This document shows, piece after piece, positions 1 to 55,684 of a stretch of DNA of 55,684 bases. Under the pieces are notes generated by a model. That model was not told the origin of the DNA, searched no databases, and saw nothing but the letters and a program-made list of their open reading frames with translations. Origin of the DNA: an uncultured Ruminococcus sp. (GTDB lineage Bacteria; Bacillota; Clostridia; Oscillospirales; Acutalibacteraceae). The stretch's first letter is position 1, and every line of letters begins with the position of its first letter. The position numbers and the translations under genes are program-made. The stretch covers positions 1-55,684 of the forward strand of contig CACYPH010000012.1 of NCBI GenBank assembly GCA_902776185.1, written 5' to 3'.

Positions 1-195
1 CGTTCAACGGGTGGTTTGTCCTACCCCTAGAAGGGGATATTACTGGCTTGCCCCCTGCAGCCGGGGGCTCTGAATTATTATCATCGCATTACATGCCCCA
101 CAACCCGTGAACGGGTCAGGTTCGCCCTACACAAGGTTTTCTGTATTTTGCAAACTACCTTTTCTCGGGTTTTGGTTTACCTACGGTAAACATTT
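1..195 (-). ncRNA. candidate structured RNA, possibly HEARO/OMEGA-like RNA of an IscB element
   Basis: No convincing protein is encoded here. Several stems are visible: 24-28/32-36 (CCCCT/AGGGG), 50-55/63-68 (GCCCCC/GGGGGC), 103-108/111-116 (ACCCGT/ACGGGT) and 175-181/185-191 (GTTTACC/GGTAAAC). In addition, 1-12 can pair with 103-113 over 11 bp with one bulged A, enclosing the first two hairpins. That long-range helix competes with the local 103-116 hairpin, as in a pseudoknotted or switching RNA. On the minus strand the order would be a 5' variable part, then the folded scaffold, then an open reading frame beyond the left edge. This is how IscB-associated HEARO/OMEGA RNAs are arranged. The family call is inference from architecture; a TnpB-type RNA on the plus strand or another structured RNA is possible. 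Confidence 0.4.
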
Positions 196-215
196 TTGCA
201 CTGCTTTTTTATTTT

Positions 216-234
216 CCCCCGGTTAAACCGGGGG
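216..234. repeat. GC-rich palindrome
   Basis: Arms CCCCCGGT (216-223) and ACCGGGGG (227-234) form an 8-bp stem with a 3-nt loop. It lies between the structured region at 1-195 and the gpx terminator. It could be a subterminal hairpin of an IS200/IS605-like element or a weak terminator. No transposase is visible in the window. Confidence 0.4.
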
Positions 235-267
235 GTTATTTCCACGCCTTAAAGGCACCAAAGAATT

Positions 268-295
268 CCCCTGCTGTGATAAAATACAGCAGGGG
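268..295 (-). terminator. rho-independent terminator after gpx
   Basis: CCCCTGCTGT (268-277) pairs perfectly with ACAGCAGGGG (286-295) around an 8-nt loop. On the minus strand it is followed by AATTCTTT, a modest T-rich tail. It sits 43 bp past the gpx stop. Confidence 0.65.
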
Positions 296-337
296 ATGAA
301 GTGTATGCTTTCAATACACCTTCCGATGGATTTGCTG

Positions 338-889
338 TCAGGCGTTGACCAACTCGGCGACTGCTTTCTCGACCTCTTTCATATCTGCGGTCGGCTCAAA
401 GCGCGCGACGACGTTGCCCTCGCGGTCGACAAGGAACTTGGTGAAGTTCCACTTGATGTCGGGGCTGTTCTTATAATCCTTGTTGGCTTTCTTCGCCATC
501 GCCTTCATCGCAAGCGCGGCTACGCCCTTGCCGAAGCCCTCAAAGCCTTTCTGACTTTTCAGATAGGTGAAAAGCGGCAGCTCGTTCTCGCCGTTGACGT
601 CGCTCTTCTTCATCTGAGGGAACTGAGTGTTGTACTTGAGGGTGCAGAAATCGTGGATCTCTTCGTCGGTGCCGGGGGTCTGACCCGCGAACTGGTTGCA
701 GGGAACGTCGATGACCTCAAAGCCCTTGTCGTGATACGCCTCGTACATCTTCTCGATCGGCTCATAGTGGGGCGTAAAGCCGCAGCCGGTCGCGGTATTG
801 ACGATGAGCATGACCTCGCCCTTGTAGGCAGAGAGAGGGTATTCGTTGCCTTTGCGGTCGTACAGTGTGTAGTCATAAATGCTTGCCAT
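338..889 (-). CDS. gpx: glutathione peroxidase family thiol peroxidase
   Basis: Thioredoxin-fold peroxidase that reduces hydroperoxides. In Firmicutes this cysteine type normally uses thioredoxin rather than glutathione. Peroxidatic Cys36 lies in the motif ATGCGFT, followed by the CNQF motif around residues 64-67 and a WNFTKF motif near the C-terminus, giving the Cys, Gln, Trp and Asn tetrad of the family. No signal peptide, so cytoplasmic. I start at the ATG at 889 because a GGAG Shine-Dalgarno lies 8 nt upstream; an in-frame ATG at 904 overlaps that site and is unlikely. It is the last gene of the ohrR-CDF-gpx group, 48 bp after the transporter. A TTGACA with an 18-nt spacer and TATTAT (906-935) may give it its own promoter, though the leader would be very short. 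Confidence 0.93.
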   Translation of the reverse strand: MASIYDYTLYDRKGNEYPLSAYKGEVMLIVNTATGCGFTPHYEPIEKMYEAYHDKGFEVIDVPCNQFAGQTPGTDEEIHDFCTLKYNTQFPQMKKSDVNGENELPLFTYLKSQKGFEGFGKGVAALAMKAMAKKANKDYKNSPDIKWNFTKFLVDREGNVVARFEPTADMKEVEKAVAELVNA

Positions 890-920
890 AAAATATATCT
901 CCATAATAATATTTTTTACA

Positions 921-936
921 ATTGACAGTTGTCAAT
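921..936. promoter_or_regulatory. palindrome between the CDF gene and gpx
   Basis: ATTGACA (921-927) and TGTCAAT (930-936) form a 7-bp dyad just after the CDF stop codon. On the minus strand its left arm supplies a TTGACA box ahead of gpx. It could be an operator over a gpx promoter or a weak processing hairpin. Confidence 0.4.
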
Positions 937-937
937 T

Positions 938-2044
938 TTAATCTGAAATGTCCGTATCGAGCGTTACATAGAATGTATACTCGGGATGGTTCTTTTTCAG
1001 CCTTTCGACGATCTGCTGATAATATTCCCGGCGGTTGCCGACGTCAAAGCTGATGATCATATCGAACACGGCAGTCTTGGTTTTCTTATCCAGATTGAAG
1101 CCGTGGATCTGCAGAACGTGTTCGTCAGCCATGACCTCCGCTTCGATCGCGTGGAACAGGTTATCTGTCTCGGGATCCTTGAGGTCGATGGAATAGATAG
1201 AAATACCGGTCAGGGTAACGTTGAATTTCTGATAGATCTCGGCGGTCATGCGGCGTTCGAGGACGTCCAGCTCGACTGCAGAGAGCGTGTGATCGACCTC
1301 GATATGCACCGAGCCGATGAGCAGCTCGGGGCCGTAGGCGTGGAGGATCAGATCGTATGCGCCGTTGACATGGGGATAGGTGCAGAGCTGTGCTTTGATC
1401 TGCTTACTCAGATCACCGTCGATACGCTCGCCGAGGATCTGAGAGATAGTATCGCGCAGGGTGTCAAAGCCCGCCTTGATGATGAAGACCGAGATGATAA
1501 CGCCGAGGTATGCTTCCAGCGAAACGCCCCAGATCAGGTAGATCACGGCGGCGACCAGTACGGACGCCGAAATGATCGAATCCATCAGCGCGTCCTTGCC
1601 GGAGGCGACCAGCGAATCGGAATTGACATTTTTGCCGGTACGCATGACAAAGGTACCGAGGAAGATCTTGACCAGCACCGCAACGCCGATGATGATCAGC
1701 GCAACAGCGGAATAATCGGGCGTCTCGGGCTCGATGATCTTCTTAACGGACTCGATCATCGAGGTCACGCCGGCGTACAGCACGATGACGCCGATGATCG
1801 TCGCCGAGAGATACTCGATCCTGCCGTAGCCCATCGGATGCTTTTTGTCAGAGGGCTTTGCGCTGAGCTTCGCGCCGATGATCGTGATGACCGATGACAG
1901 CGCGTCACTTAAGTTATTGACCGCATCAAGTACGACCGAGATCGAATTGGATATCAAGCCGACTGCCGCCTTGAAGCCCGCGAGGAAGATATTCGCGAGG
2001 ATTCCGATGATACTGGTGCGGACGATCACTTTTTGTCTGTCCAC
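938..2044 (-). CDS. cation diffusion facilitator family exporter, probably Mn-type
   Basis: 368-residue membrane protein with the CDF layout: about six transmembrane helices over residues 8-215, then a cytoplasmic metal-binding domain to residue 310, and an extra C-terminal domain. These proteins exchange divalent metal for protons. In helix 2 the metal site is N43-x-x-x-D47, and in helix 5 it is a DxxxD inside KDALMDS. That pairing is characteristic of manganese CDFs such as MntE; zinc CDFs have HxxxD at both sites. The metal assignment is therefore inference from motif. The start lies 1 bp past the ohrR stop, so the two are co-transcribed. Linkage to an organic-peroxide sensor and a peroxidase suggests metal handling under oxidative stress. 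Confidence 0.9.
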   Translation of the reverse strand: MDRQKVIVRTSIIGILANIFLAGFKAAVGLISNSISVVLDAVNNLSDALSSVITIIGAKLSAKPSDKKHPMGYGRIEYLSATIIGVIVLYAGVTSMIESVKKIIEPETPDYSAVALIIIGVAVLVKIFLGTFVMRTGKNVNSDSLVASGKDALMDSIISASVLVAAVIYLIWGVSLEAYLGVIISVFIIKAGFDTLRDTISQILGERIDGDLSKQIKAQLCTYPHVNGAYDLILHAYGPELLIGSVHIEVDHTLSAVELDVLERRMTAEIYQKFNVTLTGISIYSIDLKDPETDNLFHAIEAEVMADEHVLQIHGFNLDKKTKTAVFDMIISFDVGNRREYYQQIVERLKKNHPEYTFYVTLDTDISD

Positions 2045-2045
2045 T

Positions 2046-2489
2046 TTATTCTCCTCCTTTGTTCAGCAAAAGGTATAGCAGGGTGTACATCGCACCCGCT
2101 TCTTTTTCGTCGAGCCCGATACATCTGCCGACCTTGAAGGGAATCTCTTTCGCCTTCTCTTTCAGCGCTCTGCCCGCATCAGTCAGGGTGACGATCACTA
2201 CACGTTCGTCGATCTTATCGCGCGAGCGGGTCAGGTAACCGGCGGATTCGAGCTTTTTGAGCAGCGGGGTCAGCGTTCCGTTATCGAGATACAGCCGCCG
2301 TCCCAGTTCGCCGACCGGGATACCGTCTTTCTCCCAAAGCACCAGAAAAACGATGTACTGGGTGTAAGTCAATCCCAGCTCCTTGAGATGCGGCGTGTAA
2401 AGCGACACGACCTGACGCGCCGCGGCGTATAAGGGAAAGCAGAGCTGGTTTTCGAGCTTTAATGCTTCATTATATTCTTTCACTGTCAT
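2046..2489 (-). CDS. ohrR: OhrR-type MarR family redox regulator
   Basis: Winged-helix MarR repressor with strong OhrR similarity. The N-terminal LENQLCF motif places the reactive Cys at residue 17, and Tyr31 and Tyr42 sit where B. subtilis OhrR has the tyrosines that hydrogen-bond the oxidised cysteine (Cys15, Tyr29, Tyr40). No second C-terminal Cys is seen, so it belongs to the one-cysteine class that needs a small thiol for derepression. I chose the ATG at 2489 because AAGGTGG lies 5 nt upstream; the GTG at 2498 lies within that ribosome binding site. It is the first gene of the group, which lacks the usual ohr peroxidase; gpx appears in its place. A perfect consensus promoter with overlapping inverted repeats lies upstream, suggesting autoregulation. 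Confidence 0.9.
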   Translation of the reverse strand: MTVKEYNEALKLENQLCFPLYAAARQVVSLYTPHLKELGLTYTQYIVFLVLWEKDGIPVGELGRRLYLDNGTLTPLLKKLESAGYLTRSRDKIDERVVIVTLTDAGRALKEKAKEIPFKVGRCIGLDEKEAGAMYTLLYLLLNKGGE

Positions 2490-2535
2490 CTGAACCACCT
2501 TTTGAGAAAATCAAATCATCTTATCTGTTGTTTTA

Positions 2536-2564
2536 ATTATATTTGATAAAATATAATTTGTCAA
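2536..2564 (-). promoter_or_regulatory. sigma-A promoter of ohrR-CDF
   Basis: On the minus strand TTGACA (2559-2564), a 17-nt spacer and TATAAT (2536-2541) match the full consensus. The -10 box is embedded in one arm of the inverted repeat at 2539-2589. Confidence 0.85.
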
Positions 2565-2589
2565 TAGCTTTTTATGTTTTATCAAATAT
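2539..2589. promoter_or_regulatory. candidate OhrR operator (13-bp inverted repeat)
   Basis: ATATTTGATAAAA (2539-2551) recurs as its exact reverse complement at 2577-2589. The arms straddle the -35 box and one covers the -10 box of the ohrR promoter. Position and symmetry suit a repressor site. The binding factor is inferred. Confidence 0.6.
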
Positions 2590-2618
2590 TTTTAATGAAC
2601 ATCCCCGGTGCAAGCACT

Positions 2619-2734
2619 AAAGTGTCCACCGGACACTTTACCCGCGCACAGCGCGGGCGGGGTATCACTTCGCTTCGCTCTACGGATTACTACTCGACTG
2701 ACTCTTTCGCTGCAAGCAGCGGGGAATTATACCC
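2619..2734. repeat. cluster of hairpins in the intergenic region 2590-2760
   Basis: Between ohrR and the DUF5662 gene there is no credible gene but three stems: AAAGTGTCC/GGACACTTT (2619-2627/2631-2639), CCCGCGC/GCGCGGG (2641-2647/2651-2657), and an outer GGGTAT/ATACCC (2660-2665/2729-2734) enclosing CGCTGC/GCAGCG (2708-2713/2716-2721). It resembles a dispersed palindromic repeat or small RNA; copy number cannot be judged from one window. Confidence 0.45.
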
Positions 2735-2762
2735 TAACTATGTTATTAAAAATGAGTATAAC

Positions 2763-2791
2763 TTGCACTCTGCGATGATTTGATATATAAT
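2763..2791 (+). promoter_or_regulatory. promoter of the DUF5662-HD pair
   Basis: TTGCAC (2763-2768), a 17-nt spacer and TATAAT (2786-2791), 26 bp before the start codon with AAGGAG between. Confidence 0.7.
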
Positions 2792-2817
2792 GGGTTCGAT
2801 GAAAAGGAGCGTTCGGC

Positions 2818-3372
2818 ATGGGTAAAGCATTTCAACATTTCAAAACCATCACCCGCCACCGTCACGAGGTCATCCGCAACTGCAAACGCGCGGGGATCTT
2901 CTGGCAGGGGCTGCGGCATGATTTGTCCAAATACTCCCCCACCGAGTTTTTGCAGGGCGCAAAGTACTGGCAGGGTACGCGCAGCCCGAATGACCGCGAG
3001 CGCGAGGTCAAGGGTTACTCGGACGCGTGGATGCACCACAAGGGCAGGAATCGCCACCACTTTGAGTATTGGACGGATTACTCGCCGATAGACAAGGTCG
3101 TCCGTCCGGTCGAAATGCCGCTGAGATACGTCGCCGAGATGTTCTGCGACCGTGTCGCCGCCTCCAAGATCTATATGGGCGAGAATTACACCGACAGAAG
3201 CCCGCTGGAATACTTTGAGCGCGGTAAGCATCGCCGCGTCGCGCGCATCCACGATAAGACCTCCGACCTGATCGAAAAGATGCTGACCGTGCTTGCCGAC
3301 GAGGGCGAGGATGCGGCGTTCGCCTATATCAGAGGATTGCTTAAGGAAGAAAAGAAGGAAAAGAAATCATGA
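2818..3372 (+). CDS. DUF5662 family protein
   Basis: 184-residue soluble protein, rich in His, Arg and Tyr, of the uncharacterised DUF5662 family common in Firmicutes. Family hallmarks are visible: GLRHDLSKYSPTEF near residues 31-45, then HHKGRNRHH around residues 74-82, and a conserved MFCDRVAASK segment. The paired histidines suggest a metal-binding or hydrolase fold, but no activity is known to me. AAGGAG lies 8 nt upstream of the ATG. Its last 4 bp overlap the next gene, an HD-domain protein, so translation is probably coupled. Confidence 0.85.
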   Translation: MGKAFQHFKTITRHRHEVIRNCKRAGIFWQGLRHDLSKYSPTEFLQGAKYWQGTRSPNDREREVKGYSDAWMHHKGRNRHHFEYWTDYSPIDKVVRPVEMPLRYVAEMFCDRVAASKIYMGENYTDRSPLEYFERGKHRRVARIHDKTSDLIEKMLTVLADEGEDAAFAYIRGLLKEEKKEKKS

Positions 3373-3851
3373 CACAGGAAATCAGCGATTTATCAAAGAA
3401 GCAACTGGAAATGGAAGTCAACCGCGTTGCGGTGAGAATGAAGACCGTTCACCACGGCGACACGGATAAGGTACAGCATTTTGTGCGCGTGTACACGCTG
3501 GCGAAAACCATCGGAGAGCTCGAAAAGCTCTCTGAGGAAGAGCAGGAGAATCTGGAGCTTGCCGCGGTGGTACATAATATCGAGGGTGAGGAGAAGATCC
3601 CGACCGTCAGGGACATCCTCAGCTCCTGCGGGGTCGAGCCTGAGACCGCGATGCGCGTCTGTCACATCGTCGAAAACATGGACAACTACGAGCATATCTC
3701 AAGCCTCGATCACCAGATCTTCATCGAGGCGCGGATGATCGTCGAGTTCAAAGAGCATAACACCCCCTCCTACGAGATCGTGAAATTCGCCGAGGAACGC
3801 TTTATCACCAACTACGGCAAGATGTTCCTCAAGCGCGCCTTTGACGTTTAA
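3369..3851 (+). CDS. HD-domain protein with degenerate HD motif
   Basis: 160-residue helical protein resembling HD-superfamily phosphohydrolases: an early histidine within HHGDTDKVQHF, then the block AAVVHNIEG, then later histidines around HIVENMDNYEH. The signature His-Asp is His-Asn here, so metal-dependent hydrolysis may be weakened or lost. ATG overlaps the stop of the DUF5662 gene (ATGA), making a two-gene operon. A strong terminator follows at 3865-3890. Role unknown; it could be a pseudo-enzyme or nucleotide sensor. Confidence 0.7.
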   Translation: MTQEISDLSKKQLEMEVNRVAVRMKTVHHGDTDKVQHFVRVYTLAKTIGELEKLSEEEQENLELAAVVHNIEGEEKIPTVRDILSSCGVEPETAMRVCHIVENMDNYEHISSLDHQIFIEARMIVEFKEHNTPSYEIVKFAEERFITNYGKMFLKRAFDV

Positions 3852-3864
3852 TACACGGATTTCA

Positions 3865-3890
3865 GGGAGGGTATTGGCCCTCCCCTTTTT
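3865..3890 (+). terminator. rho-independent terminator after the HD gene
   Basis: GGGAGGG (3865-3871) pairs with CCCTCCC (3878-3884), followed by CTTTTTC. Confidence 0.85.
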
Positions 3891-3908
3891 CATATCGGAG
3901 CGATTCTC

Positions 3909-4811
3909 ATGCGTCACTATTATTCTTTAAATGAATATTATCAACAAAAATTCGGCAAAAAGGTCTACAAGCTGTCTATCAGCGCGGGGCTGAGCTGTCC
4001 GAACCGCGACGGTACGCTTGCAACAGGCGGGTGTATTTTTTGCAGCCGCGGCGGGTCGGGAGAATTCGCCGCCTCCTGCTCCCTGTCGATCACAGATCAA
4101 TTGGAGCAAGCAAAAAGACGCATCGCGTCCAAAACGCGCGACAATGCCTATATCGCCTACTTTCAGCCCTTCACCAATACCTACGGCGAGATCGACTATC
4201 TGAGAAAGATCTACTTTGAGGCGATCGCACCCGAGGAGATCGTCGGGCTGAGCATCGCGACGCGTCCCGACTGTCTGCCCGATGAGGTGCTCGAACTGCT
4301 CACAGAGATCAACGAAATCAAGCCTGTTACGGTGGAGCTCGGGCTGCAGACGATCCACCCCGCCACCGCCGCCTACATCCGGCGCGGCTACGATCTTTGC
4401 GTCTATGATGAAGCGGTCAAAAAACTGCACAGCATCGGCATCGAAGTCGTCACGCATATTATCCTCGGTCTGCCGGGTGAATCCGCTGATATGATGCTCG
4501 AGAGTGTTCGATACGCAGGCAGGGTCAGCAACGGGATCAAGCTGCAATTACTGCATGTGCTGAAAGATACCGACCTTGCCGATGCATACGCCGCGGGGAA
4601 AATCGAAGTACTGAGTTTGGATGAATACACCGACGTCCTCTGCCGCGCGATCGAGGTCCTCCCGCCGAACGTTGTCATCCATCGGTTGACCGGCGACGGC
4701 GACAAGCGCAGTCTGATCGCTCCGCTGTGGAGCGCCGATAAAAAGCGCGTCCTCAACCACATCAAAAAAGCCTTGGGTGACAGGGAAATCATCCAAGGCA
4801 ATAAGGCATAG
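3909..4811 (+). CDS. TIGR01212 family radical SAM protein (YhcC-like)
   Basis: 300-residue radical SAM protein of the YhcC/TIGR01212 family. It opens with YYSLNEYYQQKFG and carries the iron-sulfur cluster cysteines in the spaced form C-x(11)-C-x-x-C around GLSCPNRDG and GGCIFC, rather than the usual CxxxCxxC, as is typical of this family. A GLPGE motif lies mid-protein. The substrate is not established from sequence. Start ATG is preceded by GGAG. It stands alone on the plus strand between two terminators and converges with the glycosyltransferase gene. Confidence 0.9.
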   Translation: MRHYYSLNEYYQQKFGKKVYKLSISAGLSCPNRDGTLATGGCIFCSRGGSGEFAASCSLSITDQLEQAKRRIASKTRDNAYIAYFQPFTNTYGEIDYLRKIYFEAIAPEEIVGLSIATRPDCLPDEVLELLTEINEIKPVTVELGLQTIHPATAAYIRRGYDLCVYDEAVKKLHSIGIEVVTHIILGLPGESADMMLESVRYAGRVSNGIKLQLLHVLKDTDLADAYAAGKIEVLSLDEYTDVLCRAIEVLPPNVVIHRLTGDGDKRSLIAPLWSADKKRVLNHIKKALGDREIIQGNKA

Positions 4812-4815
4812 AAAA

Positions 4816-4841
4816 AGCCGTCCGAACCAAATCGGACGGCT
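4816..4841. terminator. bidirectional terminator
   Basis: AGCCGTCCGA (4816-4825) pairs with TCGGACGGCT (4832-4841). It has a T-rich tail in both directions, serving the radical SAM gene (plus) and the glycosyltransferase gene (minus). Confidence 0.9.
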
Positions 4842-4847
4842 ATGTTT

Positions 4848-6026
4848 TTATTCTTCTTCATCGGAGAGCTTGACCTCGCCGCTTTCCTTGCGGGCGATGA
4901 TACTCTCATACAGCTGTTCTACCGTGCTGACAAAAATCTCTTTGCTGAACGCGTAGGACTTCGTGATCGATACCTTTGACATCTCTTTTTGCCTCTCAGG
5001 GTCGCCGAGGATGGTCAGGATATGATCGACAAAGCCCGCTTCATCCGTATAGGTGAAGCCGTTTTTGCCCTGCTCGATAATATTGATCAGGCATTTATCC
5101 TCGCGGCATACCAGCGGCAGACCGTTCGCCAGCGCCTCGACATAGGTCAACCCCTGCGTCTCAAAGGTCGATCCGCTGACGAAGACATTCCCCAGCTGAT
5201 AGTATCTGTAGACCTCATCCGAGGGGATCATGCCGGTAAATATGACACTGTCGTTGAGTTTGAGCGCGTCAACCTTTTCACGGAGCTTTTCAAGGTGAGG
5301 TCCGCCGCCGACAACAATCAGGCTGACCTCGGGATCTTTTTGAAGCAATGCGGGCATAAAGTCGATCAGCTCGTCGATGTTCTTCTCCTTGCTGATGCGC
5401 GACACGGTGACCAGCACCTTGTTGTTATCCTTGACGCCGAGCTGAGCGAGCAATTTTTCCTTGCCGCCTTTGACGTGCGGATGGTTGCGCAGTTCGATAC
5501 CGGTCGGGATGACCACAACGGGACATTTGACCTTGTAGATCTCAACCAGTTCCTGGATCTTATACGACGGCACGATCAGGGTATCCGCCTTGCCGTAAAC
5601 GATGCGCTCAAAGTTCTTGATGATCACGCGCGAGAGCTTGCTGTTGATCTTCTTCGACTTGAAGTACTCCTCATAGTTGGTGTGGGAGGTCATGACATAC
5701 GGGATATCGCATTTCTTGACGACCTTCATCGCCAGCCACTTTGCCGAAAACTCGGTCTGGATATGAGCGATGTCGGGCTTCCACGCGGCAAGCTCGTCGA
5801 TCAGCTCGTCCCATACCGCAACGCTCAGGCGCATATCGGGATAGATCAGCGCGTCCACCGAGGCGATATAGTAGTCGTCGCCCTCGCGGTGCGACTTATG
5901 ATCGGGCGAGAGTGACAGCACCTTGACCTCGTGCCCGATCTCGCGCAGTCCGTGAACCAGAAGGCTGACGGAATTGGACACGCCGTTGATCTGTTTATAG
6001 GAATCTGATGCAATCAGGATTTTCAT
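4848..6026 (-). CDS. GT4 family glycosyltransferase, diacylglycerol glucosyltransferase-like
   Basis: GT-B fold glycosyltransferase. The N-terminal acceptor domain opens with MKILIASDSYKQINGVSNSV, and the C-terminal donor domain holds VSRISKEKN, VVGGGPHLEKL and the EALANGLPLV segment of the GT4 nucleotide-sugar site. Similarity in order and length is closest to enzymes that put glucose on diacylglycerol for membrane glycolipids, an inference. No transmembrane segment; probably membrane-associated at the cytoplasmic face. I start at 6026 because AGAAGG lies 7 nt upstream; an ATG at 6053 would add nine residues inside the previous gene. It follows the PTS-like gene by 19 bp and shares its promoter. 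Confidence 0.88.
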   Translation of the reverse strand: MKILIASDSYKQINGVSNSVSLLVHGLREIGHEVKVLSLSPDHKSHREGDDYYIASVDALIYPDMRLSVAVWDELIDELAAWKPDIAHIQTEFSAKWLAMKVVKKCDIPYVMTSHTNYEEYFKSKKINSKLSRVIIKNFERIVYGKADTLIVPSYKIQELVEIYKVKCPVVVIPTGIELRNHPHVKGGKEKLLAQLGVKDNNKVLVTVSRISKEKNIDELIDFMPALLQKDPEVSLIVVGGGPHLEKLREKVDALKLNDSVIFTGMIPSDEVYRYYQLGNVFVSGSTFETQGLTYVEALANGLPLVCREDKCLINIIEQGKNGFTYTDEAGFVDHILTILGDPERQKEMSKVSITKSYAFSKEIFVSTVEQLYESIIARKESGEVKLSDEEE

Positions 6027-6045
6027 CTTTGTACCTTCTTTGGGA

Positions 6046-7101
6046 TTATGCAAGTTTGAGGTCGCCGTCCTTGACCCAGCCGAGCTTGCGCAGCGGCAGG
6101 TTGATCAACAACGACAATACCGCAGGCAGGACGATACAGATCAGAGCAAGCCCGATCCAGTCCATCGCGGCAGGGGTGATCGCCTCGCCGACGGTAGGGG
6201 TATACCAGCCGGTGATGACGCCGATCGGTCCGCATAAGCCGCAGGTACCCATACCGGAGTTGACCGCTACGCCGTTCATCTCGAGATGAAAGACGCAGGT
6301 CGCGATCGGACCGGTGATCGCGGACGCGAGCGTCGGCGCGATCCAGATACGCGGGTTCTTCATGATATTCGGCATCTGGAGCATAGAGGTACCGAGTCCC
6401 TGACTCACCAATCCGCTCCAGCGATTCTCGCGGAACGAGATCACCGCGAAGCCGACCATCTGCGCACAGCAGCCCGCTACTGCGGCGCCGCCTGCAAGCC
6501 CCGTCAGTCCCAGCGCGGCACAGATCGCCGCCGAGGAGATCGGCAGGGTCAGCGCAATACCGACCAGCACCGATACCGTAATGCCCATCAGGAAGGGTTG
6601 GAGATCGGTCGCATACTTGATCAGCGAGCCGAATGCGTTCGCCGCATCACCGATCGGCTTTGCGATCAGCGCGGAGAGTCCTACGCCGACTAAGATCGTG
6701 ACAGCGGGGGTCACGAGGATATCGATTTTGGTTTCCTTTGAAACAGCCTTACCGCACTCAGCGGCGATGATCGCGATCACCAGAACCGCCAGAGGTCCGC
6801 CCGCGCCGCCGAGGGAGTTGGCGGCATAGCCGACCGTCGCCAGCGAGAACAGCACCATCGGATCGGCTTTCAGCGCGTAGCCGATCGCCACTGCCATCGC
6901 GACGCCGGAGACGTCCTTGGTATAGCCGCCGATCTGCGTCAGGAATTCGATGTCCGCAAGGTTGCCGATCGTACCGATGATCGTACCGATCAAAAGCGAG
7001 CAGAACAGACCCTGCGCCATCGCGCCGAGAGCGTCGATACCGTAGCGCTTGAAGCTGATCTCAATATTTTTACGTTTCAAAAATGCCTTGAACTTTGACA
7101 A
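6046..7101 (-). CDS. PTS EIIC-like membrane protein (PTS_EIIC_2 family)
   Basis: About 350 residues with some eight to ten hydrophobic segments rich in Gly and Ala, of the PTS_EIIC_2 type. These are annotated as sugar permeases of the phosphotransferase system, but no EIIA, EIIB, HPr or sugar-catabolic gene is nearby, so transport by phosphorylation is unproven. The start is probably the TTG at 7101: AGGTGG sits 5 nt upstream, while the GTG at 7108-7110 lies inside that site. Conserved-looking polar motifs include SFRENRWSGLVSQG and HLEMNG. First gene of a two-gene operon with the GT4 glycosyltransferase. Confidence 0.8.
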   Translation of the reverse strand: MSKFKAFLKRKNIEISFKRYGIDALGAMAQGLFCSLLIGTIIGTIGNLADIEFLTQIGGYTKDVSGVAMAVAIGYALKADPMVLFSLATVGYAANSLGGAGGPLAVLVIAIIAAECGKAVSKETKIDILVTPAVTILVGVGLSALIAKPIGDAANAFGSLIKYATDLQPFLMGITVSVLVGIALTLPISSAAICAALGLTGLAGGAAVAGCCAQMVGFAVISFRENRWSGLVSQGLGTSMLQMPNIMKNPRIWIAPTLASAITGPIATCVFHLEMNGVAVNSGMGTCGLCGPIGVITGWYTPTVGEAITPAAMDWIGLALICIVLPAVLSLLINLPLRKLGWVKDGDLKLA

Positions 7102-7137
7102 TTTGACCACCTGATTCTTTCATTATCGGTTAAATGA

Positions 7138-7166
7138 AGTATACAAAAGTCAGGGTTATTTGTCAA
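7138..7166 (-). promoter_or_regulatory. promoter of the PTS-like/GT4 operon
   Basis: Minus-strand TTGACA (7161-7166), 17-nt spacer, TATACT (7138-7143). Confidence 0.85.
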
Positions 7167-7237
7167 TCGCGTCTGTGCAAAGTCCGTATTTTGTACAAGG
7201 AGCTCCTGACATATGGAAACTTTTTCGGCGAAATTGA

Positions 7238-7264
7238 AGGCTGTCACCCGACGGATGACAGCCT
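7238..7264 (-). terminator. terminator of the glycerol operon
   Basis: AGGCTGTCA (7238-7246) pairs with TGACAGCCT (7256-7264) around a 9-nt loop, followed on the minus strand by TCAATTT. It lies 35 bp past the DUF1667 stop. Confidence 0.7.
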
Positions 7265-7298
7265 GTCGTTTATTTTATGACCATTGTAAGGAATACTC

Positions 7299-7658
7299 TC
7301 AGCCTGCGTTTGCGGTCGCCACAATATCGACGCCTGTGGCGCCGACATTCTCGATCAGCACGTCACCGATCTTTATCGGCGCAGTAACAGTTACCGCGTT
7401 GATCTCAGCCATCACCGCGGCGATCTTATTCTTCGGGATATCCGACGCGGTCTTGCAGGAGACGCGTTCCTTACCGCCGCCTGTGACCCTGACGGTCGAG
7501 GTGACGATGCGGGTCGGATTGGTGACCTCTTTTTCGGCATAAGTCTTGCCGCGCGGGCAGGTATAGCCGCTGACGGACTTGACTTCGCCGCCGTCCATCT
7601 CAACAGTCATGCGGCAGCCCATCGGACAGCCGATACAAATCAATTCTCGTTTTTCCAT
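7299..7658 (-). CDS. DUF1667 protein, small iron-sulfur-type partner of the GlpA/GlpB-like enzymes
   Basis: 119 residues. The N-terminus has the cysteine cluster CIGCPMGC with a further CPRG cysteine near residue 34, typical of DUF1667 and suggesting an iron-sulfur or metal centre. Proteins of this family are regularly encoded after two FAD-dependent oxidoreductases of the anaerobic glycerol-3-phosphate dehydrogenase type, as here, and are thought to act with them. The role as third subunit (in place of GlpC) is inference. Starts 1 bp past the preceding stop; last gene before the operon terminator. Confidence 0.88.
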   Translation of the reverse strand: MEKRELICIGCPMGCRMTVEMDGGEVKSVSGYTCPRGKTYAEKEVTNPTRIVTSTVRVTGGGKERVSCKTASDIPKNKIAAVMAEINAVTVTAPIKIGDVLIENVGATGVDIVATANAG

Positions 7659-7659
7659 G

Positions 7660-8928
7660 TTACACCTCTTCGACCTTAAGGGTGATCGCGCTCAGCTCCG
7701 GGTATTGCATGATCTGCTTTTTTTGCAGGATGACCTGCTCCATCTCGCCCGGCGCGATGATGCGCTTCTTCTTATGTTGGACGCGCTCGCCGTCAAAATA
7801 CACGCTGACGTACGCGTCCTTATACACGTCGCCGACGCGGAAACGCACGGTCAGCAGATCGTCCATCGCATCGGGGTTCAGCGTCGTCGGAACGGTGTAG
7901 CGAACGCCGCTCTCGGCGCGGATGGCAATCGTTTTGCCGCGATTGTCAGTGATCTCTCCGCGGACATATTTTGCGGCAGTTTCGCCCGCCTTCTTCGCTT
8001 CCTCAGACACATAGTCGACGAGATCGTGCACATGCAGAACGTTGCCGCAGGCGAACACACCCTTGATGTTGGTCTCAAGGCTCTCGTTGACGACAGGGCC
8101 GCCTGTCACCCTTGACAGTTCGACTCCTGCCGACGTACTCAGCTCGTTTTCGGGGATCAGGCCGCAGGACAGCAGTAAGCAGTCGCAGGTATAGCGTTCC
8201 TCCGTGCCCTTGATCGGTCTGCAATTCTCGTCCACCTGCGCGATCGTCACCGCGGTGATATGCTCCTTGCCCTCGATATCCACCACGGTGTGGCTGAGTT
8301 TTAAGGGGATATCAAAGTCGTCTAGGCACTGGACGATGTTGCGCTTGAGCCCGCCGGAATAGGGCATCAGCTCGGCGACGAGCTTGACCGTTGCACCCTC
8401 TAGCGTCATGCGGCGCGCCATGATCAGCCCGATATCGCCCGAACCGAGGATGACGACCTCTTTGCCGGGCATCCAGCCCTCGATGTTGACGAGCCGCTGT
8501 GCCGTGCCTGCCGAGAAGATTCCCGCAGGACGGTAACCGGGGATGTTCAAAGCCCCTCTGGGCCGCTCGCGGCAACCCATCGCAAGGATGACCTCCTTTG
8601 CGGTGATCAAGAACATCCCGTCGTCACGGTTCATGGCGGTGACCACGCGCTCGGGAGAGATATCCATGACCATCGTATTCAGTTTATATTCGATTTGCAG
8701 TTCTTTGACCTGCTGTATGAAACGATCGGCGTACTCGGGACCGGTCAGCTCTTCCTTGAAGGTGTGCAGTCCGAAACCGTTGTGGATGCACTGATTGAGG
8801 ATGCCGCCGAGTTCATTGTCGCGCTCGAGGATCAAAATGCTGTCACAGCCGCTTTCCTTCGCCGCGACTGCCGCCGCCAATCCCGCCGGACCGCCGCCGA
8901 CGATCACGATATCATACTGCATCATCAT
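7660..8928 (-). CDS. FAD/NAD(P)-dependent oxidoreductase, GlpB-like partner
   Basis: 422 residues with an N-terminal dinucleotide-binding fold (IVGGGPAGLAAAV, residues 8-20), a second nucleotide motif VILGSGDIGLIMARR around residue 160, and a GVFACGNV motif that contacts FAD. It belongs to the pyridine nucleotide-disulfide oxidoreductase superfamily, without an obvious redox-active CxxxxC pair in the FAD domain. In glycerol operons it is read as the second subunit of an anaerobic glycerol-3-phosphate dehydrogenase. Its first codons overlap the stop of the GlpA-like gene, which couples translation. Substrate inferred from neighbours. Confidence 0.87.
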   Translation of the reverse strand: MMMQYDIVIVGGGPAGLAAAVAAKESGCDSILILERDNELGGILNQCIHNGFGLHTFKEELTGPEYADRFIQQVKELQIEYKLNTMVMDISPERVVTAMNRDDGMFLITAKEVILAMGCRERPRGALNIPGYRPAGIFSAGTAQRLVNIEGWMPGKEVVILGSGDIGLIMARRMTLEGATVKLVAELMPYSGGLKRNIVQCLDDFDIPLKLSHTVVDIEGKEHITAVTIAQVDENCRPIKGTEERYTCDCLLLSCGLIPENELSTSAGVELSRVTGGPVVNESLETNIKGVFACGNVLHVHDLVDYVSEEAKKAGETAAKYVRGEITDNRGKTIAIRAESGVRYTVPTTLNPDAMDDLLTVRFRVGDVYKDAYVSVYFDGERVQHKKKRIIAPGEMEQVILQKKQIMQYPELSAITLKVEEV

Positions 8929-10364
8929 TCGTCACCGTCCTTTGTGCGGCCGATAACGATATGGGAATCGCCGCCGCTCTTCGTGATATCCTGCATGGAT
9001 AAGCCCCACTCGCGCACAAGGATATCCATGACCTTCGGGCTGCAAAAGCCGCCCTGACATCTGCCCATTCCCGCGCGCACACGGCGTTTGACGCCGTCGA
9101 GAGAGCGCGCGCCGAGAGGACGGCGGATCGCGTCGATGATCTCGCCCTCAGTGACCGATTCGCACCGACAGACGATCGTGCCGTAGGCAGGCTCTTTTTT
9201 GATAAGTTCGTTGCGTTCTTCCAAACTCAGCTTTGAGGGATCGAGGATATCTTTGCGCGTTGCGACAAAATCCTCTTTCTCGCTGAGGGTCAGTTTTTCT
9301 TTGATCAGGTCGGCAATATATGCGCCGATCGCGGGTGCAGACGACAGTCCCGGCGACTGGATGCCCGCACAGTTGAAAAAGCCCTCGGCGTCCTCAGCCT
9401 CGCCGAGGATGAAGTCCTTGCCGGCTTCTCTCGCGCGCAGACCCGCGAACGAGGTGATCACCTGTCTGGTCGGCAGGCCTTTGATGCTGATCGCCGATTT
9501 TTCCGTCACCTGAGCGATCGCGGAGGCGGTGGTGGCAGTGCTTTCCTTGTCGTCGATATCAAACGCTGTCGGGCCGATGATCGTGTTGCCGTGGACCGTC
9601 GGGGTGACCAGCACGCCCTTGCCCAGCTCCGTCGGGAGCTGGAATACCGTATGGCGCACATAGCCCTGAGCCGTGCGGTCGAGCAAGATATAGTCGCCGC
9701 GGCGCGGGATGATTTTTAGCTTGTTCTCGCTGACCATGTTGTTCATCTCGTCGGCATAAACGCCCGCGGCGTTGACGATGGTTTTGGTCAAATATTCGCC
9801 ATGGTTGGTCGTAACCTTCCAGCCCTCATCCGCTTTTTCGATTTTTGTCACTTCTGTCATCAGATGAAATCTCACGCCGTTTTCGCAGGCATTCTCCGCG
9901 AGCGCGATCGTCAGCTTGAACGGACAGATGATGCCCGCCGTCGGTGCATAAAGCGCGGCGACAACGCCGTCGGCGATATGCGGCTCGATTTCGAGAAGCT
10001 CCTCGCGGTTGAGGATCTTCAAGCCCGGCACTCCGTTCTGTTCCCCGCGCTCTTTGAGCTTTTCAAGATCTGCAATCTGGCTTTCGTCAGTACAGATCGT
10101 CAGCGATCCGATACGCTTGAACGGAACATCCAGATCGCGGCACAGGTCATCCATCATCGCGTTGCCGCGCACGTTGAACTGTGCTTTGAGCGTGCCGTTC
10201 TTTGCATCATAGCCCGAGTGGATGATCGCACTGTTCGCCTTTGACGTACCCGCACAGACGTCCTCATTCTTATCCAGAACAAGAACATTCGCGTTATATT
10301 TACTTAATTCTCTCGCAACGGCACAGCCTATTACGCCTGCGCCGATTATCACAATATCATACAT
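8925..10364 (-). CDS. glpA: FAD-dependent glycerol-3-phosphate dehydrogenase, GlpA-like with BFD domain
   Basis: DAO-type oxidoreductase that takes glycerol-3-phosphate to dihydroxyacetone phosphate. FAD motif IIGAGVIGCAVARELS lies at the N-terminus. The C-terminal region (about 390-460) is a BFD-like [2Fe-2S] domain with CRCESVTEGEI and GRCQGGFC cysteines, the arrangement of anaerobic GlpA rather than aerobic GlpD. I start at 10364, where AGGAGG lies 7 nt upstream. Upstream in-frame codons to 10421 come from the flanking repeat and are not expected to be translated. Second enzyme of the glp operon, now separated from glpK by the four-helix-bundle cassette. Confidence 0.9.
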   Translation of the reverse strand: MYDIVIIGAGVIGCAVARELSKYNANVLVLDKNEDVCAGTSKANSAIIHSGYDAKNGTLKAQFNVRGNAMMDDLCRDLDVPFKRIGSLTICTDESQIADLEKLKERGEQNGVPGLKILNREELLEIEPHIADGVVAALYAPTAGIICPFKLTIALAENACENGVRFHLMTEVTKIEKADEGWKVTTNHGEYLTKTIVNAAGVYADEMNNMVSENKLKIIPRRGDYILLDRTAQGYVRHTVFQLPTELGKGVLVTPTVHGNTIIGPTAFDIDDKESTATTASAIAQVTEKSAISIKGLPTRQVITSFAGLRAREAGKDFILGEAEDAEGFFNCAGIQSPGLSSAPAIGAYIADLIKEKLTLSEKEDFVATRKDILDPSKLSLEERNELIKKEPAYGTIVCRCESVTEGEIIDAIRRPLGARSLDGVKRRVRAGMGRCQGGFCSPKVMDILVREWGLSMQDITKSGGDSHIVIGRTKDGDE

Positions 10365-10380
10365 TTTGAACCTCCTGAAA

Positions 10381-10410
10381 GTTAGGAGTGAGGAGTTAGG
10401 AATGAGGAGT
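10381..10410. repeat. left inverted repeat of the cassette
   Basis: Begins GTTAGGAGTGAG and continues as variants of GGAGTTAGGA. The first 12 bp match the right repeat in inverse orientation. Its end also pairs with 10413-10424 (one wobble) to form a 12-bp hairpin with a 2-nt loop. Confidence 0.75.
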
Positions 10411-10430
10411 TTACTCTTCATTCCGATCCC

Positions 10431-10790
10431 TCATCTAATCATTTTTCCTTTGACGTTTTTGTAATTGACGAAAGCAAATTTCTTTATCTCTCGACAATCT
10501 GAAATGATGGATTGAAATTCAATTTCTGTCAAAAAATCAGAATCATACAATAATTCCAACCAGTATTCTGTTTCTGCACACTCTTTGAAGGCAATATACA
10601 TTTTTGACAAAAAGTCTTTTTCACTGATAGCGCAGTTGGCTTCAGAGATATTTGCTCCGATACTTGTTCCGCATCTTAGCAATTGCTTTGACAAGACATA
10701 CTCTTTCTTGTTCTCTTTCAAGTATTGATAGAGTCTTATAATCCTGACAGCAAATATTTTACTCTTTTGGTATGTGATACCTTCTTTCAT
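10431..10790 (-). CDS. four helix bundle protein (S23 rRNA intervening-sequence type, TIGR02436)
   Basis: About 119 residues, almost wholly helical, with the family pattern SKQLLRCGTSIGANISEA and a following KDFLSKMYIAFKECAETEYW block. Homologues include proteins encoded in 23S rRNA intervening sequences and the Avd accessory proteins of diversity-generating retroelements, which form pentameric barrels and bind nucleic acid; the function here is unknown. I start at 10790; the AGGAG of the flanking repeat supplies the ribosome binding site. AT-richer than the surrounding glp genes, a sign of transfer. It sits between glpK and glpA on the same strand and would be transcribed with them. Confidence 0.85.
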   Translation of the reverse strand: MKEGITYQKSKIFAVRIIRLYQYLKENKKEYVLSKQLLRCGTSIGANISEANCAISEKDFLSKMYIAFKECAETEYWLELLYDSDFLTEIEFQSIISDCREIKKFAFVNYKNVKGKMIR

Positions 10791-10820
10791 AACTCCTAAC
10801 TCCTCACTTCTCACTCCTAA

Positions 10821-10821
<1 letters not shown>
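10791..10821. repeat. right inverted repeat of the cassette
   Basis: Reverse complement begins GTTAGGAGTGAG, then GGAGTTAGGAGTT runs up to the start codon of the four-helix-bundle gene. It overlaps the last base of the glpK stop codon. Confidence 0.75.
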
Positions 10822-12326
<1,505 letters not shown>

Positions 12327-12352
12327 TTATATTTGCCGAATTTAACAATGTT

Positions 12353-12388
12353 ATTATACTATATTTTGCGCGGCTATTTCAATGTCAA
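12353..12388 (-). promoter_or_regulatory. promoter region of glpK
   Basis: Minus-strand TTGACA at 12383-12388. The -10 is ambiguous: TATAGT (12358-12363) with a 19-nt spacer, an overlapping AATATA with 17 nt, or TATAAT (12353-12358) at a longer distance. Confidence 0.6.
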
Positions 12389-12402
12389 TAAGCGATAAAT
12401 AT

Positions 12403-12431
12403 AAGGCTTAGTTTTTGTATAACTAAGCCTT
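12403..12431 (-). terminator. terminator overlapping the end of the epimerase gene
   Basis: AAGGCTTAGTT (12403-12413) pairs with AACTAAGCCTT (12421-12431). The stem includes the epimerase stop codon. The T-tail is weak on the minus strand. Confidence 0.6.
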
Positions 12432-13331
12432 TTTCAAGCGAGTATCGATATACTCCGTATACGGTTTGCGGTTGTAAATGCTGTCGGGGTGAGCTTTGTA
12501 CCAGAGGAATTCCTCCCTTAAGCCCTGTTCCAACGGCAGGGTATCGGGCATGAGTTCGGTTTGCTTTGACACATCCAGCACATATTCATAGTCGTAAAAG
12601 CAGAAATAATCGCGCTGTGGCACAGACTTGTCGACGCTGATAAAATCAGGCGTTTTTCCTGCGGCGCGGTAGCACAGCTCGACCCATTGTCTGACAGTCA
12701 CGACGTCCCTGTTGCCGACGTTGAAGATGTGATTATCGGGACGCCTGCTGAGCAATATCTCAATGAACCTGCACAGGTCGGCGACGTGGAAAAATTGCAG
12801 TTTCATACTGCCGTCGCCCGGCAGATAAAACGGTCTGTCCGCCATCGCGCAGTCGAACACAAATGCCTCGCGGTAGAGGTTCTCGTAGACGCCGTAGAAA
12901 TACGGCGGGCGCAGGATATAGGCGTTCGGGACGCGTTCCCTTAAGGCACGCTCGGCTTCGAGCTTATTGACGCCGTAGTCGCCCCAGATGTTGTTCTTTC
13001 CGCAGGGCTGATCTTCGGTAAACGGCTGCGGATTCGTTTCGGGATAGATCGCGCTGGAGCTGATCAAGATGTAGTCGTCAAAGCTGACGCCGGTATCGAG
13101 AAGTCCGCGAATATGCTGAGCCGTATAGGCGGTGATATCGAGGATCGCGTCAAAATACTCGCCGCTGAGCAGTCCCGCCGCCTGTGTTCTGTCGGCTTTA
13201 ATGAGCCTTGCACCCGCAACCTGTTCGCGACTGCCGCGGTTGAGAACGCACACCTCGTCGCCGCGTTTGACAAAATATTCCGCCGTAAATTTGCTGACAA
13301 AGGTCGTGCCGCCAGTTACCAGAATTCTCAT
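12423..13331 (-). CDS. NAD-dependent epimerase/dehydratase family protein
   Basis: 302-residue extended SDR protein with the nucleotide-binding motif TGGTTFVSKFTAEYF at residues 7-21. The glycine-rich loop is the atypical GGTTFVS form rather than GxxGxxG, seen in the reductase-like group of plant CSP41 relatives. The catalytic Tyr-x-x-x-Lys is visible as YGVNK around residue 118. Substrate not predictable. It is the last of four closely spaced minus-strand genes (GNAT, Nudix, deaminase, epimerase) with gaps of 8-17 bp. Confidence 0.8.
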   Translation of the reverse strand: MRILVTGGTTFVSKFTAEYFVKRGDEVCVLNRGSREQVAGARLIKADRTQAAGLLSGEYFDAILDITAYTAQHIRGLLDTGVSFDDYILISSSAIYPETNPQPFTEDQPCGKNNIWGDYGVNKLEAERALRERVPNAYILRPPYFYGVYENLYREAFVFDCAMADRPFYLPGDGSMKLQFFHVADLCRFIEILLSRRPDNHIFNVGNRDVVTVRQWVELCYRAAGKTPDFISVDKSVPQRDYFCFYDYEYVLDVSKQTELMPDTLPLEQGLREEFLWYKAHPDSIYNRKPYTEYIDTRLKKA

Positions 13332-13347
13332 TATTTCCTCCGCTTGT

Positions 13348-13785
13348 TTATTCCTTATTCTTCTGTTGCTGATACCGCTCTCTGCCCCACCAATCGGGGA
13401 TCAGCTCTTTCAACATAACTGTCGAGCGATTGTGATAATCTGACAGGATCTCCATATCCTCGTTGCGCTCGTCAAGCTGCATAAAAAACTCGCGGCACGC
13501 GCCGCAGGGCATACCGCTGTCCTTGCCGTAAGGCGGTTCATCACGAAAGGCAATCAGACGCTTGACGACCGTTTGACCGCTTTGCAGATACATATTCAAC
13601 GCGGCGACCCGCTCGGCGCAAAGGTTCATCACGCCGCTGCAGCCTTCGATACAAAAGCCGGTATAAATGTCACCGTTTTCCGCTTCTATCGCGCAGACAA
13701 CATGATGCGCCGTTATGAAGGGCGACACCTCCTCCGGATGATATTCCGCTTTTGCCCTGTTATATAATTCTTCCCATATATCCAT
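13348..13785 (-). CDS. cytidine deaminase-like zinc enzyme
   Basis: 145-residue protein with the cytidine-deaminase zinc site: CAERVA (the Cys-Ala-Glu motif, with Glu as proton shuttle) and PCGACREFF supplying the two further cysteines. The fold family covers cytidine and blasticidin-S deaminases; the exact substrate is open. It lies in a possible operon with a Nudix hydrolase and GNAT acetyltransferase, which suggests nucleotide salvage or detoxification, weakly. Confidence 0.85.
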   Translation of the reverse strand: MDIWEELYNRAKAEYHPEEVSPFITAHHVVCAIEAENGDIYTGFCIEGCSGVMNLCAERVAALNMYLQSGQTVVKRLIAFRDEPPYGKDSGMPCGACREFFMQLDERNEDMEILSDYHNRSTVMLKELIPDWWGRERYQQQKNKE

Positions 13786-13793
13786 AATCTTTC

Positions 13794-14270
13794 CTACTCC
13801 CTTGTCACAAAATGCTTGACGTCTGTTTCTTTGTCAAAGTCGATGGTCTTGATAAATTCGGGATAGAGCGTCAACCCGTCGCTGTGCTTCAAATCGATCC
13901 ATGTCAGATACTCGCCCTCGGGTCCGTGATCGGTCAGGTGACCGTTCCCGATCTGCATCAACTGCTCGTTTTCTTTGATCGTGAAGTACGCCGATATCTC
14001 ATGATACGGTACGCCGAAGCTGTCGACAAAAAAGTTCTCATGAATACAGACAAGGCGATCGACCTCGCAGTCGATACCGGTTTCTTCTTTCAGTTCGCGG
14101 ATCACGGCGGCGGTCATTTCCTCGCCGTACTGCACCCTTCCGCCGACGGAATAGTAATACGCGCGCCGATCGTTCGGATTACGCGCCATCAGCGCCTTAC
14201 CGTCCTTGACGATAATGACCCCGACGCGGAAATTGAATTTTCCTTGTTCAGTGCCGAATGTACAGTCCAT
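13794..14270 (-). CDS. Nudix hydrolase
   Basis: 158 residues with a complete Nudix box, G-x5-E-x7-REL-x-EE-x-G-I, read from GGRVQYGEE to LKEETGI around residues 42-64. Such enzymes hydrolyse nucleoside diphosphate derivatives with Mg. The substrate cannot be told from sequence. Starts 9 bp after the upstream GNAT gene. Confidence 0.9.
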   Translation of the reverse strand: MDCTFGTEQGKFNFRVGVIIVKDGKALMARNPNDRRAYYYSVGGRVQYGEEMTAAVIRELKEETGIDCEVDRLVCIHENFFVDSFGVPYHEISAYFTIKENEQLMQIGNGHLTDHGPEGEYLTWIDLKHSDGLTLYPEFIKTIDFDKETDVKHFVTRE

Positions 14271-14279
14271 GTTTTTCTC

Positions 14280-14714
14280 CTATAGCCATTGGATAAACGC
14301 GGTTTTGTCGGTACAGTTATAGCCCGCGTGGTGATAAAAATGCAGTGTCTTTTCGTCTTTTGAGCCGGTGAGCAGCATCATCTTGTAGCAGTTCGCGGCT
14401 TTTGCCAAATCGCGCGCATAATCAAGACACGCCGTCGCATAGCCCATGCCCCTGTAGTCGGCATGGGTCACCACGTTCTCGATGAACGCATAGGGTCTGA
14501 TATTGCGGGTGAGGTTCGGGATGATCACACACACGCATGATGATACCAACCGACCGTCGACCTCACACACGATGATATGGTGGTTTTCATCCGAACAAAT
14601 CGTATCCCATATCTCATGCAGATGCGCGTTATGCTCCGGTATTCCGTCCTCGTGCAAATGCAGATACAGCTCAAGCAGCGCGTCCAATTCATCCCTGCGG
14701 ATCTCGCGGATCAT
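14280..14714 (-). CDS. GNAT family N-acetyltransferase
   Basis: 144-residue single-domain acetyltransferase. The acetyl-CoA loop is the HADYRGMGYATACLDYA segment around residues 88-104 (R-x-x-G-x-G/A). Ends with the short HHAGY motif common to the fold. First gene of the GNAT-Nudix-deaminase-epimerase group; a clear promoter precedes it. Substrate unknown. Confidence 0.87.
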   Translation of the reverse strand: MIREIRRDELDALLELYLHLHEDGIPEHNAHLHEIWDTICSDENHHIIVCEVDGRLVSSCVCVIIPNLTRNIRPYAFIENVVTHADYRGMGYATACLDYARDLAKAANCYKMMLLTGSKDEKTLHFYHHAGYNCTDKTAFIQWL

Positions 14715-14746
14715 CCTATCACCCTTTCGACAATGATTCTGTCACC

Positions 14747-14775
14747 AGTATAGCACAACCGTCATTGACATACAA
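14747..14775 (-). promoter_or_regulatory. promoter of the GNAT-Nudix-deaminase-epimerase group
   Basis: Minus-strand TTGTAT (14770-14775), 17-nt spacer, TATACT (14747-14752). Confidence 0.65.
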
Positions 14776-14782
14776 GAAAAAG

Positions 14783-14808
14783 CTGCCGCAAGGTTGCCCC
14801 TGCGACAG
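14783..14808 (-). terminator. terminator after the second GNAT gene
   Basis: CTGCCGCAAGG and CCTGCGACAG fold into a GC-rich stem with one wobble, followed on the minus strand by CTTTTTCTT. Confidence 0.75.
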
Positions 14809-14813
14809 TTCCG

Positions 14814-15311
14814 TTATAGTTCCAGACGATAGACATAGTCGTCCATATAATATCCGCTACCGATATCGTTCTTCTCACTGCGGACGCGGACAAATCCGAG
14901 CTTCTCATAGATAAACTTGGTCTGATTGTTCTTGTTGACGTTCAGCTCAATCGCGTTCAGACCGACCTTCTTCGATTCCTTGCCGATCAGTTCAAGGATC
15001 GGACGCGCAAAGCCCTTGCCGCGCATATCGGCGCGCAGGTAGAGCTTGCTCAGATACATCGCGTCATCATGCGGATAAAAGCAGAAGAATCCGATATCCT
15101 CTCCGCTGTACTGCACAAAATAATACTGCTTACCCTCATCGAGCTGCTGCGCAATCGAGGCGGCGGACTGGAACATCTCGATCATGTAATCGTTCTGCGC
15201 TTCGCCGAGCAGCGGATCGTAGTATTCCTTGACGATAGCGCTCGCAAGCTCGGACATCTGCGCGATCCGCACCGTATCGCCTGCAGTCAGTTTTTCAAAT
15301 TCCAAATTCAT
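14814..15311 (-). CDS. GNAT family N-acetyltransferase
   Basis: 165-residue acetyltransferase. Motif A reads RADMRGKGFARPILELI, with the R-x-x-G-x-G/A pyrophosphate loop, followed by ELNVNKNNQTKFIYEKLGF, the C-terminal strand-helix of the fold. I start at 15311 because GGAAGGG lies upstream with suitable spacing; the open frame further upstream crosses the divergent promoter region. Monocistronic, divergent from the PPC-domain gene, with a 14-bp palindrome between them. Confidence 0.87.
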   Translation of the reverse strand: MNLEFEKLTAGDTVRIAQMSELASAIVKEYYDPLLGEAQNDYMIEMFQSAASIAQQLDEGKQYYFVQYSGEDIGFFCFYPHDDAMYLSKLYLRADMRGKGFARPILELIGKESKKVGLNAIELNVNKNNQTKFIYEKLGFVRVRSEKNDIGSGYYMDDYVYRLEL

Positions 15312-15356
15312 ATAACCATCCCTTCCGACAATTATCATAACAGAAAAAAGTCGAAA

Positions 15357-15370
15357 TGTCCATATGGACA
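15357..15370. promoter_or_regulatory. 14-bp palindrome between divergent genes
   Basis: TGTCCATATGGACA is a perfect palindrome that overlaps the -35 box of the plus-strand promoter. Position suggests a repressor site acting on one or both divergent genes. Confidence 0.5.
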
Positions 15371-15393
15371 GCAAAACCGATTTCTGCTATAAT
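15365..15393 (+). promoter_or_regulatory. promoter of the PPC-domain gene
   Basis: TGGACA (15365-15370), 17-nt spacer, TATAAT (15388-15393), with AAAGGAGG ahead of the ATG at 15418. Confidence 0.7.
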
Positions 15394-15417
15394 GATCACA
15401 TCAAAAGGAGGCGCGTT

Positions 15418-15855
15418 ATGGAATACAGAGAATTCAGCGGAAAGTATTATATCCGATTGGATAAGGGCGACGAGATACTCGCTTCGTTGACAGAAGTCTG
15501 TGAGCGCGAGGATATCAAAGTCGCACAGATCAACGGGATCGGCGGCTGTCAAAAGGCGATCGTCGGCGTGTTTGATACTGACAAAAAAGAGTATGATCGC
15601 GAGGAAGTGAACGCGATGCTCGAGCTGGTCTCCCTTGACGGCAACATTACCCGATATGAGGGAAAGCCCTATATCCATGCCCATGCGACCTTTGCCTACC
15701 GCGGTGAAAGTGGAAAAGCCGCGATCCTCAGCGGGCATCTGCTGGAGGCAGTAATCGGGTTGACCGGCGAGATCGTTCTCACCCCCGCCGACGGAGCCAT
15801 CACCCGCCGCTATATCGACGAGCTCGGCATCCGCGTCTGGGATTTTTCAAAATAA
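15418..15855 (+). CDS. PPC domain (DUF296) DNA-binding-type protein
   Basis: 145-residue single PPC/DUF296 domain: YIRLDKGDEILASL at the start, the INGIGG turn, the paired histidines HAHATF that form the putative metal-binding core, and SGHLLEA. In plants the domain follows AT-hooks. Bacterial stand-alone copies form trimers of unknown function. ATG at 15418 is preceded by AAAGGAGG at 7 nt. Monocistronic with a terminator 16 bp downstream. Confidence 0.87.
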   Translation: MEYREFSGKYYIRLDKGDEILASLTEVCEREDIKVAQINGIGGCQKAIVGVFDTDKKEYDREEVNAMLELVSLDGNITRYEGKPYIHAHATFAYRGESGKAAILSGHLLEAVIGLTGEIVLTPADGAITRRYIDELGIRVWDFSK

Positions 15856-15871
15856 GTCACCGTATACAAAG

Positions 15872-15903
15872 TCACCCCCGGAATAATCTCCGAGGGTGAT
15901 TTT
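15872..15903 (+). terminator. terminator of the PPC-domain gene
   Basis: TCACCCCCGGA and TCCGAGGGTGA (15872-15899) form a stem with a short loop, followed by TTTTT. Confidence 0.75.
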
Positions 15904-16057
15904 TATACTAATCCTTGATAAAAAGATTGAATAAGATATTAGAGATATATTTCACAGAGCGCGGCGGACGACGCAGGCAGGCACCTGTCAAGGAGTCCAA
16001 CAAAGCTATGCGAAATATAGCTCAATAGATGTTAAAGATTTTTATTAAGGAGTAGTA
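15904..16057. other. gene-free interval downstream of spoVAD
   Basis: No start-codon-led gene is visible. ATATTTC (15947-15953) and GAAATAT (16012-16018) are complementary and enclose a GC-rich stretch; GCTAT/ATAGC also form a small hairpin inside. It could be a small RNA or a gene remnant. spoVAE, which usually follows spoVAD, is absent. Confidence 0.3.
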
Positions 16058-16441
16058 TTATATACGGATATTCACAAGATGCGCGATCGATGGGATCGTC
16101 TGCTTTTGCAGAACGGTCGTCGGGCTGAGCAGCGCACCGGTCGCGATAAACAGGATGTTGCGGTATTTTCTCATGCACATATTCCGCAGGATATGACCGC
16201 ATAATACCGATGCACAGCATCCGCATCCCGAGCCGCCGGCATGGACGTCCTGATCGTCATCGAAGATCATCACGCCGCAGTCCTTGTGCTTTGCCGCAAT
16301 ATCGATGCCCTTTTCGAGCATCAGATCATACAGCAGGCGCGAACCGACCTTTCCGAGATCTCCGGTAAAAATCGCGTCATAATCGTAGACGTCCGTATTC
16401 GTCGAGCAAAGGTGGCGATAGATGGTGTCCGCCGCGGCAGG
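16058..16441 (-). pseudogene. spoVAD: spoVAD, C-terminal segment (interrupted gene, restorable)
   Basis: Encodes the last part of SpoVAD from the APAAADTI motif to the stop. Recognisable blocks are DYDAIFTGDLGKVGS, KDCGVMIFDDDQDVHAGGSG, CGCCASVLCG, FIATGALLSP and IPSIAHLVNI. SpoVAD has a thiolase/ketosynthase-like fold, binds dipicolinic acid and helps load it into the forespore. This half lacks its own start. The frame continues upstream into element DNA without a ribosome binding site. The N-terminal half lies 8 kb away at 24460-25152 in the same orientation. Joining the two at the shared CACCTGC core gives an uninterrupted frame of 231 + 125 = 356 codons plus stop, close to the normal family size. 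I treat it as interrupted, not degenerate. Confidence 0.93.
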
Positions 16442-16467
16442 TGTTGATGGTATACTGGGAACATAAC
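16437..16467. other. attachment site at the spoVAD C-terminal junction
   Basis: Core GCAGGTG (CACCTGC on the minus strand) at 16437-16443. On the element side the sequence away from the centre is TGTTGATG, then 8 nt, then GGAACATAAC (16458-16467). On the gene side it is TGCCGCGGCGG. The other junction has the same spacing of motifs, as expected for the two half-sites of a large serine recombinase target. Confidence 0.88.
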
Positions 16468-16494
16468 GGTCAGACGGGACATATCCATCAAACC

Positions 16495-16505
16495 GGTATA
16501 CTGTC
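16495..16505. repeat. GGTATACTGTC motif beside the attachment arm
   Basis: Identical to the 11-mer at 21782-21792 in the recombinase promoter, where it is also present inverted at 21803-21813. A shorter GGTATACTG lies at 16449-16457 within the attachment arm itself. Possibly a binding site shared by recombinase control and recombination. Confidence 0.55.
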
Positions 16506-16574
16506 TTTTCATCATCAAAATCAGAAAGGAGGTATTGTGTCAGCGCCCCGCCAAACCGACTGAAAGCGACAAAA

Positions 16575-16605
16575 ATCCCACCGTTCCCAAAAGGGTCGGC
16601 GGGAT
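16575..16605 (-). terminator. terminator of the nucleotide-sugar operon
   Basis: ATCCCACCG (16575-16583) pairs with CGGCGGGAT (16597-16605) with an inner CCC/GGG stem; the minus strand continues TTTTTG. Confidence 0.85.
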
Positions 16606-16613
16606 GCTTTCGT

Positions 16614-17810
16614 TTATACAGGTTCGTGGAAGGTATCCGGATGACTGCTGTCAAAAACCTCGTTCGCCCACATCAGCGTGACGAGCGGTTCGGAATCCGA
16701 GAGATTGATGATGTTGTGCGACCAGCCGGGGATCATATGGACAGCTTCGATTTTTTCGCCGCTGACCTCAAAGCTGACCTTTTCATTGGTGTGGATATTG
16801 CGCTCCTCGATCCGCGCGCGTCCCGCGACAACGATGAACAGCTCCCACTTTGAATTATGCCAGTGCTGCCCCTTGGTGATACCGGGTTTAGAGATATTCA
16901 CGCTGAACTGACCGCTGTCCAAGGTTTTCATCACCGTTGTAAACGAACCGCGGTGATCGGTATTCATTTTCAGCGGATATTTGAACGCCGCGGTCGGCAG
17001 ATAGGTCAGATACAGGCTGTACAGCTTCTTCGCAAAGCTGCCGTCGGGAATAGACGGCATCATCAGCGAATCATGCTGCGCCTTGAATTCCTGCAGCAGA
17101 TCGACGATCTCTCCGAGAGTCACGGTATAGGTCAGCGGAACGTAGCAGAATTTTCCCCCTGCCCGCTCAACGGGGCGAAGTCCGTCATATTCACAGCGCT
17201 TTTCCTTGCCCTCCAGCAGGTCGAACATCGCTTCAACAAGATCGTCTATGTACAGCAGCTCAACGGTCGCTGAGCGGTCATTCACCGTGAAAGGCAGGTC
17301 GTTCGCCACAGCGTTGCAGAAGGTTGAAACCGCGCTGTTATAGTTCGGACGGCTGTGTCCCATCAGATTCGGAAAGCGGTAGACCGCGACCTTTACCCCG
17401 TTCTCCTCGCCGTATCGAAAGAACAATTCTTCGCCTGCGAGCTTGCTTTTGCCGTAATCACTCTCACCATATCTCCCAATAAGGGTAGCTTGAACAGATG
17501 ACGACAGCATCACGGGTGCCTTATTCTCATACTTCTTCAACATATCAAGCAATTTGGAACCGAAGCCGAAATTGCCCTGCATGAATTCTGCGTTGTCCTT
17601 AGGGCGATTTACTCCCGCAAGGTTAAAAACAAAATCTGCTTTTCGGCAATAGTCCTCGAGCTGCTCATCGGTGCTGTCGATATCATACTCATAGATGCCT
17701 TTGATCCTCAGCTCGGGTCTGGTGCGGTACTTGTTGTCGCGAATATTTTTCAGATTGTCGACCAGCGCTCTGCCGACCATCCCCTTAGCGCCTGTTACCA
17801 AAACATTCAT
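16614..17810 (-). CDS. FnlB/WbjC/Cap8F-type sugar nucleotide reductase
   Basis: 398-residue two-domain protein. The N-terminal SDR domain has TGAKGMVGRALVDNL and the catalytic YGKSK near residue 130. The C-terminal cupin domain has the GQHWHNSKWELFIVV metal-site motif around residue 320. This pairing defines the reductase that makes UDP-2-acetamido-2,6-dideoxy-L-talose on the route to UDP-L-FucNAc. Start at 17810 overlaps the end of the epimerase gene, with GGAG upstream; an upstream in-frame codon at 17825 is less likely. Its partner FnlC is adjacent, but the first enzyme FnlA (4,6-dehydratase/5-epimerase) is not in the window. Confidence 0.87.
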   Translation of the reverse strand: MNVLVTGAKGMVGRALVDNLKNIRDNKYRTRPELRIKGIYEYDIDSTDEQLEDYCRKADFVFNLAGVNRPKDNAEFMQGNFGFGSKLLDMLKKYENKAPVMLSSSVQATLIGRYGESDYGKSKLAGEELFFRYGEENGVKVAVYRFPNLMGHSRPNYNSAVSTFCNAVANDLPFTVNDRSATVELLYIDDLVEAMFDLLEGKEKRCEYDGLRPVERAGGKFCYVPLTYTVTLGEIVDLLQEFKAQHDSLMMPSIPDGSFAKKLYSLYLTYLPTAAFKYPLKMNTDHRGSFTTVMKTLDSGQFSVNISKPGITKGQHWHNSKWELFIVVAGRARIEERNIHTNEKVSFEVSGEKIEAVHMIPGWSHNIINLSDSEPLVTLMWANEVFDSSHPDTFHEPV

Positions 17811-18976
17811 ACGTCTTTTCTCCAAACCATCTTGTTCACAACGCCGGTGTAAGACTGGATCAGCTTGATGACCTTATCGGAAACATTTTCGTCGGTATAA
17901 TCCGGCACAGGGATACCCAAATCGCCGTTCTGATTCATCTCGACTGCGGTATCGACCGCTTGGAGCAGGCTCTTTTCATCGATGCCGGCAAGGATGAAGC
18001 AGGCTTTATCGAGCGCCTCGGGACGTTCGGTCGAGGTGCGGATACATACCGCAGGGAAAGGCTTGCCGATGCTCGTGAAGAAAGAGCTTTCCTCGGGAAG
18101 TGTACCGCTGTCAGACACGACCGCAAAGGCGTTCATCTGCAGGCAGTTGTAGTCATGGAAGCCGAGCGGTTCATGCTGAATGACGCGCGCGTCCAATTGA
18201 AATCCGCTTGCCTCCAAACGCTTTTTTGAGCGCGGATGACAGGAGTACAGGATCGGCATATCATATTTTTCTGCCATTTTATTGATCGCCGTAAACAGGC
18301 TTTTGAAATTCTTTTCGGTATCGATATTCTCCTCGCGGTGGGCGGAAAGCAGGATGTATCTGCCCTTTTCCAGACCGAGCCGTGCATGGATATCCGACCT
18401 TTCGATCTGATCAAGGTTATTGTGCAGGACCTCTGCCATCGGCGAGCCGGTCACATAGGTGCGCTCCTTCGGCAATCCCGTATCGGCAAGATAACGCCTT
18501 GCGTGCTCAGAATACGCCAAATTGACGTCGGAGATGATGTCGACGATCCTGCGGTTGGTTTCCTCCGGCAGGCACTCGTCCTTACAACGGTTGCCCGCTT
18601 CCATATGAAAAATCGGGATATGCAGACGCTTCGCACCGATAACGGATAAGCAGGAATTGGTATCGCCCAGTACTAATACGGCGTCCGGCTGAATCTCGAC
18701 CATCAGCTGATAGGACTTCGCGATGATATTGCCCATCGTCTCGCCGAGATCCGCGCCGACAGCATCCAGATAGACGTCCGGATCGGCGAGCGACAGATCC
18801 TTGAAGAACACGCCGTTGAGATTATAGTCATAGTTCTGTCCCGTGTGGGCGAGGATCGTATCAAAATACTTTCGCGCCTTATTGATCACCGCTGAAAGGC
18901 GGATGATCTCGGGTCTTGTGCCGACAATGATCAGCAGCTTTAATTTTCCGTTATTCTGAAAGGAAACGTTACTCAT
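17807..18976 (-). CDS. UDP-N-acetylglucosamine 2-epimerase family (WecB/FnlC-like)
   Basis: 389 residues with the non-hydrolysing 2-epimerase fold: VGTRPEIIRLSAV at the N-terminus, LGDTNSCLS, HMEAGNRCKDECLPEETNRR, and SDSGTLPEE near the C-terminus, which bind the UDP-sugar. Beside a WbjC/FnlB reductase it most likely acts as FnlC, inverting C2 to give UDP-L-FucNAc. Plain WecB (UDP-ManNAc) is the alternative. Translationally coupled to the reductase by overlap and carried inside the spoVAD element. Confidence 0.9.
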   Translation of the reverse strand: MSNVSFQNNGKLKLLIIVGTRPEIIRLSAVINKARKYFDTILAHTGQNYDYNLNGVFFKDLSLADPDVYLDAVGADLGETMGNIIAKSYQLMVEIQPDAVLVLGDTNSCLSVIGAKRLHIPIFHMEAGNRCKDECLPEETNRRIVDIISDVNLAYSEHARRYLADTGLPKERTYVTGSPMAEVLHNNLDQIERSDIHARLGLEKGRYILLSAHREENIDTEKNFKSLFTAINKMAEKYDMPILYSCHPRSKKRLEASGFQLDARVIQHEPLGFHDYNCLQMNAFAVVSDSGTLPEESSFFTSIGKPFPAVCIRTSTERPEALDKACFILAGIDEKSLLQAVDTAVEMNQNGDLGIPVPDYTDENVSDKVIKLIQSYTGVVNKMVWRKDV

Positions 18977-19020
18977 AGCGACCTCCTAAGTCATTGAGCT
19001 TTTCTTTGATCCGGCGTCTC

Positions 19021-20253
19021 TTAATCTCTTCTGAACAGATCTCTGGTGTACACCTTTTCGGCGACATCATCCAGTACGGCATCATAGCGGTTGGCGATGA
19101 TCGCGTCGGACTGCTGTTTGAATGACGCAAGATCATTGACGATCCTTGAGCCGAAAAAGGTCGATCCGTCTTTCAGCGTCGGTTCATAGACGATGACGGT
19201 CGCACCCTTTGCCTTGATGCGCTTCATAACGCCTTGAATCGAGCTTTGGCGGAAATTATCTGAATCGCTCTTCATCGTCAGGCGGTACACACCGATCGTA
19301 ACGGGGTGTTCGATCTCCTGATTATAATCGCTGTTCTCGTGATAATAACCTGCTTTTTCCAGCACCCTGTCAGCGATAAACTCCTTGCGGGTGCGATTAC
19401 TCTCAACGATCGCCGACATCATATTCTGCGGCACCTCGTCATAATTGGCGAGAAGCTGCTTGGTGTCCTTCGGCAGACAGTATCCGCCGTATCCGAACGA
19501 CGGATTGTTATAATGCGAACCGATACGCGGGTCAAGACAAACGCCGTCGATAATCGCCTGTGTGTCCAGCCCCTTCATCTCGGCATAGGTATCCAGCTCA
19601 TTAAAGTAACTCACGCGCAGGGCAAGATAGGTGTTGGCGAACAGCTTGACCGCCTCCGCCTCAGAAAAGCCCATTATCAGCGTGTCAATATTTTCCTTGA
19701 GCGCACCCTCCTGCAACAGCTTTGCAAAGGTACGGGCGGCTTCGACCAAGCTGTCATCCTCCGTATCCGTACCGACGATGATGCGCGACGGATATAGATT
19801 ATCGTACAGCGCCTTAGATTCACGCAGGAATTCAGGGCTGAAAATGATTTTTTTACTGCCGGTTTTCTCCCGGATATGCGCGGTATAGCCGACAGGAACG
19901 GTGCTTTTGATCACTATGATCGCATTCGGATTTGACTGCATCACCAGCTCGATGACCGCCTCTACCGCAGAGGTATCAAAATAGTTCTTTTTGCTGTCAT
20001 AGTTGGTCGGCGCGGCGATCACAACATAATCCGCGTCCTTGTAGGCGTATTCTGCATCGAGGGTCGCTTCTAAATCGAGCTCCTTTTCGGTCAGATACTG
20101 TTCTATATATTCGTCCCGGATGGGCGATTTTTTGTTATTGATCAGCTCTACCTTTTCGGGGACGATATCCACCGCCTTGACCGTGTTATGCTGTGCGAGC
20201 AGTACAGCGATGGAGAGTCCGACGTAGCCTGTACCTGCTACTGCTATTTTCAT
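19021..20253 (-). CDS. ugd: UDP-glucose 6-dehydrogenase
   Basis: About 410 residues, short bacterial Ugd type. Rossmann motif [16 protein letters not shown], substrate-domain [14 protein letters not shown], and the catalytic cysteine in [16 protein letters not shown] around residue 255. It oxidises UDP-glucose to UDP-glucuronate with two NAD. I start at 20253, with AGGTGA upstream; three further codons to 20262 are unlikely. It follows the UDP-glucuronate 4-epimerase by 9 bp, so the pair would make UDP-galacturonate. Confidence 0.93.
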
Positions 20254-20262
20254 ATTACTCAC

Positions 20263-21342
20263 CTAAATTTGATAATACTCTTTATACCATGCCGCAAACC
20301 TGCGTAAACCTTCGCGCAGCGGCGTTGACGGCTTGTAGCCCAGATCGCGCTCCAAAGCGGATGTATCCGCATAGGTCACAGGCACATCGCCAGGCTGCAT
20401 GGGGACGAGTTTTTTATGCGCGTCAAAATCGTAATCTTCGGGCAGCACGCCTGCTCTGATCAGTTCTTCCTGAAGGATCTCCACAAAATCAAGCAGATTC
20501 TCGGGATGACTGTTGCCGATATTATACAGAGCATACGGCGCCAGAGGCAAGCCGTCATCACCGTTTTTACGCTCGGGCGGATTCATCATCACGCGCCTGA
20601 CGCCCTCGACGATATCGTCGATATAGGTAAAGTCGCGCTCACAGTTACCGTAGTTAAAGATCTCGATGGTATCGCCTTTTAACAGCTTGTCGGTGAATCC
20701 GAAGTAAGCCATATCGGGGCGGCCGGCAGGGCCGTAAACGGTGAAAAACCGCAGGCCCGTCGACGGGATATTGTAGAGCTTTGCATAAGCGTGCGCGAGC
20801 AGTTCGTTGCTTTTTTTAGTTGCGGCATAAAGGGATACCGGGTTGTCCACCTTGTCGTCGGTCGAGTACGGTACTTTTTCGTTCGTACCGTAGACCGAGG
20901 ACGAAGATGCATACACCAGATGCTCGACGCCCTTTTGTCCGTCGTCATACGAATGACGGCAGGCTTCGAGAATATTGTAGAAGCCGATCAGATTGCTTTG
21001 AATATATGCATCGGGATTCTCGATACTGTAGCGCACGCCCGCCTGTGCGGCAAGGTTGACCACGAGATCGGGTTTGTACACATCAAAGGTTTCGTCAATC
21101 AAATCCTTATCCGCCAGATCACCCTTGATGAACCGCCAGCTCACATCTGCGGCTTTTTCAGCAAGCCTGTCGATCTCTGTCAGTCGATATTCCTTGAGCG
21201 CCACATCATAGTAGTCGTTCATATTGTCAAGTCCGATGATCGTCATCGGTTCATTCGTTGAGATCAGCTTCATCACCAGGTTTGCGCCGATGAATCCGGC
21301 GGCGCCGGTGATGAGGATGTTTTTGTTCTTCAGTGGCGTCAT
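20263..21342 (-). CDS. UDP-glucuronate 4-epimerase (CapI/LpsL-like)
   Basis: 359-residue SDR epimerase. N-terminal GAAGFIGANLVMKL binds NAD, and GLDNMNDYYDVALKEYRL is the diagnostic segment of UDP-glucuronate 4-epimerases, distinguishing them from GalE. The catalytic pair is SSSVYG and the YAATKKSNE Tyr-Lys motif. It interconverts UDP-glucuronate and UDP-galacturonate. First gene of the four-gene operon inside the spoVAD element, behind a perfect consensus promoter. Confidence 0.92.
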   Translation of the reverse strand: MTPLKNKNILITGAAGFIGANLVMKLISTNEPMTIIGLDNMNDYYDVALKEYRLTEIDRLAEKAADVSWRFIKGDLADKDLIDETFDVYKPDLVVNLAAQAGVRYSIENPDAYIQSNLIGFYNILEACRHSYDDGQKGVEHLVYASSSSVYGTNEKVPYSTDDKVDNPVSLYAATKKSNELLAHAYAKLYNIPSTGLRFFTVYGPAGRPDMAYFGFTDKLLKGDTIEIFNYGNCERDFTYIDDIVEGVRRVMMNPPERKNGDDGLPLAPYALYNIGNSHPENLLDFVEILQEELIRAGVLPEDYDFDAHKKLVPMQPGDVPVTYADTSALERDLGYKPSTPLREGLRRFAAWYKEYYQI

Positions 21343-21381
21343 AAACTATCCCGTTCTTCGAAAAAATGATATATTTATATT

Positions 21382-21410
21382 ATTATATTACTTTATAGGA
21401 CAGGTGTCAA
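21382..21410 (-). promoter_or_regulatory. sigma-A promoter of the nucleotide-sugar operon
   Basis: Minus-strand TTGACA (21405-21410), 17-nt spacer, TATAAT (21382-21387): full consensus, so vegetative expression is expected. A 16-bp AT-only palindrome, AATATTTATAAATATT, lies upstream at 21453-21468. Confidence 0.9.
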
Positions 21411-21519
21411 ATAAAGTGCACAAAAAAACGAGGAGAAAACATCCATTTTGAGAATATTTATAAATATTTTTCCAAAACTAATCCCATAACATTCATCTGT
21501 CAAAGGAGAATCGAACCAT

Positions 21520-21744
21520 ATGGATCCAAGCCGGGACGCGTCGATTGATCCGTCCGATACTATTCCCCGTAATTTTGAAAATCCCTCAGCCTCTCCCCTG
21601 TCAGCTCCCGTAAAATCGGACGCCACGAGGGCATCCGATCCTTACCGCCTCGAAATCAACGACACGGTCGTTCATCTGCACTTTTGCGGTGCAAAAAGCC
21701 TGAACACCTGCCTTGCCGACGCCTTCGATACAGCCGCTCTGTGA
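21520..21744 (+). CDS. TnpW-like small transposon protein
   Basis: 74 residues. The C-terminal half, from YRLEINDTVVHLHF onward through a segment ending LADAFDTAAL, fits the TnpW pattern (a Tyr-x-Val-x-His-Phe strand followed by a helix). The N-terminal half is Ser/Pro-rich and poorly conserved. TnpW-type ORFs travel with TnpX large serine recombinases in Tn4451-like elements; their function is not established to me. AAAGGAG lies 12 nt upstream of the ATG, a long spacing. It precedes the recombinase on the same strand by 93 bp. Assignment is by pattern and context. Confidence 0.6.
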   Translation: MDPSRDASIDPSDTIPRNFENPSASPLSAPVKSDATRASDPYRLEINDTVVHLHFCGAKSLNTCLADAFDTAAL

Positions 21745-21760
21745 TGGAAAAATATACCGC

Positions 21761-21789
21761 TTGAGAAGCAAAAAGAGATATGGTATACT
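21761..21789 (+). promoter_or_regulatory. promoter of the serine recombinase
   Basis: TTGAGA (21761-21766), 17-nt spacer, TATACT (21784-21789). The -10 box lies within the inverted repeat at 21782-21813, so a bound factor would occlude it. Confidence 0.7.
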
Positions 21790-21813
21790 GTCAGCGATGA
21801 AAGACAGTATACC
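21782..21813. promoter_or_regulatory. operator-like inverted repeat before the recombinase
   Basis: GGTATACTGTC (21782-21792) and GACAGTATACC (21803-21813) are perfect 11-bp arms 10 nt apart, overlapping the -10 box. The same 11-mer occurs near the distant attachment site (16495-16505). Confidence 0.65.
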
Positions 21814-21837
21814 GCCGATAGGTTAAGGAGGTATACG

Positions 21838-23472
21838 ATGCCATACGGCACTGATACAGGGCAGCCTGAGCGGGTCGTCAGGACCTACAAGGCTGCTCTT
21901 TATATTCGCCTGTCGCGTGACGACGGCGACAAAGCGGAATCGGATTCTGTCGTCAACCAGAAAGACCTGCTGACAAGCTTCGCGGACAGTCAGCCGGATA
22001 TCGAAACCTATGATTGCTATATCGACGACGGCTGGTCGGGAGCCAATTTCAACCGTCCGGATTTTCTCAGGATGATGGCGGACGTCTATTCGGAAAAGGT
22101 CGACTGCATCATCGTCAAGGACAGCTCCCGCTTCGGCAGAAACGCTTCTGAGAGCGGCCGCTACATCGGCGAGATATTCCCGCGGCTGCGCGTGCGCTAT
22201 ATCGCCGTGAACGATGCGATCGATTCCGGCAGAAGCCGGGGCGTTGCGATCGACTTTCTCAACAACAGCATGCGCGGGATGATCAACGAATATTATGTTG
22301 CCGCAAACTCCGAGAACATCTGCGCCACGCTGAATATGGAGCGGCGGCGCGGGGATTTCATCGGTTCATTTGCCAAATACGGCTACAAAAAAGATCCCGC
22401 CGACCGCCACAAGCTGATCATCGACGAAGAGGCGGCACAAATCGTGCGTCTGATCTTTCGGATGTTTCTGAACGGATCGGGGATTCGAACGATCGTCCGT
22501 CATCTGAACGATAACGGAATCCCCAATCCATCGACCTACAAACGCCGTCTTGAACCCAATTACCGAATCAGCGGCTCGACGCTTTGGAGCGATAAGACCG
22601 TCCGGCGCACACTGCACGACGAGATGTACATCGGCAACATGGTACAGGGCAAGTTCAAAAAGGTCAGCTACAAGGACAAGGCGATCATCGCTCAGCCCGA
22701 AGCAGAATGGATCAAAGTCCGAAACACCCATGAGGCGATCATCTCAAAAGAGGACTATGAACACGCTCAGCGACTGCTGGAGCAGCGAGCAAAAGCCTCT
22801 GCCGTCAGCGGTGAGATCGGTTTATTTTCGGGATTGCTGAAATGCGCCGACTGCGGTCACGCGCTGATCAAAAAGGCCAATAAAAATGCGAACAAAACCT
22901 ATGTTTACTACCGTTGCTCGACCCACTGTAAATGCAAGACCGCCTGCTCCTCCCACACCGTCAGCTACGACAAGCTGTATCACACGGTGCTGTGCTGTAT
23001 CCAAAGGATGGTGGAAATCGCGGTCGACGCCGATGAGGTGATCAAAAAACTGCGCCGGCATCGATCTGCAGCTGCGGATGACGACAGACGGATACAGCTG
23101 CAAAAGCAGGAAAATGAACTTGAAAAGGTCACAAATCTGCTCGCCGACCTTTACCCTGACTTCAAAAGCGGCATACTGAACGTCGATCAATACCGCATCA
23201 ACAAACAAAAGTATGAGAAAATCCGCGAAAGCCTGACGCAAAGTATCGAAGAGCTGAGAGAATCTATCCACGATTCCAAGCTTCCGGATAAAACGAACGC
23301 GTTTGTCGAACACTTTAAACGTCACGGCAACATCGACCGTCTGACCCGCCCCCTGCTGACGGAATTGATCGAACAGATCGTCGTGGATGAGAACGGCGAT
23401 CTCGACGTTACCTTCCGATTTCGCGACGCCTTTGAAGAGGCTCGCAGGGCAACAGCTGGTCACAAGGCGTGA
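21838..23472 (+). CDS. large serine recombinase (TnpX/TndX type)
   Basis: 544 residues. The resolvase catalytic domain (about 18-165) has YIRLSRDDG with nucleophile Ser26, and DSSRFGRN with the conserved arginines. The recombinase DNA-binding domain follows (about 190-300). A zinc ribbon at about 335-390 begins CADCGHALIKK and has further paired cysteines. A Gln/Lys/Glu-rich coiled coil at about 425-480 is followed by a DUF4368-like tail. GGAGG sits ahead of the ATG. It is encoded inside the element that splits spoVAD and is the obvious agent of insertion and excision. Directionality usually needs a separate factor; the TnpW-like ORF upstream is one candidate. Intact, no frameshift. Confidence 0.95.
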   Translation: MPYGTDTGQPERVVRTYKAALYIRLSRDDGDKAESDSVVNQKDLLTSFADSQPDIETYDCYIDDGWSGANFNRPDFLRMMADVYSEKVDCIIVKDSSRFGRNASESGRYIGEIFPRLRVRYIAVNDAIDSGRSRGVAIDFLNNSMRGMINEYYVAANSENICATLNMERRRGDFIGSFAKYGYKKDPADRHKLIIDEEAAQIVRLIFRMFLNGSGIRTIVRHLNDNGIPNPSTYKRRLEPNYRISGSTLWSDKTVRRTLHDEMYIGNMVQGKFKKVSYKDKAIIAQPEAEWIKVRNTHEAIISKEDYEHAQRLLEQRAKASAVSGEIGLFSGLLKCADCGHALIKKANKNANKTYVYYRCSTHCKCKTACSSHTVSYDKLYHTVLCCIQRMVEIAVDADEVIKKLRRHRSAAADDDRRIQLQKQENELEKVTNLLADLYPDFKSGILNVDQYRINKQKYEKIRESLTQSIEELRESIHDSKLPDKTNAFVEHFKRHGNIDRLTRPLLTELIEQIVVDENGDLDVTFRFRDAFEEARRATAGHKA

Positions 23473-23490
23473 ATCAAGGTCAATTCATGG

Positions 23491-23519
23491 TAGACAAACC
23501 CTTCGATTTGTGGCAAAAT
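23491..23519 (+). promoter_or_regulatory. possible promoter of nfo
   Basis: TAGACA (23491-23496), 17-nt spacer, CAAAAT (23514-23519), followed by CGGAGGG before the ATG. Only a fair match to sigma-A. Confidence 0.45.
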
Positions 23520-23542
23520 AAGAACAGATCGGAGGGATTCAT

Positions 23543-24373
23543 ATGATTTACATCGGCTGTCACCTGAGCGTGACCAACGGGTATGAGGCGATGGGCAAAA
23601 AGATGCTGGATTTCGGCGGCAACACCTTTGCTTACTTTACCCGCAATCCGCGCGGCGGCAAATCCAAGGAGATCATCCCCGAGGATGCGGCGGCGCTGAA
23701 TCAACTACTCAGAGAGAACCGTTTCGGAGCGCTTGTCGCACACGGCAGCTACACCATGAACCTCTGCGCTTCCAATCCCGTCACCAAAGCGAACGGCTTA
23801 GATATGCTGCAAAAGGATATTGATCGGATGGAAGCCTTTCCCGGGAACTTCTACAACTTCCACCCCGGCGCGCATACGGGTCAGGGAGCGGACAAAGGGA
23901 TCGAACTGATCGCCGAGGCGCTCAACTCAGTTCTTTTCCCTCAAATGCAAACCACCGTTCTCCTCGAGACCATGGCGGGCAAGGGAACGGAAATGGGCAG
24001 GAGCTTTGAGGAGCTGCGCGCGATCATCGACCGTGTCGAGCTCAGCGACAAGCTCGGCGTATGCTTCGACACCTGTCATGTATGGGATGCTGGCTACGAT
24101 ATCGCGGGCGATCTCGACGGCGTGCTGCAGCGGTTCGACGATGTGATCGGTCTTGAGCGGCTCTATGCCGTCCATTTCAACGACAGCAAGAATCCCTGCG
24201 GCTCTCACAAGGATCGCCACGAAAAGCTCGGAGAGGGCTGTATCGGCATGGAAGCGATGAAGCGCATCGCCCTCCACCCCGCTCTGCAAAACAAGCCCTT
24301 CATCCTGGAGACACCGAACGACGACAGCGGTTACATCAAAGAGATCCGCACCGTCCTGAGCTGGATGAAATAA
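23543..24373 (+). CDS. nfo: endonuclease IV (AP endonuclease)
   Basis: 276-residue TIM-barrel zinc enzyme that cuts 5' of abasic sites. Family blocks are GCHLSVTNGYEAM, HGSYTMNLC, NFHPGAHTGQG, LLETMAGKGTEMG, GVCFDTCHVWDAGYD, HFNDSKNPCGSHKDRHE with the metal-binding His and Asp residues, and ETP near the end. GGAGG lies 8 nt upstream of the ATG. It is carried by the spoVAD element, after the recombinase. In B. subtilis nfo is a sporulation gene protecting spore DNA, so its presence here is notable, although housekeeping copies are common. Confidence 0.95.
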   Translation: MIYIGCHLSVTNGYEAMGKKMLDFGGNTFAYFTRNPRGGKSKEIIPEDAAALNQLLRENRFGALVAHGSYTMNLCASNPVTKANGLDMLQKDIDRMEAFPGNFYNFHPGAHTGQGADKGIELIAEALNSVLFPQMQTTVLLETMAGKGTEMGRSFEELRAIIDRVELSDKLGVCFDTCHVWDAGYDIAGDLDGVLQRFDDVIGLERLYAVHFNDSKNPCGSHKDRHEKLGEGCIGMEAMKRIALHPALQNKPFILETPNDDSGYIKEIRTVLSWMK

Positions 24374-24391
24374 CAGAATCATTACATAAGT

Positions 24392-24432
24392 ACGTCCGCT
24401 GTCAGCAAGCGCTGTTGACAGCGGACGTTTTA
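24392..24432 (+). terminator. terminator of nfo
   Basis: ACGTCCGCTGTCA (24392-24404) pairs perfectly with TGACAGCGGACGT (24416-24428), then TTTT. It abuts the element's attachment arm. Confidence 0.9.
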
Positions 24433-24437
24433 AAAAA

Positions 24438-24467
24438 GTTTTGTTCCTTACTTGACATCAGCAGGTG
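24438..24467. other. attachment site at the spoVAD N-terminal junction
   Basis: Core GCAGGTG at 24461-24467. Reading away from the centre on the element side: TGCTGATG, 8 nt, GGAACAAAAC (ending 24438). On the gene side: TGCCATGGCGG. The premature TAA that ends the N-terminal half (24448-24450) lies in the 8-nt spacer. Confidence 0.88.
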
Positions 24468-25152
24468 CCATGGCGGCGCCCATATTATTCTGGTCGGTCA
24501 CGGCAAAATCGGTAATCATTCCGGGTCTGGCGGCGCGGATATACGGCATTTGCGTATTCGGAAAAACCGTCTGCCGCTGATCTTTTTCGCCGTTTGACTG
24601 CTTGAATCCGTCTTTTGATCTATCGCTGTCGGCTTCTATGACACAGGCGCCCGATCCGGTGACGGTCCACTGGGCTGTCGGCGGACGCTGAGAGCCGTAC
24701 TCGAGCGGCATCCTGTATTGGCGCTCGGCGGTACAGTAATGGGACGAGGCGGCGCAGACCGCACGGAGCGCTGCGCCGCTTTCGACAGCGACCGCGGACA
24801 TCATCAGCCCCAGCGCCATCGTCGAACAGGCGCCGTATATCCCGATATACGGGATCCCGAAGCCGCTCATCGCAAAGCTCGAGGCAACGCACTGGTTCAA
24901 GAGATCGCCGCAGAAAGCAAGGTCGATCTCCTCGCGCATCATCTCGCCCTTTTCCAGTGCAATTTCTACAGCGGTACGCATCATTTCTGTTTCCGCCTTT
25001 TCAAAGGTATCCTGACCGAAATAGCTGTCATAGACGATTTTGTCAAAATCCTCGCGCAGCGGTCCCTGCGCCTCTTTTTTGCCGACAACCGACGCAAATG
25101 CGCTGATGCGCGGTTTCTGTTCAAATAACAATGTTCCGTTACAATTCTGCAT
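24448..25152 (-). pseudogene. spoVAD: spoVAD, N-terminal segment (interrupted gene, restorable)
   Basis: Encodes the first 231 residues of SpoVAD, then three element-derived codons and a stop. Family blocks include CGDLLNQCVASSFA, GIYGACSTMALGLMMSA, ASSHYCTAERQYRMPLEYG, WTVTGSGACVI and TDQNNMGAAMAPA. Relative to B. subtilis SpoVAD there is an insertion of about 18 residues before the RAARPG segment. ATG at 25152 has GGGGAG 8 nt upstream, but that site is also the 3' arm of a terminator hairpin. A candidate sigma-G promoter overlaps. Neither spoVAC nor spoVAE flanks it, unlike most spoVA operons, so this may be an orphan or second copy. Confidence 0.93.
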
Positions 25153-25159
25153 TCAAAAA

Positions 25160-25191
25160 CTCCCCTTTGCGTTATTATCCGCAAAGGGGAG
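25160..25191 (-). terminator. terminator of the VanW gene overlapping the spoVAD ribosome binding site
   Basis: CTCCCCTTTGCG (25160-25171) pairs perfectly with CGCAAAGGGGAG (25180-25191) over 12 bp, and on the minus strand TTTTTG follows. The 3' arm carries the GGGGAG Shine-Dalgarno of spoVAD. Confidence 0.85.
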
Positions 25192-25201
25192 CGTTTCATT
25201 C
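25173..25201 (-). promoter_or_regulatory. candidate sigma-G promoter of spoVAD
   Basis: Minus-strand GAATG (25197-25201), 17-nt spacer, GATAATA (25173-25179). Against the sigma-G consensus (GMATR and CATNMTA) it matches 5/5 and 6/7. Transcripts starting about 7 nt downstream would lack the 5' arm of the hairpin, leaving the spoVAD ribosome binding site unpaired. Confidence 0.5.
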
Positions 25202-25260
25202 GCAATAGATTTGATAGGAAAACAAACCTAATTTTTCCATTATTTTACCTGACGATAAAT

Positions 25261-26955
25261 CTAGGTTTCCTCAGCGGACGATGCGTCGCCGCCGTCATCC
25301 GAAGACTCGTTGCTGTCCGCAGAACTGCTGCCGGCGGCTGAACTGCTGCCGGAATCTGCCGCACTGCTCGATGAAGCGGAGCTGTCGGAGGATTCGCTGG
25401 AGGAATCGTCATCGTCATCATCATCTTCGTCTTCACCATCGTCATCGTCGTCATCATCGCTCGAACCCGAGCTGGGCGCGACGGTATAATAGGTAGACTT
25501 CGGAAGCTCGTCCTCGTCGACCTCCTTGCCGTCCTTCATATAGGTGCGCCATGCTCTGACGGTATAGCCGGTCGAGAAGTAGTCCGGGTCGGAGGTGGAG
25601 ATTTTGACCTCGTCAAAATTCGGGTTCTCCAGTCCGTAGATCTCACAATTGAGCTCGGTTCCGTCCATCCAGCACTTCATGAACAGCGGATGGTCAAACG
25701 TGTTCTTCATCTTGAGATCGATGTTGCCGTAGTCGATCGTCGCGTCGCGGCCTGCGTCGATATAGGTCGACTTGTAGTAGTGACAGGCGCGCTCGATGAT
25801 CTCCATACCGCAGAGGATACCGGCGTTGTAGATGGTCGTGGAGGACTGGCAGATGCCTCCGCCGATACCGGTTTCGCTTCTGCCCTGAATGATAACACCT
25901 GCAGGCTTGTACCCGTTGTCGGGATCGTTCGAGTCACCGGTGCAGTCGTTGAAGGACCAGGTCTCGCCGGGCTTGATGACAGAGCCGTTGCAAGCCTTGA
26001 GCGAAACACGCATATTCTCGTTGCCGTTCTCGTTATTGGTCGAATCGGTAGAGAATTCGGAGAGCTTGATGATATGATCCTGCAGATACTTCTTGGTCAG
26101 CTTAGGCTCTACGGTCTTGACGACAGCCGTGACCTCGCCGGAGGACTTGCCTTCTTTAAACACGCCTTCGATCCCGGACGCCAGCGCCTTGGTATCGACA
26201 TCCTTGCCGGTGATCTCCTGACTGATCGTAAACATATTATCGGCGGAAGGATCAAAGTCGGTCACCTGAGCGTCGGTAGGCGCGGCGTGAACCTCACCTG
26301 CGATCTTTTCGGCGATCCCCTGCGCGGCAGAGGTGTCGACCTGCATCTTGATCTCGAAATGCTTTTCGCCCTTATTAAAGCCCTTCTCCTCGGAATGCTC
26401 CTTGATCTGCTCAAGGACGTCCGCGGTGTTGAAGGTGTAGGAGAAGTCGTCTTTTGTCAGGGTGTAATCCTTATCGTCCGCCTTGACATGAACGTTGATG
26501 CCGTCGGCAAGCTCGTTCTCGATATCGGTCAGCTTCTGCTCGGCTTCCTTGACCGTCATGCCGCCGATATTGACGTCGTTGACATAGACATTATCGGAAA
26601 CGACCGTCGAGGAGCCGGAGTTCTGATACATATACCAGGTAAATCCGCCGCCTCCGACAAGGAGCAGTACCAGGATCACGACGATAGCGATGACCAGAGG
26701 CTTCTTATTCTTTTTCGGTTTCTGATTTGCCCTTTCGTTCTGAGCCGTCTGCTGATAGGTGCCTTGACTGCTGATATCGACATAGTCGGTATCGTCAAGC
26801 TGTTTTTTCGAGACAGCCGGCGCGGCGGTACGGCGCGCGGGAGCTGCGGCGCGGGTCACGGGCTGACGGCTTTCAGACAAGCTTTTATTCCTGCTGCGGG
26901 CTTCTTCCAGAATGGAATTGATTTCCATTGTGTTTGAGGATGGTTTTTGAGCCAT
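25261..26955 (-). CDS. VanW family protein with PG_binding_4 domain and acidic tail
   Basis: 564 residues. A cytoplasmic N-terminus of about 85 residues is followed by one transmembrane helix (about 86-110), a PG_binding_4-like region (about 120-330) and a VanW domain (about 335-465) with the GGGICQSSTTIYNAGI segment. The last 75 residues are a low-complexity run of Asp, Ser and Ala with two long Asp/Glu tracts. Predicted to sit at the outer membrane face and act on or bind peptidoglycan; the enzymatic role of VanW is unresolved. GGAGG precedes the ATG. It ends at a terminator shared with the spoVAD leader. Confidence 0.88.
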   Translation of the reverse strand: MAQKPSSNTMEINSILEEARSRNKSLSESRQPVTRAAAPARRTAAPAVSKKQLDDTDYVDISSQGTYQQTAQNERANQKPKKNKKPLVIAIVVILVLLLVGGGGFTWYMYQNSGSSTVVSDNVYVNDVNIGGMTVKEAEQKLTDIENELADGINVHVKADDKDYTLTKDDFSYTFNTADVLEQIKEHSEEKGFNKGEKHFEIKMQVDTSAAQGIAEKIAGEVHAAPTDAQVTDFDPSADNMFTISQEITGKDVDTKALASGIEGVFKEGKSSGEVTAVVKTVEPKLTKKYLQDHIIKLSEFSTDSTNNENGNENMRVSLKACNGSVIKPGETWSFNDCTGDSNDPDNGYKPAGVIIQGRSETGIGGGICQSSTTIYNAGILCGMEIIERACHYYKSTYIDAGRDATIDYGNIDLKMKNTFDHPLFMKCWMDGTELNCEIYGLENPNFDEVKISTSDPDYFSTGYTVRAWRTYMKDGKEVDEDELPKSTYYTVAPSSGSSDDDDDDDGEDEDDDDDDDSSSESSDSSASSSSAADSGSSSAAGSSSADSNESSDDGGDASSAEET

Positions 26956-27156
26956 ACAGGGCCTCCGTACAAGATATAGTTATCTACAATGAATTACCTA
27001 CTATTTCAGTTCACATTATATAGCTGTCGAAATTATTTAAATTTCTTATTTAGAATTATCGTGCAAAAAATATCACGGTATTTTTAAGGTATAACAGATA
27101 CTTTTATATCTAAATTGAATAAAGTATGAATAAACATTTAACAATGAAATGAAAAT

Positions 27157-27182
27157 GCCCTGATTTCCGCAGAAATCAGGGC
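27157..27182 (-). terminator. terminator of the first kinase/phosphatase/FHA operon
   Basis: GCCCTGATTTC (27157-27167) pairs with GAAATCAGGGC (27172-27182); the minus strand continues ATTTTCATTT. Confidence 0.85.
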
Positions 27183-27202
27183 TTGTTTTATGATTTATCA
27201 AA

Positions 27203-28000
27203 TTACTCAAAGAAGATGCAGAAGGACGTCGCGCCGATCGTAACGATATCTCCCGAGCGCAGACGGTTCGGGGCAAAAATCTTCATGCCGCCGATATAGG
27301 TGACGCCGGCTGAAGAGCATTCATCGAGCGTGACGGTATTCGCGTCAACAGAGATCACCGCGTGCAGGGGCTGCATCGCGCTGTCTTCAAATACGATATC
27401 ACAGCCTTTGTCCGTACCGATGGTCAGGTTGCGTCTGAGACGAAGGTTCAACTCGGCGTTGTAGCATTCGCCGGACAGGATCTCCAGCCGTACCGGCATT
27501 CCCCGCGACGAAGAGCCGTGCGTCGGCTCATCGGTATCAGCGGGACGTTTTTTTCTAAGTAAGATCACGAAAATGACGATCAGCAAAATCAATACGATCG
27601 CGCCGCAGACAGCCGCAATCATGATGATCGTATGATCGGGAGTATCTTCCTGCGCAGGGGTATCCTGCACACTGCCGACCACACCTTTGTCCGAGAGAAC
27701 GCTCTCGGTGCTTGACTGTGTTTCTGCCGCCTGCGTTTCTTCCGTTCTCTGTGTTTCTGCCGCTTTCTGTATTGCTTCTGTTTCGCTTTGCGCCGGCTCG
27801 GTGCTTTCCTCAGTTGATCCCCTTTCGGTCAGCGCGTCATCGTGACTGTTCTGCGTTGCGGAGGTATCCGCCTCGACGACCTGAGGGTCATCGGGCAGAG
27901 GACGATCTCTGCCGGGAGGGAATCCCGGTGCGGCAAACGCAGTCAGGCTCAGCGAAAACAGCATCAAGAGCGTCAGCAGAAAAGCCGCTGTTTTTTTCAT
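27203..28000 (-). CDS. membrane-anchored FHA-domain protein
   Basis: 265 residues: a signal peptide (about 1-24, ending AFAA), an extracytoplasmic Thr/Glu/Gln-rich linker, a transmembrane helix (about 126-148) with RKK stop-transfer, and a cytoplasmic FHA domain (about 168-262). FHA domains bind phosphothreonine through a conserved GR, S and H; here the GR position reads GT in LTIGTDKG, and only the histidine of PLHAVI is clear, so phosphopeptide binding may be altered. Last gene of an operon with a Ser/Thr kinase and two PP2C phosphatases, whose products it could relay. Confidence 0.85.
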   Translation of the reverse strand: MKKTAAFLLTLLMLFSLSLTAFAAPGFPPGRDRPLPDDPQVVEADTSATQNSHDDALTERGSTEESTEPAQSETEAIQKAAETQRTEETQAAETQSSTESVLSDKGVVGSVQDTPAQEDTPDHTIIMIAAVCGAIVLILLIVIFVILLRKKRPADTDEPTHGSSSRGMPVRLEILSGECYNAELNLRLRRNLTIGTDKGCDIVFEDSAMQPLHAVISVDANTVTLDECSSAGVTYIGGMKIFAPNRLRSGDIVTIGATSFCIFFE

Positions 28001-28011
28001 ACCGACACCTC

Positions 28012-28731
28012 CTAGCGAATCATCGCGGTCATCACGGTCAGGTTATCGCTGCCGCTGCCCAGCCGCTCGATCACGCGCAGCATCAACAGCTCGGTCCACG
28101 CCTGCGCGTTGTTGGTTTTCAAAAAGTCGAAAAGGATCTCCTGATCCTGTACATATTCCCAAAAGCCGTCGGTGCAAAGCAGAAAGCCGTCGCCCGCTGT
28201 CAGCGGTTCGGCCGTCTCGCCGAAGTCGGGCTTGAGCTTAGACTGAGATCCGAGCGAGCGCAGAAGGCTCGACTGATCCTCGTCGGTCGCGATCTCGGCG
28301 CGGGTGATCTCACCGGCGCGGTACTTTTTGAACGCGACGGAATGATCCTCGGTCACCGCTTCGATCCGATTGTTGTGCAGATAATACAAACGCGAATCGC
28401 CGACGTGCGCCCACGTCGCCTTGGTGCCGCTGATTTTCAGCGCGACCGCAGTGCTTTTCATTTTGTTCGCCTGCGCCGCCTGCTCGCTGAGGATCGCCTG
28501 ATCCGCTTCCTCAAGCCGCTTTCTCAGCCAATCCTTATCGTTTTTGTTATCGTCCAGAGGCTCGGCGAGAACGGTATCGACGACCATCTTTGAGGCGACG
28601 TCGCCGCCGCGATGACCGCCCAGTCCGTCTGCGGCGACCAATACTGCGCCGTAGGTGGTATAAGCAAAGCCGACGCTGTCCTCGTTATACTCTCTGCCGC
28701 CCTGTGAGGTAAAGGAATAAATATCTATCAT
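28012..28731 (-). CDS. PP2C-type protein phosphatase (PrpC-like)
   Basis: 239-residue PPM-family phosphatase that removes phosphate from Ser/Thr. The metal-site motifs are intact: NEDS near the start, AADGLGGHRGG, HVGDSRLYY, CTDGFWEY and SDNLTV. No membrane segment. It lies between a second PP2C gene and the FHA gene, 11-35 bp apart, and presumably opposes the kinase encoded at 29644-30861. Confidence 0.93.
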   Translation of the reverse strand: MIDIYSFTSQGGREYNEDSVGFAYTTYGAVLVAADGLGGHRGGDVASKMVVDTVLAEPLDDNKNDKDWLRKRLEEADQAILSEQAAQANKMKSTAVALKISGTKATWAHVGDSRLYYLHNNRIEAVTEDHSVAFKKYRAGEITRAEIATDEDQSSLLRSLGSQSKLKPDFGETAEPLTAGDGFLLCTDGFWEYVQDQEILFDFLKTNNAQAWTELLMLRVIERLGSGSDNLTVMTAMIR

Positions 28732-28766
28732 AGCTGTTCTCCCTTATGATTTGTCAAGGGTATCCA

Positions 28767-29597
28767 TCAATATTCGCACTGTACGACCAGCGCGGTGTAA
28801 TTATCCTGAAAACGTCTTCCCGCCGCCTCGACCTTCTCGTGCATCAAACGGCACATCTGCTCGGGCGACGAAGCGCTGAGGCACTCTTTGAGCTGATCTT
28901 CATCGAGCACGCCGCCGACGCCGTCGGAACAAAGGAGGACAACGTCGCCGTCCATCAGCGGAATCGGACGCAGCACATAATCGATATCCTTCAGCTCGCG
29001 CATTCCGAGAAAACAGGTCAGCGCCGCTTTCTCAGGATGGGTCCTGGCGGGAGTGCAATCGACCGAGCCTTCGCGGATCTGCTGCAGGCAGACGCGGGTA
29101 AACATATTCTGCTTGCGATTGAGATGATAGATCCCGTCGCCGCGCTTGAGGATCAGATAGCTGTCGCCGACGCTGGCATAATAGAGGCACTCGTTATAGA
29201 ACACACAGATGATCCCGGTGCTGCCGCCCTGCGCGTTGAGCGTCGCGAAGATCTCGTCGTTCGCTCTGATCATGCTGTCACGCAGGCGGGTAGGGATATC
29301 CGATGTGACGTCCATGCTTTCAAAATCCGCCTTGATGCGCGCGATCGCCGCCTCGCTGGCGATTTTGCCGTCCTTCATGCCGCCCATACCGTCCGCGACG
29401 ACTGCCAGCAAGCCGCGTGTCCGCATCAGCGTCACGTCGGAGATATTGACAAACGCAAACGAATCCTCCTGATGGGAGCGTTTGCCGATTTGCTGGAGCT
29501 GAGCGCCGTGGTAGCTCAGATAATGCGGTATCGGCGTTTCGGAAAGATACGCGCGCGGGGCATTCAATAAAGCTGTATTGCTTTTCTTTTTCATCAT
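28767..29597 (-). CDS. PP2C-type protein phosphatase
   Basis: 276-residue PPM phosphatase with an N-terminal extension of about 30 residues. Motifs HQEDSFAF, VADGMGGMKDG, ASVGDSYLIL, LCSDGVGGVL and DNYTALVV give the metal-binding aspartates. Start at 29597 (ATGATG) follows AAAGGTG; the GTG at 29603 overlaps that site. Second gene of the operon, 46 bp after the kinase. Two phosphatases against one kinase in the same operon suggests distinct substrates. Confidence 0.92.
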   Translation of the reverse strand: MMKKKSNTALLNAPRAYLSETPIPHYLSYHGAQLQQIGKRSHQEDSFAFVNISDVTLMRTRGLLAVVADGMGGMKDGKIASEAAIARIKADFESMDVTSDIPTRLRDSMIRANDEIFATLNAQGGSTGIICVFYNECLYYASVGDSYLILKRGDGIYHLNRKQNMFTRVCLQQIREGSVDCTPARTHPEKAALTCFLGMRELKDIDYVLRPIPLMDGDVVLLCSDGVGGVLDEDQLKECLSASSPEQMCRLMHEKVEAAGRRFQDNYTALVVQCEY

Positions 29598-29643
29598 GTT
29601 CACCTTTCAGCCTGTTTTTGAGATGCAGGCAAATAAAAGTGTA

Positions 29644-30861
29644 TTACTTCAACAACAGGATAATCACCAGTATCACGGCGAAGACCGCCATGCTCGCGCC
29701 GAAAGAAATCAGAAACGATTTCAGCGGGGTGAGCTTCTTTTGCACCGGCGGCTGAGGTACGGATACCGGCGGTGCTGGGATGACCGGCGGTGTTGTCGGC
29801 GGTATGTACGGCTGCGACGCAGGGCTGCCGGACGAGCCGGTATTCTGCGGCGGTGCAGGGGGGCGATTCCCGTTCGGCGCGGGTCTGAAAAGCGCCGGCG
29901 GGACCTGTCCGGTTGTCAGCAGACATTCCTTGAGCTGCTGGGTCGACTGGAATCTGTCCGACGGCTGGACTGCCAAGCCCTTGAACAGTGCAAACTCGCC
30001 CTGAGGGGTGAGGTCGGAGCAATAATAGCGGGGTGTGACCAAAAGGTCATTATCCATACGGTCGATGGAATCCTGCGGGATAATGCCGGTGATCGCGCGG
30101 TAAAAGGTCGCCGACAGAGAATAAACATCCGTATAAGGACCCTGACGGCCGTGGCGGGAATACTGTTCTCTGGGCGCATAGCCGTGCTTTAAGACGACGT
30201 CCAGACTGCGGCTCATATCGCCGATGCTGTATCTAGCCGCGCCGAAATCCAGCAGCTTGATATTGCCGTTTTTCGTGATGATGATATTGTCGGGACTGAT
30301 GTCACGGTGGACGATCCCCTTGGAGTGAACGATCGACAGCGCATCCATCACGGGGACAAGAATCCGTTTCGCTTCTTCAAAGCTGATCTTGCCGCCGTGG
30401 CTCTTGAGGTAATCCTTGAGACTGGTTCCCTCGATATACTCCATGACAAAATACGCGGTACCGTTCTCCTCAAAATAGCGGTAAACACGCACGATGCTCG
30501 GATTGCCAAGGAAGGTCGCGAGGGTTTTCGCCTCTTCCAAAAAGCACTGTTTACCGTATTGGAAGCCTGCACCTCTCTCTCCCGAATGCGCCGAAACGGT
30601 ATGTGTCGCGGTACGCGCCGCCATGCTGTCGGGGAAGTATTCCTTGATCGCGACGCGCTTGCCGGCGGTGTTATCCTGTGCTACATAGGTGATGCCGAAG
30701 CCGCCCTGACCCAATACTCTGCCGAGGGTGAAGATCTTTCCGACAACCGTTCCGGCAGGGAGCGCCGAGGGAAAGCGACCGTTATTTTCCGCCGCGTTAT
30801 ACTGACAATGAGGGCAAATCGGACTGTCGCCCTTATCCTGAAAACAGTTATAACAAATCAT
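29644..30861 (-). CDS. zinc-ribbon Ser/Thr protein kinase, membrane-anchored
   Basis: 405 residues. An N-terminal zinc ribbon (CYNC...CPHC, about 3-22) is followed by a Hanks-type kinase domain (about 40-300). The domain has the glycine loop GQGGFGITYVAQD, catalytic lysine in VAIKEYFP, HRDISPDN and DFGAARYS, and the activation-segment motif HGYAPREQY. A Pro-rich linker (about 320-375) and a C-terminal transmembrane helix (about 383-404) follow. There is no extracellular sensor domain, unlike PASTA kinases. I use the ATG at 30861; a GTG 12 bp upstream is too close to AAGGAA. First gene of the kinase-PP2C-PP2C-FHA operon. Confidence 0.92.
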   Translation of the reverse strand: MICYNCFQDKGDSPICPHCQYNAAENNGRFPSALPAGTVVGKIFTLGRVLGQGGFGITYVAQDNTAGKRVAIKEYFPDSMAARTATHTVSAHSGERGAGFQYGKQCFLEEAKTLATFLGNPSIVRVYRYFEENGTAYFVMEYIEGTSLKDYLKSHGGKISFEEAKRILVPVMDALSIVHSKGIVHRDISPDNIIITKNGNIKLLDFGAARYSIGDMSRSLDVVLKHGYAPREQYSRHGRQGPYTDVYSLSATFYRAITGIIPQDSIDRMDNDLLVTPRYYCSDLTPQGEFALFKGLAVQPSDRFQSTQQLKECLLTTGQVPPALFRPAPNGNRPPAPPQNTGSSGSPASQPYIPPTTPPVIPAPPVSVPQPPVQKKLTPLKSFLISFGASMAVFAVILVIILLLK

Positions 30862-30913
30862 TGTCTGCCGCACTTCCTTACTGCATGATAAATAGATATA
30901 TATATTCTATTTT

Positions 30914-30942
30914 ATTATACTAAATCCTGCATACAATGTCAA
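30914..30942 (-). promoter_or_regulatory. promoter of the first kinase operon
   Basis: Minus-strand TTGACA (30937-30942), 17-nt spacer, TATAAT (30914-30919): full consensus. Confidence 0.9.
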
Positions 30943-31103
30943 ATAGTATCTCACCCGCTCCTCAACGGTCGCCTACATACGCTAATTATTCCAAAACTGT
31001 AATCAATTATTAAAGAATCTTTCATTTACTATAGATTCAAAACATAATATAATATATTCTGATTTAGCATATTCTTGCATCGAATGAGAAAGGAGGGTGA
31101 AAA

Positions 31104-34100
31104 ATGCTGCAGATCAAAAACATCAAAAAAGTATACAAAACCGGCAGTCTGGTACAGGAAGCGCTCAAGGGCGTGACGCTCAGCCTGCGCGACAATGAAT
31201 TTGTAGCGATCCTCGGACCGAGCGGCTCCGGAAAAACTACCCTCCTGAATATCATCGGCGGACTTGACCGCTACGACGACGGCGACCTTGTCATCAACGG
31301 CATCTCAACGAAAAAATACTCCGAGCGTGACTGGGATTCCTACCGCAATCACACCGTCGGCTTTGTATTCCAGAGCTATAACCTGATCCCCCACCAGACG
31401 ATTCTCAAGAACGTCGAGCTGGCGCTGACCATCAGCGGAATCTCGTCGAAGGAGCGTACCGCCCGCGCGACAGAAGCGCTCGAAAAGGTAGGGCTGAAGG
31501 AGCATATCCACAAACGCCCCTCCCAGCTGTCGGGCGGTCAGATGCAGCGCGTCGCGATCGCGCGCGCCCTTGTCAACGACCCCGACATCCTGCTTGCCGA
31601 CGAACCGACAGGCGCGCTGGATTCGGAGACCAGCATCCAGGTCATGGACCTGCTCAAAGAGGTCGCCAGCGACCGTCTTGTCGTGATGGTCACCCACAAT
31701 CCCGAGCTTGCCGAGACCTACGCGACGCGCATCGTCACCCTGATGGACGGCGAGATCACCTCGGACTCCGACCCCTACGAACCGAAGTCCGGCGATGCGG
31801 TTCACAAGAATATGGGCAAGGCGTCCATGTCGTTCTTTACCGCGCTCGCGTTATCCTTCAACAACCTGCGCACCAAAAAAGCGCGCACGATCCTTGTCGC
31901 CTTCGCGGGCTCGATCGGCATCATCGGCATCGCGATGATCCTTGCGCTCTCTCACGGTGCGACGCAGTATATCCACAATGTCGAGGAGGAAAGCCTGCAG
32001 AGCTACCCGATCACCATCAGCGACACCAACTTTGATTTTACGTCTATCTACACCGACAACATCTCAGATGATAAGAATAATGACGAAAACGATGATGACG
32101 GCGGCAAGCCCGTCAAAGAAATGCGCGTGCTGTCAGCGATGCTTTCAGGCGTCAAGAAAAACGACCTAAAATCCCTGCGCGCATATTTTGAAAGCGACGA
32201 CTGCGACATTTATGATTATGTACAGTCGCTGGAATACGGCTATGAGCTGGTTCCCCAAATCTTCAAAGAGTATGACGACGAATACCGTCAGGTCAATCCT
32301 GACAAAACACTGACCGCGATGGGATTTTCCAACGACGATTCGCTGATGAGCGGAATCATTTCCTCTTTCTCTACCACCACAACCTTCAACCCTCTTCCAA
32401 AAGAGGAAAAAATATACACCGAAAGCTACGACGTCAAGGCGGGAAGATGGCCGCAAAGCTATGATGAATGCGTCGTTGTTCTGACGAGAAACGGAAAAAT
32501 CCCCGACAGCGCTCTCTACAACCTCGGCTTGAAAGATCCTACCGAACTGGACGAGCTGATCAAGGCATATACTGAGAACACCAGCACCCGCGTGGAAGAA
32601 GCGCCGCTGACCTTCGATTACGATGACTTTCTGGGGATTGAGTTCAAGCTGATCTCCTCGACCCAATACTATACCTACGACAAGAAAAACAAAATCTGGG
32701 TCGACCGTTCAGATAACCAAAAGGCGATGAAGCCGCTGCTCGATAAGGCAGACAGTATGCGCGTCGTCGGCGTCGTTCAGCCGACAAAAGACAATATGTC
32801 CCCTATCCTCGTACAGGGTATCTGCTACCACGCATCCATCACCGATCATCTGATCGAACTCTCAAAGGATACCGATATCGTCAAGGCACAGCTCAAAGAT
32901 CCGAAAACCGACATCTTTACCGGCAAGCCCTTCGGCGAAAAAGATACAGCCGATCCGTTCGATTTTTCCAAGCTCTTCTCGGTCGATAAAAATGCGATCA
33001 ACAAGGCGTTTGACCCGAACTCGCTGAATATTGAGATCCCCGAGATGGATTTCGGTTCGATGGATTTTTCCGATATCGATCTGGAATCCGCCGTGTCGGA
33101 CTACGATTTTTCCGAGAGCTTTCCCAAGCTCAGCGCAGACGATATCGAAGAGCTGTTCAAATCCGTCAACTTCACCGTCACAGCAGACAACATGAAAGAG
33201 CTGTTCGAGAAGCTGATCGACGGTTACACCGCTTATGTCAAAGATAAACCCGAGGCGAATCTCGAGAATCTTCCGGACGCCTTTGCTCAGTATATCACCT
33301 CTGAGGAAGCGCGGACGATCTTGCTCGACGATCTGAAAACCATCATCGAATCCAAAGCCGAATACCTGATTACAACAGAGGATATCACCGCCCTGATACA
33401 GTCTGTCATGGAGGGGTATCCCGAATTCCTGGTTGAAAACGACCTGAGCGAAACCGTCACCTACGCCCACCTCGCCGAATACCTGCAAAGCGAAACAGCG
33501 CAGGCGCTGATCGAGAGCGGCGTGGAAGCGCTGCGCGAAAAGCTGAGCAAGCTGATGTTCACGACCGAAGAGGTCACCACGATCACAAAAGACCTGATCA
33601 ACGGGTATGAGCCTTTCGCAAAGAAAAACCAGCTGCCGACCACCTCGTCGCTGCTGACGGGATTTATCGAGTATCTCTCGACCGACAGCGCAAAGGAGCT
33701 TATCACACAGACCATATCCGGCGCAGTCGATACCACGGCGATGGAAAAGACCATCGCGCGCTATACCGATCTGATGTCGGAACAGATCAACGGCGTGATC
33801 TACCAATTGCTGGACGCCGTCAAAACACAGATCACAACCGCGCTGCAAAGCGCGATGAACTCGCTGACGAGCGGCATCTCAAGCGATATGCTCAGCGCGT
33901 TCAGCTTCGACGCTTCACAGCTGTCGGATATGATCAAATTCAATATGACCGCACAGGAGATGAAGGATCTGATGACGTCGCTGCTCTCCTCTACCGAAAC
34001 CACTTTTGAGAGCAATCTGCGCAAGATCGGCTACGCGGACGTCGAAAAGCCGTCCACCATCACCATCTATCCCGCTGACTACGACAGCAAGGCGCATATC

Positions 34101-34625
34101 AAGGAACTGATCGACGATTACAACGCCCGCATGATCGAGAAAGGCGACGATGATAAGGTGGTCGAGTATACCGACCTTGTCGACGCCTTGATGGGAACCG
34201 TCACCACTATCATCGACGTCATCAGCTACATCCTGATCGCGTTTGTCGCCATCTCGCTGGTGGTATCGTCCATCATGATCGGCGTCATCACCTATATCAG
34301 CGTTCTCGAACGCCGCAAGGAGATCGGAATCCTGCGCGCGATCGGCGCGTCAAAGCACAATATTTCGTCGGTATTCAACGCCGAGACCTTTATCATCGGC
34401 ACGCTGGCGGGACTTTTCGGCATCGGCATCACCGAGCTGCTGATCATTCCGACCAACCTGATCATCCACTCATTGTCCGGTCAAAACGATATCAACGCGA
34501 TCCTGCCGCCGCTGGGCGCAGTGATCCTGATCCTGCTGAGCATCGTGCTGACGCTCATCGGCGGCATCATCCCCTCGCGCAAGGCGGCAAAATCCGATCC
34601 CGTCACCGCGCTCAGGTCTGATTAA
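31104..34625 (+). CDS. fused ABC transporter (ATPase plus FtsX-type permease) with large extracytoplasmic repeats
   Basis: 1173 residues. N-terminal ATPase (about 1-225) has Walker A GPSGSGKTT, signature LSGGQMQRVAIA and Walker B ILLADEPTGALD. A first membrane helix lies near residue 270. A very long extracytoplasmic region (about 290-1030) follows, then three helices in an FtsX/MacB-type domain with VLERRKEIGILRAIGASK. Within the external region, residues about 690-875 hold three tandem helical repeats of some 62-66 residues, each starting with a TxE/D-type helix and containing a GY motif. MacB-like exporters act mechanically on lipoproteins or peptides; the substrate is unknown. AAAGGAGG precedes the ATG. 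A fair promoter with TATAAT lies near 31050. Confidence 0.92.
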   Translation: MLQIKNIKKVYKTGSLVQEALKGVTLSLRDNEFVAILGPSGSGKTTLLNIIGGLDRYDDGDLVINGISTKKYSERDWDSYRNHTVGFVFQSYNLIPHQTILKNVELALTISGISSKERTARATEALEKVGLKEHIHKRPSQLSGGQMQRVAIARALVNDPDILLADEPTGALDSETSIQVMDLLKEVASDRLVVMVTHNPELAETYATRIVTLMDGEITSDSDPYEPKSGDAVHKNMGKASMSFFTALALSFNNLRTKKARTILVAFAGSIGIIGIAMILALSHGATQYIHNVEEESLQSYPITISDTNFDFTSIYTDNISDDKNNDENDDDGGKPVKEMRVLSAMLSGVKKNDLKSLRAYFESDDCDIYDYVQSLEYGYELVPQIFKEYDDEYRQVNPDKTLTAMGFSNDDSLMSGIISSFSTTTTFNPLPKEEKIYTESYDVKAGRWPQSYDECVVVLTRNGKIPDSALYNLGLKDPTELDELIKAYTENTSTRVEEAPLTFDYDDFLGIEFKLISSTQYYTYDKKNKIWVDRSDNQKAMKPLLDKADSMRVVGVVQPTKDNMSPILVQGICYHASITDHLIELSKDTDIVKAQLKDPKTDIFTGKPFGEKDTADPFDFSKLFSVDKNAINKAFDPNSLNIEIPEMDFGSMDFSDIDLESAVSDYDFSESFPKLSADDIEELFKSVNFTVTADNMKELFEKLIDGYTAYVKDKPEANLENLPDAFAQYITSEEARTILLDDLKTIIESKAEYLITTEDITALIQSVMEGYPEFLVENDLSETVTYAHLAEYLQSETAQALIESGVEALREKLSKLMFTTEEVTTITKDLINGYEPFAKKNQLPTTSSLLTGFIEYLSTDSAKELITQTISGAVDTTAMEKTIARYTDLMSEQINGVIYQLLDAVKTQITTALQSAMNSLTSGISSDMLSAFSFDASQLSDMIKFNMTAQEMKDLMTSLLSSTETTFESNLRKIGYADVEKPSTITIYPADYDSKAHIKELIDDYNARMIEKGDDDKVVEYTDLVDALMGTVTTIIDVISYILIAFVAISLVVSSIMIGVITYISVLERRKEIGILRAIGASKHNISSVFNAETFIIGTLAGLFGIGITELLIIPTNLIIHSLSGQNDINAILPPLGAVILILLSIVLTLIGGIIPSRKAAKSDPVTALRSD

Positions 34626-34667
34626 TCCATCAATAACGATTTATTCTTATACATCCGGAGGAAAACT

Positions 34668-35582
34668 ATGATCAAAGTCATCAACAAAGAGGTCCTGTCC
34701 TCAGACAAAATCCATCAGCTCAAGGGAAAGATCTATATCCCCGAGGGACCCGCCCGCGGACTGTTCCATGTCGTTCACGGCATGACCGAGCATATCGGCA
34801 GATATGACGGCTTTATGCGGCGGATCGCCGAAGAAGGCTACATCGTCTTCGGCTACGACCACCTCGGTCACGGATACACGGCAATCAACGACAGCGAGCT
34901 GGGCTTTATCGCCCACGAAAACGGCTGGGAAAAGCTGGTCGATGACGTATTTCTGTTTGGCAACGAGATCAAAAAGGCGATGGGCGATTCGCTGCCCTTC
35001 ATCCTCATGGGTCACAGCATGGGCTCGTTCATCGTTCGTCTGACCGCGGCGAAATACAACCACTACGACAAGCTCATTATCATGGGCACCGGCGGTCCCA
35101 ATCCTGCGGCTGGCGCGGGAATCAAGGCGGCAGGCATGATCAAGAAGATCAAGGGCGAGCGTCATATCTCGAACTTCATCTACAAAATGGCGTTCGGAAC
35201 ATATAACCAACGCTTTGAACAGGAAAACGATCAGTACGCATGGCTGTCGGTCGACCGCGAAAACCGCGACCGTTACCGCGCGGACAAGTACTGCACCTTC
35301 CGCTTTACTGTATCTGCGATGCAGGATCTGGTCCGCCTCAACAAGAGCTGTAACGAAAAAACTTGGTTCTCCTCCATCGATAAGCAAAAGCCGATCCTGC
35401 TGGTGGCAGGCGGCGAAGATCCCGTCGGCGATTACGGCGAAGGGATCAAAAAGGTCTATGATGGCCTGTGCGCCGCCGGCGCAAATATACAGATGAAGCT
35501 GTATGACGGCTACCGTCACGAGATCCTCAACGACTACTGCAAGGACGAGGTCGTCGCAGATATCATCCGCTTTATCGGATAA
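34668..35582 (+). CDS. alpha/beta hydrolase, monoacylglycerol lipase-like
   Basis: 304-residue serine hydrolase of the lysophospholipase/monoglyceride-lipase group. VHGMTEHIGRYDGF holds the oxyanion region, YDHLGHG is the cap-side motif, and the nucleophile is in GHSMGS around residue 122. The acid Asp in GGEDPVGD and His in YRHEILND complete the triad. No signal peptide. GGAGG precedes the ATG; it lies 42 bp after the ABC gene on the same strand, so the pair is probably one operon ending at 35589-35623. Confidence 0.92.
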   Translation: MIKVINKEVLSSDKIHQLKGKIYIPEGPARGLFHVVHGMTEHIGRYDGFMRRIAEEGYIVFGYDHLGHGYTAINDSELGFIAHENGWEKLVDDVFLFGNEIKKAMGDSLPFILMGHSMGSFIVRLTAAKYNHYDKLIIMGTGGPNPAAGAGIKAAGMIKKIKGERHISNFIYKMAFGTYNQRFEQENDQYAWLSVDRENRDRYRADKYCTFRFTVSAMQDLVRLNKSCNEKTWFSSIDKQKPILLVAGGEDPVGDYGEGIKKVYDGLCAAGANIQMKLYDGYRHEILNDYCKDEVVADIIRFIG

Positions 35583-35588
35583 CGAAAG

Positions 35589-35623
35589 AAGCGCTTCTGC
35601 CCGAATGAGCAGAAGCGCTTTTC
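35589..35623 (+). terminator. terminator of the ABC/hydrolase operon
   Basis: AAGCGCTTCTGC (35589-35600) pairs with GCAGAAGCGCTT (35609-35620), followed by TTC. Strong 12-bp stem. Confidence 0.85.
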
Positions 35624-35635
35624 ATACATAAAGAC

Positions 35636-35665
35636 AGCGCCGACTCGCATAGAATCGGCGCTTTT
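35636..35665. terminator. second terminator, between convergent genes
   Basis: AGCGCCGA (35636-35643) pairs with TCGGCGCT (35655-35662), then TTT on the plus strand. It may back up the first terminator or serve the converging minus-strand gene. Confidence 0.65.
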
Positions 35666-35690
35666 CGGTTGATTTGTTACAGATGATTGA

Positions 35691-36644
35691 TCAGAGATAC
35701 AGGCTTGCCATCTGAGCAGCGGAAGAAGCGGAAATAGTACCGCCGACGTTCATCTGGCAGCACAGATAGAACATCCATGTTGTCAGTGCAACACCGAGCA
35801 TCACGAACGCCGCGATGATGATATTGCGCAGGAAAACGTTCTTGGTCGTACCGCATTCCTTGAGGGTGTTGGAAACACCGATAACGACATAGTAAGCCAT
35901 CGCCAGACCGATAAACGGAACGGTCAGCCAGCAGGTCGCCAAAGTCAGCAGAGAGCCGAGGAACAGCCACAGGCTTACGGGCATCGAATGGATACCGAAC
36001 TCGACCAGCGCGTCGATAAACGCATCAGCGGGTTTTTTCTTGTAAAGGATCAGCGAGCTGAGGAAACGGAAGTTGATGTACAGGCAGGCTGTAAAGACAG
36101 TCATGATCAGCGCGCTGAGCAGGACAAAACCGAATTTGAACGGAGCGGAAGCCGCGAAAGTGCCCGCGAACATACCAAGGCCGCGATGATAGTTAAAGGT
36201 GCTGTCGGTCATTCTCGCAAAGTAGCAGATGCCGAGGATCAGGTTCACAAAGAACAGGATGCAGATGAACAGCAGCGGCAGGATCCAGTCCTTGCCCTTC
36301 TTCGCCGCGCCCTCGAGCTTATCGCTGTTTGTCCAATAGCTCTTGAAAACGACGGGGATGTTCTTGAGCGCCTTAACAAATTTTCCCTCGGGAGCCTTCT
36401 GGACAGGCTGACCGTAGTAGGGCTGCTGAGGCATCACGGGACGCTGCTGAGGCTGTGCGCCGTAGCCGGGCTGGGGCTGAGGCTGGGGCTGAGGAGCAAC
36501 AGGACGCGGAGGCTGGGGAGCCGCAGGCTGCTGATATGCCGCCGGCACGGTACGCTGATCTTCAGCGGCGGGCTGACGCTGTGCCTGACAGTTACAGACT
36601 TCGTTATCCTGTAAAGGTCTACCGCAAATCTGACAGAATTTCAT
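35691..36644 (-). CDS. zinc-ribbon, Pro/Gln-rich, multi-pass membrane protein
   Basis: 317 residues. An N-terminal short zinc ribbon (CQICGRPL...CNC) is followed by a Pro/Gln-rich linker (about 22-85) and a membrane domain with about five helices (120-310), resembling Yip1-like proteins. The same zinc-ribbon start appears in both kinases and in one L,D-transpeptidase of this cluster, suggesting a shared docking module. GGAGG lies upstream of the ATG. It has its own promoter and does not obviously belong to the upstream operon. Function unknown. Confidence 0.8.
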   Translation of the reverse strand: MKFCQICGRPLQDNEVCNCQAQRQPAAEDQRTVPAAYQQPAAPQPPRPVAPQPQPQPQPGYGAQPQQRPVMPQQPYYGQPVQKAPEGKFVKALKNIPVVFKSYWTNSDKLEGAAKKGKDWILPLLFICILFFVNLILGICYFARMTDSTFNYHRGLGMFAGTFAASAPFKFGFVLLSALIMTVFTACLYINFRFLSSLILYKKKPADAFIDALVEFGIHSMPVSLWLFLGSLLTLATCWLTVPFIGLAMAYYVVIGVSNTLKECGTTKNVFLRNIIIAAFVMLGVALTTWMFYLCCQMNVGGTISASSAAQMASLYL

Positions 36645-36715
36645 TTTGGATTACCTCCATTTGATTAATTGAACCATGGAAATGCTTAATTCATTATATT
36701 CCCATAATTGTCAAT

Positions 36716-36744
36716 ATTATAACATGCCGTTATTTCATTGGCAA
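36716..36744 (-). promoter_or_regulatory. promoter of the zinc-ribbon membrane protein gene
   Basis: Minus-strand TTGCCA (36739-36744), 17-nt spacer, TATAAT (36716-36721). Confidence 0.8.
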
Positions 36745-36767
36745 GTGATGTAACAATATTGTAGGTT

Positions 36768-37679
36768 TTATTGTTCGGCGATCAGGATATACGGACTTGC
36801 GGAAGCATTCAAAGCGCTGAGATAGCTCAGCACCATTTCGCGCGATACCGCAACGCATCCCGCAGTCGGGCTTGAGCCGACATGGAAAAAGATCGCCGAT
36901 CCCTTGTTATACTCGCAGGCGGCGTTATAGTTGATGACAAACCCGTATTCGTAGTTGTCGTAGTCGATCATGTGTTCCGCACTGCTCCAATCCTGAACGG
37001 ACGGGTCATCCACGCGCTGATTATAATATGCCGAATCCGGATCGTCCACCCAGTAGGTGTTCTGCGTGATCTGAAAAGCGCTCAGACCGGTCTGCGGAGC
37101 GGAATACTGATAGAACGCTTCGCCGATCGAATACAGTCCCAGCGGGGTCGCGGAATGCTGCTCGGACATCGATGACGGAGAGATCGTCCCTTCCCCGCCG
37201 ATGAATCCGGAACAGTCGAGCGCTTCGTCGCGCTTCCACTGACCGTCCTCACAGGTATACAGGCTGATGCGCGCCGAGCTGCCCGATGCGCTGACGGTCA
37301 CCAGCTGACGACAGCCGTTCGCCGTCAGCTCCTCGACGGAACTGCCGGATGCTCCGAGCATTCTCTCAAGCTCTTCCGGCTGAGCCGGAGCATCTGTCGG
37401 CTTTGACGCTTGTGTCGCGTCGGATTCGCTATGCGGCTCGGTCGCCGCCGCTGTACTCTCAGCCGCAGTCGTATTCTCGGCGGACATCGTCGCAGGCTGT
37501 GTTTCCTGCGCTGTCGCCGACGTCACAGACTGCGTCGACCGTGTCGCCGCCGTTTCATCCGGCGTCGCTTGATTCTGCGGCGTATCATTTTTGCCGGCCG
37601 CGATCATGACCACCACGGCGATCGCCGCGACCAGCGCGACCGAGATACACGCGATCAATAATTTCGTACGATCTTTCAT
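36768..37679 (-). CDS. YkuD-like L,D-transpeptidase family protein
   Basis: 303 residues: N-terminal membrane anchor (about 8-28), an extracytoplasmic Thr/Ala/Glu-rich linker (30-105), then a catalytic domain of the COG3786 YkuD-like type. The active-site region reads IFFHVGSSPTAGCVAVS near residues 265-282, with the catalytic Cys in GCV and the distal His in FFH. The residue before GC is Ala, not the usual His of SHGC. Predicted to cross-link peptidoglycan or anchor polymers. It starts 4 bp after the upstream homologous gene and is last in the second signalling operon. Confidence 0.85.
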   Translation of the reverse strand: MKDRTKLLIACISVALVAAIAVVVMIAAGKNDTPQNQATPDETAATRSTQSVTSATAQETQPATMSAENTTAAESTAAATEPHSESDATQASKPTDAPAQPEELERMLGASGSSVEELTANGCRQLVTVSASGSSARISLYTCEDGQWKRDEALDCSGFIGGEGTISPSSMSEQHSATPLGLYSIGEAFYQYSAPQTGLSAFQITQNTYWVDDPDSAYYNQRVDDPSVQDWSSAEHMIDYDNYEYGFVINYNAACEYNKGSAIFFHVGSSPTAGCVAVSREMVLSYLSALNASASPYILIAEQ

Positions 37680-37683
37680 AGCG

Positions 37684-39066
37684 TTACTTTGTCTGAATGA
37701 TGATGACGGGCTTCTTTGTATAATCCAGCTTGCTCAGCAGGATCTCCATATCCGAGGCGGAAATATCGACACAGCCGTAGGTCGGCTCAAGCGCGCGTTT
37801 CATACCGCAGATCGTGATCGCCGAGCTGTCGCCGCGCGAGCGGCAGGGGCTCAGTCCGTCGCCGTTATGATTGATATAGATCATCGCGGTCGTATCGGAC
37901 GTCAAATGATGACCGATCGGGTCGTAGTGGACGCCGTCGGGGATGTTGTAGAATTCCGTGATCTGGTTGTAGCCCGAAGAATTCGGGTCGTCGATGACGC
38001 AGGTGTCGTTGGTCGCGTGGTAATAACGCGCGCCCTTGACGGAGGGATCGGACGTCGCCAGAATGACGCCGAGGTCATGCGTTCCCGCGGGGGTATAGGA
38101 ATTGTTCTCGCTGTTCAAATAACTGATGCCGTCCTTGCCGACCATCGCGTTGAACTTTGCTTCCTGCTTCCACTCGCCGTCCGACCATGTATAGAGCGTC
38201 ATCGTCGCACTGGACGAGCCGGACGCCGCCTCCAGAACGACCTTCTGGGAATAGCTTTCCGGCGATTTTGACGAACCCTTTGACACGATGAAGGTGACCG
38301 TATCGCCTGCTTCGACCTCGGTCGATACCGGAGAATGGCTGATGATGTTGCCCTTTGCGACCGTATCGCTGAACGCCTCATCCTTCTTGATCTTCACGCC
38401 CTTTTTCTCGAGGTCCTTTTTCACCGTCTCAAAGCTCTTGTTTTTATAATTACCTACCATGATCTTCGAGACGGTCGGCGCGTCGGTGGGAGCGTCAGTC
38501 GGCTTTTGCGTTTCAGCCTTTGTTTCATCCGGCTCGGCTGAACTGTCCTGCGTTTCGGCGATCGCCGTCGCTTCCGTCCCGGAAACCGCGCTCGAAGATG
38601 ATGACGAGCTGTCGTTGTTCGGGGCGATGACAAAGAAATATACCAATACGCCTGCGACCGCAGCGATTGCAAGGCACAGGAGGATGACGATAACGATCAT
38701 CAGGGTGTTTTTCTTTTTCGGGGGCTTTTGCGGTAAGACAGGCTGATAATTCGGCTGCGGATAGCCGTTGTTCTGAGGATATCCGTTATTCTGCGGGTAA
38801 GGATTCTGCGGATACGCATTCTGAGGATACTGCTGGGGATAACCTGTCTGTGCGGGATCCTGATAGTAGCCTCCTTGCGGAGCCTGAGGCGGATACCCCT
38901 GATTCTCCGTCGGGGGCAGCTCGGTGAACTGATCGCCGTAGGTCCTCTCGTAGGGCGCGGACGGCTGATTTGTCGGGAAGCCGGACGGCTGATTGACAGG
39001 CGCGCCGCATCGCGGACAGAACTTTCCGTTCGTCACCTCAAAACCGCATTTGTTACAAAAGCTCAT
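37684..39066 (-). CDS. zinc-ribbon / PASTA / YkuD-like L,D-transpeptidase
   Basis: 460 residues: zinc ribbon (CNKCGFEV...CPRCGAPV, 4-22), Pro/Gln/Asn/Tyr-rich linker with repeated YPQN units (30-115), transmembrane helix (about 122-145), Ser/Thr/Glu linker, one PASTA domain (about 200-265) and a C-terminal YkuD-like domain (about 275-458) with catalytic Cys in EPTYGCVDIS. PASTA domains bind muropeptides and are typical of Ser/Thr kinases; a PASTA domain fused to a cross-linking enzyme ties the signalling module to wall synthesis. A 16-bp palindrome, TCTGCCGATCGGCAGA (39088-39103), lies just before its ribosome binding site. It probably arose by duplication with the next gene. Confidence 0.85.
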   Translation of the reverse strand: MSFCNKCGFEVTNGKFCPRCGAPVNQPSGFPTNQPSAPYERTYGDQFTELPPTENQGYPPQAPQGGYYQDPAQTGYPQQYPQNAYPQNPYPQNNGYPQNNGYPQPNYQPVLPQKPPKKKNTLMIVIVILLCLAIAAVAGVLVYFFVIAPNNDSSSSSSSAVSGTEATAIAETQDSSAEPDETKAETQKPTDAPTDAPTVSKIMVGNYKNKSFETVKKDLEKKGVKIKKDEAFSDTVAKGNIISHSPVSTEVEAGDTVTFIVSKGSSKSPESYSQKVVLEAASGSSSATMTLYTWSDGEWKQEAKFNAMVGKDGISYLNSENNSYTPAGTHDLGVILATSDPSVKGARYYHATNDTCVIDDPNSSGYNQITEFYNIPDGVHYDPIGHHLTSDTTAMIYINHNGDGLSPCRSRGDSSAITICGMKRALEPTYGCVDISASDMEILLSKLDYTKKPVIIIQTK

Positions 39067-39107
39067 GATTCACCTCTCTTATGGATATCTGCCGATCGGC
39101 AGAATCA

Positions 39108-39950
39108 TTAGTCCGTACACTCGATCACGATGCAGGTGACGTTATCCTTGCCGCCGCGCATGACCGCAAGGTCGATCAGCTCGCATGCTTTGTCGGGAAC
39201 GTCGGAGTTGAGCACATCGGCGATCTCGCCGTCTGTAACCATGCCGAACAGACCGTCGCTGCACAGAACAAGGCTGTCGCCCTTTTGCAGAGCGATCGGC
39301 TCGTATTTTTCGGCGCGCGCAGCGGAAGCAGGCTCGATTCCGAGGAACGCGGTCAGCTTATGTCTGTCGGAGCTGTTCTGCGCCTGCTCACGGGTATAGA
39401 TGCCCTGGCGGTACTTATCCATCGCGACGGTATGATCGTTGCTGACCAGATACAGGCTGCCGCCGGTATGCAGGTACAGACGGCTGTCGCCCAGCGAATA
39501 GGCATACAGCCTGCCGTTGTTGATGATCGCCATCACGAACGTCGTTGCGCCGCGGCGGCCGCTCTGATAGTAGAATTTTTCGAGGATGCCGGAGTTGCAC
39601 TCGCTGACATAGCGGGTCATCAACCGCTCACGGTCAGAGGGACTCTGGACATAGCTGTTATACATCCAGGTCGCATATTCCGCCGCAAGGCGCGACGCCG
39701 CAGGACCGACGTCAGTACCGCCGGTGCCGTCGAATACCGCGCACAGCAGCGGCTCGCCCATCCCTCTGGCGCGAAGGCTGCGGCTGGTACCCTCTTCAAG
39801 TCCGACGATACCGTTGATGGTAAAATTATCCTCGTTGATACTGCGCACCTTGCCCTCATGGGTAGAGCCGATCACGTTGTACCTGTGAGGAATGTTCTGA
39901 GCGTCGGGCATATTGCTCGGCGCCTGTGTGTTGTTGTTGTAAATACTCAT
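39108..39950 (-). CDS. PP2C-type protein phosphatase
   Basis: 280-residue PPM phosphatase. Motifs NEDNFTI, VFDGTGGTDVGP (Thr in place of the usual Met), YSLGDSRLYL, LCSDGLFGMV and KDNVTCIVI keep all metal-binding aspartates. No membrane segment. Encoded between the ABC permease and the PASTA-transpeptidase gene in the second signalling operon, where it would counter the PASTA kinase at 42336-44354. It is the third PP2C in the region. Confidence 0.92.
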   Translation of the reverse strand: MSIYNNNTQAPSNMPDAQNIPHRYNVIGSTHEGKVRSINEDNFTINGIVGLEEGTSRSLRARGMGEPLLCAVFDGTGGTDVGPAASRLAAEYATWMYNSYVQSPSDRERLMTRYVSECNSGILEKFYYQSGRRGATTFVMAIINNGRLYAYSLGDSRLYLHTGGSLYLVSNDHTVAMDKYRQGIYTREQAQNSSDRHKLTAFLGIEPASAARAEKYEPIALQKGDSLVLCSDGLFGMVTDGEIADVLNSDVPDKACELIDLAVMRGGKDNVTCIVIECTD

Positions 39951-39967
39951 GTTACAGCCCTCGTCTT

Positions 39968-40738
39968 TCAGGATTTTTTATTTCTGATTGCTAACGCCAC
40001 ATAGGCGATAACGGCAAAAACAGCGGATATCATCAGACAGATCAGGAACGATCCGCCGATAAAGCCGAACCCGTCGCCGTAGGAATGCGGATCGGCGAAC
40101 GCGGTATTTTGCAGACCGGCGATAGAACCCAGCGCGTGCATTCCCCATCTGCTGAAGGTGACACAGCTAAATACGTCGCCCACGCCGTCCAGCTCAAACA
40201 TAACTCTGTCATCGCACATCAAAAGTTGTACGATCAGCACGAACGGCATGATCGTCATCGCGGTCGTGGGCGTACCTGCGATACAGGATACCATCAGACC
40301 GAGGATGGATGCGCCGAAGATCAGGATATCAAAGGCGATCAGGCAAAGGAAGATATTGCCGCCGCTGAGGTTGCGATAAAAGCCGAACGGGATCAAAAAC
40401 AGGAACAGGATGAATGCCTGTACAAAGCACAGCACCGCCTGCCACAGCACCTGAGCGATCACATATGCGCCGATATTCATGCCCTGGCGGTACTCGGCGT
40501 TGATGATGTCGTGCTCTTTGCAGACGCTCTGGATGGTGTTGAAGATACCCAGCCATATACAGCCGGATACCGTGACGAATACGCCGCTGTGGTTGAGCTG
40601 GCCGACGATCGCGCCGATGATCGCCGCGATGATACCGGCGAAGAGAACGAACTTCCACGCGCTCTCTCGGATATTGATCCTCGCAAATTTTTTGAAATAT
40701 ACCGGGATCTGCTGGTTAATGGGAACACTACTGTACAT
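39968..40738 (-). CDS. ABC-2/ABCG-type permease
   Basis: 256 residues with about six transmembrane helices and a short cytoplasmic N-terminus. Topology and the ECxH-like HDIINAEYRQGMN segment match the half-size permease of ABCG-like transporters. Its start overlaps the end of the FHA-FHA-ATPase gene, so the two form one exporter. Mycobacterial Rv1747 has the same FHA-FHA-ATPase-permease parts in one chain and is controlled by a Ser/Thr kinase. Substrate unknown. Confidence 0.83.
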   Translation of the reverse strand: MYSSVPINQQIPVYFKKFARINIRESAWKFVLFAGIIAAIIGAIVGQLNHSGVFVTVSGCIWLGIFNTIQSVCKEHDIINAEYRQGMNIGAYVIAQVLWQAVLCFVQAFILFLFLIPFGFYRNLSGGNIFLCLIAFDILIFGASILGLMVSCIAGTPTTAMTIMPFVLIVQLLMCDDRVMFELDGVGDVFSCVTFSRWGMHALGSIAGLQNTAFADPHSYGDGFGFIGGSFLICLMISAVFAVIAYVALAIRNKKS

Positions 40739-42305
40739 GGTGACCTCCTTCGGCGTACTGCCTCTCGATATAGTAATCGGAAAGTCCCTTGCCGCCCTCG
40801 TGCTGGGGATTGATCTCTTTCATGATGTCCTGCAGGCGGGTGACGTTGAAATATTTCAACGCCGCCTGAGGCGTACCGAAAAATGCAAGGTGACCGCTGC
40901 CGTCCTTGGTGGATTTGGCGATGACCAGTACTTTTGTAAAGAGGGTCTGATGGGTCTCGGGGTTGATCGCGTCGTCAGGCTCGTGAGAGATGACCATGAC
41001 GATCTTACTGCTGTTCGCCATCTCGCCGATATGCTCGGTGATCCCCTTGAAGATGCTCATCTGCTGTTCGCGGGACGCCGCGTCAAGACCGGAATCCGGT
41101 TCGTCGCAGATGAACACGCGCTGGAAACCGATCAGCTGAGCGGCGACCGAGGTCTTTTTCTTCTGACCGCCGGAAAGCTGTTTGAGATAATGATCCTTCA
41201 GCGCGGTGATACCGACTTTCTCCATCACGTCGTAGACGCGCTGATCCTTTTCCTGCTTATCGTAATAGCGGGAGTCGAGCTTGATGTCGGCAAGGTCGCG
41301 CAGGGTGTTATAGACCTTATCCTCCAGACGCAGATCGATGAACTGCGGTACCAGACCGATCATCGCGTGCATATAGCTGGGATCTGCTTTCAGATCCTGA
41401 CCGTCGAGAAGGATGTCCGAATCGGAATCCATCTTGCCGAGGATCGCGTTGATCAGCGTGGTTTTGCCCGCGCCGGAACCGCCGAGGATCAGCACAAAAT
41501 CGTTGTTGTCTACCGTGAAGTTGACGTCGCGCAGCAGGGCGCGCTTGCCGTTGTCGACGGTGACGCTGCGGATGTTGACCGACAGTGCGCCGGCGCTTTC
41601 GCCGGGATTGTTATACAGAATGATATTATCAAGAACGATCAGCGTCGTGCTTGCCACACGGATGACGTCGTGGTTATACAGCAGCGCCGAGCCGTTGATC
41701 TTCTGGGCGTTGACATACACTCCGTTCTGACTTTTCATATCATAAACCGCCAGACCCTGCTCGGTCAGCGAGATCATCGCGTGCTCGCGCGAAGCGGTCA
41801 TATCCTTGATACGGATGACGTTGCTCTTTGCACGGCCGATGGTGATCCGCGCGGCGGCGTTCAGGTTAACGCTCTGCCATCTTTCATCCGCCTTGAAGCT
41901 GCGGCTGAATACCATCAGCACTGCCTGGGGATGCGGCTCGTTGAGCGTCTTGCGGTCGATTCGCAGTACATCGCCGTCGGCAAGACGGTATGCCTCGGGA
42001 TTCTGACCGTTCACAGAGATCAACTGCTTGCCGTTGATGTACGTGCCGTTCGTCGCGCTGTAGTTGACGTAGTAAAAGCTGTCGGTCGCCTCGTCAAAAT
42101 AGAACTCGCCGTGTCGGGTGCTGGCGATCTCCGATACGACCCTGAGCTGTGCGGTCGCGCCGGGACGCTCTCTGCCGAGCGTCATATTGCCGGTCAGGCT
42201 GACCATCATCGGACTTCTGCGCGCATCGATGAGCAGCAGCGACGCGGTTTTAGCGGCGGCAGTATCGTTCGACGCGGCATAAAATGTCGTTTTGTTCGCC
42301 TCCAT
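40728..42305 (-). CDS. FHA-FHA-ABC transporter ATPase
   Basis: 525 residues. FHA domain 1 (about 30-115) has LGRERP, STRHGEF and NYSATNGTYING. FHA domain 2 (about 155-235) has IGRAKSN, SREHAMI and SQNGVYVN. Both keep the phosphothreonine-binding residues. The ABCG-type ATPase (about 250-520) has Walker A GGSGAGKTT, signature LSGGQKKKTSVAAQL and Walker B VFICDEPDSGLD. I start at 42305, with AAGGAGAG upstream. It lies 30 bp after the PASTA kinase gene and overlaps its permease. By analogy with Rv1747 the kinase probably gates export by phosphorylating a partner that the FHA domains bind. Confidence 0.92.
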   Translation of the reverse strand: MEANKTTFYAASNDTAAAKTASLLLIDARRSPMMVSLTGNMTLGRERPGATAQLRVVSEIASTRHGEFYFDEATDSFYYVNYSATNGTYINGKQLISVNGQNPEAYRLADGDVLRIDRKTLNEPHPQAVLMVFSRSFKADERWQSVNLNAAARITIGRAKSNVIRIKDMTASREHAMISLTEQGLAVYDMKSQNGVYVNAQKINGSALLYNHDVIRVASTTLIVLDNIILYNNPGESAGALSVNIRSVTVDNGKRALLRDVNFTVDNNDFVLILGGSGAGKTTLINAILGKMDSDSDILLDGQDLKADPSYMHAMIGLVPQFIDLRLEDKVYNTLRDLADIKLDSRYYDKQEKDQRVYDVMEKVGITALKDHYLKQLSGGQKKKTSVAAQLIGFQRVFICDEPDSGLDAASREQQMSIFKGITEHIGEMANSSKIVMVISHEPDDAINPETHQTLFTKVLVIAKSTKDGSGHLAFFGTPQAALKYFNVTRLQDIMKEINPQHEGGKGLSDYYIERQYAEGGHHVQ

Positions 42306-42335
42306 ATTCTCTCTCCTTATCTGTAATATCAAAAT

Positions 42336-44354
42336 TTATTCAACGGTATCCGCAAAGTATGCGTCAAGATCCTCCTTCGGGACATACAAAAGCATATCCT
42401 GATAGACGATCTCATAAAACTGTTCATTGCTAAGATAGCCTACGACCGTGACCTCGTCGTCCGTATTCAGCTCGAACGCCATCGAAGCGTAATCGGGGCT
42501 GTCATAGACATAGACGTCATCGGTACAGATCATCGGTCTGAGGTACTCTTCATCGTAGACATAGTCCGCGTCCGGTGACTTAGAAAAATATTTGGACAGG
42601 ACATAGCCGGTAAAGAGGTTACAGCGGACCTTATAGAACTCTCCCTCCAGCTCTAAAAACTTCACCGCAGTCCCGGCGGGGATCTCGAGATAATACTCAG
42701 AGGTGCGGGAGGGATTTTTGTGCAGATATACGCCGTACCTCGCGCGGTTATAGTAGGTCACTTCTGGCTCGGTCGGCTCGTCGGTCGCCTCGGTGGGTTC
42801 TTCGGTCGGCGCTTCTGTCGGCGCCTCGGTCGGACGCTCGTCGGGGATATACAGCATGATCCTGGTGCCGGGCTCAACGGATGAACCCCCTTCGGGGACC
42901 TGCTCAACGACATAATTCTGGGTCATATCACTTTGGATGGTCCCGACGTCCCATGTCAGCCCCGCCGCCTCGATTTCCTCTTTTGCATCGGTCAGCTTTT
43001 TGCCCGTCACATCGGGGACGGAGATCATCTGCACCTCGGTCGGCGCTTCGGTGGGCTGCTGCGTTTCGATCTCAGTCGCCGACGTCGGCTCGGTTTTATT
43101 GCCGGATTTGCCGAAAATCGAATCGCTGAACACGATCAGCAGGACAATGCCGATGACCAGCAAACCTGCAACGACCGAAATGATAATGACAGGAGCGGAT
43201 GATTTTTTCTTTTTCGCCGGCTGACGGCGGGAATCCTCCGCCTCGTAGCCGCGGGTGTGATTCTCGGGCAGCCGATCATCCGACGAAAAGCTGTCGCCGT
43301 AGGTCTTGCTCCGATCGCCGTAGATCCTCTCTTTGTATGCGCCGTCCTCAGTGCGGGATTTCAGCACCGTACCGGCGGTGGTATTGATATTGACCCCGCC
43401 GCCTGCGCGCGCGATGGTCACAAGCTCGATCAGCTCGGTCATATTCTGACAGCGGTTTTCTCTGTAGACCGCCAAGCCGTACATCAGGACGTCCTCGAGC
43501 GACGCAGAGATCCTGACGCCCAGTCGCGACGGCGGTACAAGATTATCCGAATGGATACGGTCAAGCCCGTCCTCCGGCACCTCGCCGGTGATACAGCGAT
43601 AGAGGGTCGCGCACATTCCGTAAACATCGGTCCACGGTCCCTGGTTTCCGTTCTTGCGGTACTGCTCCTCGGGGGCGTAGCCCTGCTTGAGCATGACAGA
43701 CATTTCTTTTTCCTCGTTGGTAAAGTGCCTTGCCGAGCCGAAGTCCATCAGCTTCAGCGTGCCGTCCTTGAGGAACATGATATTGTCGGGGCTGATGTCA
43801 CGGTGGATGATGCCCGCGGCGTTGATTTTCTCCAGCGAGCGCATCACCGGCAGCATCAGGTCGAACGCCTTGTCGGCAGGGATCGGACCGTAGGTGTTCA
43901 GATACTTATTCAGGTCGATACCGTCGAGGTACTCCATGATGATGTACGCCGTACCGTTCGCCTCAAAATAATCGCGGACGTCGACGATACCTTTCTCAGC
44001 GGAAAACTTTGCGACGTTGCGCGCTTCTGTCAGAAAACGCTGTTTGCCTTTTTCAAAAAATGCCCGCTGCTTATCGGAATTGACGGTGACGATGCTTTCC
44101 TTGAAGCTGTTGCGGTTAGTGTAGCCGGAGGGATAGAACTCCTTGACGGCAACGCGCATATCCAGCGTCGTATCGCGGCCGATATAGGTGATGCCGAAGC
44201 CGCCCTCGCCGATCGCGTACCCGACCAGATACTTGTGGTTGAGCACCGTACCGGGGCGCAGATGATGCGCGGCGACGCGTCCGTCATTCTCTCTGTGACA
44301 ATACGGACAGACCGGTGAGCTTCCTTTTTGATTCATGCAGTGATAACAATACAT
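42336..44354 (-). CDS. zinc-ribbon Ser/Thr protein kinase with PASTA and SH3-like external domains
   Basis: 672 residues. A zinc ribbon (CYHC...CPYC, 3-20) is followed by a kinase domain (about 35-300) with GEGGFGITYIGRD, VAVKEFYP, HRDISPDNIM, DFGSARHF and the activation motif QGYAPEEQY. A KKKK juxtamembrane stretch and transmembrane helix (about 395-418), a PASTA domain (about 450-515), a Thr/Glu/Pro-rich linker with PTEAPTE repeats and a C-terminal SH3-like pair (about 550-660) follow. This is a wall-sensing kinase like PknB/PrkC. Start at 44354 has GGAGG 5 nt upstream. First gene of the operon with the FHA-ABC exporter, PP2C and two transpeptidases. Confidence 0.93.
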   Translation of the reverse strand: MYCYHCMNQKGSSPVCPYCHRENDGRVAAHHLRPGTVLNHKYLVGYAIGEGGFGITYIGRDTTLDMRVAVKEFYPSGYTNRNSFKESIVTVNSDKQRAFFEKGKQRFLTEARNVAKFSAEKGIVDVRDYFEANGTAYIIMEYLDGIDLNKYLNTYGPIPADKAFDLMLPVMRSLEKINAAGIIHRDISPDNIMFLKDGTLKLMDFGSARHFTNEEKEMSVMLKQGYAPEEQYRKNGNQGPWTDVYGMCATLYRCITGEVPEDGLDRIHSDNLVPPSRLGVRISASLEDVLMYGLAVYRENRCQNMTELIELVTIARAGGGVNINTTAGTVLKSRTEDGAYKERIYGDRSKTYGDSFSSDDRLPENHTRGYEAEDSRRQPAKKKKSSAPVIIISVVAGLLVIGIVLLIVFSDSIFGKSGNKTEPTSATEIETQQPTEAPTEVQMISVPDVTGKKLTDAKEEIEAAGLTWDVGTIQSDMTQNYVVEQVPEGGSSVEPGTRIMLYIPDERPTEAPTEAPTEEPTEATDEPTEPEVTYYNRARYGVYLHKNPSRTSEYYLEIPAGTAVKFLELEGEFYKVRCNLFTGYVLSKYFSKSPDADYVYDEEYLRPMICTDDVYVYDSPDYASMAFELNTDDEVTVVGYLSNEQFYEIVYQDMLLYVPKEDLDAYFADTVE

Positions 44355-44453
44355 TGCATCCTCCAAAATTGCGATGAGATGAGAATCCATTCATCGAGGG
44401 GCGCCGGACAGATCGTCAAATTTGTCTGCTACCCCATACTAATCTAATATAGT

Positions 44454-44482
44454 ATTATACCATTCGACAAAATGGGTGTCAA
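44454..44482 (-). promoter_or_regulatory. promoter of the PASTA-kinase operon
   Basis: Minus-strand TTGACA (44477-44482), 17-nt spacer, TATAAT (44454-44459): full consensus. The leader to the start codon is about 95 nt. Confidence 0.9.
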
Positions 44483-44540
44483 TATCATCGGGGTATTTCG
44501 GCAGAGCAGAAAGGATTTCCTGCACATCTTTAAGAAAGCA

Positions 44541-44570
44541 AAAAGACCGCTTCAAACGAAACGGTCTTTT
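44541..44570. terminator. terminator of sbcDC
   Basis: AAAAGACCG (44541-44549) pairs with CGGTCTTTT (44562-44570) and is flanked by A and T tracts in both directions. Confidence 0.8.
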
Positions 44571-44587
44571 ACTCATATGATTGACTG

Positions 44588-47353
44588 TCAGGCGCGGATC
44601 ACGGCGACACTGCCGCCGGACGGCTCTTTTGTGACGACGATCTGCCTGTCGATCTTTTCTTTCAGCTCCGCAACATGGGAGATGATGCCGACCAAGCGAT
44701 TTGCTTCGGTCAGTCCCGCAAGCGCCCTGATCGCCTGCTGCAGCGATTCTTCGTCGAGTGAGCCGAAGCCCTCGTCGACAAACATGGTATCGAGCCGTAT
44801 CCCGCCGGCGGAGGACTGGATCTCGTCCGATAACCCCAGCGCCAGCGACAAAGACGCCTTGAACGTTTCGCCGCCGGAAAGCGTATTGACGCTGCGCTCG
44901 CTGCCGTTATAGTGATCGACCACATTCAGCTCCAATCCGCTCTGACTGCGGTTATTCATCGCCTGTGCGGCGCGTTTTAGCTCAAACCTGCCGCCCGACA
45001 TCACCATCAGCCGTGTGTTGGCGCGCGCGATGATGCGGTCGAAGTAGGTCATCTGGACATAGGTTTCCAGCATGATCTTCTCTTTGCCGGAGAGTGTGCC
45101 GTTCGCGGTATCGGACAGCGCCTTCACCCATGTCAGCCGCTTTTCAACAGCGGTGATCTCATCCGCTTTTCTGCGAATATTGCCGAGGATCGAAATGTTG
45201 GTGGTATGGCGGGTGGAAACCGTCTGTCTCTTCTCGAGAAGATCGGATTTTTGCTCCGACGCTTCAGCGAGCCGTGTTTTCTCAGCGTCGATATCGCAGC
45301 CCTCTTGATCGGTCAGCACCTTCTTCGCTTCGTCGATCGCCGTTTTCAACGAGGCGACCTCTTTATCGCACGCCGAATAGTCGTCGGAGGCGGTTTTGAT
45401 GCTGTTCTCCAAGGCTTCTTTCTGTCGGGTCAAGGAATCGATCTCGCTGTTCGCTTTTTCCTTTGACGCAAAGCTCAGCTTCTTTTGGAGCGCCTTGATC
45501 GATGTTTCAAGCGAATCCTTCTGCGCTGTCAGCGACGCTTGTTTTTTCTCCAGCGCGGCAGAGTCCTCGTTCGCCTTCTCGAGCTGCTGCTCGGTCAGAG
45601 GAATCTGCTCCTCGAGCTTCGCCCTGCGGTCGGACTTTGCCTTTGCGGCTGTCAGCTTCCGATCAAGCAGATCGGACTGCGTTTGTATCTGTTCCTTCTG
45701 TGTGATCAGCCTGTCTGCGATCTCGTCAAAAGACACTGCACCGAATGATTTTTCCGCGCTTTTGAGGATCGCTTCCTTCTTCGCCGCGATCGTCGCGCCC
45801 AATGCATTCGCGCTTTCGCTCGCTTTTGCGGCGAGTTGTTCGGCATTTTCTGCCGCCGCTTTGCTTTGCTCCAGCTCGTCCTTCGTCGGAGCATCGAGCG
45901 ATACTGCCGCAGGAGCTGGATGTTCTCTTGATCCGCACACGGGACACGGTTCATCGTCCGCGAGCGTCTGCGCCAATACGCCCGCCTGTTCGTCGAGGTA
46001 TGCCTTGTGCTGAGTGTCATACCTCTGCTTTTTGGACTGTGCATCGGCTGATTTTGTCAGATAATCCGCCTGCTTATCGGCAAGATCATTTTGCAGTGTT
46101 TTCAGCTCGTCCATCGCATCCTCGATGTCCGTCATCTCAGCAAACTGCTTTTTCAGCGATTCCTGTTCCGCTTCCAGTTTCAGCTTTTCCTCGTCGGCAT
46201 TTTTGAGAGAGGCTTGCTCCTGCTTTTCTTTGACGAGCTGTTCTTTCAGCGATTGCGCGTCCTTTTTTACCTTTTCGATAGCAAGCGCGGTGGCTTTAAC
46301 GGATTCGTACAGCGTATTCAGCACCGTTTGCTTTTCTTCGACATCATCGTAATCGGGCAATTCTGCTCTCAGCGCGGAAATACGGTCGTTGCGCTTTGTG
46401 ATTTCCGGCTGTTTTTCCTGCGCCCGATCGAGCGCTTCTTTCAGCATCTGTAATCGCGGGACAGCTTCGGTCAGCTTTTGTTCGGACGCCTTCAACAGCG
46501 CCTCTGTTTTTTGCTGTTCCTGCACCTTTGCGATGCGCGCGGTGATCACGGAGATCTCCTTTTCGACCGCTTCGAGTGCTTCATCCTGCTTTTCCAGCAG
46601 AGCATGATCGTTCCCGATCAGCTGCTCTAACAGATCGACGACCTCGTCCGTCGGCATCTCTCCTGCGATCGCCTTTTCGACCTTGATGCTCAGCGGATCA
46701 TCCGCATCATACAGCATCCCGCCGATATACTGACGGATGCTGTCGGTCGCCTTTGCATATGCCTTGTAAAGCTCTGCCGCTTCATTCTTCAATCTCAGCT
46801 GCAGATCCGCGTAACTGCCGGTATGGAACAGCTTCTGGAATATCTTTTTGCGCTCGTCGGTGGACGCCATCAAGAGCTTTTGGAAATCGCCCTGTGCGAT
46901 CATCGCGATCCGCGTAAACTGGCTGCGGTCGATGCCCATGATCTCGACGACCGCCTTGTTGACCTCCCGGAGCTTGGTAACGACACGCCCGTCGGGATAA
47001 TGCAGCTCGGCGTTCGGCTTTTCGAGCATCATCCCCTCGCCGCGGGTCTTTCTGCGCTCATATTCGGGATTGCGCCTGACCGTATACCGCTTGCCGGCAT
47101 ATTCAAAGGTCAGCTCGACAAAAGTCGGCGTATCGGGCGCGGCGTATTTGGAGCGAAACATCTCCGCACTGCGATAACTGCCGCTCGCTTCGCCGTACAG
47201 CGCGTAGGTGATCGCATCAAAGATCGTGGTCTTGCCCGCGCCGGTATCGCCCGTGATCAGGTACAACCCGCCTGTCCCGAGCCGCTCGAGGTCGAGGTCG
47301 GTTTTGCCCGCATAAGAGCCGAAGGCGGACATCGTCAATCGGATCGGTCTCAT
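44588..47353 (-). CDS. sbcC: exonuclease SbcC subunit
   Basis: 921-residue SMC-like ATPase, partner of SbcD in the nuclease that opens hairpins and trims blocked DNA ends. Walker A is GDTGAGKTT (about 35-43). Long coiled coils flank the central zinc hook DDEPCPVCGSREHPAP (about 455-470). The C-terminal lobe has LSGGETFKASLSLALGL and the Walker B FVDEGFGSLD. Start at 47353 overlaps the sbcD stop by ATGA, with GGGAGAAG upstream. Normal length for the family. Confidence 0.95.
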   Translation of the reverse strand: MRPIRLTMSAFGSYAGKTDLDLERLGTGGLYLITGDTGAGKTTIFDAITYALYGEASGSYRSAEMFRSKYAAPDTPTFVELTFEYAGKRYTVRRNPEYERRKTRGEGMMLEKPNAELHYPDGRVVTKLREVNKAVVEIMGIDRSQFTRIAMIAQGDFQKLLMASTDERKKIFQKLFHTGSYADLQLRLKNEAAELYKAYAKATDSIRQYIGGMLYDADDPLSIKVEKAIAGEMPTDEVVDLLEQLIGNDHALLEKQDEALEAVEKEISVITARIAKVQEQQKTEALLKASEQKLTEAVPRLQMLKEALDRAQEKQPEITKRNDRISALRAELPDYDDVEEKQTVLNTLYESVKATALAIEKVKKDAQSLKEQLVKEKQEQASLKNADEEKLKLEAEQESLKKQFAEMTDIEDAMDELKTLQNDLADKQADYLTKSADAQSKKQRYDTQHKAYLDEQAGVLAQTLADDEPCPVCGSREHPAPAAVSLDAPTKDELEQSKAAAENAEQLAAKASESANALGATIAAKKEAILKSAEKSFGAVSFDEIADRLITQKEQIQTQSDLLDRKLTAAKAKSDRRAKLEEQIPLTEQQLEKANEDSAALEKKQASLTAQKDSLETSIKALQKKLSFASKEKANSEIDSLTRQKEALENSIKTASDDYSACDKEVASLKTAIDEAKKVLTDQEGCDIDAEKTRLAEASEQKSDLLEKRQTVSTRHTTNISILGNIRRKADEITAVEKRLTWVKALSDTANGTLSGKEKIMLETYVQMTYFDRIIARANTRLMVMSGGRFELKRAAQAMNNRSQSGLELNVVDHYNGSERSVNTLSGGETFKASLSLALGLSDEIQSSAGGIRLDTMFVDEGFGSLDEESLQQAIRALAGLTEANRLVGIISHVAELKEKIDRQIVVTKEPSGGSVAVIRA

Positions 47354-48486
47354 ACTTCTCCCTCCCATACGCGCTCGATCATATCGCTCATGAACGCCGA
47401 CTGTTCCTCAGACAGCGGCACACCGTTCTGCTTTTCGTAGAATTCGGCGAACAAAGTGAGCGGACTTTTCGTTTCAATATTTTCTGCCGCAGTCAATTCT
47501 GCGTGATGACGCGTTCTGCGGTTGTCGTAATCCAGCTTCATCAGATTGCGGTAGATCACCCTCAGCTTGGATACCGCGTCGGGGATATCCTCCTCGTCGG
47601 TCAGGGTGATATGCACATAGTCTTCTGTGTAAGAGGTGTTTTCGTAATAGCGCTTCGCCGTCAGCTCGTCATAAGAACCTTTCAGCTCGACCATATCGCG
47701 CAGCGGGCTCAGCGGCACGGTGCGGATATCAAGCTCGCCTTTTTCCCGAAGTGCAACGATGCTGACGGATTTTTCGTGCTTTGCTTCCGAGAACGAGTAC
47801 TTGAGCGGTGTGCCGCAGTAACGGATCCGTGCGCCGATATTCTGCGGGCCGTGGATATGCCCGAGGGCGACATAGTCGAACCCGTCAAACACAGACGCGT
47901 CGACACTATCAGAACCGCCGACAGAGATCTCCTCGCTCTCTGAGCGCGACGCGCCTGTCACGAACTGATGCGTCACCAAAATATTCCGATGATCGGAATG
48001 GATATCCATCCCGCCGATCGCTGTTCTGAGAGCGTCGGTATAGGATTCGATGGTTTCCTCGGGATAATAACGGCGCACGTGGACGGGCTTGATGAACGGC
48101 AGCAGATAGATATCGACCGCGCCGAATTCATCCGTCAATCGGAACGATTCGACCTTGCCGTCATACACCGGCGAAAAGTGGATACCGCTCAGATCCATCA
48201 ATCGGCTGCCGAAAGCAAGACGCTCGGGCGAATCATGGTTGCCGCTGATGATAAAGGTCTCGAGCCTGCGATCGGCAAGGCTGACGAGAAATTCGTCAAA
48301 GACCTCGACCGCCTCTGCGGGAGGCACGGATTTATCGTACACGTCGCCCGCGATAATCACACCGTCGGGGTGTTCATCGTCGATGATGTTGAGGATCTTT
48401 TTCAGGATGTATTTCTGGTCATCCAGCATCGGGAACTCGTTGACCCGCTTGCCGAGATGCAGATCGGATAGATGTATCAGCTTCAT
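47350..48486 (-). CDS. sbcD: exonuclease SbcD subunit
   Basis: 378-residue calcineurin-like nuclease. Metal motifs are visible: HLSDLHLGK (residues 4-12), AGDVYDKSVPP, SGNHDSPERLAF, and the VTHQF and ALGHIHGPQ histidines. It forms a complex with SbcC, encoded immediately downstream with overlapping codons. 59 bp separate it from the SGNH-like gene upstream. Confidence 0.95.
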   Translation of the reverse strand: MKLIHLSDLHLGKRVNEFPMLDDQKYILKKILNIIDDEHPDGVIIAGDVYDKSVPPAEAVEVFDEFLVSLADRRLETFIISGNHDSPERLAFGSRLMDLSGIHFSPVYDGKVESFRLTDEFGAVDIYLLPFIKPVHVRRYYPEETIESYTDALRTAIGGMDIHSDHRNILVTHQFVTGASRSESEEISVGGSDSVDASVFDGFDYVALGHIHGPQNIGARIRYCGTPLKYSFSEAKHEKSVSIVALREKGELDIRTVPLSPLRDMVELKGSYDELTAKRYYENTSYTEDYVHITLTDEEDIPDAVSKLRVIYRNLMKLDYDNRRTRHHAELTAAENIETKSPLTLFAEFYEKQNGVPLSEEQSAFMSDMIERVWEGEV

Positions 48487-48545
48487 ATTTTTCCTCGTAT
48501 ATACCGCGGGGAAGGCAACGCTGCCCTCCCCTGCTTTGTTGCTGT

Positions 48546-49697
48546 TTAATTGTCAGGCAAGTAATCCTTCAAACGCTCGATCAGCTCGCAATCCTCGCTC
48601 AGCTCGCGGCGTTTGCCCTGTTTGATGAGCCTGTCGCTGTAGTTGTAATACGCCTCATAGTAGTCGGCGCAGGTTTCCCATTCCGCTTGCTGGCTATCGC
48701 TGAGCTCGCGCGGGCTGACAGAGTAATGCTGTTTGAGATAATCGGTCAGAAAAGCGGTAAACTTCTTCTGCCCGTAAACATTCAGATGATCGAGATTATA
48801 AAAATCGTGATTCTCGTCCAGCTTTGTCAGCGCGATATCACGCTCAAAGTTGAGATAGTCAAAGCCGTATTCCTCGACGATCTCGCCGACGGTATTGCTG
48901 CGCGCAAAGCGGTCGAAGGTTCTGCGCACGACGATATGCGGAAAACGCGCGAAAACGACGTTGTCGAGCTTTTCATCCTTGCAGAATTGCAGAAGATCGC
49001 GCAGACCGTTTTCTTCGACCTCGGTGAGAGGTTCCTTGACATTCGCGGAATCGGGCAGCGAATCGTTCATCGATCGCTGGGTGTTTTGGAAAATGTTGGT
49101 TTCATTCAAGATCCCCTTGAGGTAGTTATAACCTCTGATCTGATCCTGTATGATGGTTTTTTTATAGACCTGCTCTTTATTATGCCGGGTATCGCTCCAG
49201 ATGCCGTGGTACTTGATAAACGGGAACAGGTATTCGATCGCCTGATCGCCGGTATTCTGCATGATCCACTCTGCCTTGTTGAGATCCAGCGGAACGTTAT
49301 CGGCATAATTGCGCAGATTCGGTTCTTTCGTCGCCTCATGCTCGTCGCCGTAGACGGCGCCGTTGAGCTCGATAACGATCAGGTCGGGATCCTGGCGGCT
49401 GAGGATGTTTTTTAATTGGCTCTTGTAATTGAGGATGGAATTCGCCTGGGTCGCGAAGAGATAGCTTGTCACGCCGCCGTTCTCATACGCATAGCCCGGG
49501 GCGATATCGGAGTAGACCTCGCTTGCGCCCAGATACACGATATCGAGTGAATTTTTATCCTCTTCATAAAAGCCCTTGAGCCGCTGGCGGTTATGGTCGG
49601 CATGGCAGAAAACATATTCCTGCAGCAGTCCCACCGTCAAAGCAACCGCGAGTATCAGGCACAAAAGCTTGATGACTGTGAAAATGCGTCGCTTCAT
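48546..49697 (-). CDS. SGNH-hydrolase-like membrane-anchored protein
   Basis: 383 residues with one N-terminal transmembrane helix (about 5-25), the rest extracytoplasmic. The segment IVYLGASEVYSDIAPGY resembles block I of SGNH hydrolases (the nucleophile Ser in GAS), and DHLNVYGQKKFTAFL near residue 320 gives the Asp-x-x-His pair. DltD and AlgX-like proteins share this layout and act in O-acylation of surface polymers; the role here is inferred. I start at 49697, where MKRRIF begins the helix, rather than at 49739. Confidence 0.75.
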   Translation of the reverse strand: MKRRIFTVIKLLCLILAVALTVGLLQEYVFCHADHNRQRLKGFYEEDKNSLDIVYLGASEVYSDIAPGYAYENGGVTSYLFATQANSILNYKSQLKNILSRQDPDLIVIELNGAVYGDEHEATKEPNLRNYADNVPLDLNKAEWIMQNTGDQAIEYLFPFIKYHGIWSDTRHNKEQVYKKTIIQDQIRGYNYLKGILNETNIFQNTQRSMNDSLPDSANVKEPLTEVEENGLRDLLQFCKDEKLDNVVFARFPHIVVRRTFDRFARSNTVGEIVEEYGFDYLNFERDIALTKLDENHDFYNLDHLNVYGQKKFTAFLTDYLKQHYSVSPRELSDSQQAEWETCADYYEAYYNYSDRLIKQGKRRELSEDCELIERLKDYLPDN

Positions 49698-49727
49698 ATG
49701 ATCACATATCCTTATATGATAAGAAAA

Positions 49728-49751
49728 GCAGGGACACATCAGCGCCCCTGC
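49728..49751 (-). terminator. terminator after the lipoprotein gene
   Basis: GCAGGG (49728-49733) pairs with CCCTGC (49746-49751), then TTTTCTT on the minus strand. Confidence 0.65.
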
Positions 49752-49757
49752 CGAGTA

Positions 49758-50318
49758 TTAAACGTCGTAGTAGTAGCTGATTTCCTGTACCTTGTCGTCC
49801 TGGACGAAGAACTGCAGTGACTTGCCGTCGCCGCCTTCATAAGCGTAGTACATACCGACCTGCTTGTAATCGGAGCCGTAAGCGGCGGTGACGTCGGCAA
49901 CAGCGGCGCCGACCTCGATGCCCTTAGAGGTAGCGATACCGGGCGCATTAACAACGATCTCGAGCACGCGGTCCTTGCCGTCGAGCGGATAGGTGTTGAG
50001 CACAAAGCCGTCGTAGGTATAGGTTTTGTCGTCGCCCTCACCGTGACAGCTCAGCTGAGAGGACACATCCTTTGCTTCGCCGAGCTGAGCGACAGCCGCA
50101 TCAGCGTCGCCGTTGAGTTCAACGGTCACGCCATTATAGCTGAAAACCAGATCCTCAGCCGTCAGAGCGTCGGTATCAGCGCTTTGGCTCTCGGAAGTCG
50201 TATCCTTTTTCTCTTCTTTTTTATCGTTCCCTGCTTTGTCCGAGCCGCAGCCGACAAGCGCGGCAGTCAGCGACAAAGTCATTATTACAGCTAATAACAG
50301 TGATAATGTTCTTTTCAT
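49758..50318 (-). CDS. predicted lipoprotein
   Basis: 186 residues. The signal peptide MKRTLSLLLAVIMTLSL ends in the lipobox LVGC, so it should be acylated at Cys and held at the membrane. A Lys/Glu/Asp-rich linker follows, then a compact domain of about 140 residues with YNGVTVELNGDADAAVAQLG near its start, suggesting duplicated small alpha-beta units. Function not recognised. Of three tandem ATGs after GGAGG the third (50318) has the best spacing. Confidence 0.8.
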   Translation of the reverse strand: MKRTLSLLLAVIMTLSLTAALVGCGSDKAGNDKKEEKKDTTSESQSADTDALTAEDLVFSYNGVTVELNGDADAAVAQLGEAKDVSSQLSCHGEGDDKTYTYDGFVLNTYPLDGKDRVLEIVVNAPGIATSKGIEVGAAVADVTAAYGSDYKQVGMYYAYEGGDGKSLQFFVQDDKVQEISYYYDV

Positions 50319-50426
50319 CATCATACCTCCACACATCTATTATTTTATTTATTATACCTCTATCCGACGGATTTGTCACTATGCAAAATAGCGAAATATA
50401 CCGGTTTTTATCAAAAAAACATCAAA

Positions 50427-50458
50427 ACAGGCGCAAACAAATGAGTGTTTGCGCCTGT
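50427..50458 (-). terminator. terminator after the dockerin protein gene
   Basis: ACAGGCGCAAACA (50427-50439) pairs perfectly with TGTTTGCGCCTGT (50446-50458); the minus strand continues TTTTGATG. Confidence 0.9.
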
Positions 50459-50488
50459 ATCATTGTCAGATTTTGGAATTTATGCTGT

Positions 50489-52096
50489 TTACCACGAACC
50501 GATCATACGGTTTGCGTTCCAGCCGGAGGTAGTATAGGTACCGCCGAGCTGAGTGGTCAGGTCATCCGTCTGGTTCCAGACAGAGCCGTTGTTCCAGTCG
50601 ATATCCATGTTGGGATCGGCACGGACAAAAATGATGTTGGAATCCAGATCGGTAAAGACGACCGCAGATGCACTGCCGTTACCCTTGACCCATCTGCCTT
50701 CGCCGCTGCCCCATGTCCAAGCGTACCACGCCTCGGGCTCGGTACTGGTCGCCGAAGCGTTCAGGGTCACGCCGTTGCCGGGAGTAGGCGTATCGGGCTT
50801 TGTGGTCGGGGTGACAACAGGCGTTGTGCCGTCGGAATACTCGCCGACCTTGGTCGAGGTATGGTAGCCCGCAAGCCAGCGCTGGATACCGGTCGCATCA
50901 AAGATCGTCAGGTCGTTGTCGCGGTCGACGTCGCCTGCAGCCAGACCGTTGCCGGTGAGAGTGGAAAGTCCTGCCAGATGACGCTGGATCACGGTCGCGT
51001 CAAAGATGCTGATGACGCCGTCCTGATCCGAATCGCCCAAGAGGACCTTGCCGGCAGGTGTGGGGATGACGGGCTTGGTCGTCGGGGTGGGAGTTGTCGG
51101 GTTGACCGGCGTGATCGAGCCGCCGTCATAGATCGTCCATGAGCGGTTGTCGCCGAAAATCATCGAATTGTAGTTCAGATCCAGACCGGGGTCGCCGTCG
51201 CCGGGATAGCGGTGGTCACTTGCATCGCGATCCTCGGTAAAAATAGCTCTGCCGTTCTCAAGACCGAGGGGTACGTCGTAGTACCAGATATTGCCCGAGC
51301 CCTGTGTCATCAGCTGACCGGGCCATTCGCCGTTCGAGATGATACTGCCGTTGTTGTCGGCGTAGATATAGCAGTAGACCTGCGACCAGTTATAGTTGTT
51401 ATTGTTGAAGTAGACCGTCTGGGTCGCATTGGGATCGACCTTGGTGTAGGTGTAGGTCGCCTGATCGGTCTGAGAACCGTTGGTCGCGCGGACGGTCACG
51501 GTGATCTTCGAGCCTGCGCTGACGCCGGAGCCGATGGTGATCGTCTGACCGTTTGTGAAGCTCTGGTAAGAACCGCCGTTGATGGAGTAGGTACCGGAGG
51601 TCGCATTGCTGTAGCCGAGGGTCACGCTGAGGGTATCGGTCTTGAAGGTCGAAGAACCGGGATTTGCATATACGGTGGGACCTGCCGCGGGCTGGTCATA
51701 GATGACCGCTACGCCGGTGTCGCCGATATGGCCGCTGATCGAGCTGCCGTTGACGGTCCATGTGCTGCCGGAAACCTCATCCTTGTAGGTGCCGGAGGGA
51801 ACGAGACCGCCGCCGTTCTGAACGGTGATATCGAAGTTCGAGCCGCTCGGGGAGACGATGACTGCACCGCCGCCGCGGCAGACGACAAAGCAGCCGTTAT
51901 CGGTCAGAAAATATTCCTTTGTGCCGACCATTGCGTTATGGAAATGGTTGACAGCCGCGATCTCTTTCGCGGTAAAGTGAGTGCTGCCCTTCTTGGCATA
52001 CTGGATGCTGTCATGATTTTTCTCAAAGGGTCTTGAGAGGTACAGCGCCTGAGAATCCGTGTGGCTTTTCGCGTAAAATAAAAAAACTTTTCGCAT
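50489..52096 (-). pseudogene. 5'-truncated dockerin-bearing alpha-amylase (catalytic barrel missing)
   Basis: The frame of 535 codons starts in AT-rich DNA with no ribosome binding site. From about residue 14 it reads DSQALYLSRPFEKNHDSIQY, which matches the end of GH13 alpha-amylase catalytic domains; the barrel with its catalytic acids is gone. What remains: the GH13 C-terminal beta domain (about 35-135), an Ig-like domain (145-215), a starch-binding CBM26-like module (about 225-325), a type I dockerin with two calcium repeats (DSDQDGVISIFDATVIQRHL and DVDRDNDLTIFDATGIQRWL, about 355-420) and a second carbohydrate-binding-like domain. The junction (about 52058) abuts the prophage. Probably disrupted by integration, the 5' part lying beyond the far prophage end, or a deletion remnant. 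Confidence 0.8.
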
Positions 52097-52108
52097 AAAT
52101 TAAAAAAA
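52065..52108. repeat. tandem 22-bp repeat at the amylase/prophage boundary
   Basis: Two adjacent 22-bp units (52065-52086 and 52087-52108) match at 20 of 22 positions, each beginning CTTTTCGC and ending in an A-tract. They lie between the amylase remnant and the prophage terminator and may be recombinase arm sites. Confidence 0.6.
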
Positions 52109-52164
52109 TCAAAAATATCCACAATTTTGCATATTTTTGAAGAATAATTTCTCTGAAAATAGAA

Positions 52165-52204
52165 AAATCCCCGCAGGGAAATAGCTTCCCGCGGGGATTT
52201 TTTG
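52165..52204. terminator. bidirectional terminator at the prophage edge
   Basis: AAATCCCCGC (52165-52174) pairs with GCGGGGATTT (52191-52200), with an inner GGGA/TCCC stem and T tracts on both strands. Confidence 0.85.
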
Positions 52205-52208
52205 CGTT

Positions 52209-52427
52209 TTAATCACTGTTTAAGTCATTTGGTTTGTAGACAAGCAGCTCCGACAAATCGCATCCAAGTACGTCGCATATCCTATCAAGATGTTCCAAAT
52301 TCACACGGACAGCAAATTCATTGTAGATCTCGTTGATCGTCGCCGGACGAATCCCCGTTTTACGCGACAACTCAATCTGTGACATTCGCCTTTCGCCTAG
52401 TAATGTAGATAACTTAATTCGTATCAT
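52209..52427 (-). CDS. XRE/Cro-type transcriptional regulator
   Basis: 72-residue single helix-turn-helix protein: MSQIELSRKTGIRPATINEIY forms the HTH (about 15-35), followed by the typical LDRICDVLGCDLSELL helix pair. No sensor domain, so Cro-like or antitoxin-like. The start codon lies inside an 11-bp motif repeated near the methylase gene, and a flanking inverted repeat suggests self-repression. Ribosome binding site is weak. AT-rich compared with the host genes; part of the prophage end. Confidence 0.88.
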   Translation of the reverse strand: MIRIKLSTLLGERRMSQIELSRKTGIRPATINEIYNEFAVRVNLEHLDRICDVLGCDLSELLVYKPNDLNSD

Positions 52428-52463
52428 AATAACGCACCGTGTACAATAATAACATGGAGCGTT
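52425..52463. promoter_or_regulatory. operator region of the XRE gene
   Basis: AACGCACC (52431-52438) and GGAGCGTT (52456-52463) form an inverted repeat with one mismatch. CATAATAACGC (52425-52435) recurs inverted as GCGTTATTATG at 53293-53303, upstream of the methylase gene. Confidence 0.5.
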
Positions 52464-52506
52464 AATTAAATCCTGTTTTTGTAATTTCTATACGAATATT
52501 GTAATT

Positions 52507-53265
52507 TTAATAGTTGGTTATAATCAACTCTTTATATTTTGGCAATGGCTTTGATGGTAAAGAATTGTTCCGATCAACCCCGATCATATTGAAGTCATAG
52601 TATAATTCTCGCACCAGCTCGCAGTCATTATAAGACAAAATAAACTTGCCTTTAATTCGCTTTAAACACTCATTTAACCGGATATGATCTGCTTCTCCAA
52701 AGCTGCTATACTTCCGATTATAGTATTGTTCAGAGCCAACGTAAGGCGGGTCTACATAGAAGATAGCGTCAGGGCGATCATAGGTGTTTATAAGATCCTC
52801 GCAGTCTCTGTTCTCTATGATAACATCCCTTAATCGTTCCTGATAAAGCGGTAATAAATCAATCAAGTTGTACGGCTTAGAGGGGGTTGTGGCGAATGAA
52901 TGCCTATTACAGCCAAAGCTGCAGCGAATCAAATATAAGTAACGCGCAGCCCGTTGAATATCCGTCATCGGGGTATTTGCATTGAAATTGTTTCGGAAAT
53001 CAGTGAATAACTCACGAGACTGTAACCAGTCCATTTCATTTTGAAGCTCAGAACAGTGATATTTGATTTGTTGGTAGAGGTTGATCAGGTCACCGTCAAT
53101 GTCATTAAACACTTCCATTTGACCTTTGATCTGTTCCTTGCCAAACAAGATCCAACCAGCACCACCGCATACTTCTATATAGCGGGTGCATTCAGAAGGC
53201 AGTAACGGAATAATGTACTTTTTCAGCTGGCTTTTGCCTCCGATCCAGCCGATAAAACTTCTCAT
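52507..53265 (-). CDS. phage-type DNA adenine methylase (D12 class)
   Basis: 252-residue N6-adenine methyltransferase. SAM-binding motif I reads FIGWIGGKSQLKKY at the N-terminus, EVCGGAGWILFGKE is the second conserved block, and the catalytic motif IV is FYVDPPYVG around residue 170. Such Dam-like enzymes usually modify GATC and in phages protect the genome from host restriction; specificity is inferred. No restriction partner is adjacent. GGAG precedes the ATG. Markedly AT-rich next to its neighbours, a moron-like gene between the lysis module and the regulator. Confidence 0.92.
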   Translation of the reverse strand: MRSFIGWIGGKSQLKKYIIPLLPSECTRYIEVCGGAGWILFGKEQIKGQMEVFNDIDGDLINLYQQIKYHCSELQNEMDWLQSRELFTDFRNNFNANTPMTDIQRAARYLYLIRCSFGCNRHSFATTPSKPYNLIDLLPLYQERLRDVIIENRDCEDLINTYDRPDAIFYVDPPYVGSEQYYNRKYSSFGEADHIRLNECLKRIKGKFILSYNDCELVRELYYDFNMIGVDRNNSLPSKPLPKYKELIITNY

Positions 53266-53349
53266 ATAATCATCTCCATAATAGTATTAGGGGCGTTATT
53301 ATGGAACGTGATTATTTCAAAGGCTTATTTACACTGAGAGAGGTGCTGA

Positions 53350-54171
53350 TTATTTCGCGCCGGTCAGCTTCTTCCACGTCGCCGCGCCTACAATTCCGTC
53401 AGCCGTCAAACCATTTTTCTTTTGGAATTGGCGGACAGCGTAGTCGGTATTGGCGTCGAATTTGCTGTTGATCGTCAGCTCCTTGCCATCCTTGCCCTTA
53501 TACTGAATATCCCGCAGAAGTCTTTGCAACATCTTGACCTGCGCGGGTACGTTGGTATAGCCCGACAGCGCAAGATAGTTGAATGTCAGCGTAGCTGTTT
53601 CTGTTTTCTTTGCGGTGGTCACTGTTGTCCCTCCCAACTGCTTGTTAACCTCTGCCGCGATCTGCGGATGGAGATTGTAGAGGTAATCCCCGGGACACGC
53701 CTTATTTGCAGCAAACCATCGGTGAACGGTCATGACCAGCTCGTCAGACTTCGGCTGATAATTCAGCGACTTGCTCTTGTCACCGAACCAGATCAGCTTC
53801 TTCTTACCGTTGCGGCGGCAGATGTCAACGAGCAACTTGATCAGCGCATTATACGCTTTCTCTGTCACCCGGTACGGCTCAAAGGTATCGCTCGCGACCT
53901 CGATGGTGATCGCGCGGTTATCATTGTCATAGCTCGACGTACACCACGAGCGGTACGATTCCGGCAGATACTGACCGATGCTGCCGTCAAAGCCGACGCC
54001 GTAATTGGACGACGCCTCATATCCCGCACTCGCAAACATATTCCCGAGGCTCGATGCGTACACCTGACCGACCACACAATGAACAGAAACGCGCGTCAGC
54101 GAATAGATACGCTTGCCGGAGTGGTTCGGGGACGGTACGACGACCGATACCAATTTACTGTCAGCTATCAT
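53350..54171 (-). CDS. phage endolysin: N-acetylmuramoyl-L-alanine amidase with peptidoglycan-binding domain
   Basis: 273 residues. The amidase_2-type domain (about 1-180) has zinc ligands in VSVHCVVGQ and the later HRWFAANKACPGDYLY motif with the third ligand and catalytic residues. The C-terminal domain (about 200-270) is a PG_binding_1 repeat with FDANTDYAVRQFQKKNGLTADG. It cleaves the peptide from the glycan at lysis. No signal peptide, so a holin is needed, and two candidates lie just upstream. The ATG overlaps the end of the small ORF before it. Confidence 0.92.
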   Translation of the reverse strand: MIADSKLVSVVVPSPNHSGKRIYSLTRVSVHCVVGQVYASSLGNMFASAGYEASSNYGVGFDGSIGQYLPESYRSWCTSSYDNDNRAITIEVASDTFEPYRVTEKAYNALIKLLVDICRRNGKKKLIWFGDKSKSLNYQPKSDELVMTVHRWFAANKACPGDYLYNLHPQIAAEVNKQLGGTTVTTAKKTETATLTFNYLALSGYTNVPAQVKMLQRLLRDIQYKGKDGKELTINSKFDANTDYAVRQFQKKNGLTADGIVGAATWKKLTGAK

Positions 54172-54259
54172 CTTCGGGGTCCCCCTTGTTGTCAGAGAGA
54201 TTCTCGTATGTAGCTTCTGTTACCTGCTCGCCGTCAGGCATGGGTGCAAAGTCGGTCAT
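54161..54259 (-). CDS. 32-residue acidic phage protein
   Basis: ATG at 54259 follows GGAGG with 7-nt spacing. The frame gives 32 codons, starting MTDFAPMPDGEQVTEATYEN, rich in Asp and Glu, without membrane segment. It overlaps the holin stop by 4 bp and the endolysin start by 11 bp, so it is embedded in the lysis operon with every sign of coupled translation. Similar tiny ORFs follow holins in Firmicutes phages. Function unknown. Confidence 0.65.
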   Translation of the reverse strand: MTDFAPMPDGEQVTEATYENLSDNKGDPEDDS

Positions 54260-54462
54260 CGTCTTTCCTCCAGTTCAGGCAGACCCGCGACAGACATCAG
54301 CAGGGAAACGATTCCCGCAAGTCCGGCTGCGGACGCAACGACAGCCCAATTGACATCAGAGATTAGCGCAGAGGCTCCGATCGCGCCGATGGCGGTCTGT
54401 GCAACAGTTTTGATTGCTCTTTTTCCCGCGGCTATCAGCCATTCTTTGAAATTATACTTCAT
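54256..54462 (-). CDS. phage holin (r1t-type)
   Basis: 68 residues with a basic N-terminus and two hydrophobic stretches (about 18-34 and 38-58), ending in the charged tail LPELEERR. Size, topology and position just before the endolysin fit the r1t-like holin family, which forms membrane lesions to release endolysin. Overlaps the small ORF and starts 4 bp past the preceding gene. Confidence 0.85.
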   Translation of the reverse strand: MKYNFKEWLIAAGKRAIKTVAQTAIGAIGASALISDVNWAVVASAAGLAGIVSLLMSVAGLPELEERR

Positions 54463-54466
54463 AATA

Positions 54467-54850
54467 TCATCCTTTCATTTTTAGCGGTAAGGCGTTGACG
54501 GCTTTCATCAGCTCGTCCAAATCGCCGTTCCCGTTTAATCCGTTGTGATATACCTTGTGCATACTGTTGAGGATCCTGCGATCGTCAAAGTCGATCTTCC
54601 CCTCGGCAATGTAAGCTTGACCAAGGAAGCGAATCCTGTCGTATAAGATAAACTTTAGGGCTTCGCTTTGGTTAGCGTTCTGCTGCTCCATCGCTGTAAG
54701 CCGATCCTCGATGTTCAGCTCCACGTCATCCTTTTTCTTTGCGCGACGGTTTAAGAGCCACATCACTACCCCAAAACCGCCTTGTATCAGCGCGACAATC
54801 GCGCCGCCGGTGAGGAAGGCGATCCATGTTGAATTATCCACTGGAATCAC
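54467..54850 (-). CDS. phage membrane-anchored protein, possible second holin or spanin-like
   Basis: 127 residues: one N-terminal transmembrane helix (about 8-32) with positively charged RRAKKKDD after it, then a coiled-coil-like stretch (ELNIEDRLTAMEQQNANQSE) and a short helical C-terminus. Such proteins precede holins in many Firmicutes phages and are annotated as holin-associated. Exact role not determined. Between the tail-protein gene (3 bp gap) and the holin. Confidence 0.75.
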   Translation of the reverse strand: MIPVDNSTWIAFLTGGAIVALIQGGFGVVMWLLNRRAKKKDDVELNIEDRLTAMEQQNANQSEALKFILYDRIRFLGQAYIAEGKIDFDDRRILNSMHKVYHNGLNGNGDLDELMKAVNALPLKMKG

Positions 54851-54853
54851 CCC

Positions 54854-55684
54854 TTACATTTCCTCGTTGATTGTGATAACAGTCACACCATCTGTGAAGG
54901 TTCCTACACACGAAACGTGCATATAGCCGTCCACGGCATTCGTACCGCCAGTCCACTTGAATGAGTGCAGAATATTATTGGCAGTGTCATAGTCGATGTT
55001 GGTCATATATTCCAAGATATCGGAGCGTTCGGTATATTGTGACCAGTTTGATAGAGTCGCGCGCACGAGGCGCGTATCTGACGCATTCTGAACGTGCATC
55101 GACAAGCCTCCTGATGTTCCCTTCAAAATACCGCCGTAGAAATGCACCACGTCACCCGCCTTGAGATGGATATATCCTACCGCGAACTTATTCGGTACGC
55201 CCGATATACTGCCGTTGTCTTCAACGTTTGATGAATTCCAGCGATAATCTTGTTTGTACCCTGTATCGTTATAAAGCTCGGTTCCACCGATGGCGGCTGT
55301 AGCGTGTAGGATTTGATTAGTATACATCGAAGCCGCGGCCGCTGTGATCACAACCGCGCCGGTGACTTGCGGAATGGAGATAACTCCGTTGTCATAACAA
55401 GATGAGGTGATATCTGTTCCACCCATCGTGATGGATACGGTCGCTCCGCTGAGAGAATAACCGGTATCCGCCGACAGCGTCGCGGTATAGGGCGAATACA
55501 TCGGTGCCTGCGCTTCTCCCGAGAGAGATATGTGCGTCAGGTTCGCTGTGACTGCGGCGTTCCCGTAAGGATTAGTCAGAATCGTAGGCGTGCCGTCGAT
55601 CATCGCCGAGCGGAAAGCGTTGATGGTTTCGATCGGGATACCGAGGGTGATCGCCCACGCAACAACCTTGTCGCGGAGCGTATT
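54854..55684 (-). CDS. phage tail-associated protein, 5' end beyond the window
   Basis: The frame is open to the right edge, so the N-terminus is missing; 276 codons are visible. An internal ATG at 55603 is possible, but the upstream codons (ending ETINAFRSA) read as genuine protein. A repeat-like beta-rich section with YSLSGATVSITMGGTDIT resembles Ig-like/bacterial surface modules, followed by a beta-sandwich receptor-binding-like part. Position just upstream of the lysis cassette fits a tail fibre or baseplate upper protein. Identity is inferred from context. Confidence 0.75.
   Translation of the reverse strand, partial: NTLRDKVVAWAITLGIPIETINAFRSAMIDGTPTILTNPYGNAAVTANLTHISLSGEAQAPMYSPYTATLSADTGYSLSGATVSITMGGTDITSSCYDNGVISIPQVTGAVVITAAAASMYTNQILHATAAIGGTELYNDTGYKQDYRWNSSNVEDNGSISGVPNKFAVGYIHLKAGDVVHFYGGILKGTSGGLSMHVQNASDTRLVRATLSNWSQYTERSDILEYMTNIDYDTANNILHSFKWTGGTNAVDGYMHVSCVGTFTDGVTVITINEEM

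Follow-up and report, generated by a model that had tools for sequence, protein, structure and literature searches.

A candidate serine-integrase island at a recurrent attachment site in the sporulation gene spoVAD of gut Clostridia

Sporulation genes can be split by recombinase-mediated elements, and the published targets found (sigK, spsM, spoVFB, spoVR, gerE, and yabG) are described, in the accessible parts of the reports, as mother-cell or SigK-dependent genes (PMC4191935, PMC5595907, PMC10747680), with sigK, spoVFB, and spoVR in the former category and yabG in the latter (PMC10747680, PMC4191935). The rationale stated in the consulted portion of PMC4191935 is that an excision confined to the mother cell leaves the spore genome with its copy of the element. 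The skin, vfbin, vrin, and yin elements of sigK, spoVFB, spoVR, and yabG, respectively, resemble the locus reported here in being recombinase-mediated and in splitting sporulation genes, but are described as prophage-like, and none lies in spoVAD (excerpts of PMC10747680 and PMC4191935). SPbeta, in the spsM gene of Bacillus subtilis, shares a large serine recombinase (SprA/YokA) and an in-frame split with the spoVAD element, but is an active prophage that is excised in the mother cell and retained in the spore genome (excerpts of PMC4191935). The gin element of gerE in Bacillus cereus ATCC10987 is, like the spoVAD elements, a non-phage element with a serine recombinase and a partner (GirC/GirX in gin, a candidate protein in the spoVAD elements), a split sporulation gene, a short core repeat, and imperfect palindromic att sites. 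It differs in its size (28.6 kb), its three recombinases, its mother-cell target, and its reported occurrence in certain strains of B. cereus and B. toyonensis, whereas the spoVAD site is used in many genera; the excision of gin was also shown experimentally, while the spoVAD case is known from sequence (available sections of PMC5595907).

According to the consulted passages of PMC3738446, spoVAD is listed among the sigma-G-dependent genes of C. difficile and has a forespore role in B. subtilis, which agrees with the point made in an earlier, sequence-only reading of this DNA that an excision in the forespore would be inherited. An element in spoVAD would break the mother-cell rule or force either reintegration or loss followed by reacquisition. 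That reading knew of no described case in spoVAD, and none was found in the open-licence PMC papers, nor any report there of an element excised from a gene of the forespore. The spoVA-carrying genomic islands are also mobile DNA with spoVAD in gut Firmicutes, but in the available part of PMC6907783 the gene is cargo, whereas here it is the integration site.

In the window (the whole stretch analysed, 55,684 nucleotides from an uncultured Ruminococcus sp.), codons 1-231 of SpoVAD lie at 25152-24460, in an open frame that continues to 24448 and matches PDB 3lm6, and the final 125 codons at 16435-16061, with the stop codon extending this part to 16058. Both parts are on the minus strand, in the same direction, as in skin and gin. 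The N half ends in ...NMGAAMAPA and the C half begins with AADTIYR..., and the two halves match the SpoVAD models PF07451 (E 3.1e-79 and 4.9e-52, respectively) and NCBIfam spore_V_AD (2.7e-70 and 1.9e-47). The motif CACCTGC is present at each breakpoint, and the CC pairs at 24465-24464 and 16441-16440 are separated by 8,024 bp, core to core. The split, its coordinates, and its core had been proposed from the letters of the window, and are confirmed by the SpoVAD models and the element arms; the claim that the joined core would yield the conserved block in frame is likewise borne out by intact relatives (L021, for example), which read MGAAMAPAAADTIYR without a gap across the split site. A profile search for a second spoVAD, as the same reading had suggested, recovered no further match in the window's own genome (1.88 Mb, 86% complete), although another copy might lie in the missing part. 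This genome encodes Spo0A, SpoIVA, and two SpoVAC/SpoVAEb genes.

The comparison of the arms places attL at 24442..24487 (minus strand; host half ...GCCATGGCA, CC, element arm TGCTGATGTCAAGTAAGGAACA) and attR at 16418..16463 (minus strand; element arm TGTTCCCAGTATACCATCAACA, CC, host half TGCCGCGGCGGAC...). The two arms are imperfectly palindromic around CC, with 14 of 22 positions identical as an inverted pair, a level attained by nine of 20,000 random pairs, which, together with the recurrence of the junction in dozens of genomes, places the split beyond chance. A motif search recovered an extra copy of CAGTATACC at 16495..16503 (minus strand), 46 bp from the attR copy, and the attR-arm motif is also found in an inverted GGTATACTGTC/GACAGTATACC pair (21782..21813) over the likely promoter of a recombinase gene. 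The latter (21838..23472, plus strand) encodes a large serine recombinase of 544 aa with Resolvase, Recombinase, and Zn ribbon domains, which matches YokA (PDB 9dxh, E 3.7e-19), while the PDB match closest to its N domain is TnpX (2mhc, E 6.1e-24). TnpX presumably links it to the Tn4451-type transposons and integrative mobilizable elements, which the spoVAD elements also resemble through a MobA-type relaxase (PF03432) in one of them (G320), but the domain search detected no relaxase in the window element, which also differs in its fixed target in spoVAD. Matching att sites and a predicted site-specific recombinase, as in intervening elements of the skin and gin type, are both present in the segment.

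A small ORF of 74 aa (21520..21744, plus strand) precedes the recombinase and is a candidate recombination directionality factor (RDF). Its match to DUF6870 is weak (E 0.011), and this family was reached only by the window's protein among three type A copies, while a fold search with the predicted model gave no match. A conserved small ORF is found upstream of 22 of the 24 recombinases checked, the exceptions being the first copy in L096 and L147.

Of the 161 genomes of the genus, 41, including the window, share this junction and arm at the identical codon, and one further genome (G140) has the junction plus an intact gene. In the rest of the family, where 48 of 398 genomes were re-examined and 30 loci were read, the junction with arms is present at 22 loci (22 genomes of 17 other genera, by their labels), two loci end at the core, and six are intact at the site or truncated. 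An order-level scan found SpoVAD in 351 of 394, with a two-match signature, at the level of matches rather than of junctions, in other families as well. The arms and recombinases fall into two types, with type A recombinases being 61-71% identical to that of the window, and type B, 42-47%. Of 80 loci fetched through their recombinase, 18 (eight from the genus, ten others) include part of spoVAD in the flanking DNA retrieved, and 62 do not. In G081, which has type A arms, the sole recombinase within 20 kb is just 30% identical, and several other elements have none in the portions fetched.

The earlier claim of a serine-recombinase intervening element in spoVAD is supported, and extended to a large recurrent set. 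The 8-kb segment is almost certainly a site-specific mobile insertion, and an artefact of assembly or binning is highly improbable. The records named are almost all metagenome assemblies, and most carriers have their halves on separate contigs, as would be expected of such an artefact, but both halves lie on one contig, in the same direction, at five loci besides the window (8 kb): G012 (74 kb), G164 (29 kb), G320 (11.8 kb), G493 (13.6 kb), and L141 (6.6 kb). The arms, which were both recovered from 16 of 20 genomes searched, are also conserved and covarying: the outer six bases are complementary across contigs in seven of the nine type B genomes having both arms (ATGGTC/GACCAT in G119 and G005; ATGGTT/AACCAT in G092, G130, G153, and G087; TATGTC/GACATA in G166), G099 and G132 being the exceptions, and the type of recombinase agrees with that of the arms in the 18 genomes where one was found. 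Contigs terminate at the core in G106, G098, G024, and G463, which fits a branching of the assembly between split sites and empty or differently occupied ones; these ends were not counted as traces of excision, given that mixed strains explain them equally well. In G367, one contig ends at the core, yet another spans the site, and two contigs of G014, 96.8% identical over their shared part, were assigned to two strains rather than one.

Exact empty sites were found in three sister species (pairs G017/G012, G139/G174, and G001/G099), in which the flanking blocks of the empty and occupied sites overlap at the core, by 5, 7, and 8 nt. In these pairs, which belong to species other than that of the window, a site lacking the element has the reading frame exactly restored, as had been anticipated for the window, and the element is very probably capable of precise excision. 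The joined attP was absent, as exact type A and type B patterns, from all 161 genomes of the genus, and the viral contigs contained one exact type A pattern (L123) and none of type B. The L123 contig is unrelated and phage-like, and was rejected as an excised circle, given that, by eye, it has only the inner arm bases, polymerase- and reductase-like ORFs, and no visible recombinase. A phage origin was also rejected: a type A search of the viral contigs recovered 52 loci with recombinases no more than 41% identical, none of which includes a spoVAD part, and no relatives of the type B recombinase were confirmed there.

The gene might alternatively be a mere landing site, with the carriers being non-sporulating and removed or cured over time, a dead end that is distinctly unlikely. 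The split and intact states interleave at the tips of the SpoVAD tree (33 of roughly 95-100 intact genomes included), with at least nine changes being forced, and one C half, that of G098 (L304), is interrupted by a stop about 31 codons in, both of which would suit disruption of this type. Against it, the verified junction is present in around a quarter of the genus representatives, sporulation genes are retained, and the four rows nearest to the window are all split, like the window itself, with G107 and G023 sharing its cargo beside attR, a pattern suggestive of halves that have stayed open through a long residence. The split share in the window's clade (18 of 24) is not a prevalence, because the intact genomes were partly picked for their closeness to the window. 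Decay of the split halves, which would have spoken against a working element, is absent from the SpoVAD set, in which all 36 N and all 27 C halves (63 in all) are open. The broken half of G098 lies outside this set, as do G022, for which no N part was recovered, G024 and G172, in which no arm was visible, the C half of G140, and one of the two N halves of G165 (the second). Selection is similar on split and intact genes, with median dN/dS values (N and C halves, respectively) of 0.244 and 0.220 in split pairs, 0.232 and 0.264 in intact pairs, and 0.261 and 0.265 in mixed pairs, but the pairs overlap and dS is mostly high, so that low values are also compatible with recent insertions.

Programmed excision of the skin type, in which the recombinase or RDF would be induced during sporulation and spoVAD rebuilt in the developing cell, has somewhat less than an even chance, and the same weight is given to excision independent of sporulation, with only the excised cells sporulating. 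The architecture (serine recombinase, small partner, sporulation gene) recalls gin, skin, and SPbeta, the halves are under ordinary selection, and in L140 the small ORF starts approximately 20 bp beyond the N half, where the spoVAD promoter could drive it. The case for programming is weakened by the putative recombinase promoter of the window, which looks vegetative (TTGAGA-17-TATACT, by eye), by the regions preceding the small ORFs, where visual inspection revealed no conserved sporulation promoter, and by the position of the window's module on the strand opposite to spoVAD. The published systems also limit excision to the mother cell, in the portions available, and an element excised in the forespore would be lost from the spore unless reintegrated.

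The favored reading, with a probability of about 85%, is that of a serine-integrase island at an attB site in spoVAD, one of many in the genus and family, which may be excised to leave an exact spoVAD. The attB would comprise the codons MGAAMA-P-AAADT, with crossover at CC, where many elements would land across this genus and family of gut Clostridia, splitting the gene by integration. The recombinase, which is presumed to work, would then cut the element out with the small upstream protein as its candidate directionality factor, leaving spoVAD in frame, and it is through such excision that sporulating lineages would recover the gene.

The window's island carries surface-polysaccharide genes as its cargo, all on the minus strand: a nucleotide-sugar epimerase (20263..21342), UDP-glucose 6-dehydrogenase (19021..20262), UDP-GlcNAc 2-epimerase (wecB, 17807..18976), and a UDP-sugar reductase (16614..17825; WbcJ-like by NCBIfam, below the cut-off). 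Such genes are frequent cargo of these elements, with G164, G012, and the window, the sources of the queries, matching by construction. It is conceivable, if rather unlikely, that this represents a heritable capsule-or-spore switch, in which a cell either holds the polysaccharide island without SpoVAD, or loses it and can sporulate, the loss permitting dipicolinate loading. Excision would then have to precede division or take place in the forespore, and the spores and their descendants would be devoid of the island until reintegration or reacquisition. This would account for how often sister species gain or lose the island, and would be the first sporulation-gene rearrangement transmitted through the spore.

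A functional spoVAD would require the removal of the element. As an attachment site used repeatedly throughout a bacterial family, spoVAD offers a marker with which to trace mobile islands in uncultured gut Clostridia; its use as such may account for spoVAD genes being fragmented in assemblies, and cautions against labelling such species asporogenous. The recombinases and their att sites are also candidate tools for DNA integration.

The elements examined are not phage-like: genes for phage structure or packaging are absent from the window element (Pfam, NCBIfam), and also from the best 25 of 56 Pfam families and 25 of 28 PHROG families matched by the 50 ORFs of the G012 element. Within the window element, nfo (endonuclease IV; 23543..24373, plus strand), identified by Pfam/NCBIfam and its neighbourhoods, looks like a captured host gene, and a terminator-like hairpin from the inverted-repeat listing (I14, 24392..24428) lies between it and attL. 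In several relatives, nfo adjoins spoVAD on the downstream side. In some elements, long open frames beyond the N half run into element ORFs.

In the window, spoVAD is divided into two pieces on the same strand, as the sequence-only reading had proposed, and both pieces match SpoVAD models. The N part (codons 1-231) runs in minus order from 25152 to 24460, and the C part (the last 125 codons) from 16435 to 16061, with its stop codon at 16060-16058. The N part aligns firmly with the solved SpoVAD structure 3lm6 over residues 7-173, and weakly over its last 27 residues, which include the terminal MGAAMAPA, equivalent to MGSAMAPA in 3lm6. The source genome, with 1.88 Mb in 74 contigs and a completeness of 86%, has Spo0A, SpoIVA, and two SpoVAC/SpoVAEb genes, and the search for a second spoVAD that the earlier reading had suggested found no further SpoVAD match in this assembly. 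Just 3' of the C part, at 15960-16000, the sequence GGCACCTGTCAAGGAG has, by eye, the look of a shortened, inverted attachment site.

The best reading is an integrase island that inserts into spoVAD and is able to leave it cleanly. The two cores are 8,024 bp apart, with a C-side arm of TGTTCCCAGTATACCATCAACA-CC and an N-side arm of CC-TGCTGATGTCAAGTAAGGAACA, which together form a site of 22+2+22 nucleotides with CC at the center. The arms are symmetric at 14 of the 22 positions, a level equaled in nine of 20,000 random pairs, and this palindrome-like site resembles the attP of the phage serine recombinases, which is symmetric about a central dinucleotide according to PMC5595907. In G012, a genus genome with a split gene, the bases flanking CC differ between attL and attR on both sides, which is consistent with crossover at CC, although the right-hand base next to CC in its sister G017 is T, not C, and the difference may therefore reflect a later change. 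Among viral contigs, the attP pattern of type A was matched exactly only once (L123:661-689), in an unrelated phage-like contig, and this hit was rejected as an excised circle.

The junction is recurrent. SpoVAD was recovered by a PF07451 search in 150 of the 161 genus genomes, and in 36 of them the N part gives way at one and the same codon to an element arm, with 19 type A (window included) and 17 type B arms. Five more (G141, G125, G004, G027, and G144) have the C part and arm only, while G140 has a C part with an arm alongside an intact spoVAD. In the family set, SpoVAD was found in 346 of 398 genomes, and re-examination of 48 of these genomes, with 30 loci read, revealed the same junction in 22 loci, spanning 17 genera. 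The recombinase led to 80 named loci, of which 18 include part of a spoVAD interrupted here; ten of these 18 (L134-L138, L140, L141, L146, L147, and L195) do not belong to the genus set.

In three pairs of sister species, the first has an intact spoVAD and the second a split one (G017/G012, G139/G174, and G001/G099), and the flanks of each split gene align with adjoining blocks of the intact locus, overlapping at the core by 5, 7, and 8 nt, respectively. With the flanks adjoining in this way, spoVAD would be restored exactly if the element were lost, as had been predicted from the window, and the intact sisters in these pairs provide natural empty sites. A tree covering 69 SpoVAD proteins has split and intact genes intermixed, and forces at least nine changes of the intact label. 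Decay of the halves would have spoken against excision; every half in the SpoVAD set (36 N parts and 27 C parts) is open, and the known exception, outside this set, is the C part of G098 (L304), which has a stop after approximately 31 codons. This C part begins exactly at the core, at the contig start, and G098 has type A arms, yet its SpoVAD groups among type B hosts.

The median dN/dS of the N part was 0.244 in split pairs (88), 0.232 in intact pairs (40), and 0.261 in mixed pairs (108), and that of the C part was 0.220 (72), 0.264 (52), and 0.265 (100), respectively, in pairs with adequate shared sites and moderate divergence. As these pairs are non-independent and their synonymous divergence is high, the split in any individual case may still reflect a recent insertion, although every member of the small window clade on the SpoVAD tree (window, G145, G107, G023, and G081) is split.

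The type B arms, ATGGTT..CTTGACAACAGCA-CC-TGC.ATGGGTATAATAGAACCAT, resemble type A with left and right exchanged about the shared CC, which would fit a reversal of insertion direction in one of the groups. By eye, their outer six bases covary between genomes, and are complementary between the two arms in seven of the nine genomes with both (the others being G099 and G132). A third type, GATGTTAAAATA..ACCAT, accounts for the majority of the family-set junctions outside the genus. The type A recombinases (10 elements, window included) are 61-71% identical to that of the window, and the type B recombinases (eight from seven genomes, G119 having two) share 53-68% identity with the first of their group, and 42-47% with that of the window. 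Together with G140, which has a partial recombinase of the type B group, recombinase type thus agrees with arm type in 18 genomes; in G081, type A by its arms, the sole recombinase within 20 kb is only 30% identical. The two recombinases of G119 lie inside one spoVAD element (L096), perhaps through nested insertions.

A small ORF of 57-141 aa, with uncertain starts, lies immediately 5' of 22 of the 24 recombinases checked (except the first copy in L096 and that of locus L147), and its position and size make it a candidate directionality factor. The C-terminal motif PYxFxVGDTxVxxxFxG is common to types A and B. DUF6870 (PF21757) is matched by all four type B or related ORFs (E 2.2e-19 to 1.2e-15), and by one of three type A ORFs, the window's copy (E 0.011). 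A fold search with the small ORF returned no match, and DUF6870 is not mentioned in the open-licence PMC literature searched. The attR-arm motif CAGTATACC recurs at the recombinase promoter, where it may mediate autoregulation, and has four copies in the window, all within the element, versus 0.18 expected.

If SpoVAD is required in the forespore as elsewhere, carriers would either excise the element to sporulate, or would not sporulate. Published elements, according to PMC4191935, solve the problem of inheritance through excision confined to the mother cell, which would not serve spoVAD, because PMC3738446 names it among the sigma-G-dependent genes. Excision of the present element may be programmed, may occur at random, or may accompany transfer. 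In L140, a small ORF starts approximately 20 bp beyond the interrupted N part, and the spoVAD promoter itself could thus trigger excision there; in the window, the recombinase/small-ORF module is on the strand opposite to spoVAD. Of the published systems, gin, SPbeta, skin, vfbin, vrin, and yin come closest, and the earlier impression that no spoVAD case had been described holds within the open-licence PMC papers searched, which contained no report of an element interrupting this gene.

The cargo of the window element consists of four nucleotide-sugar genes and nfo (23543-24373), which adjoins attL. In relatives (L133, L296, L126, L127, L129, and L132), nfo is directly 3' of spoVAD, and judging from this arrangement, the window copy has apparently moved from there into the element; nfo is 5' of spoVAD in G072 (L041), and something other than nfo follows the C part in the sisters G023, G081, and G107. 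The same wecB and reductase pair lies by the attR of G107 (2,364 bp at 82.6%), and G023 has the reductase in common with the window. The elements of G164 (29 kb, with glycosyltransferases and an ABC exporter) and G012 (74 kb, the larger) are polysaccharide clusters. Genes of this type occur in 12 of the 16 type A genomes whose sequence was usable and in four of 13 type B genomes. The queries came from the window, G164, and G012, all counted among type A, and G141 and G125 were omitted because their sequences were too short. In G320, from the family set, a MobA-type relaxase is encoded in the element, and SpoVAC is 5' of spoVAD.

Elsewhere in the window, inspection by eye indicated a cluster resembling protein phosphatases, kinases, and FHA and PASTA proteins (28012-44390), a large protein with apparent type I dockerin repeats (50489-52096), and methylase-like and lysin-like ORFs close to the contig end (52507-54171), perhaps a separate prophage remnant.
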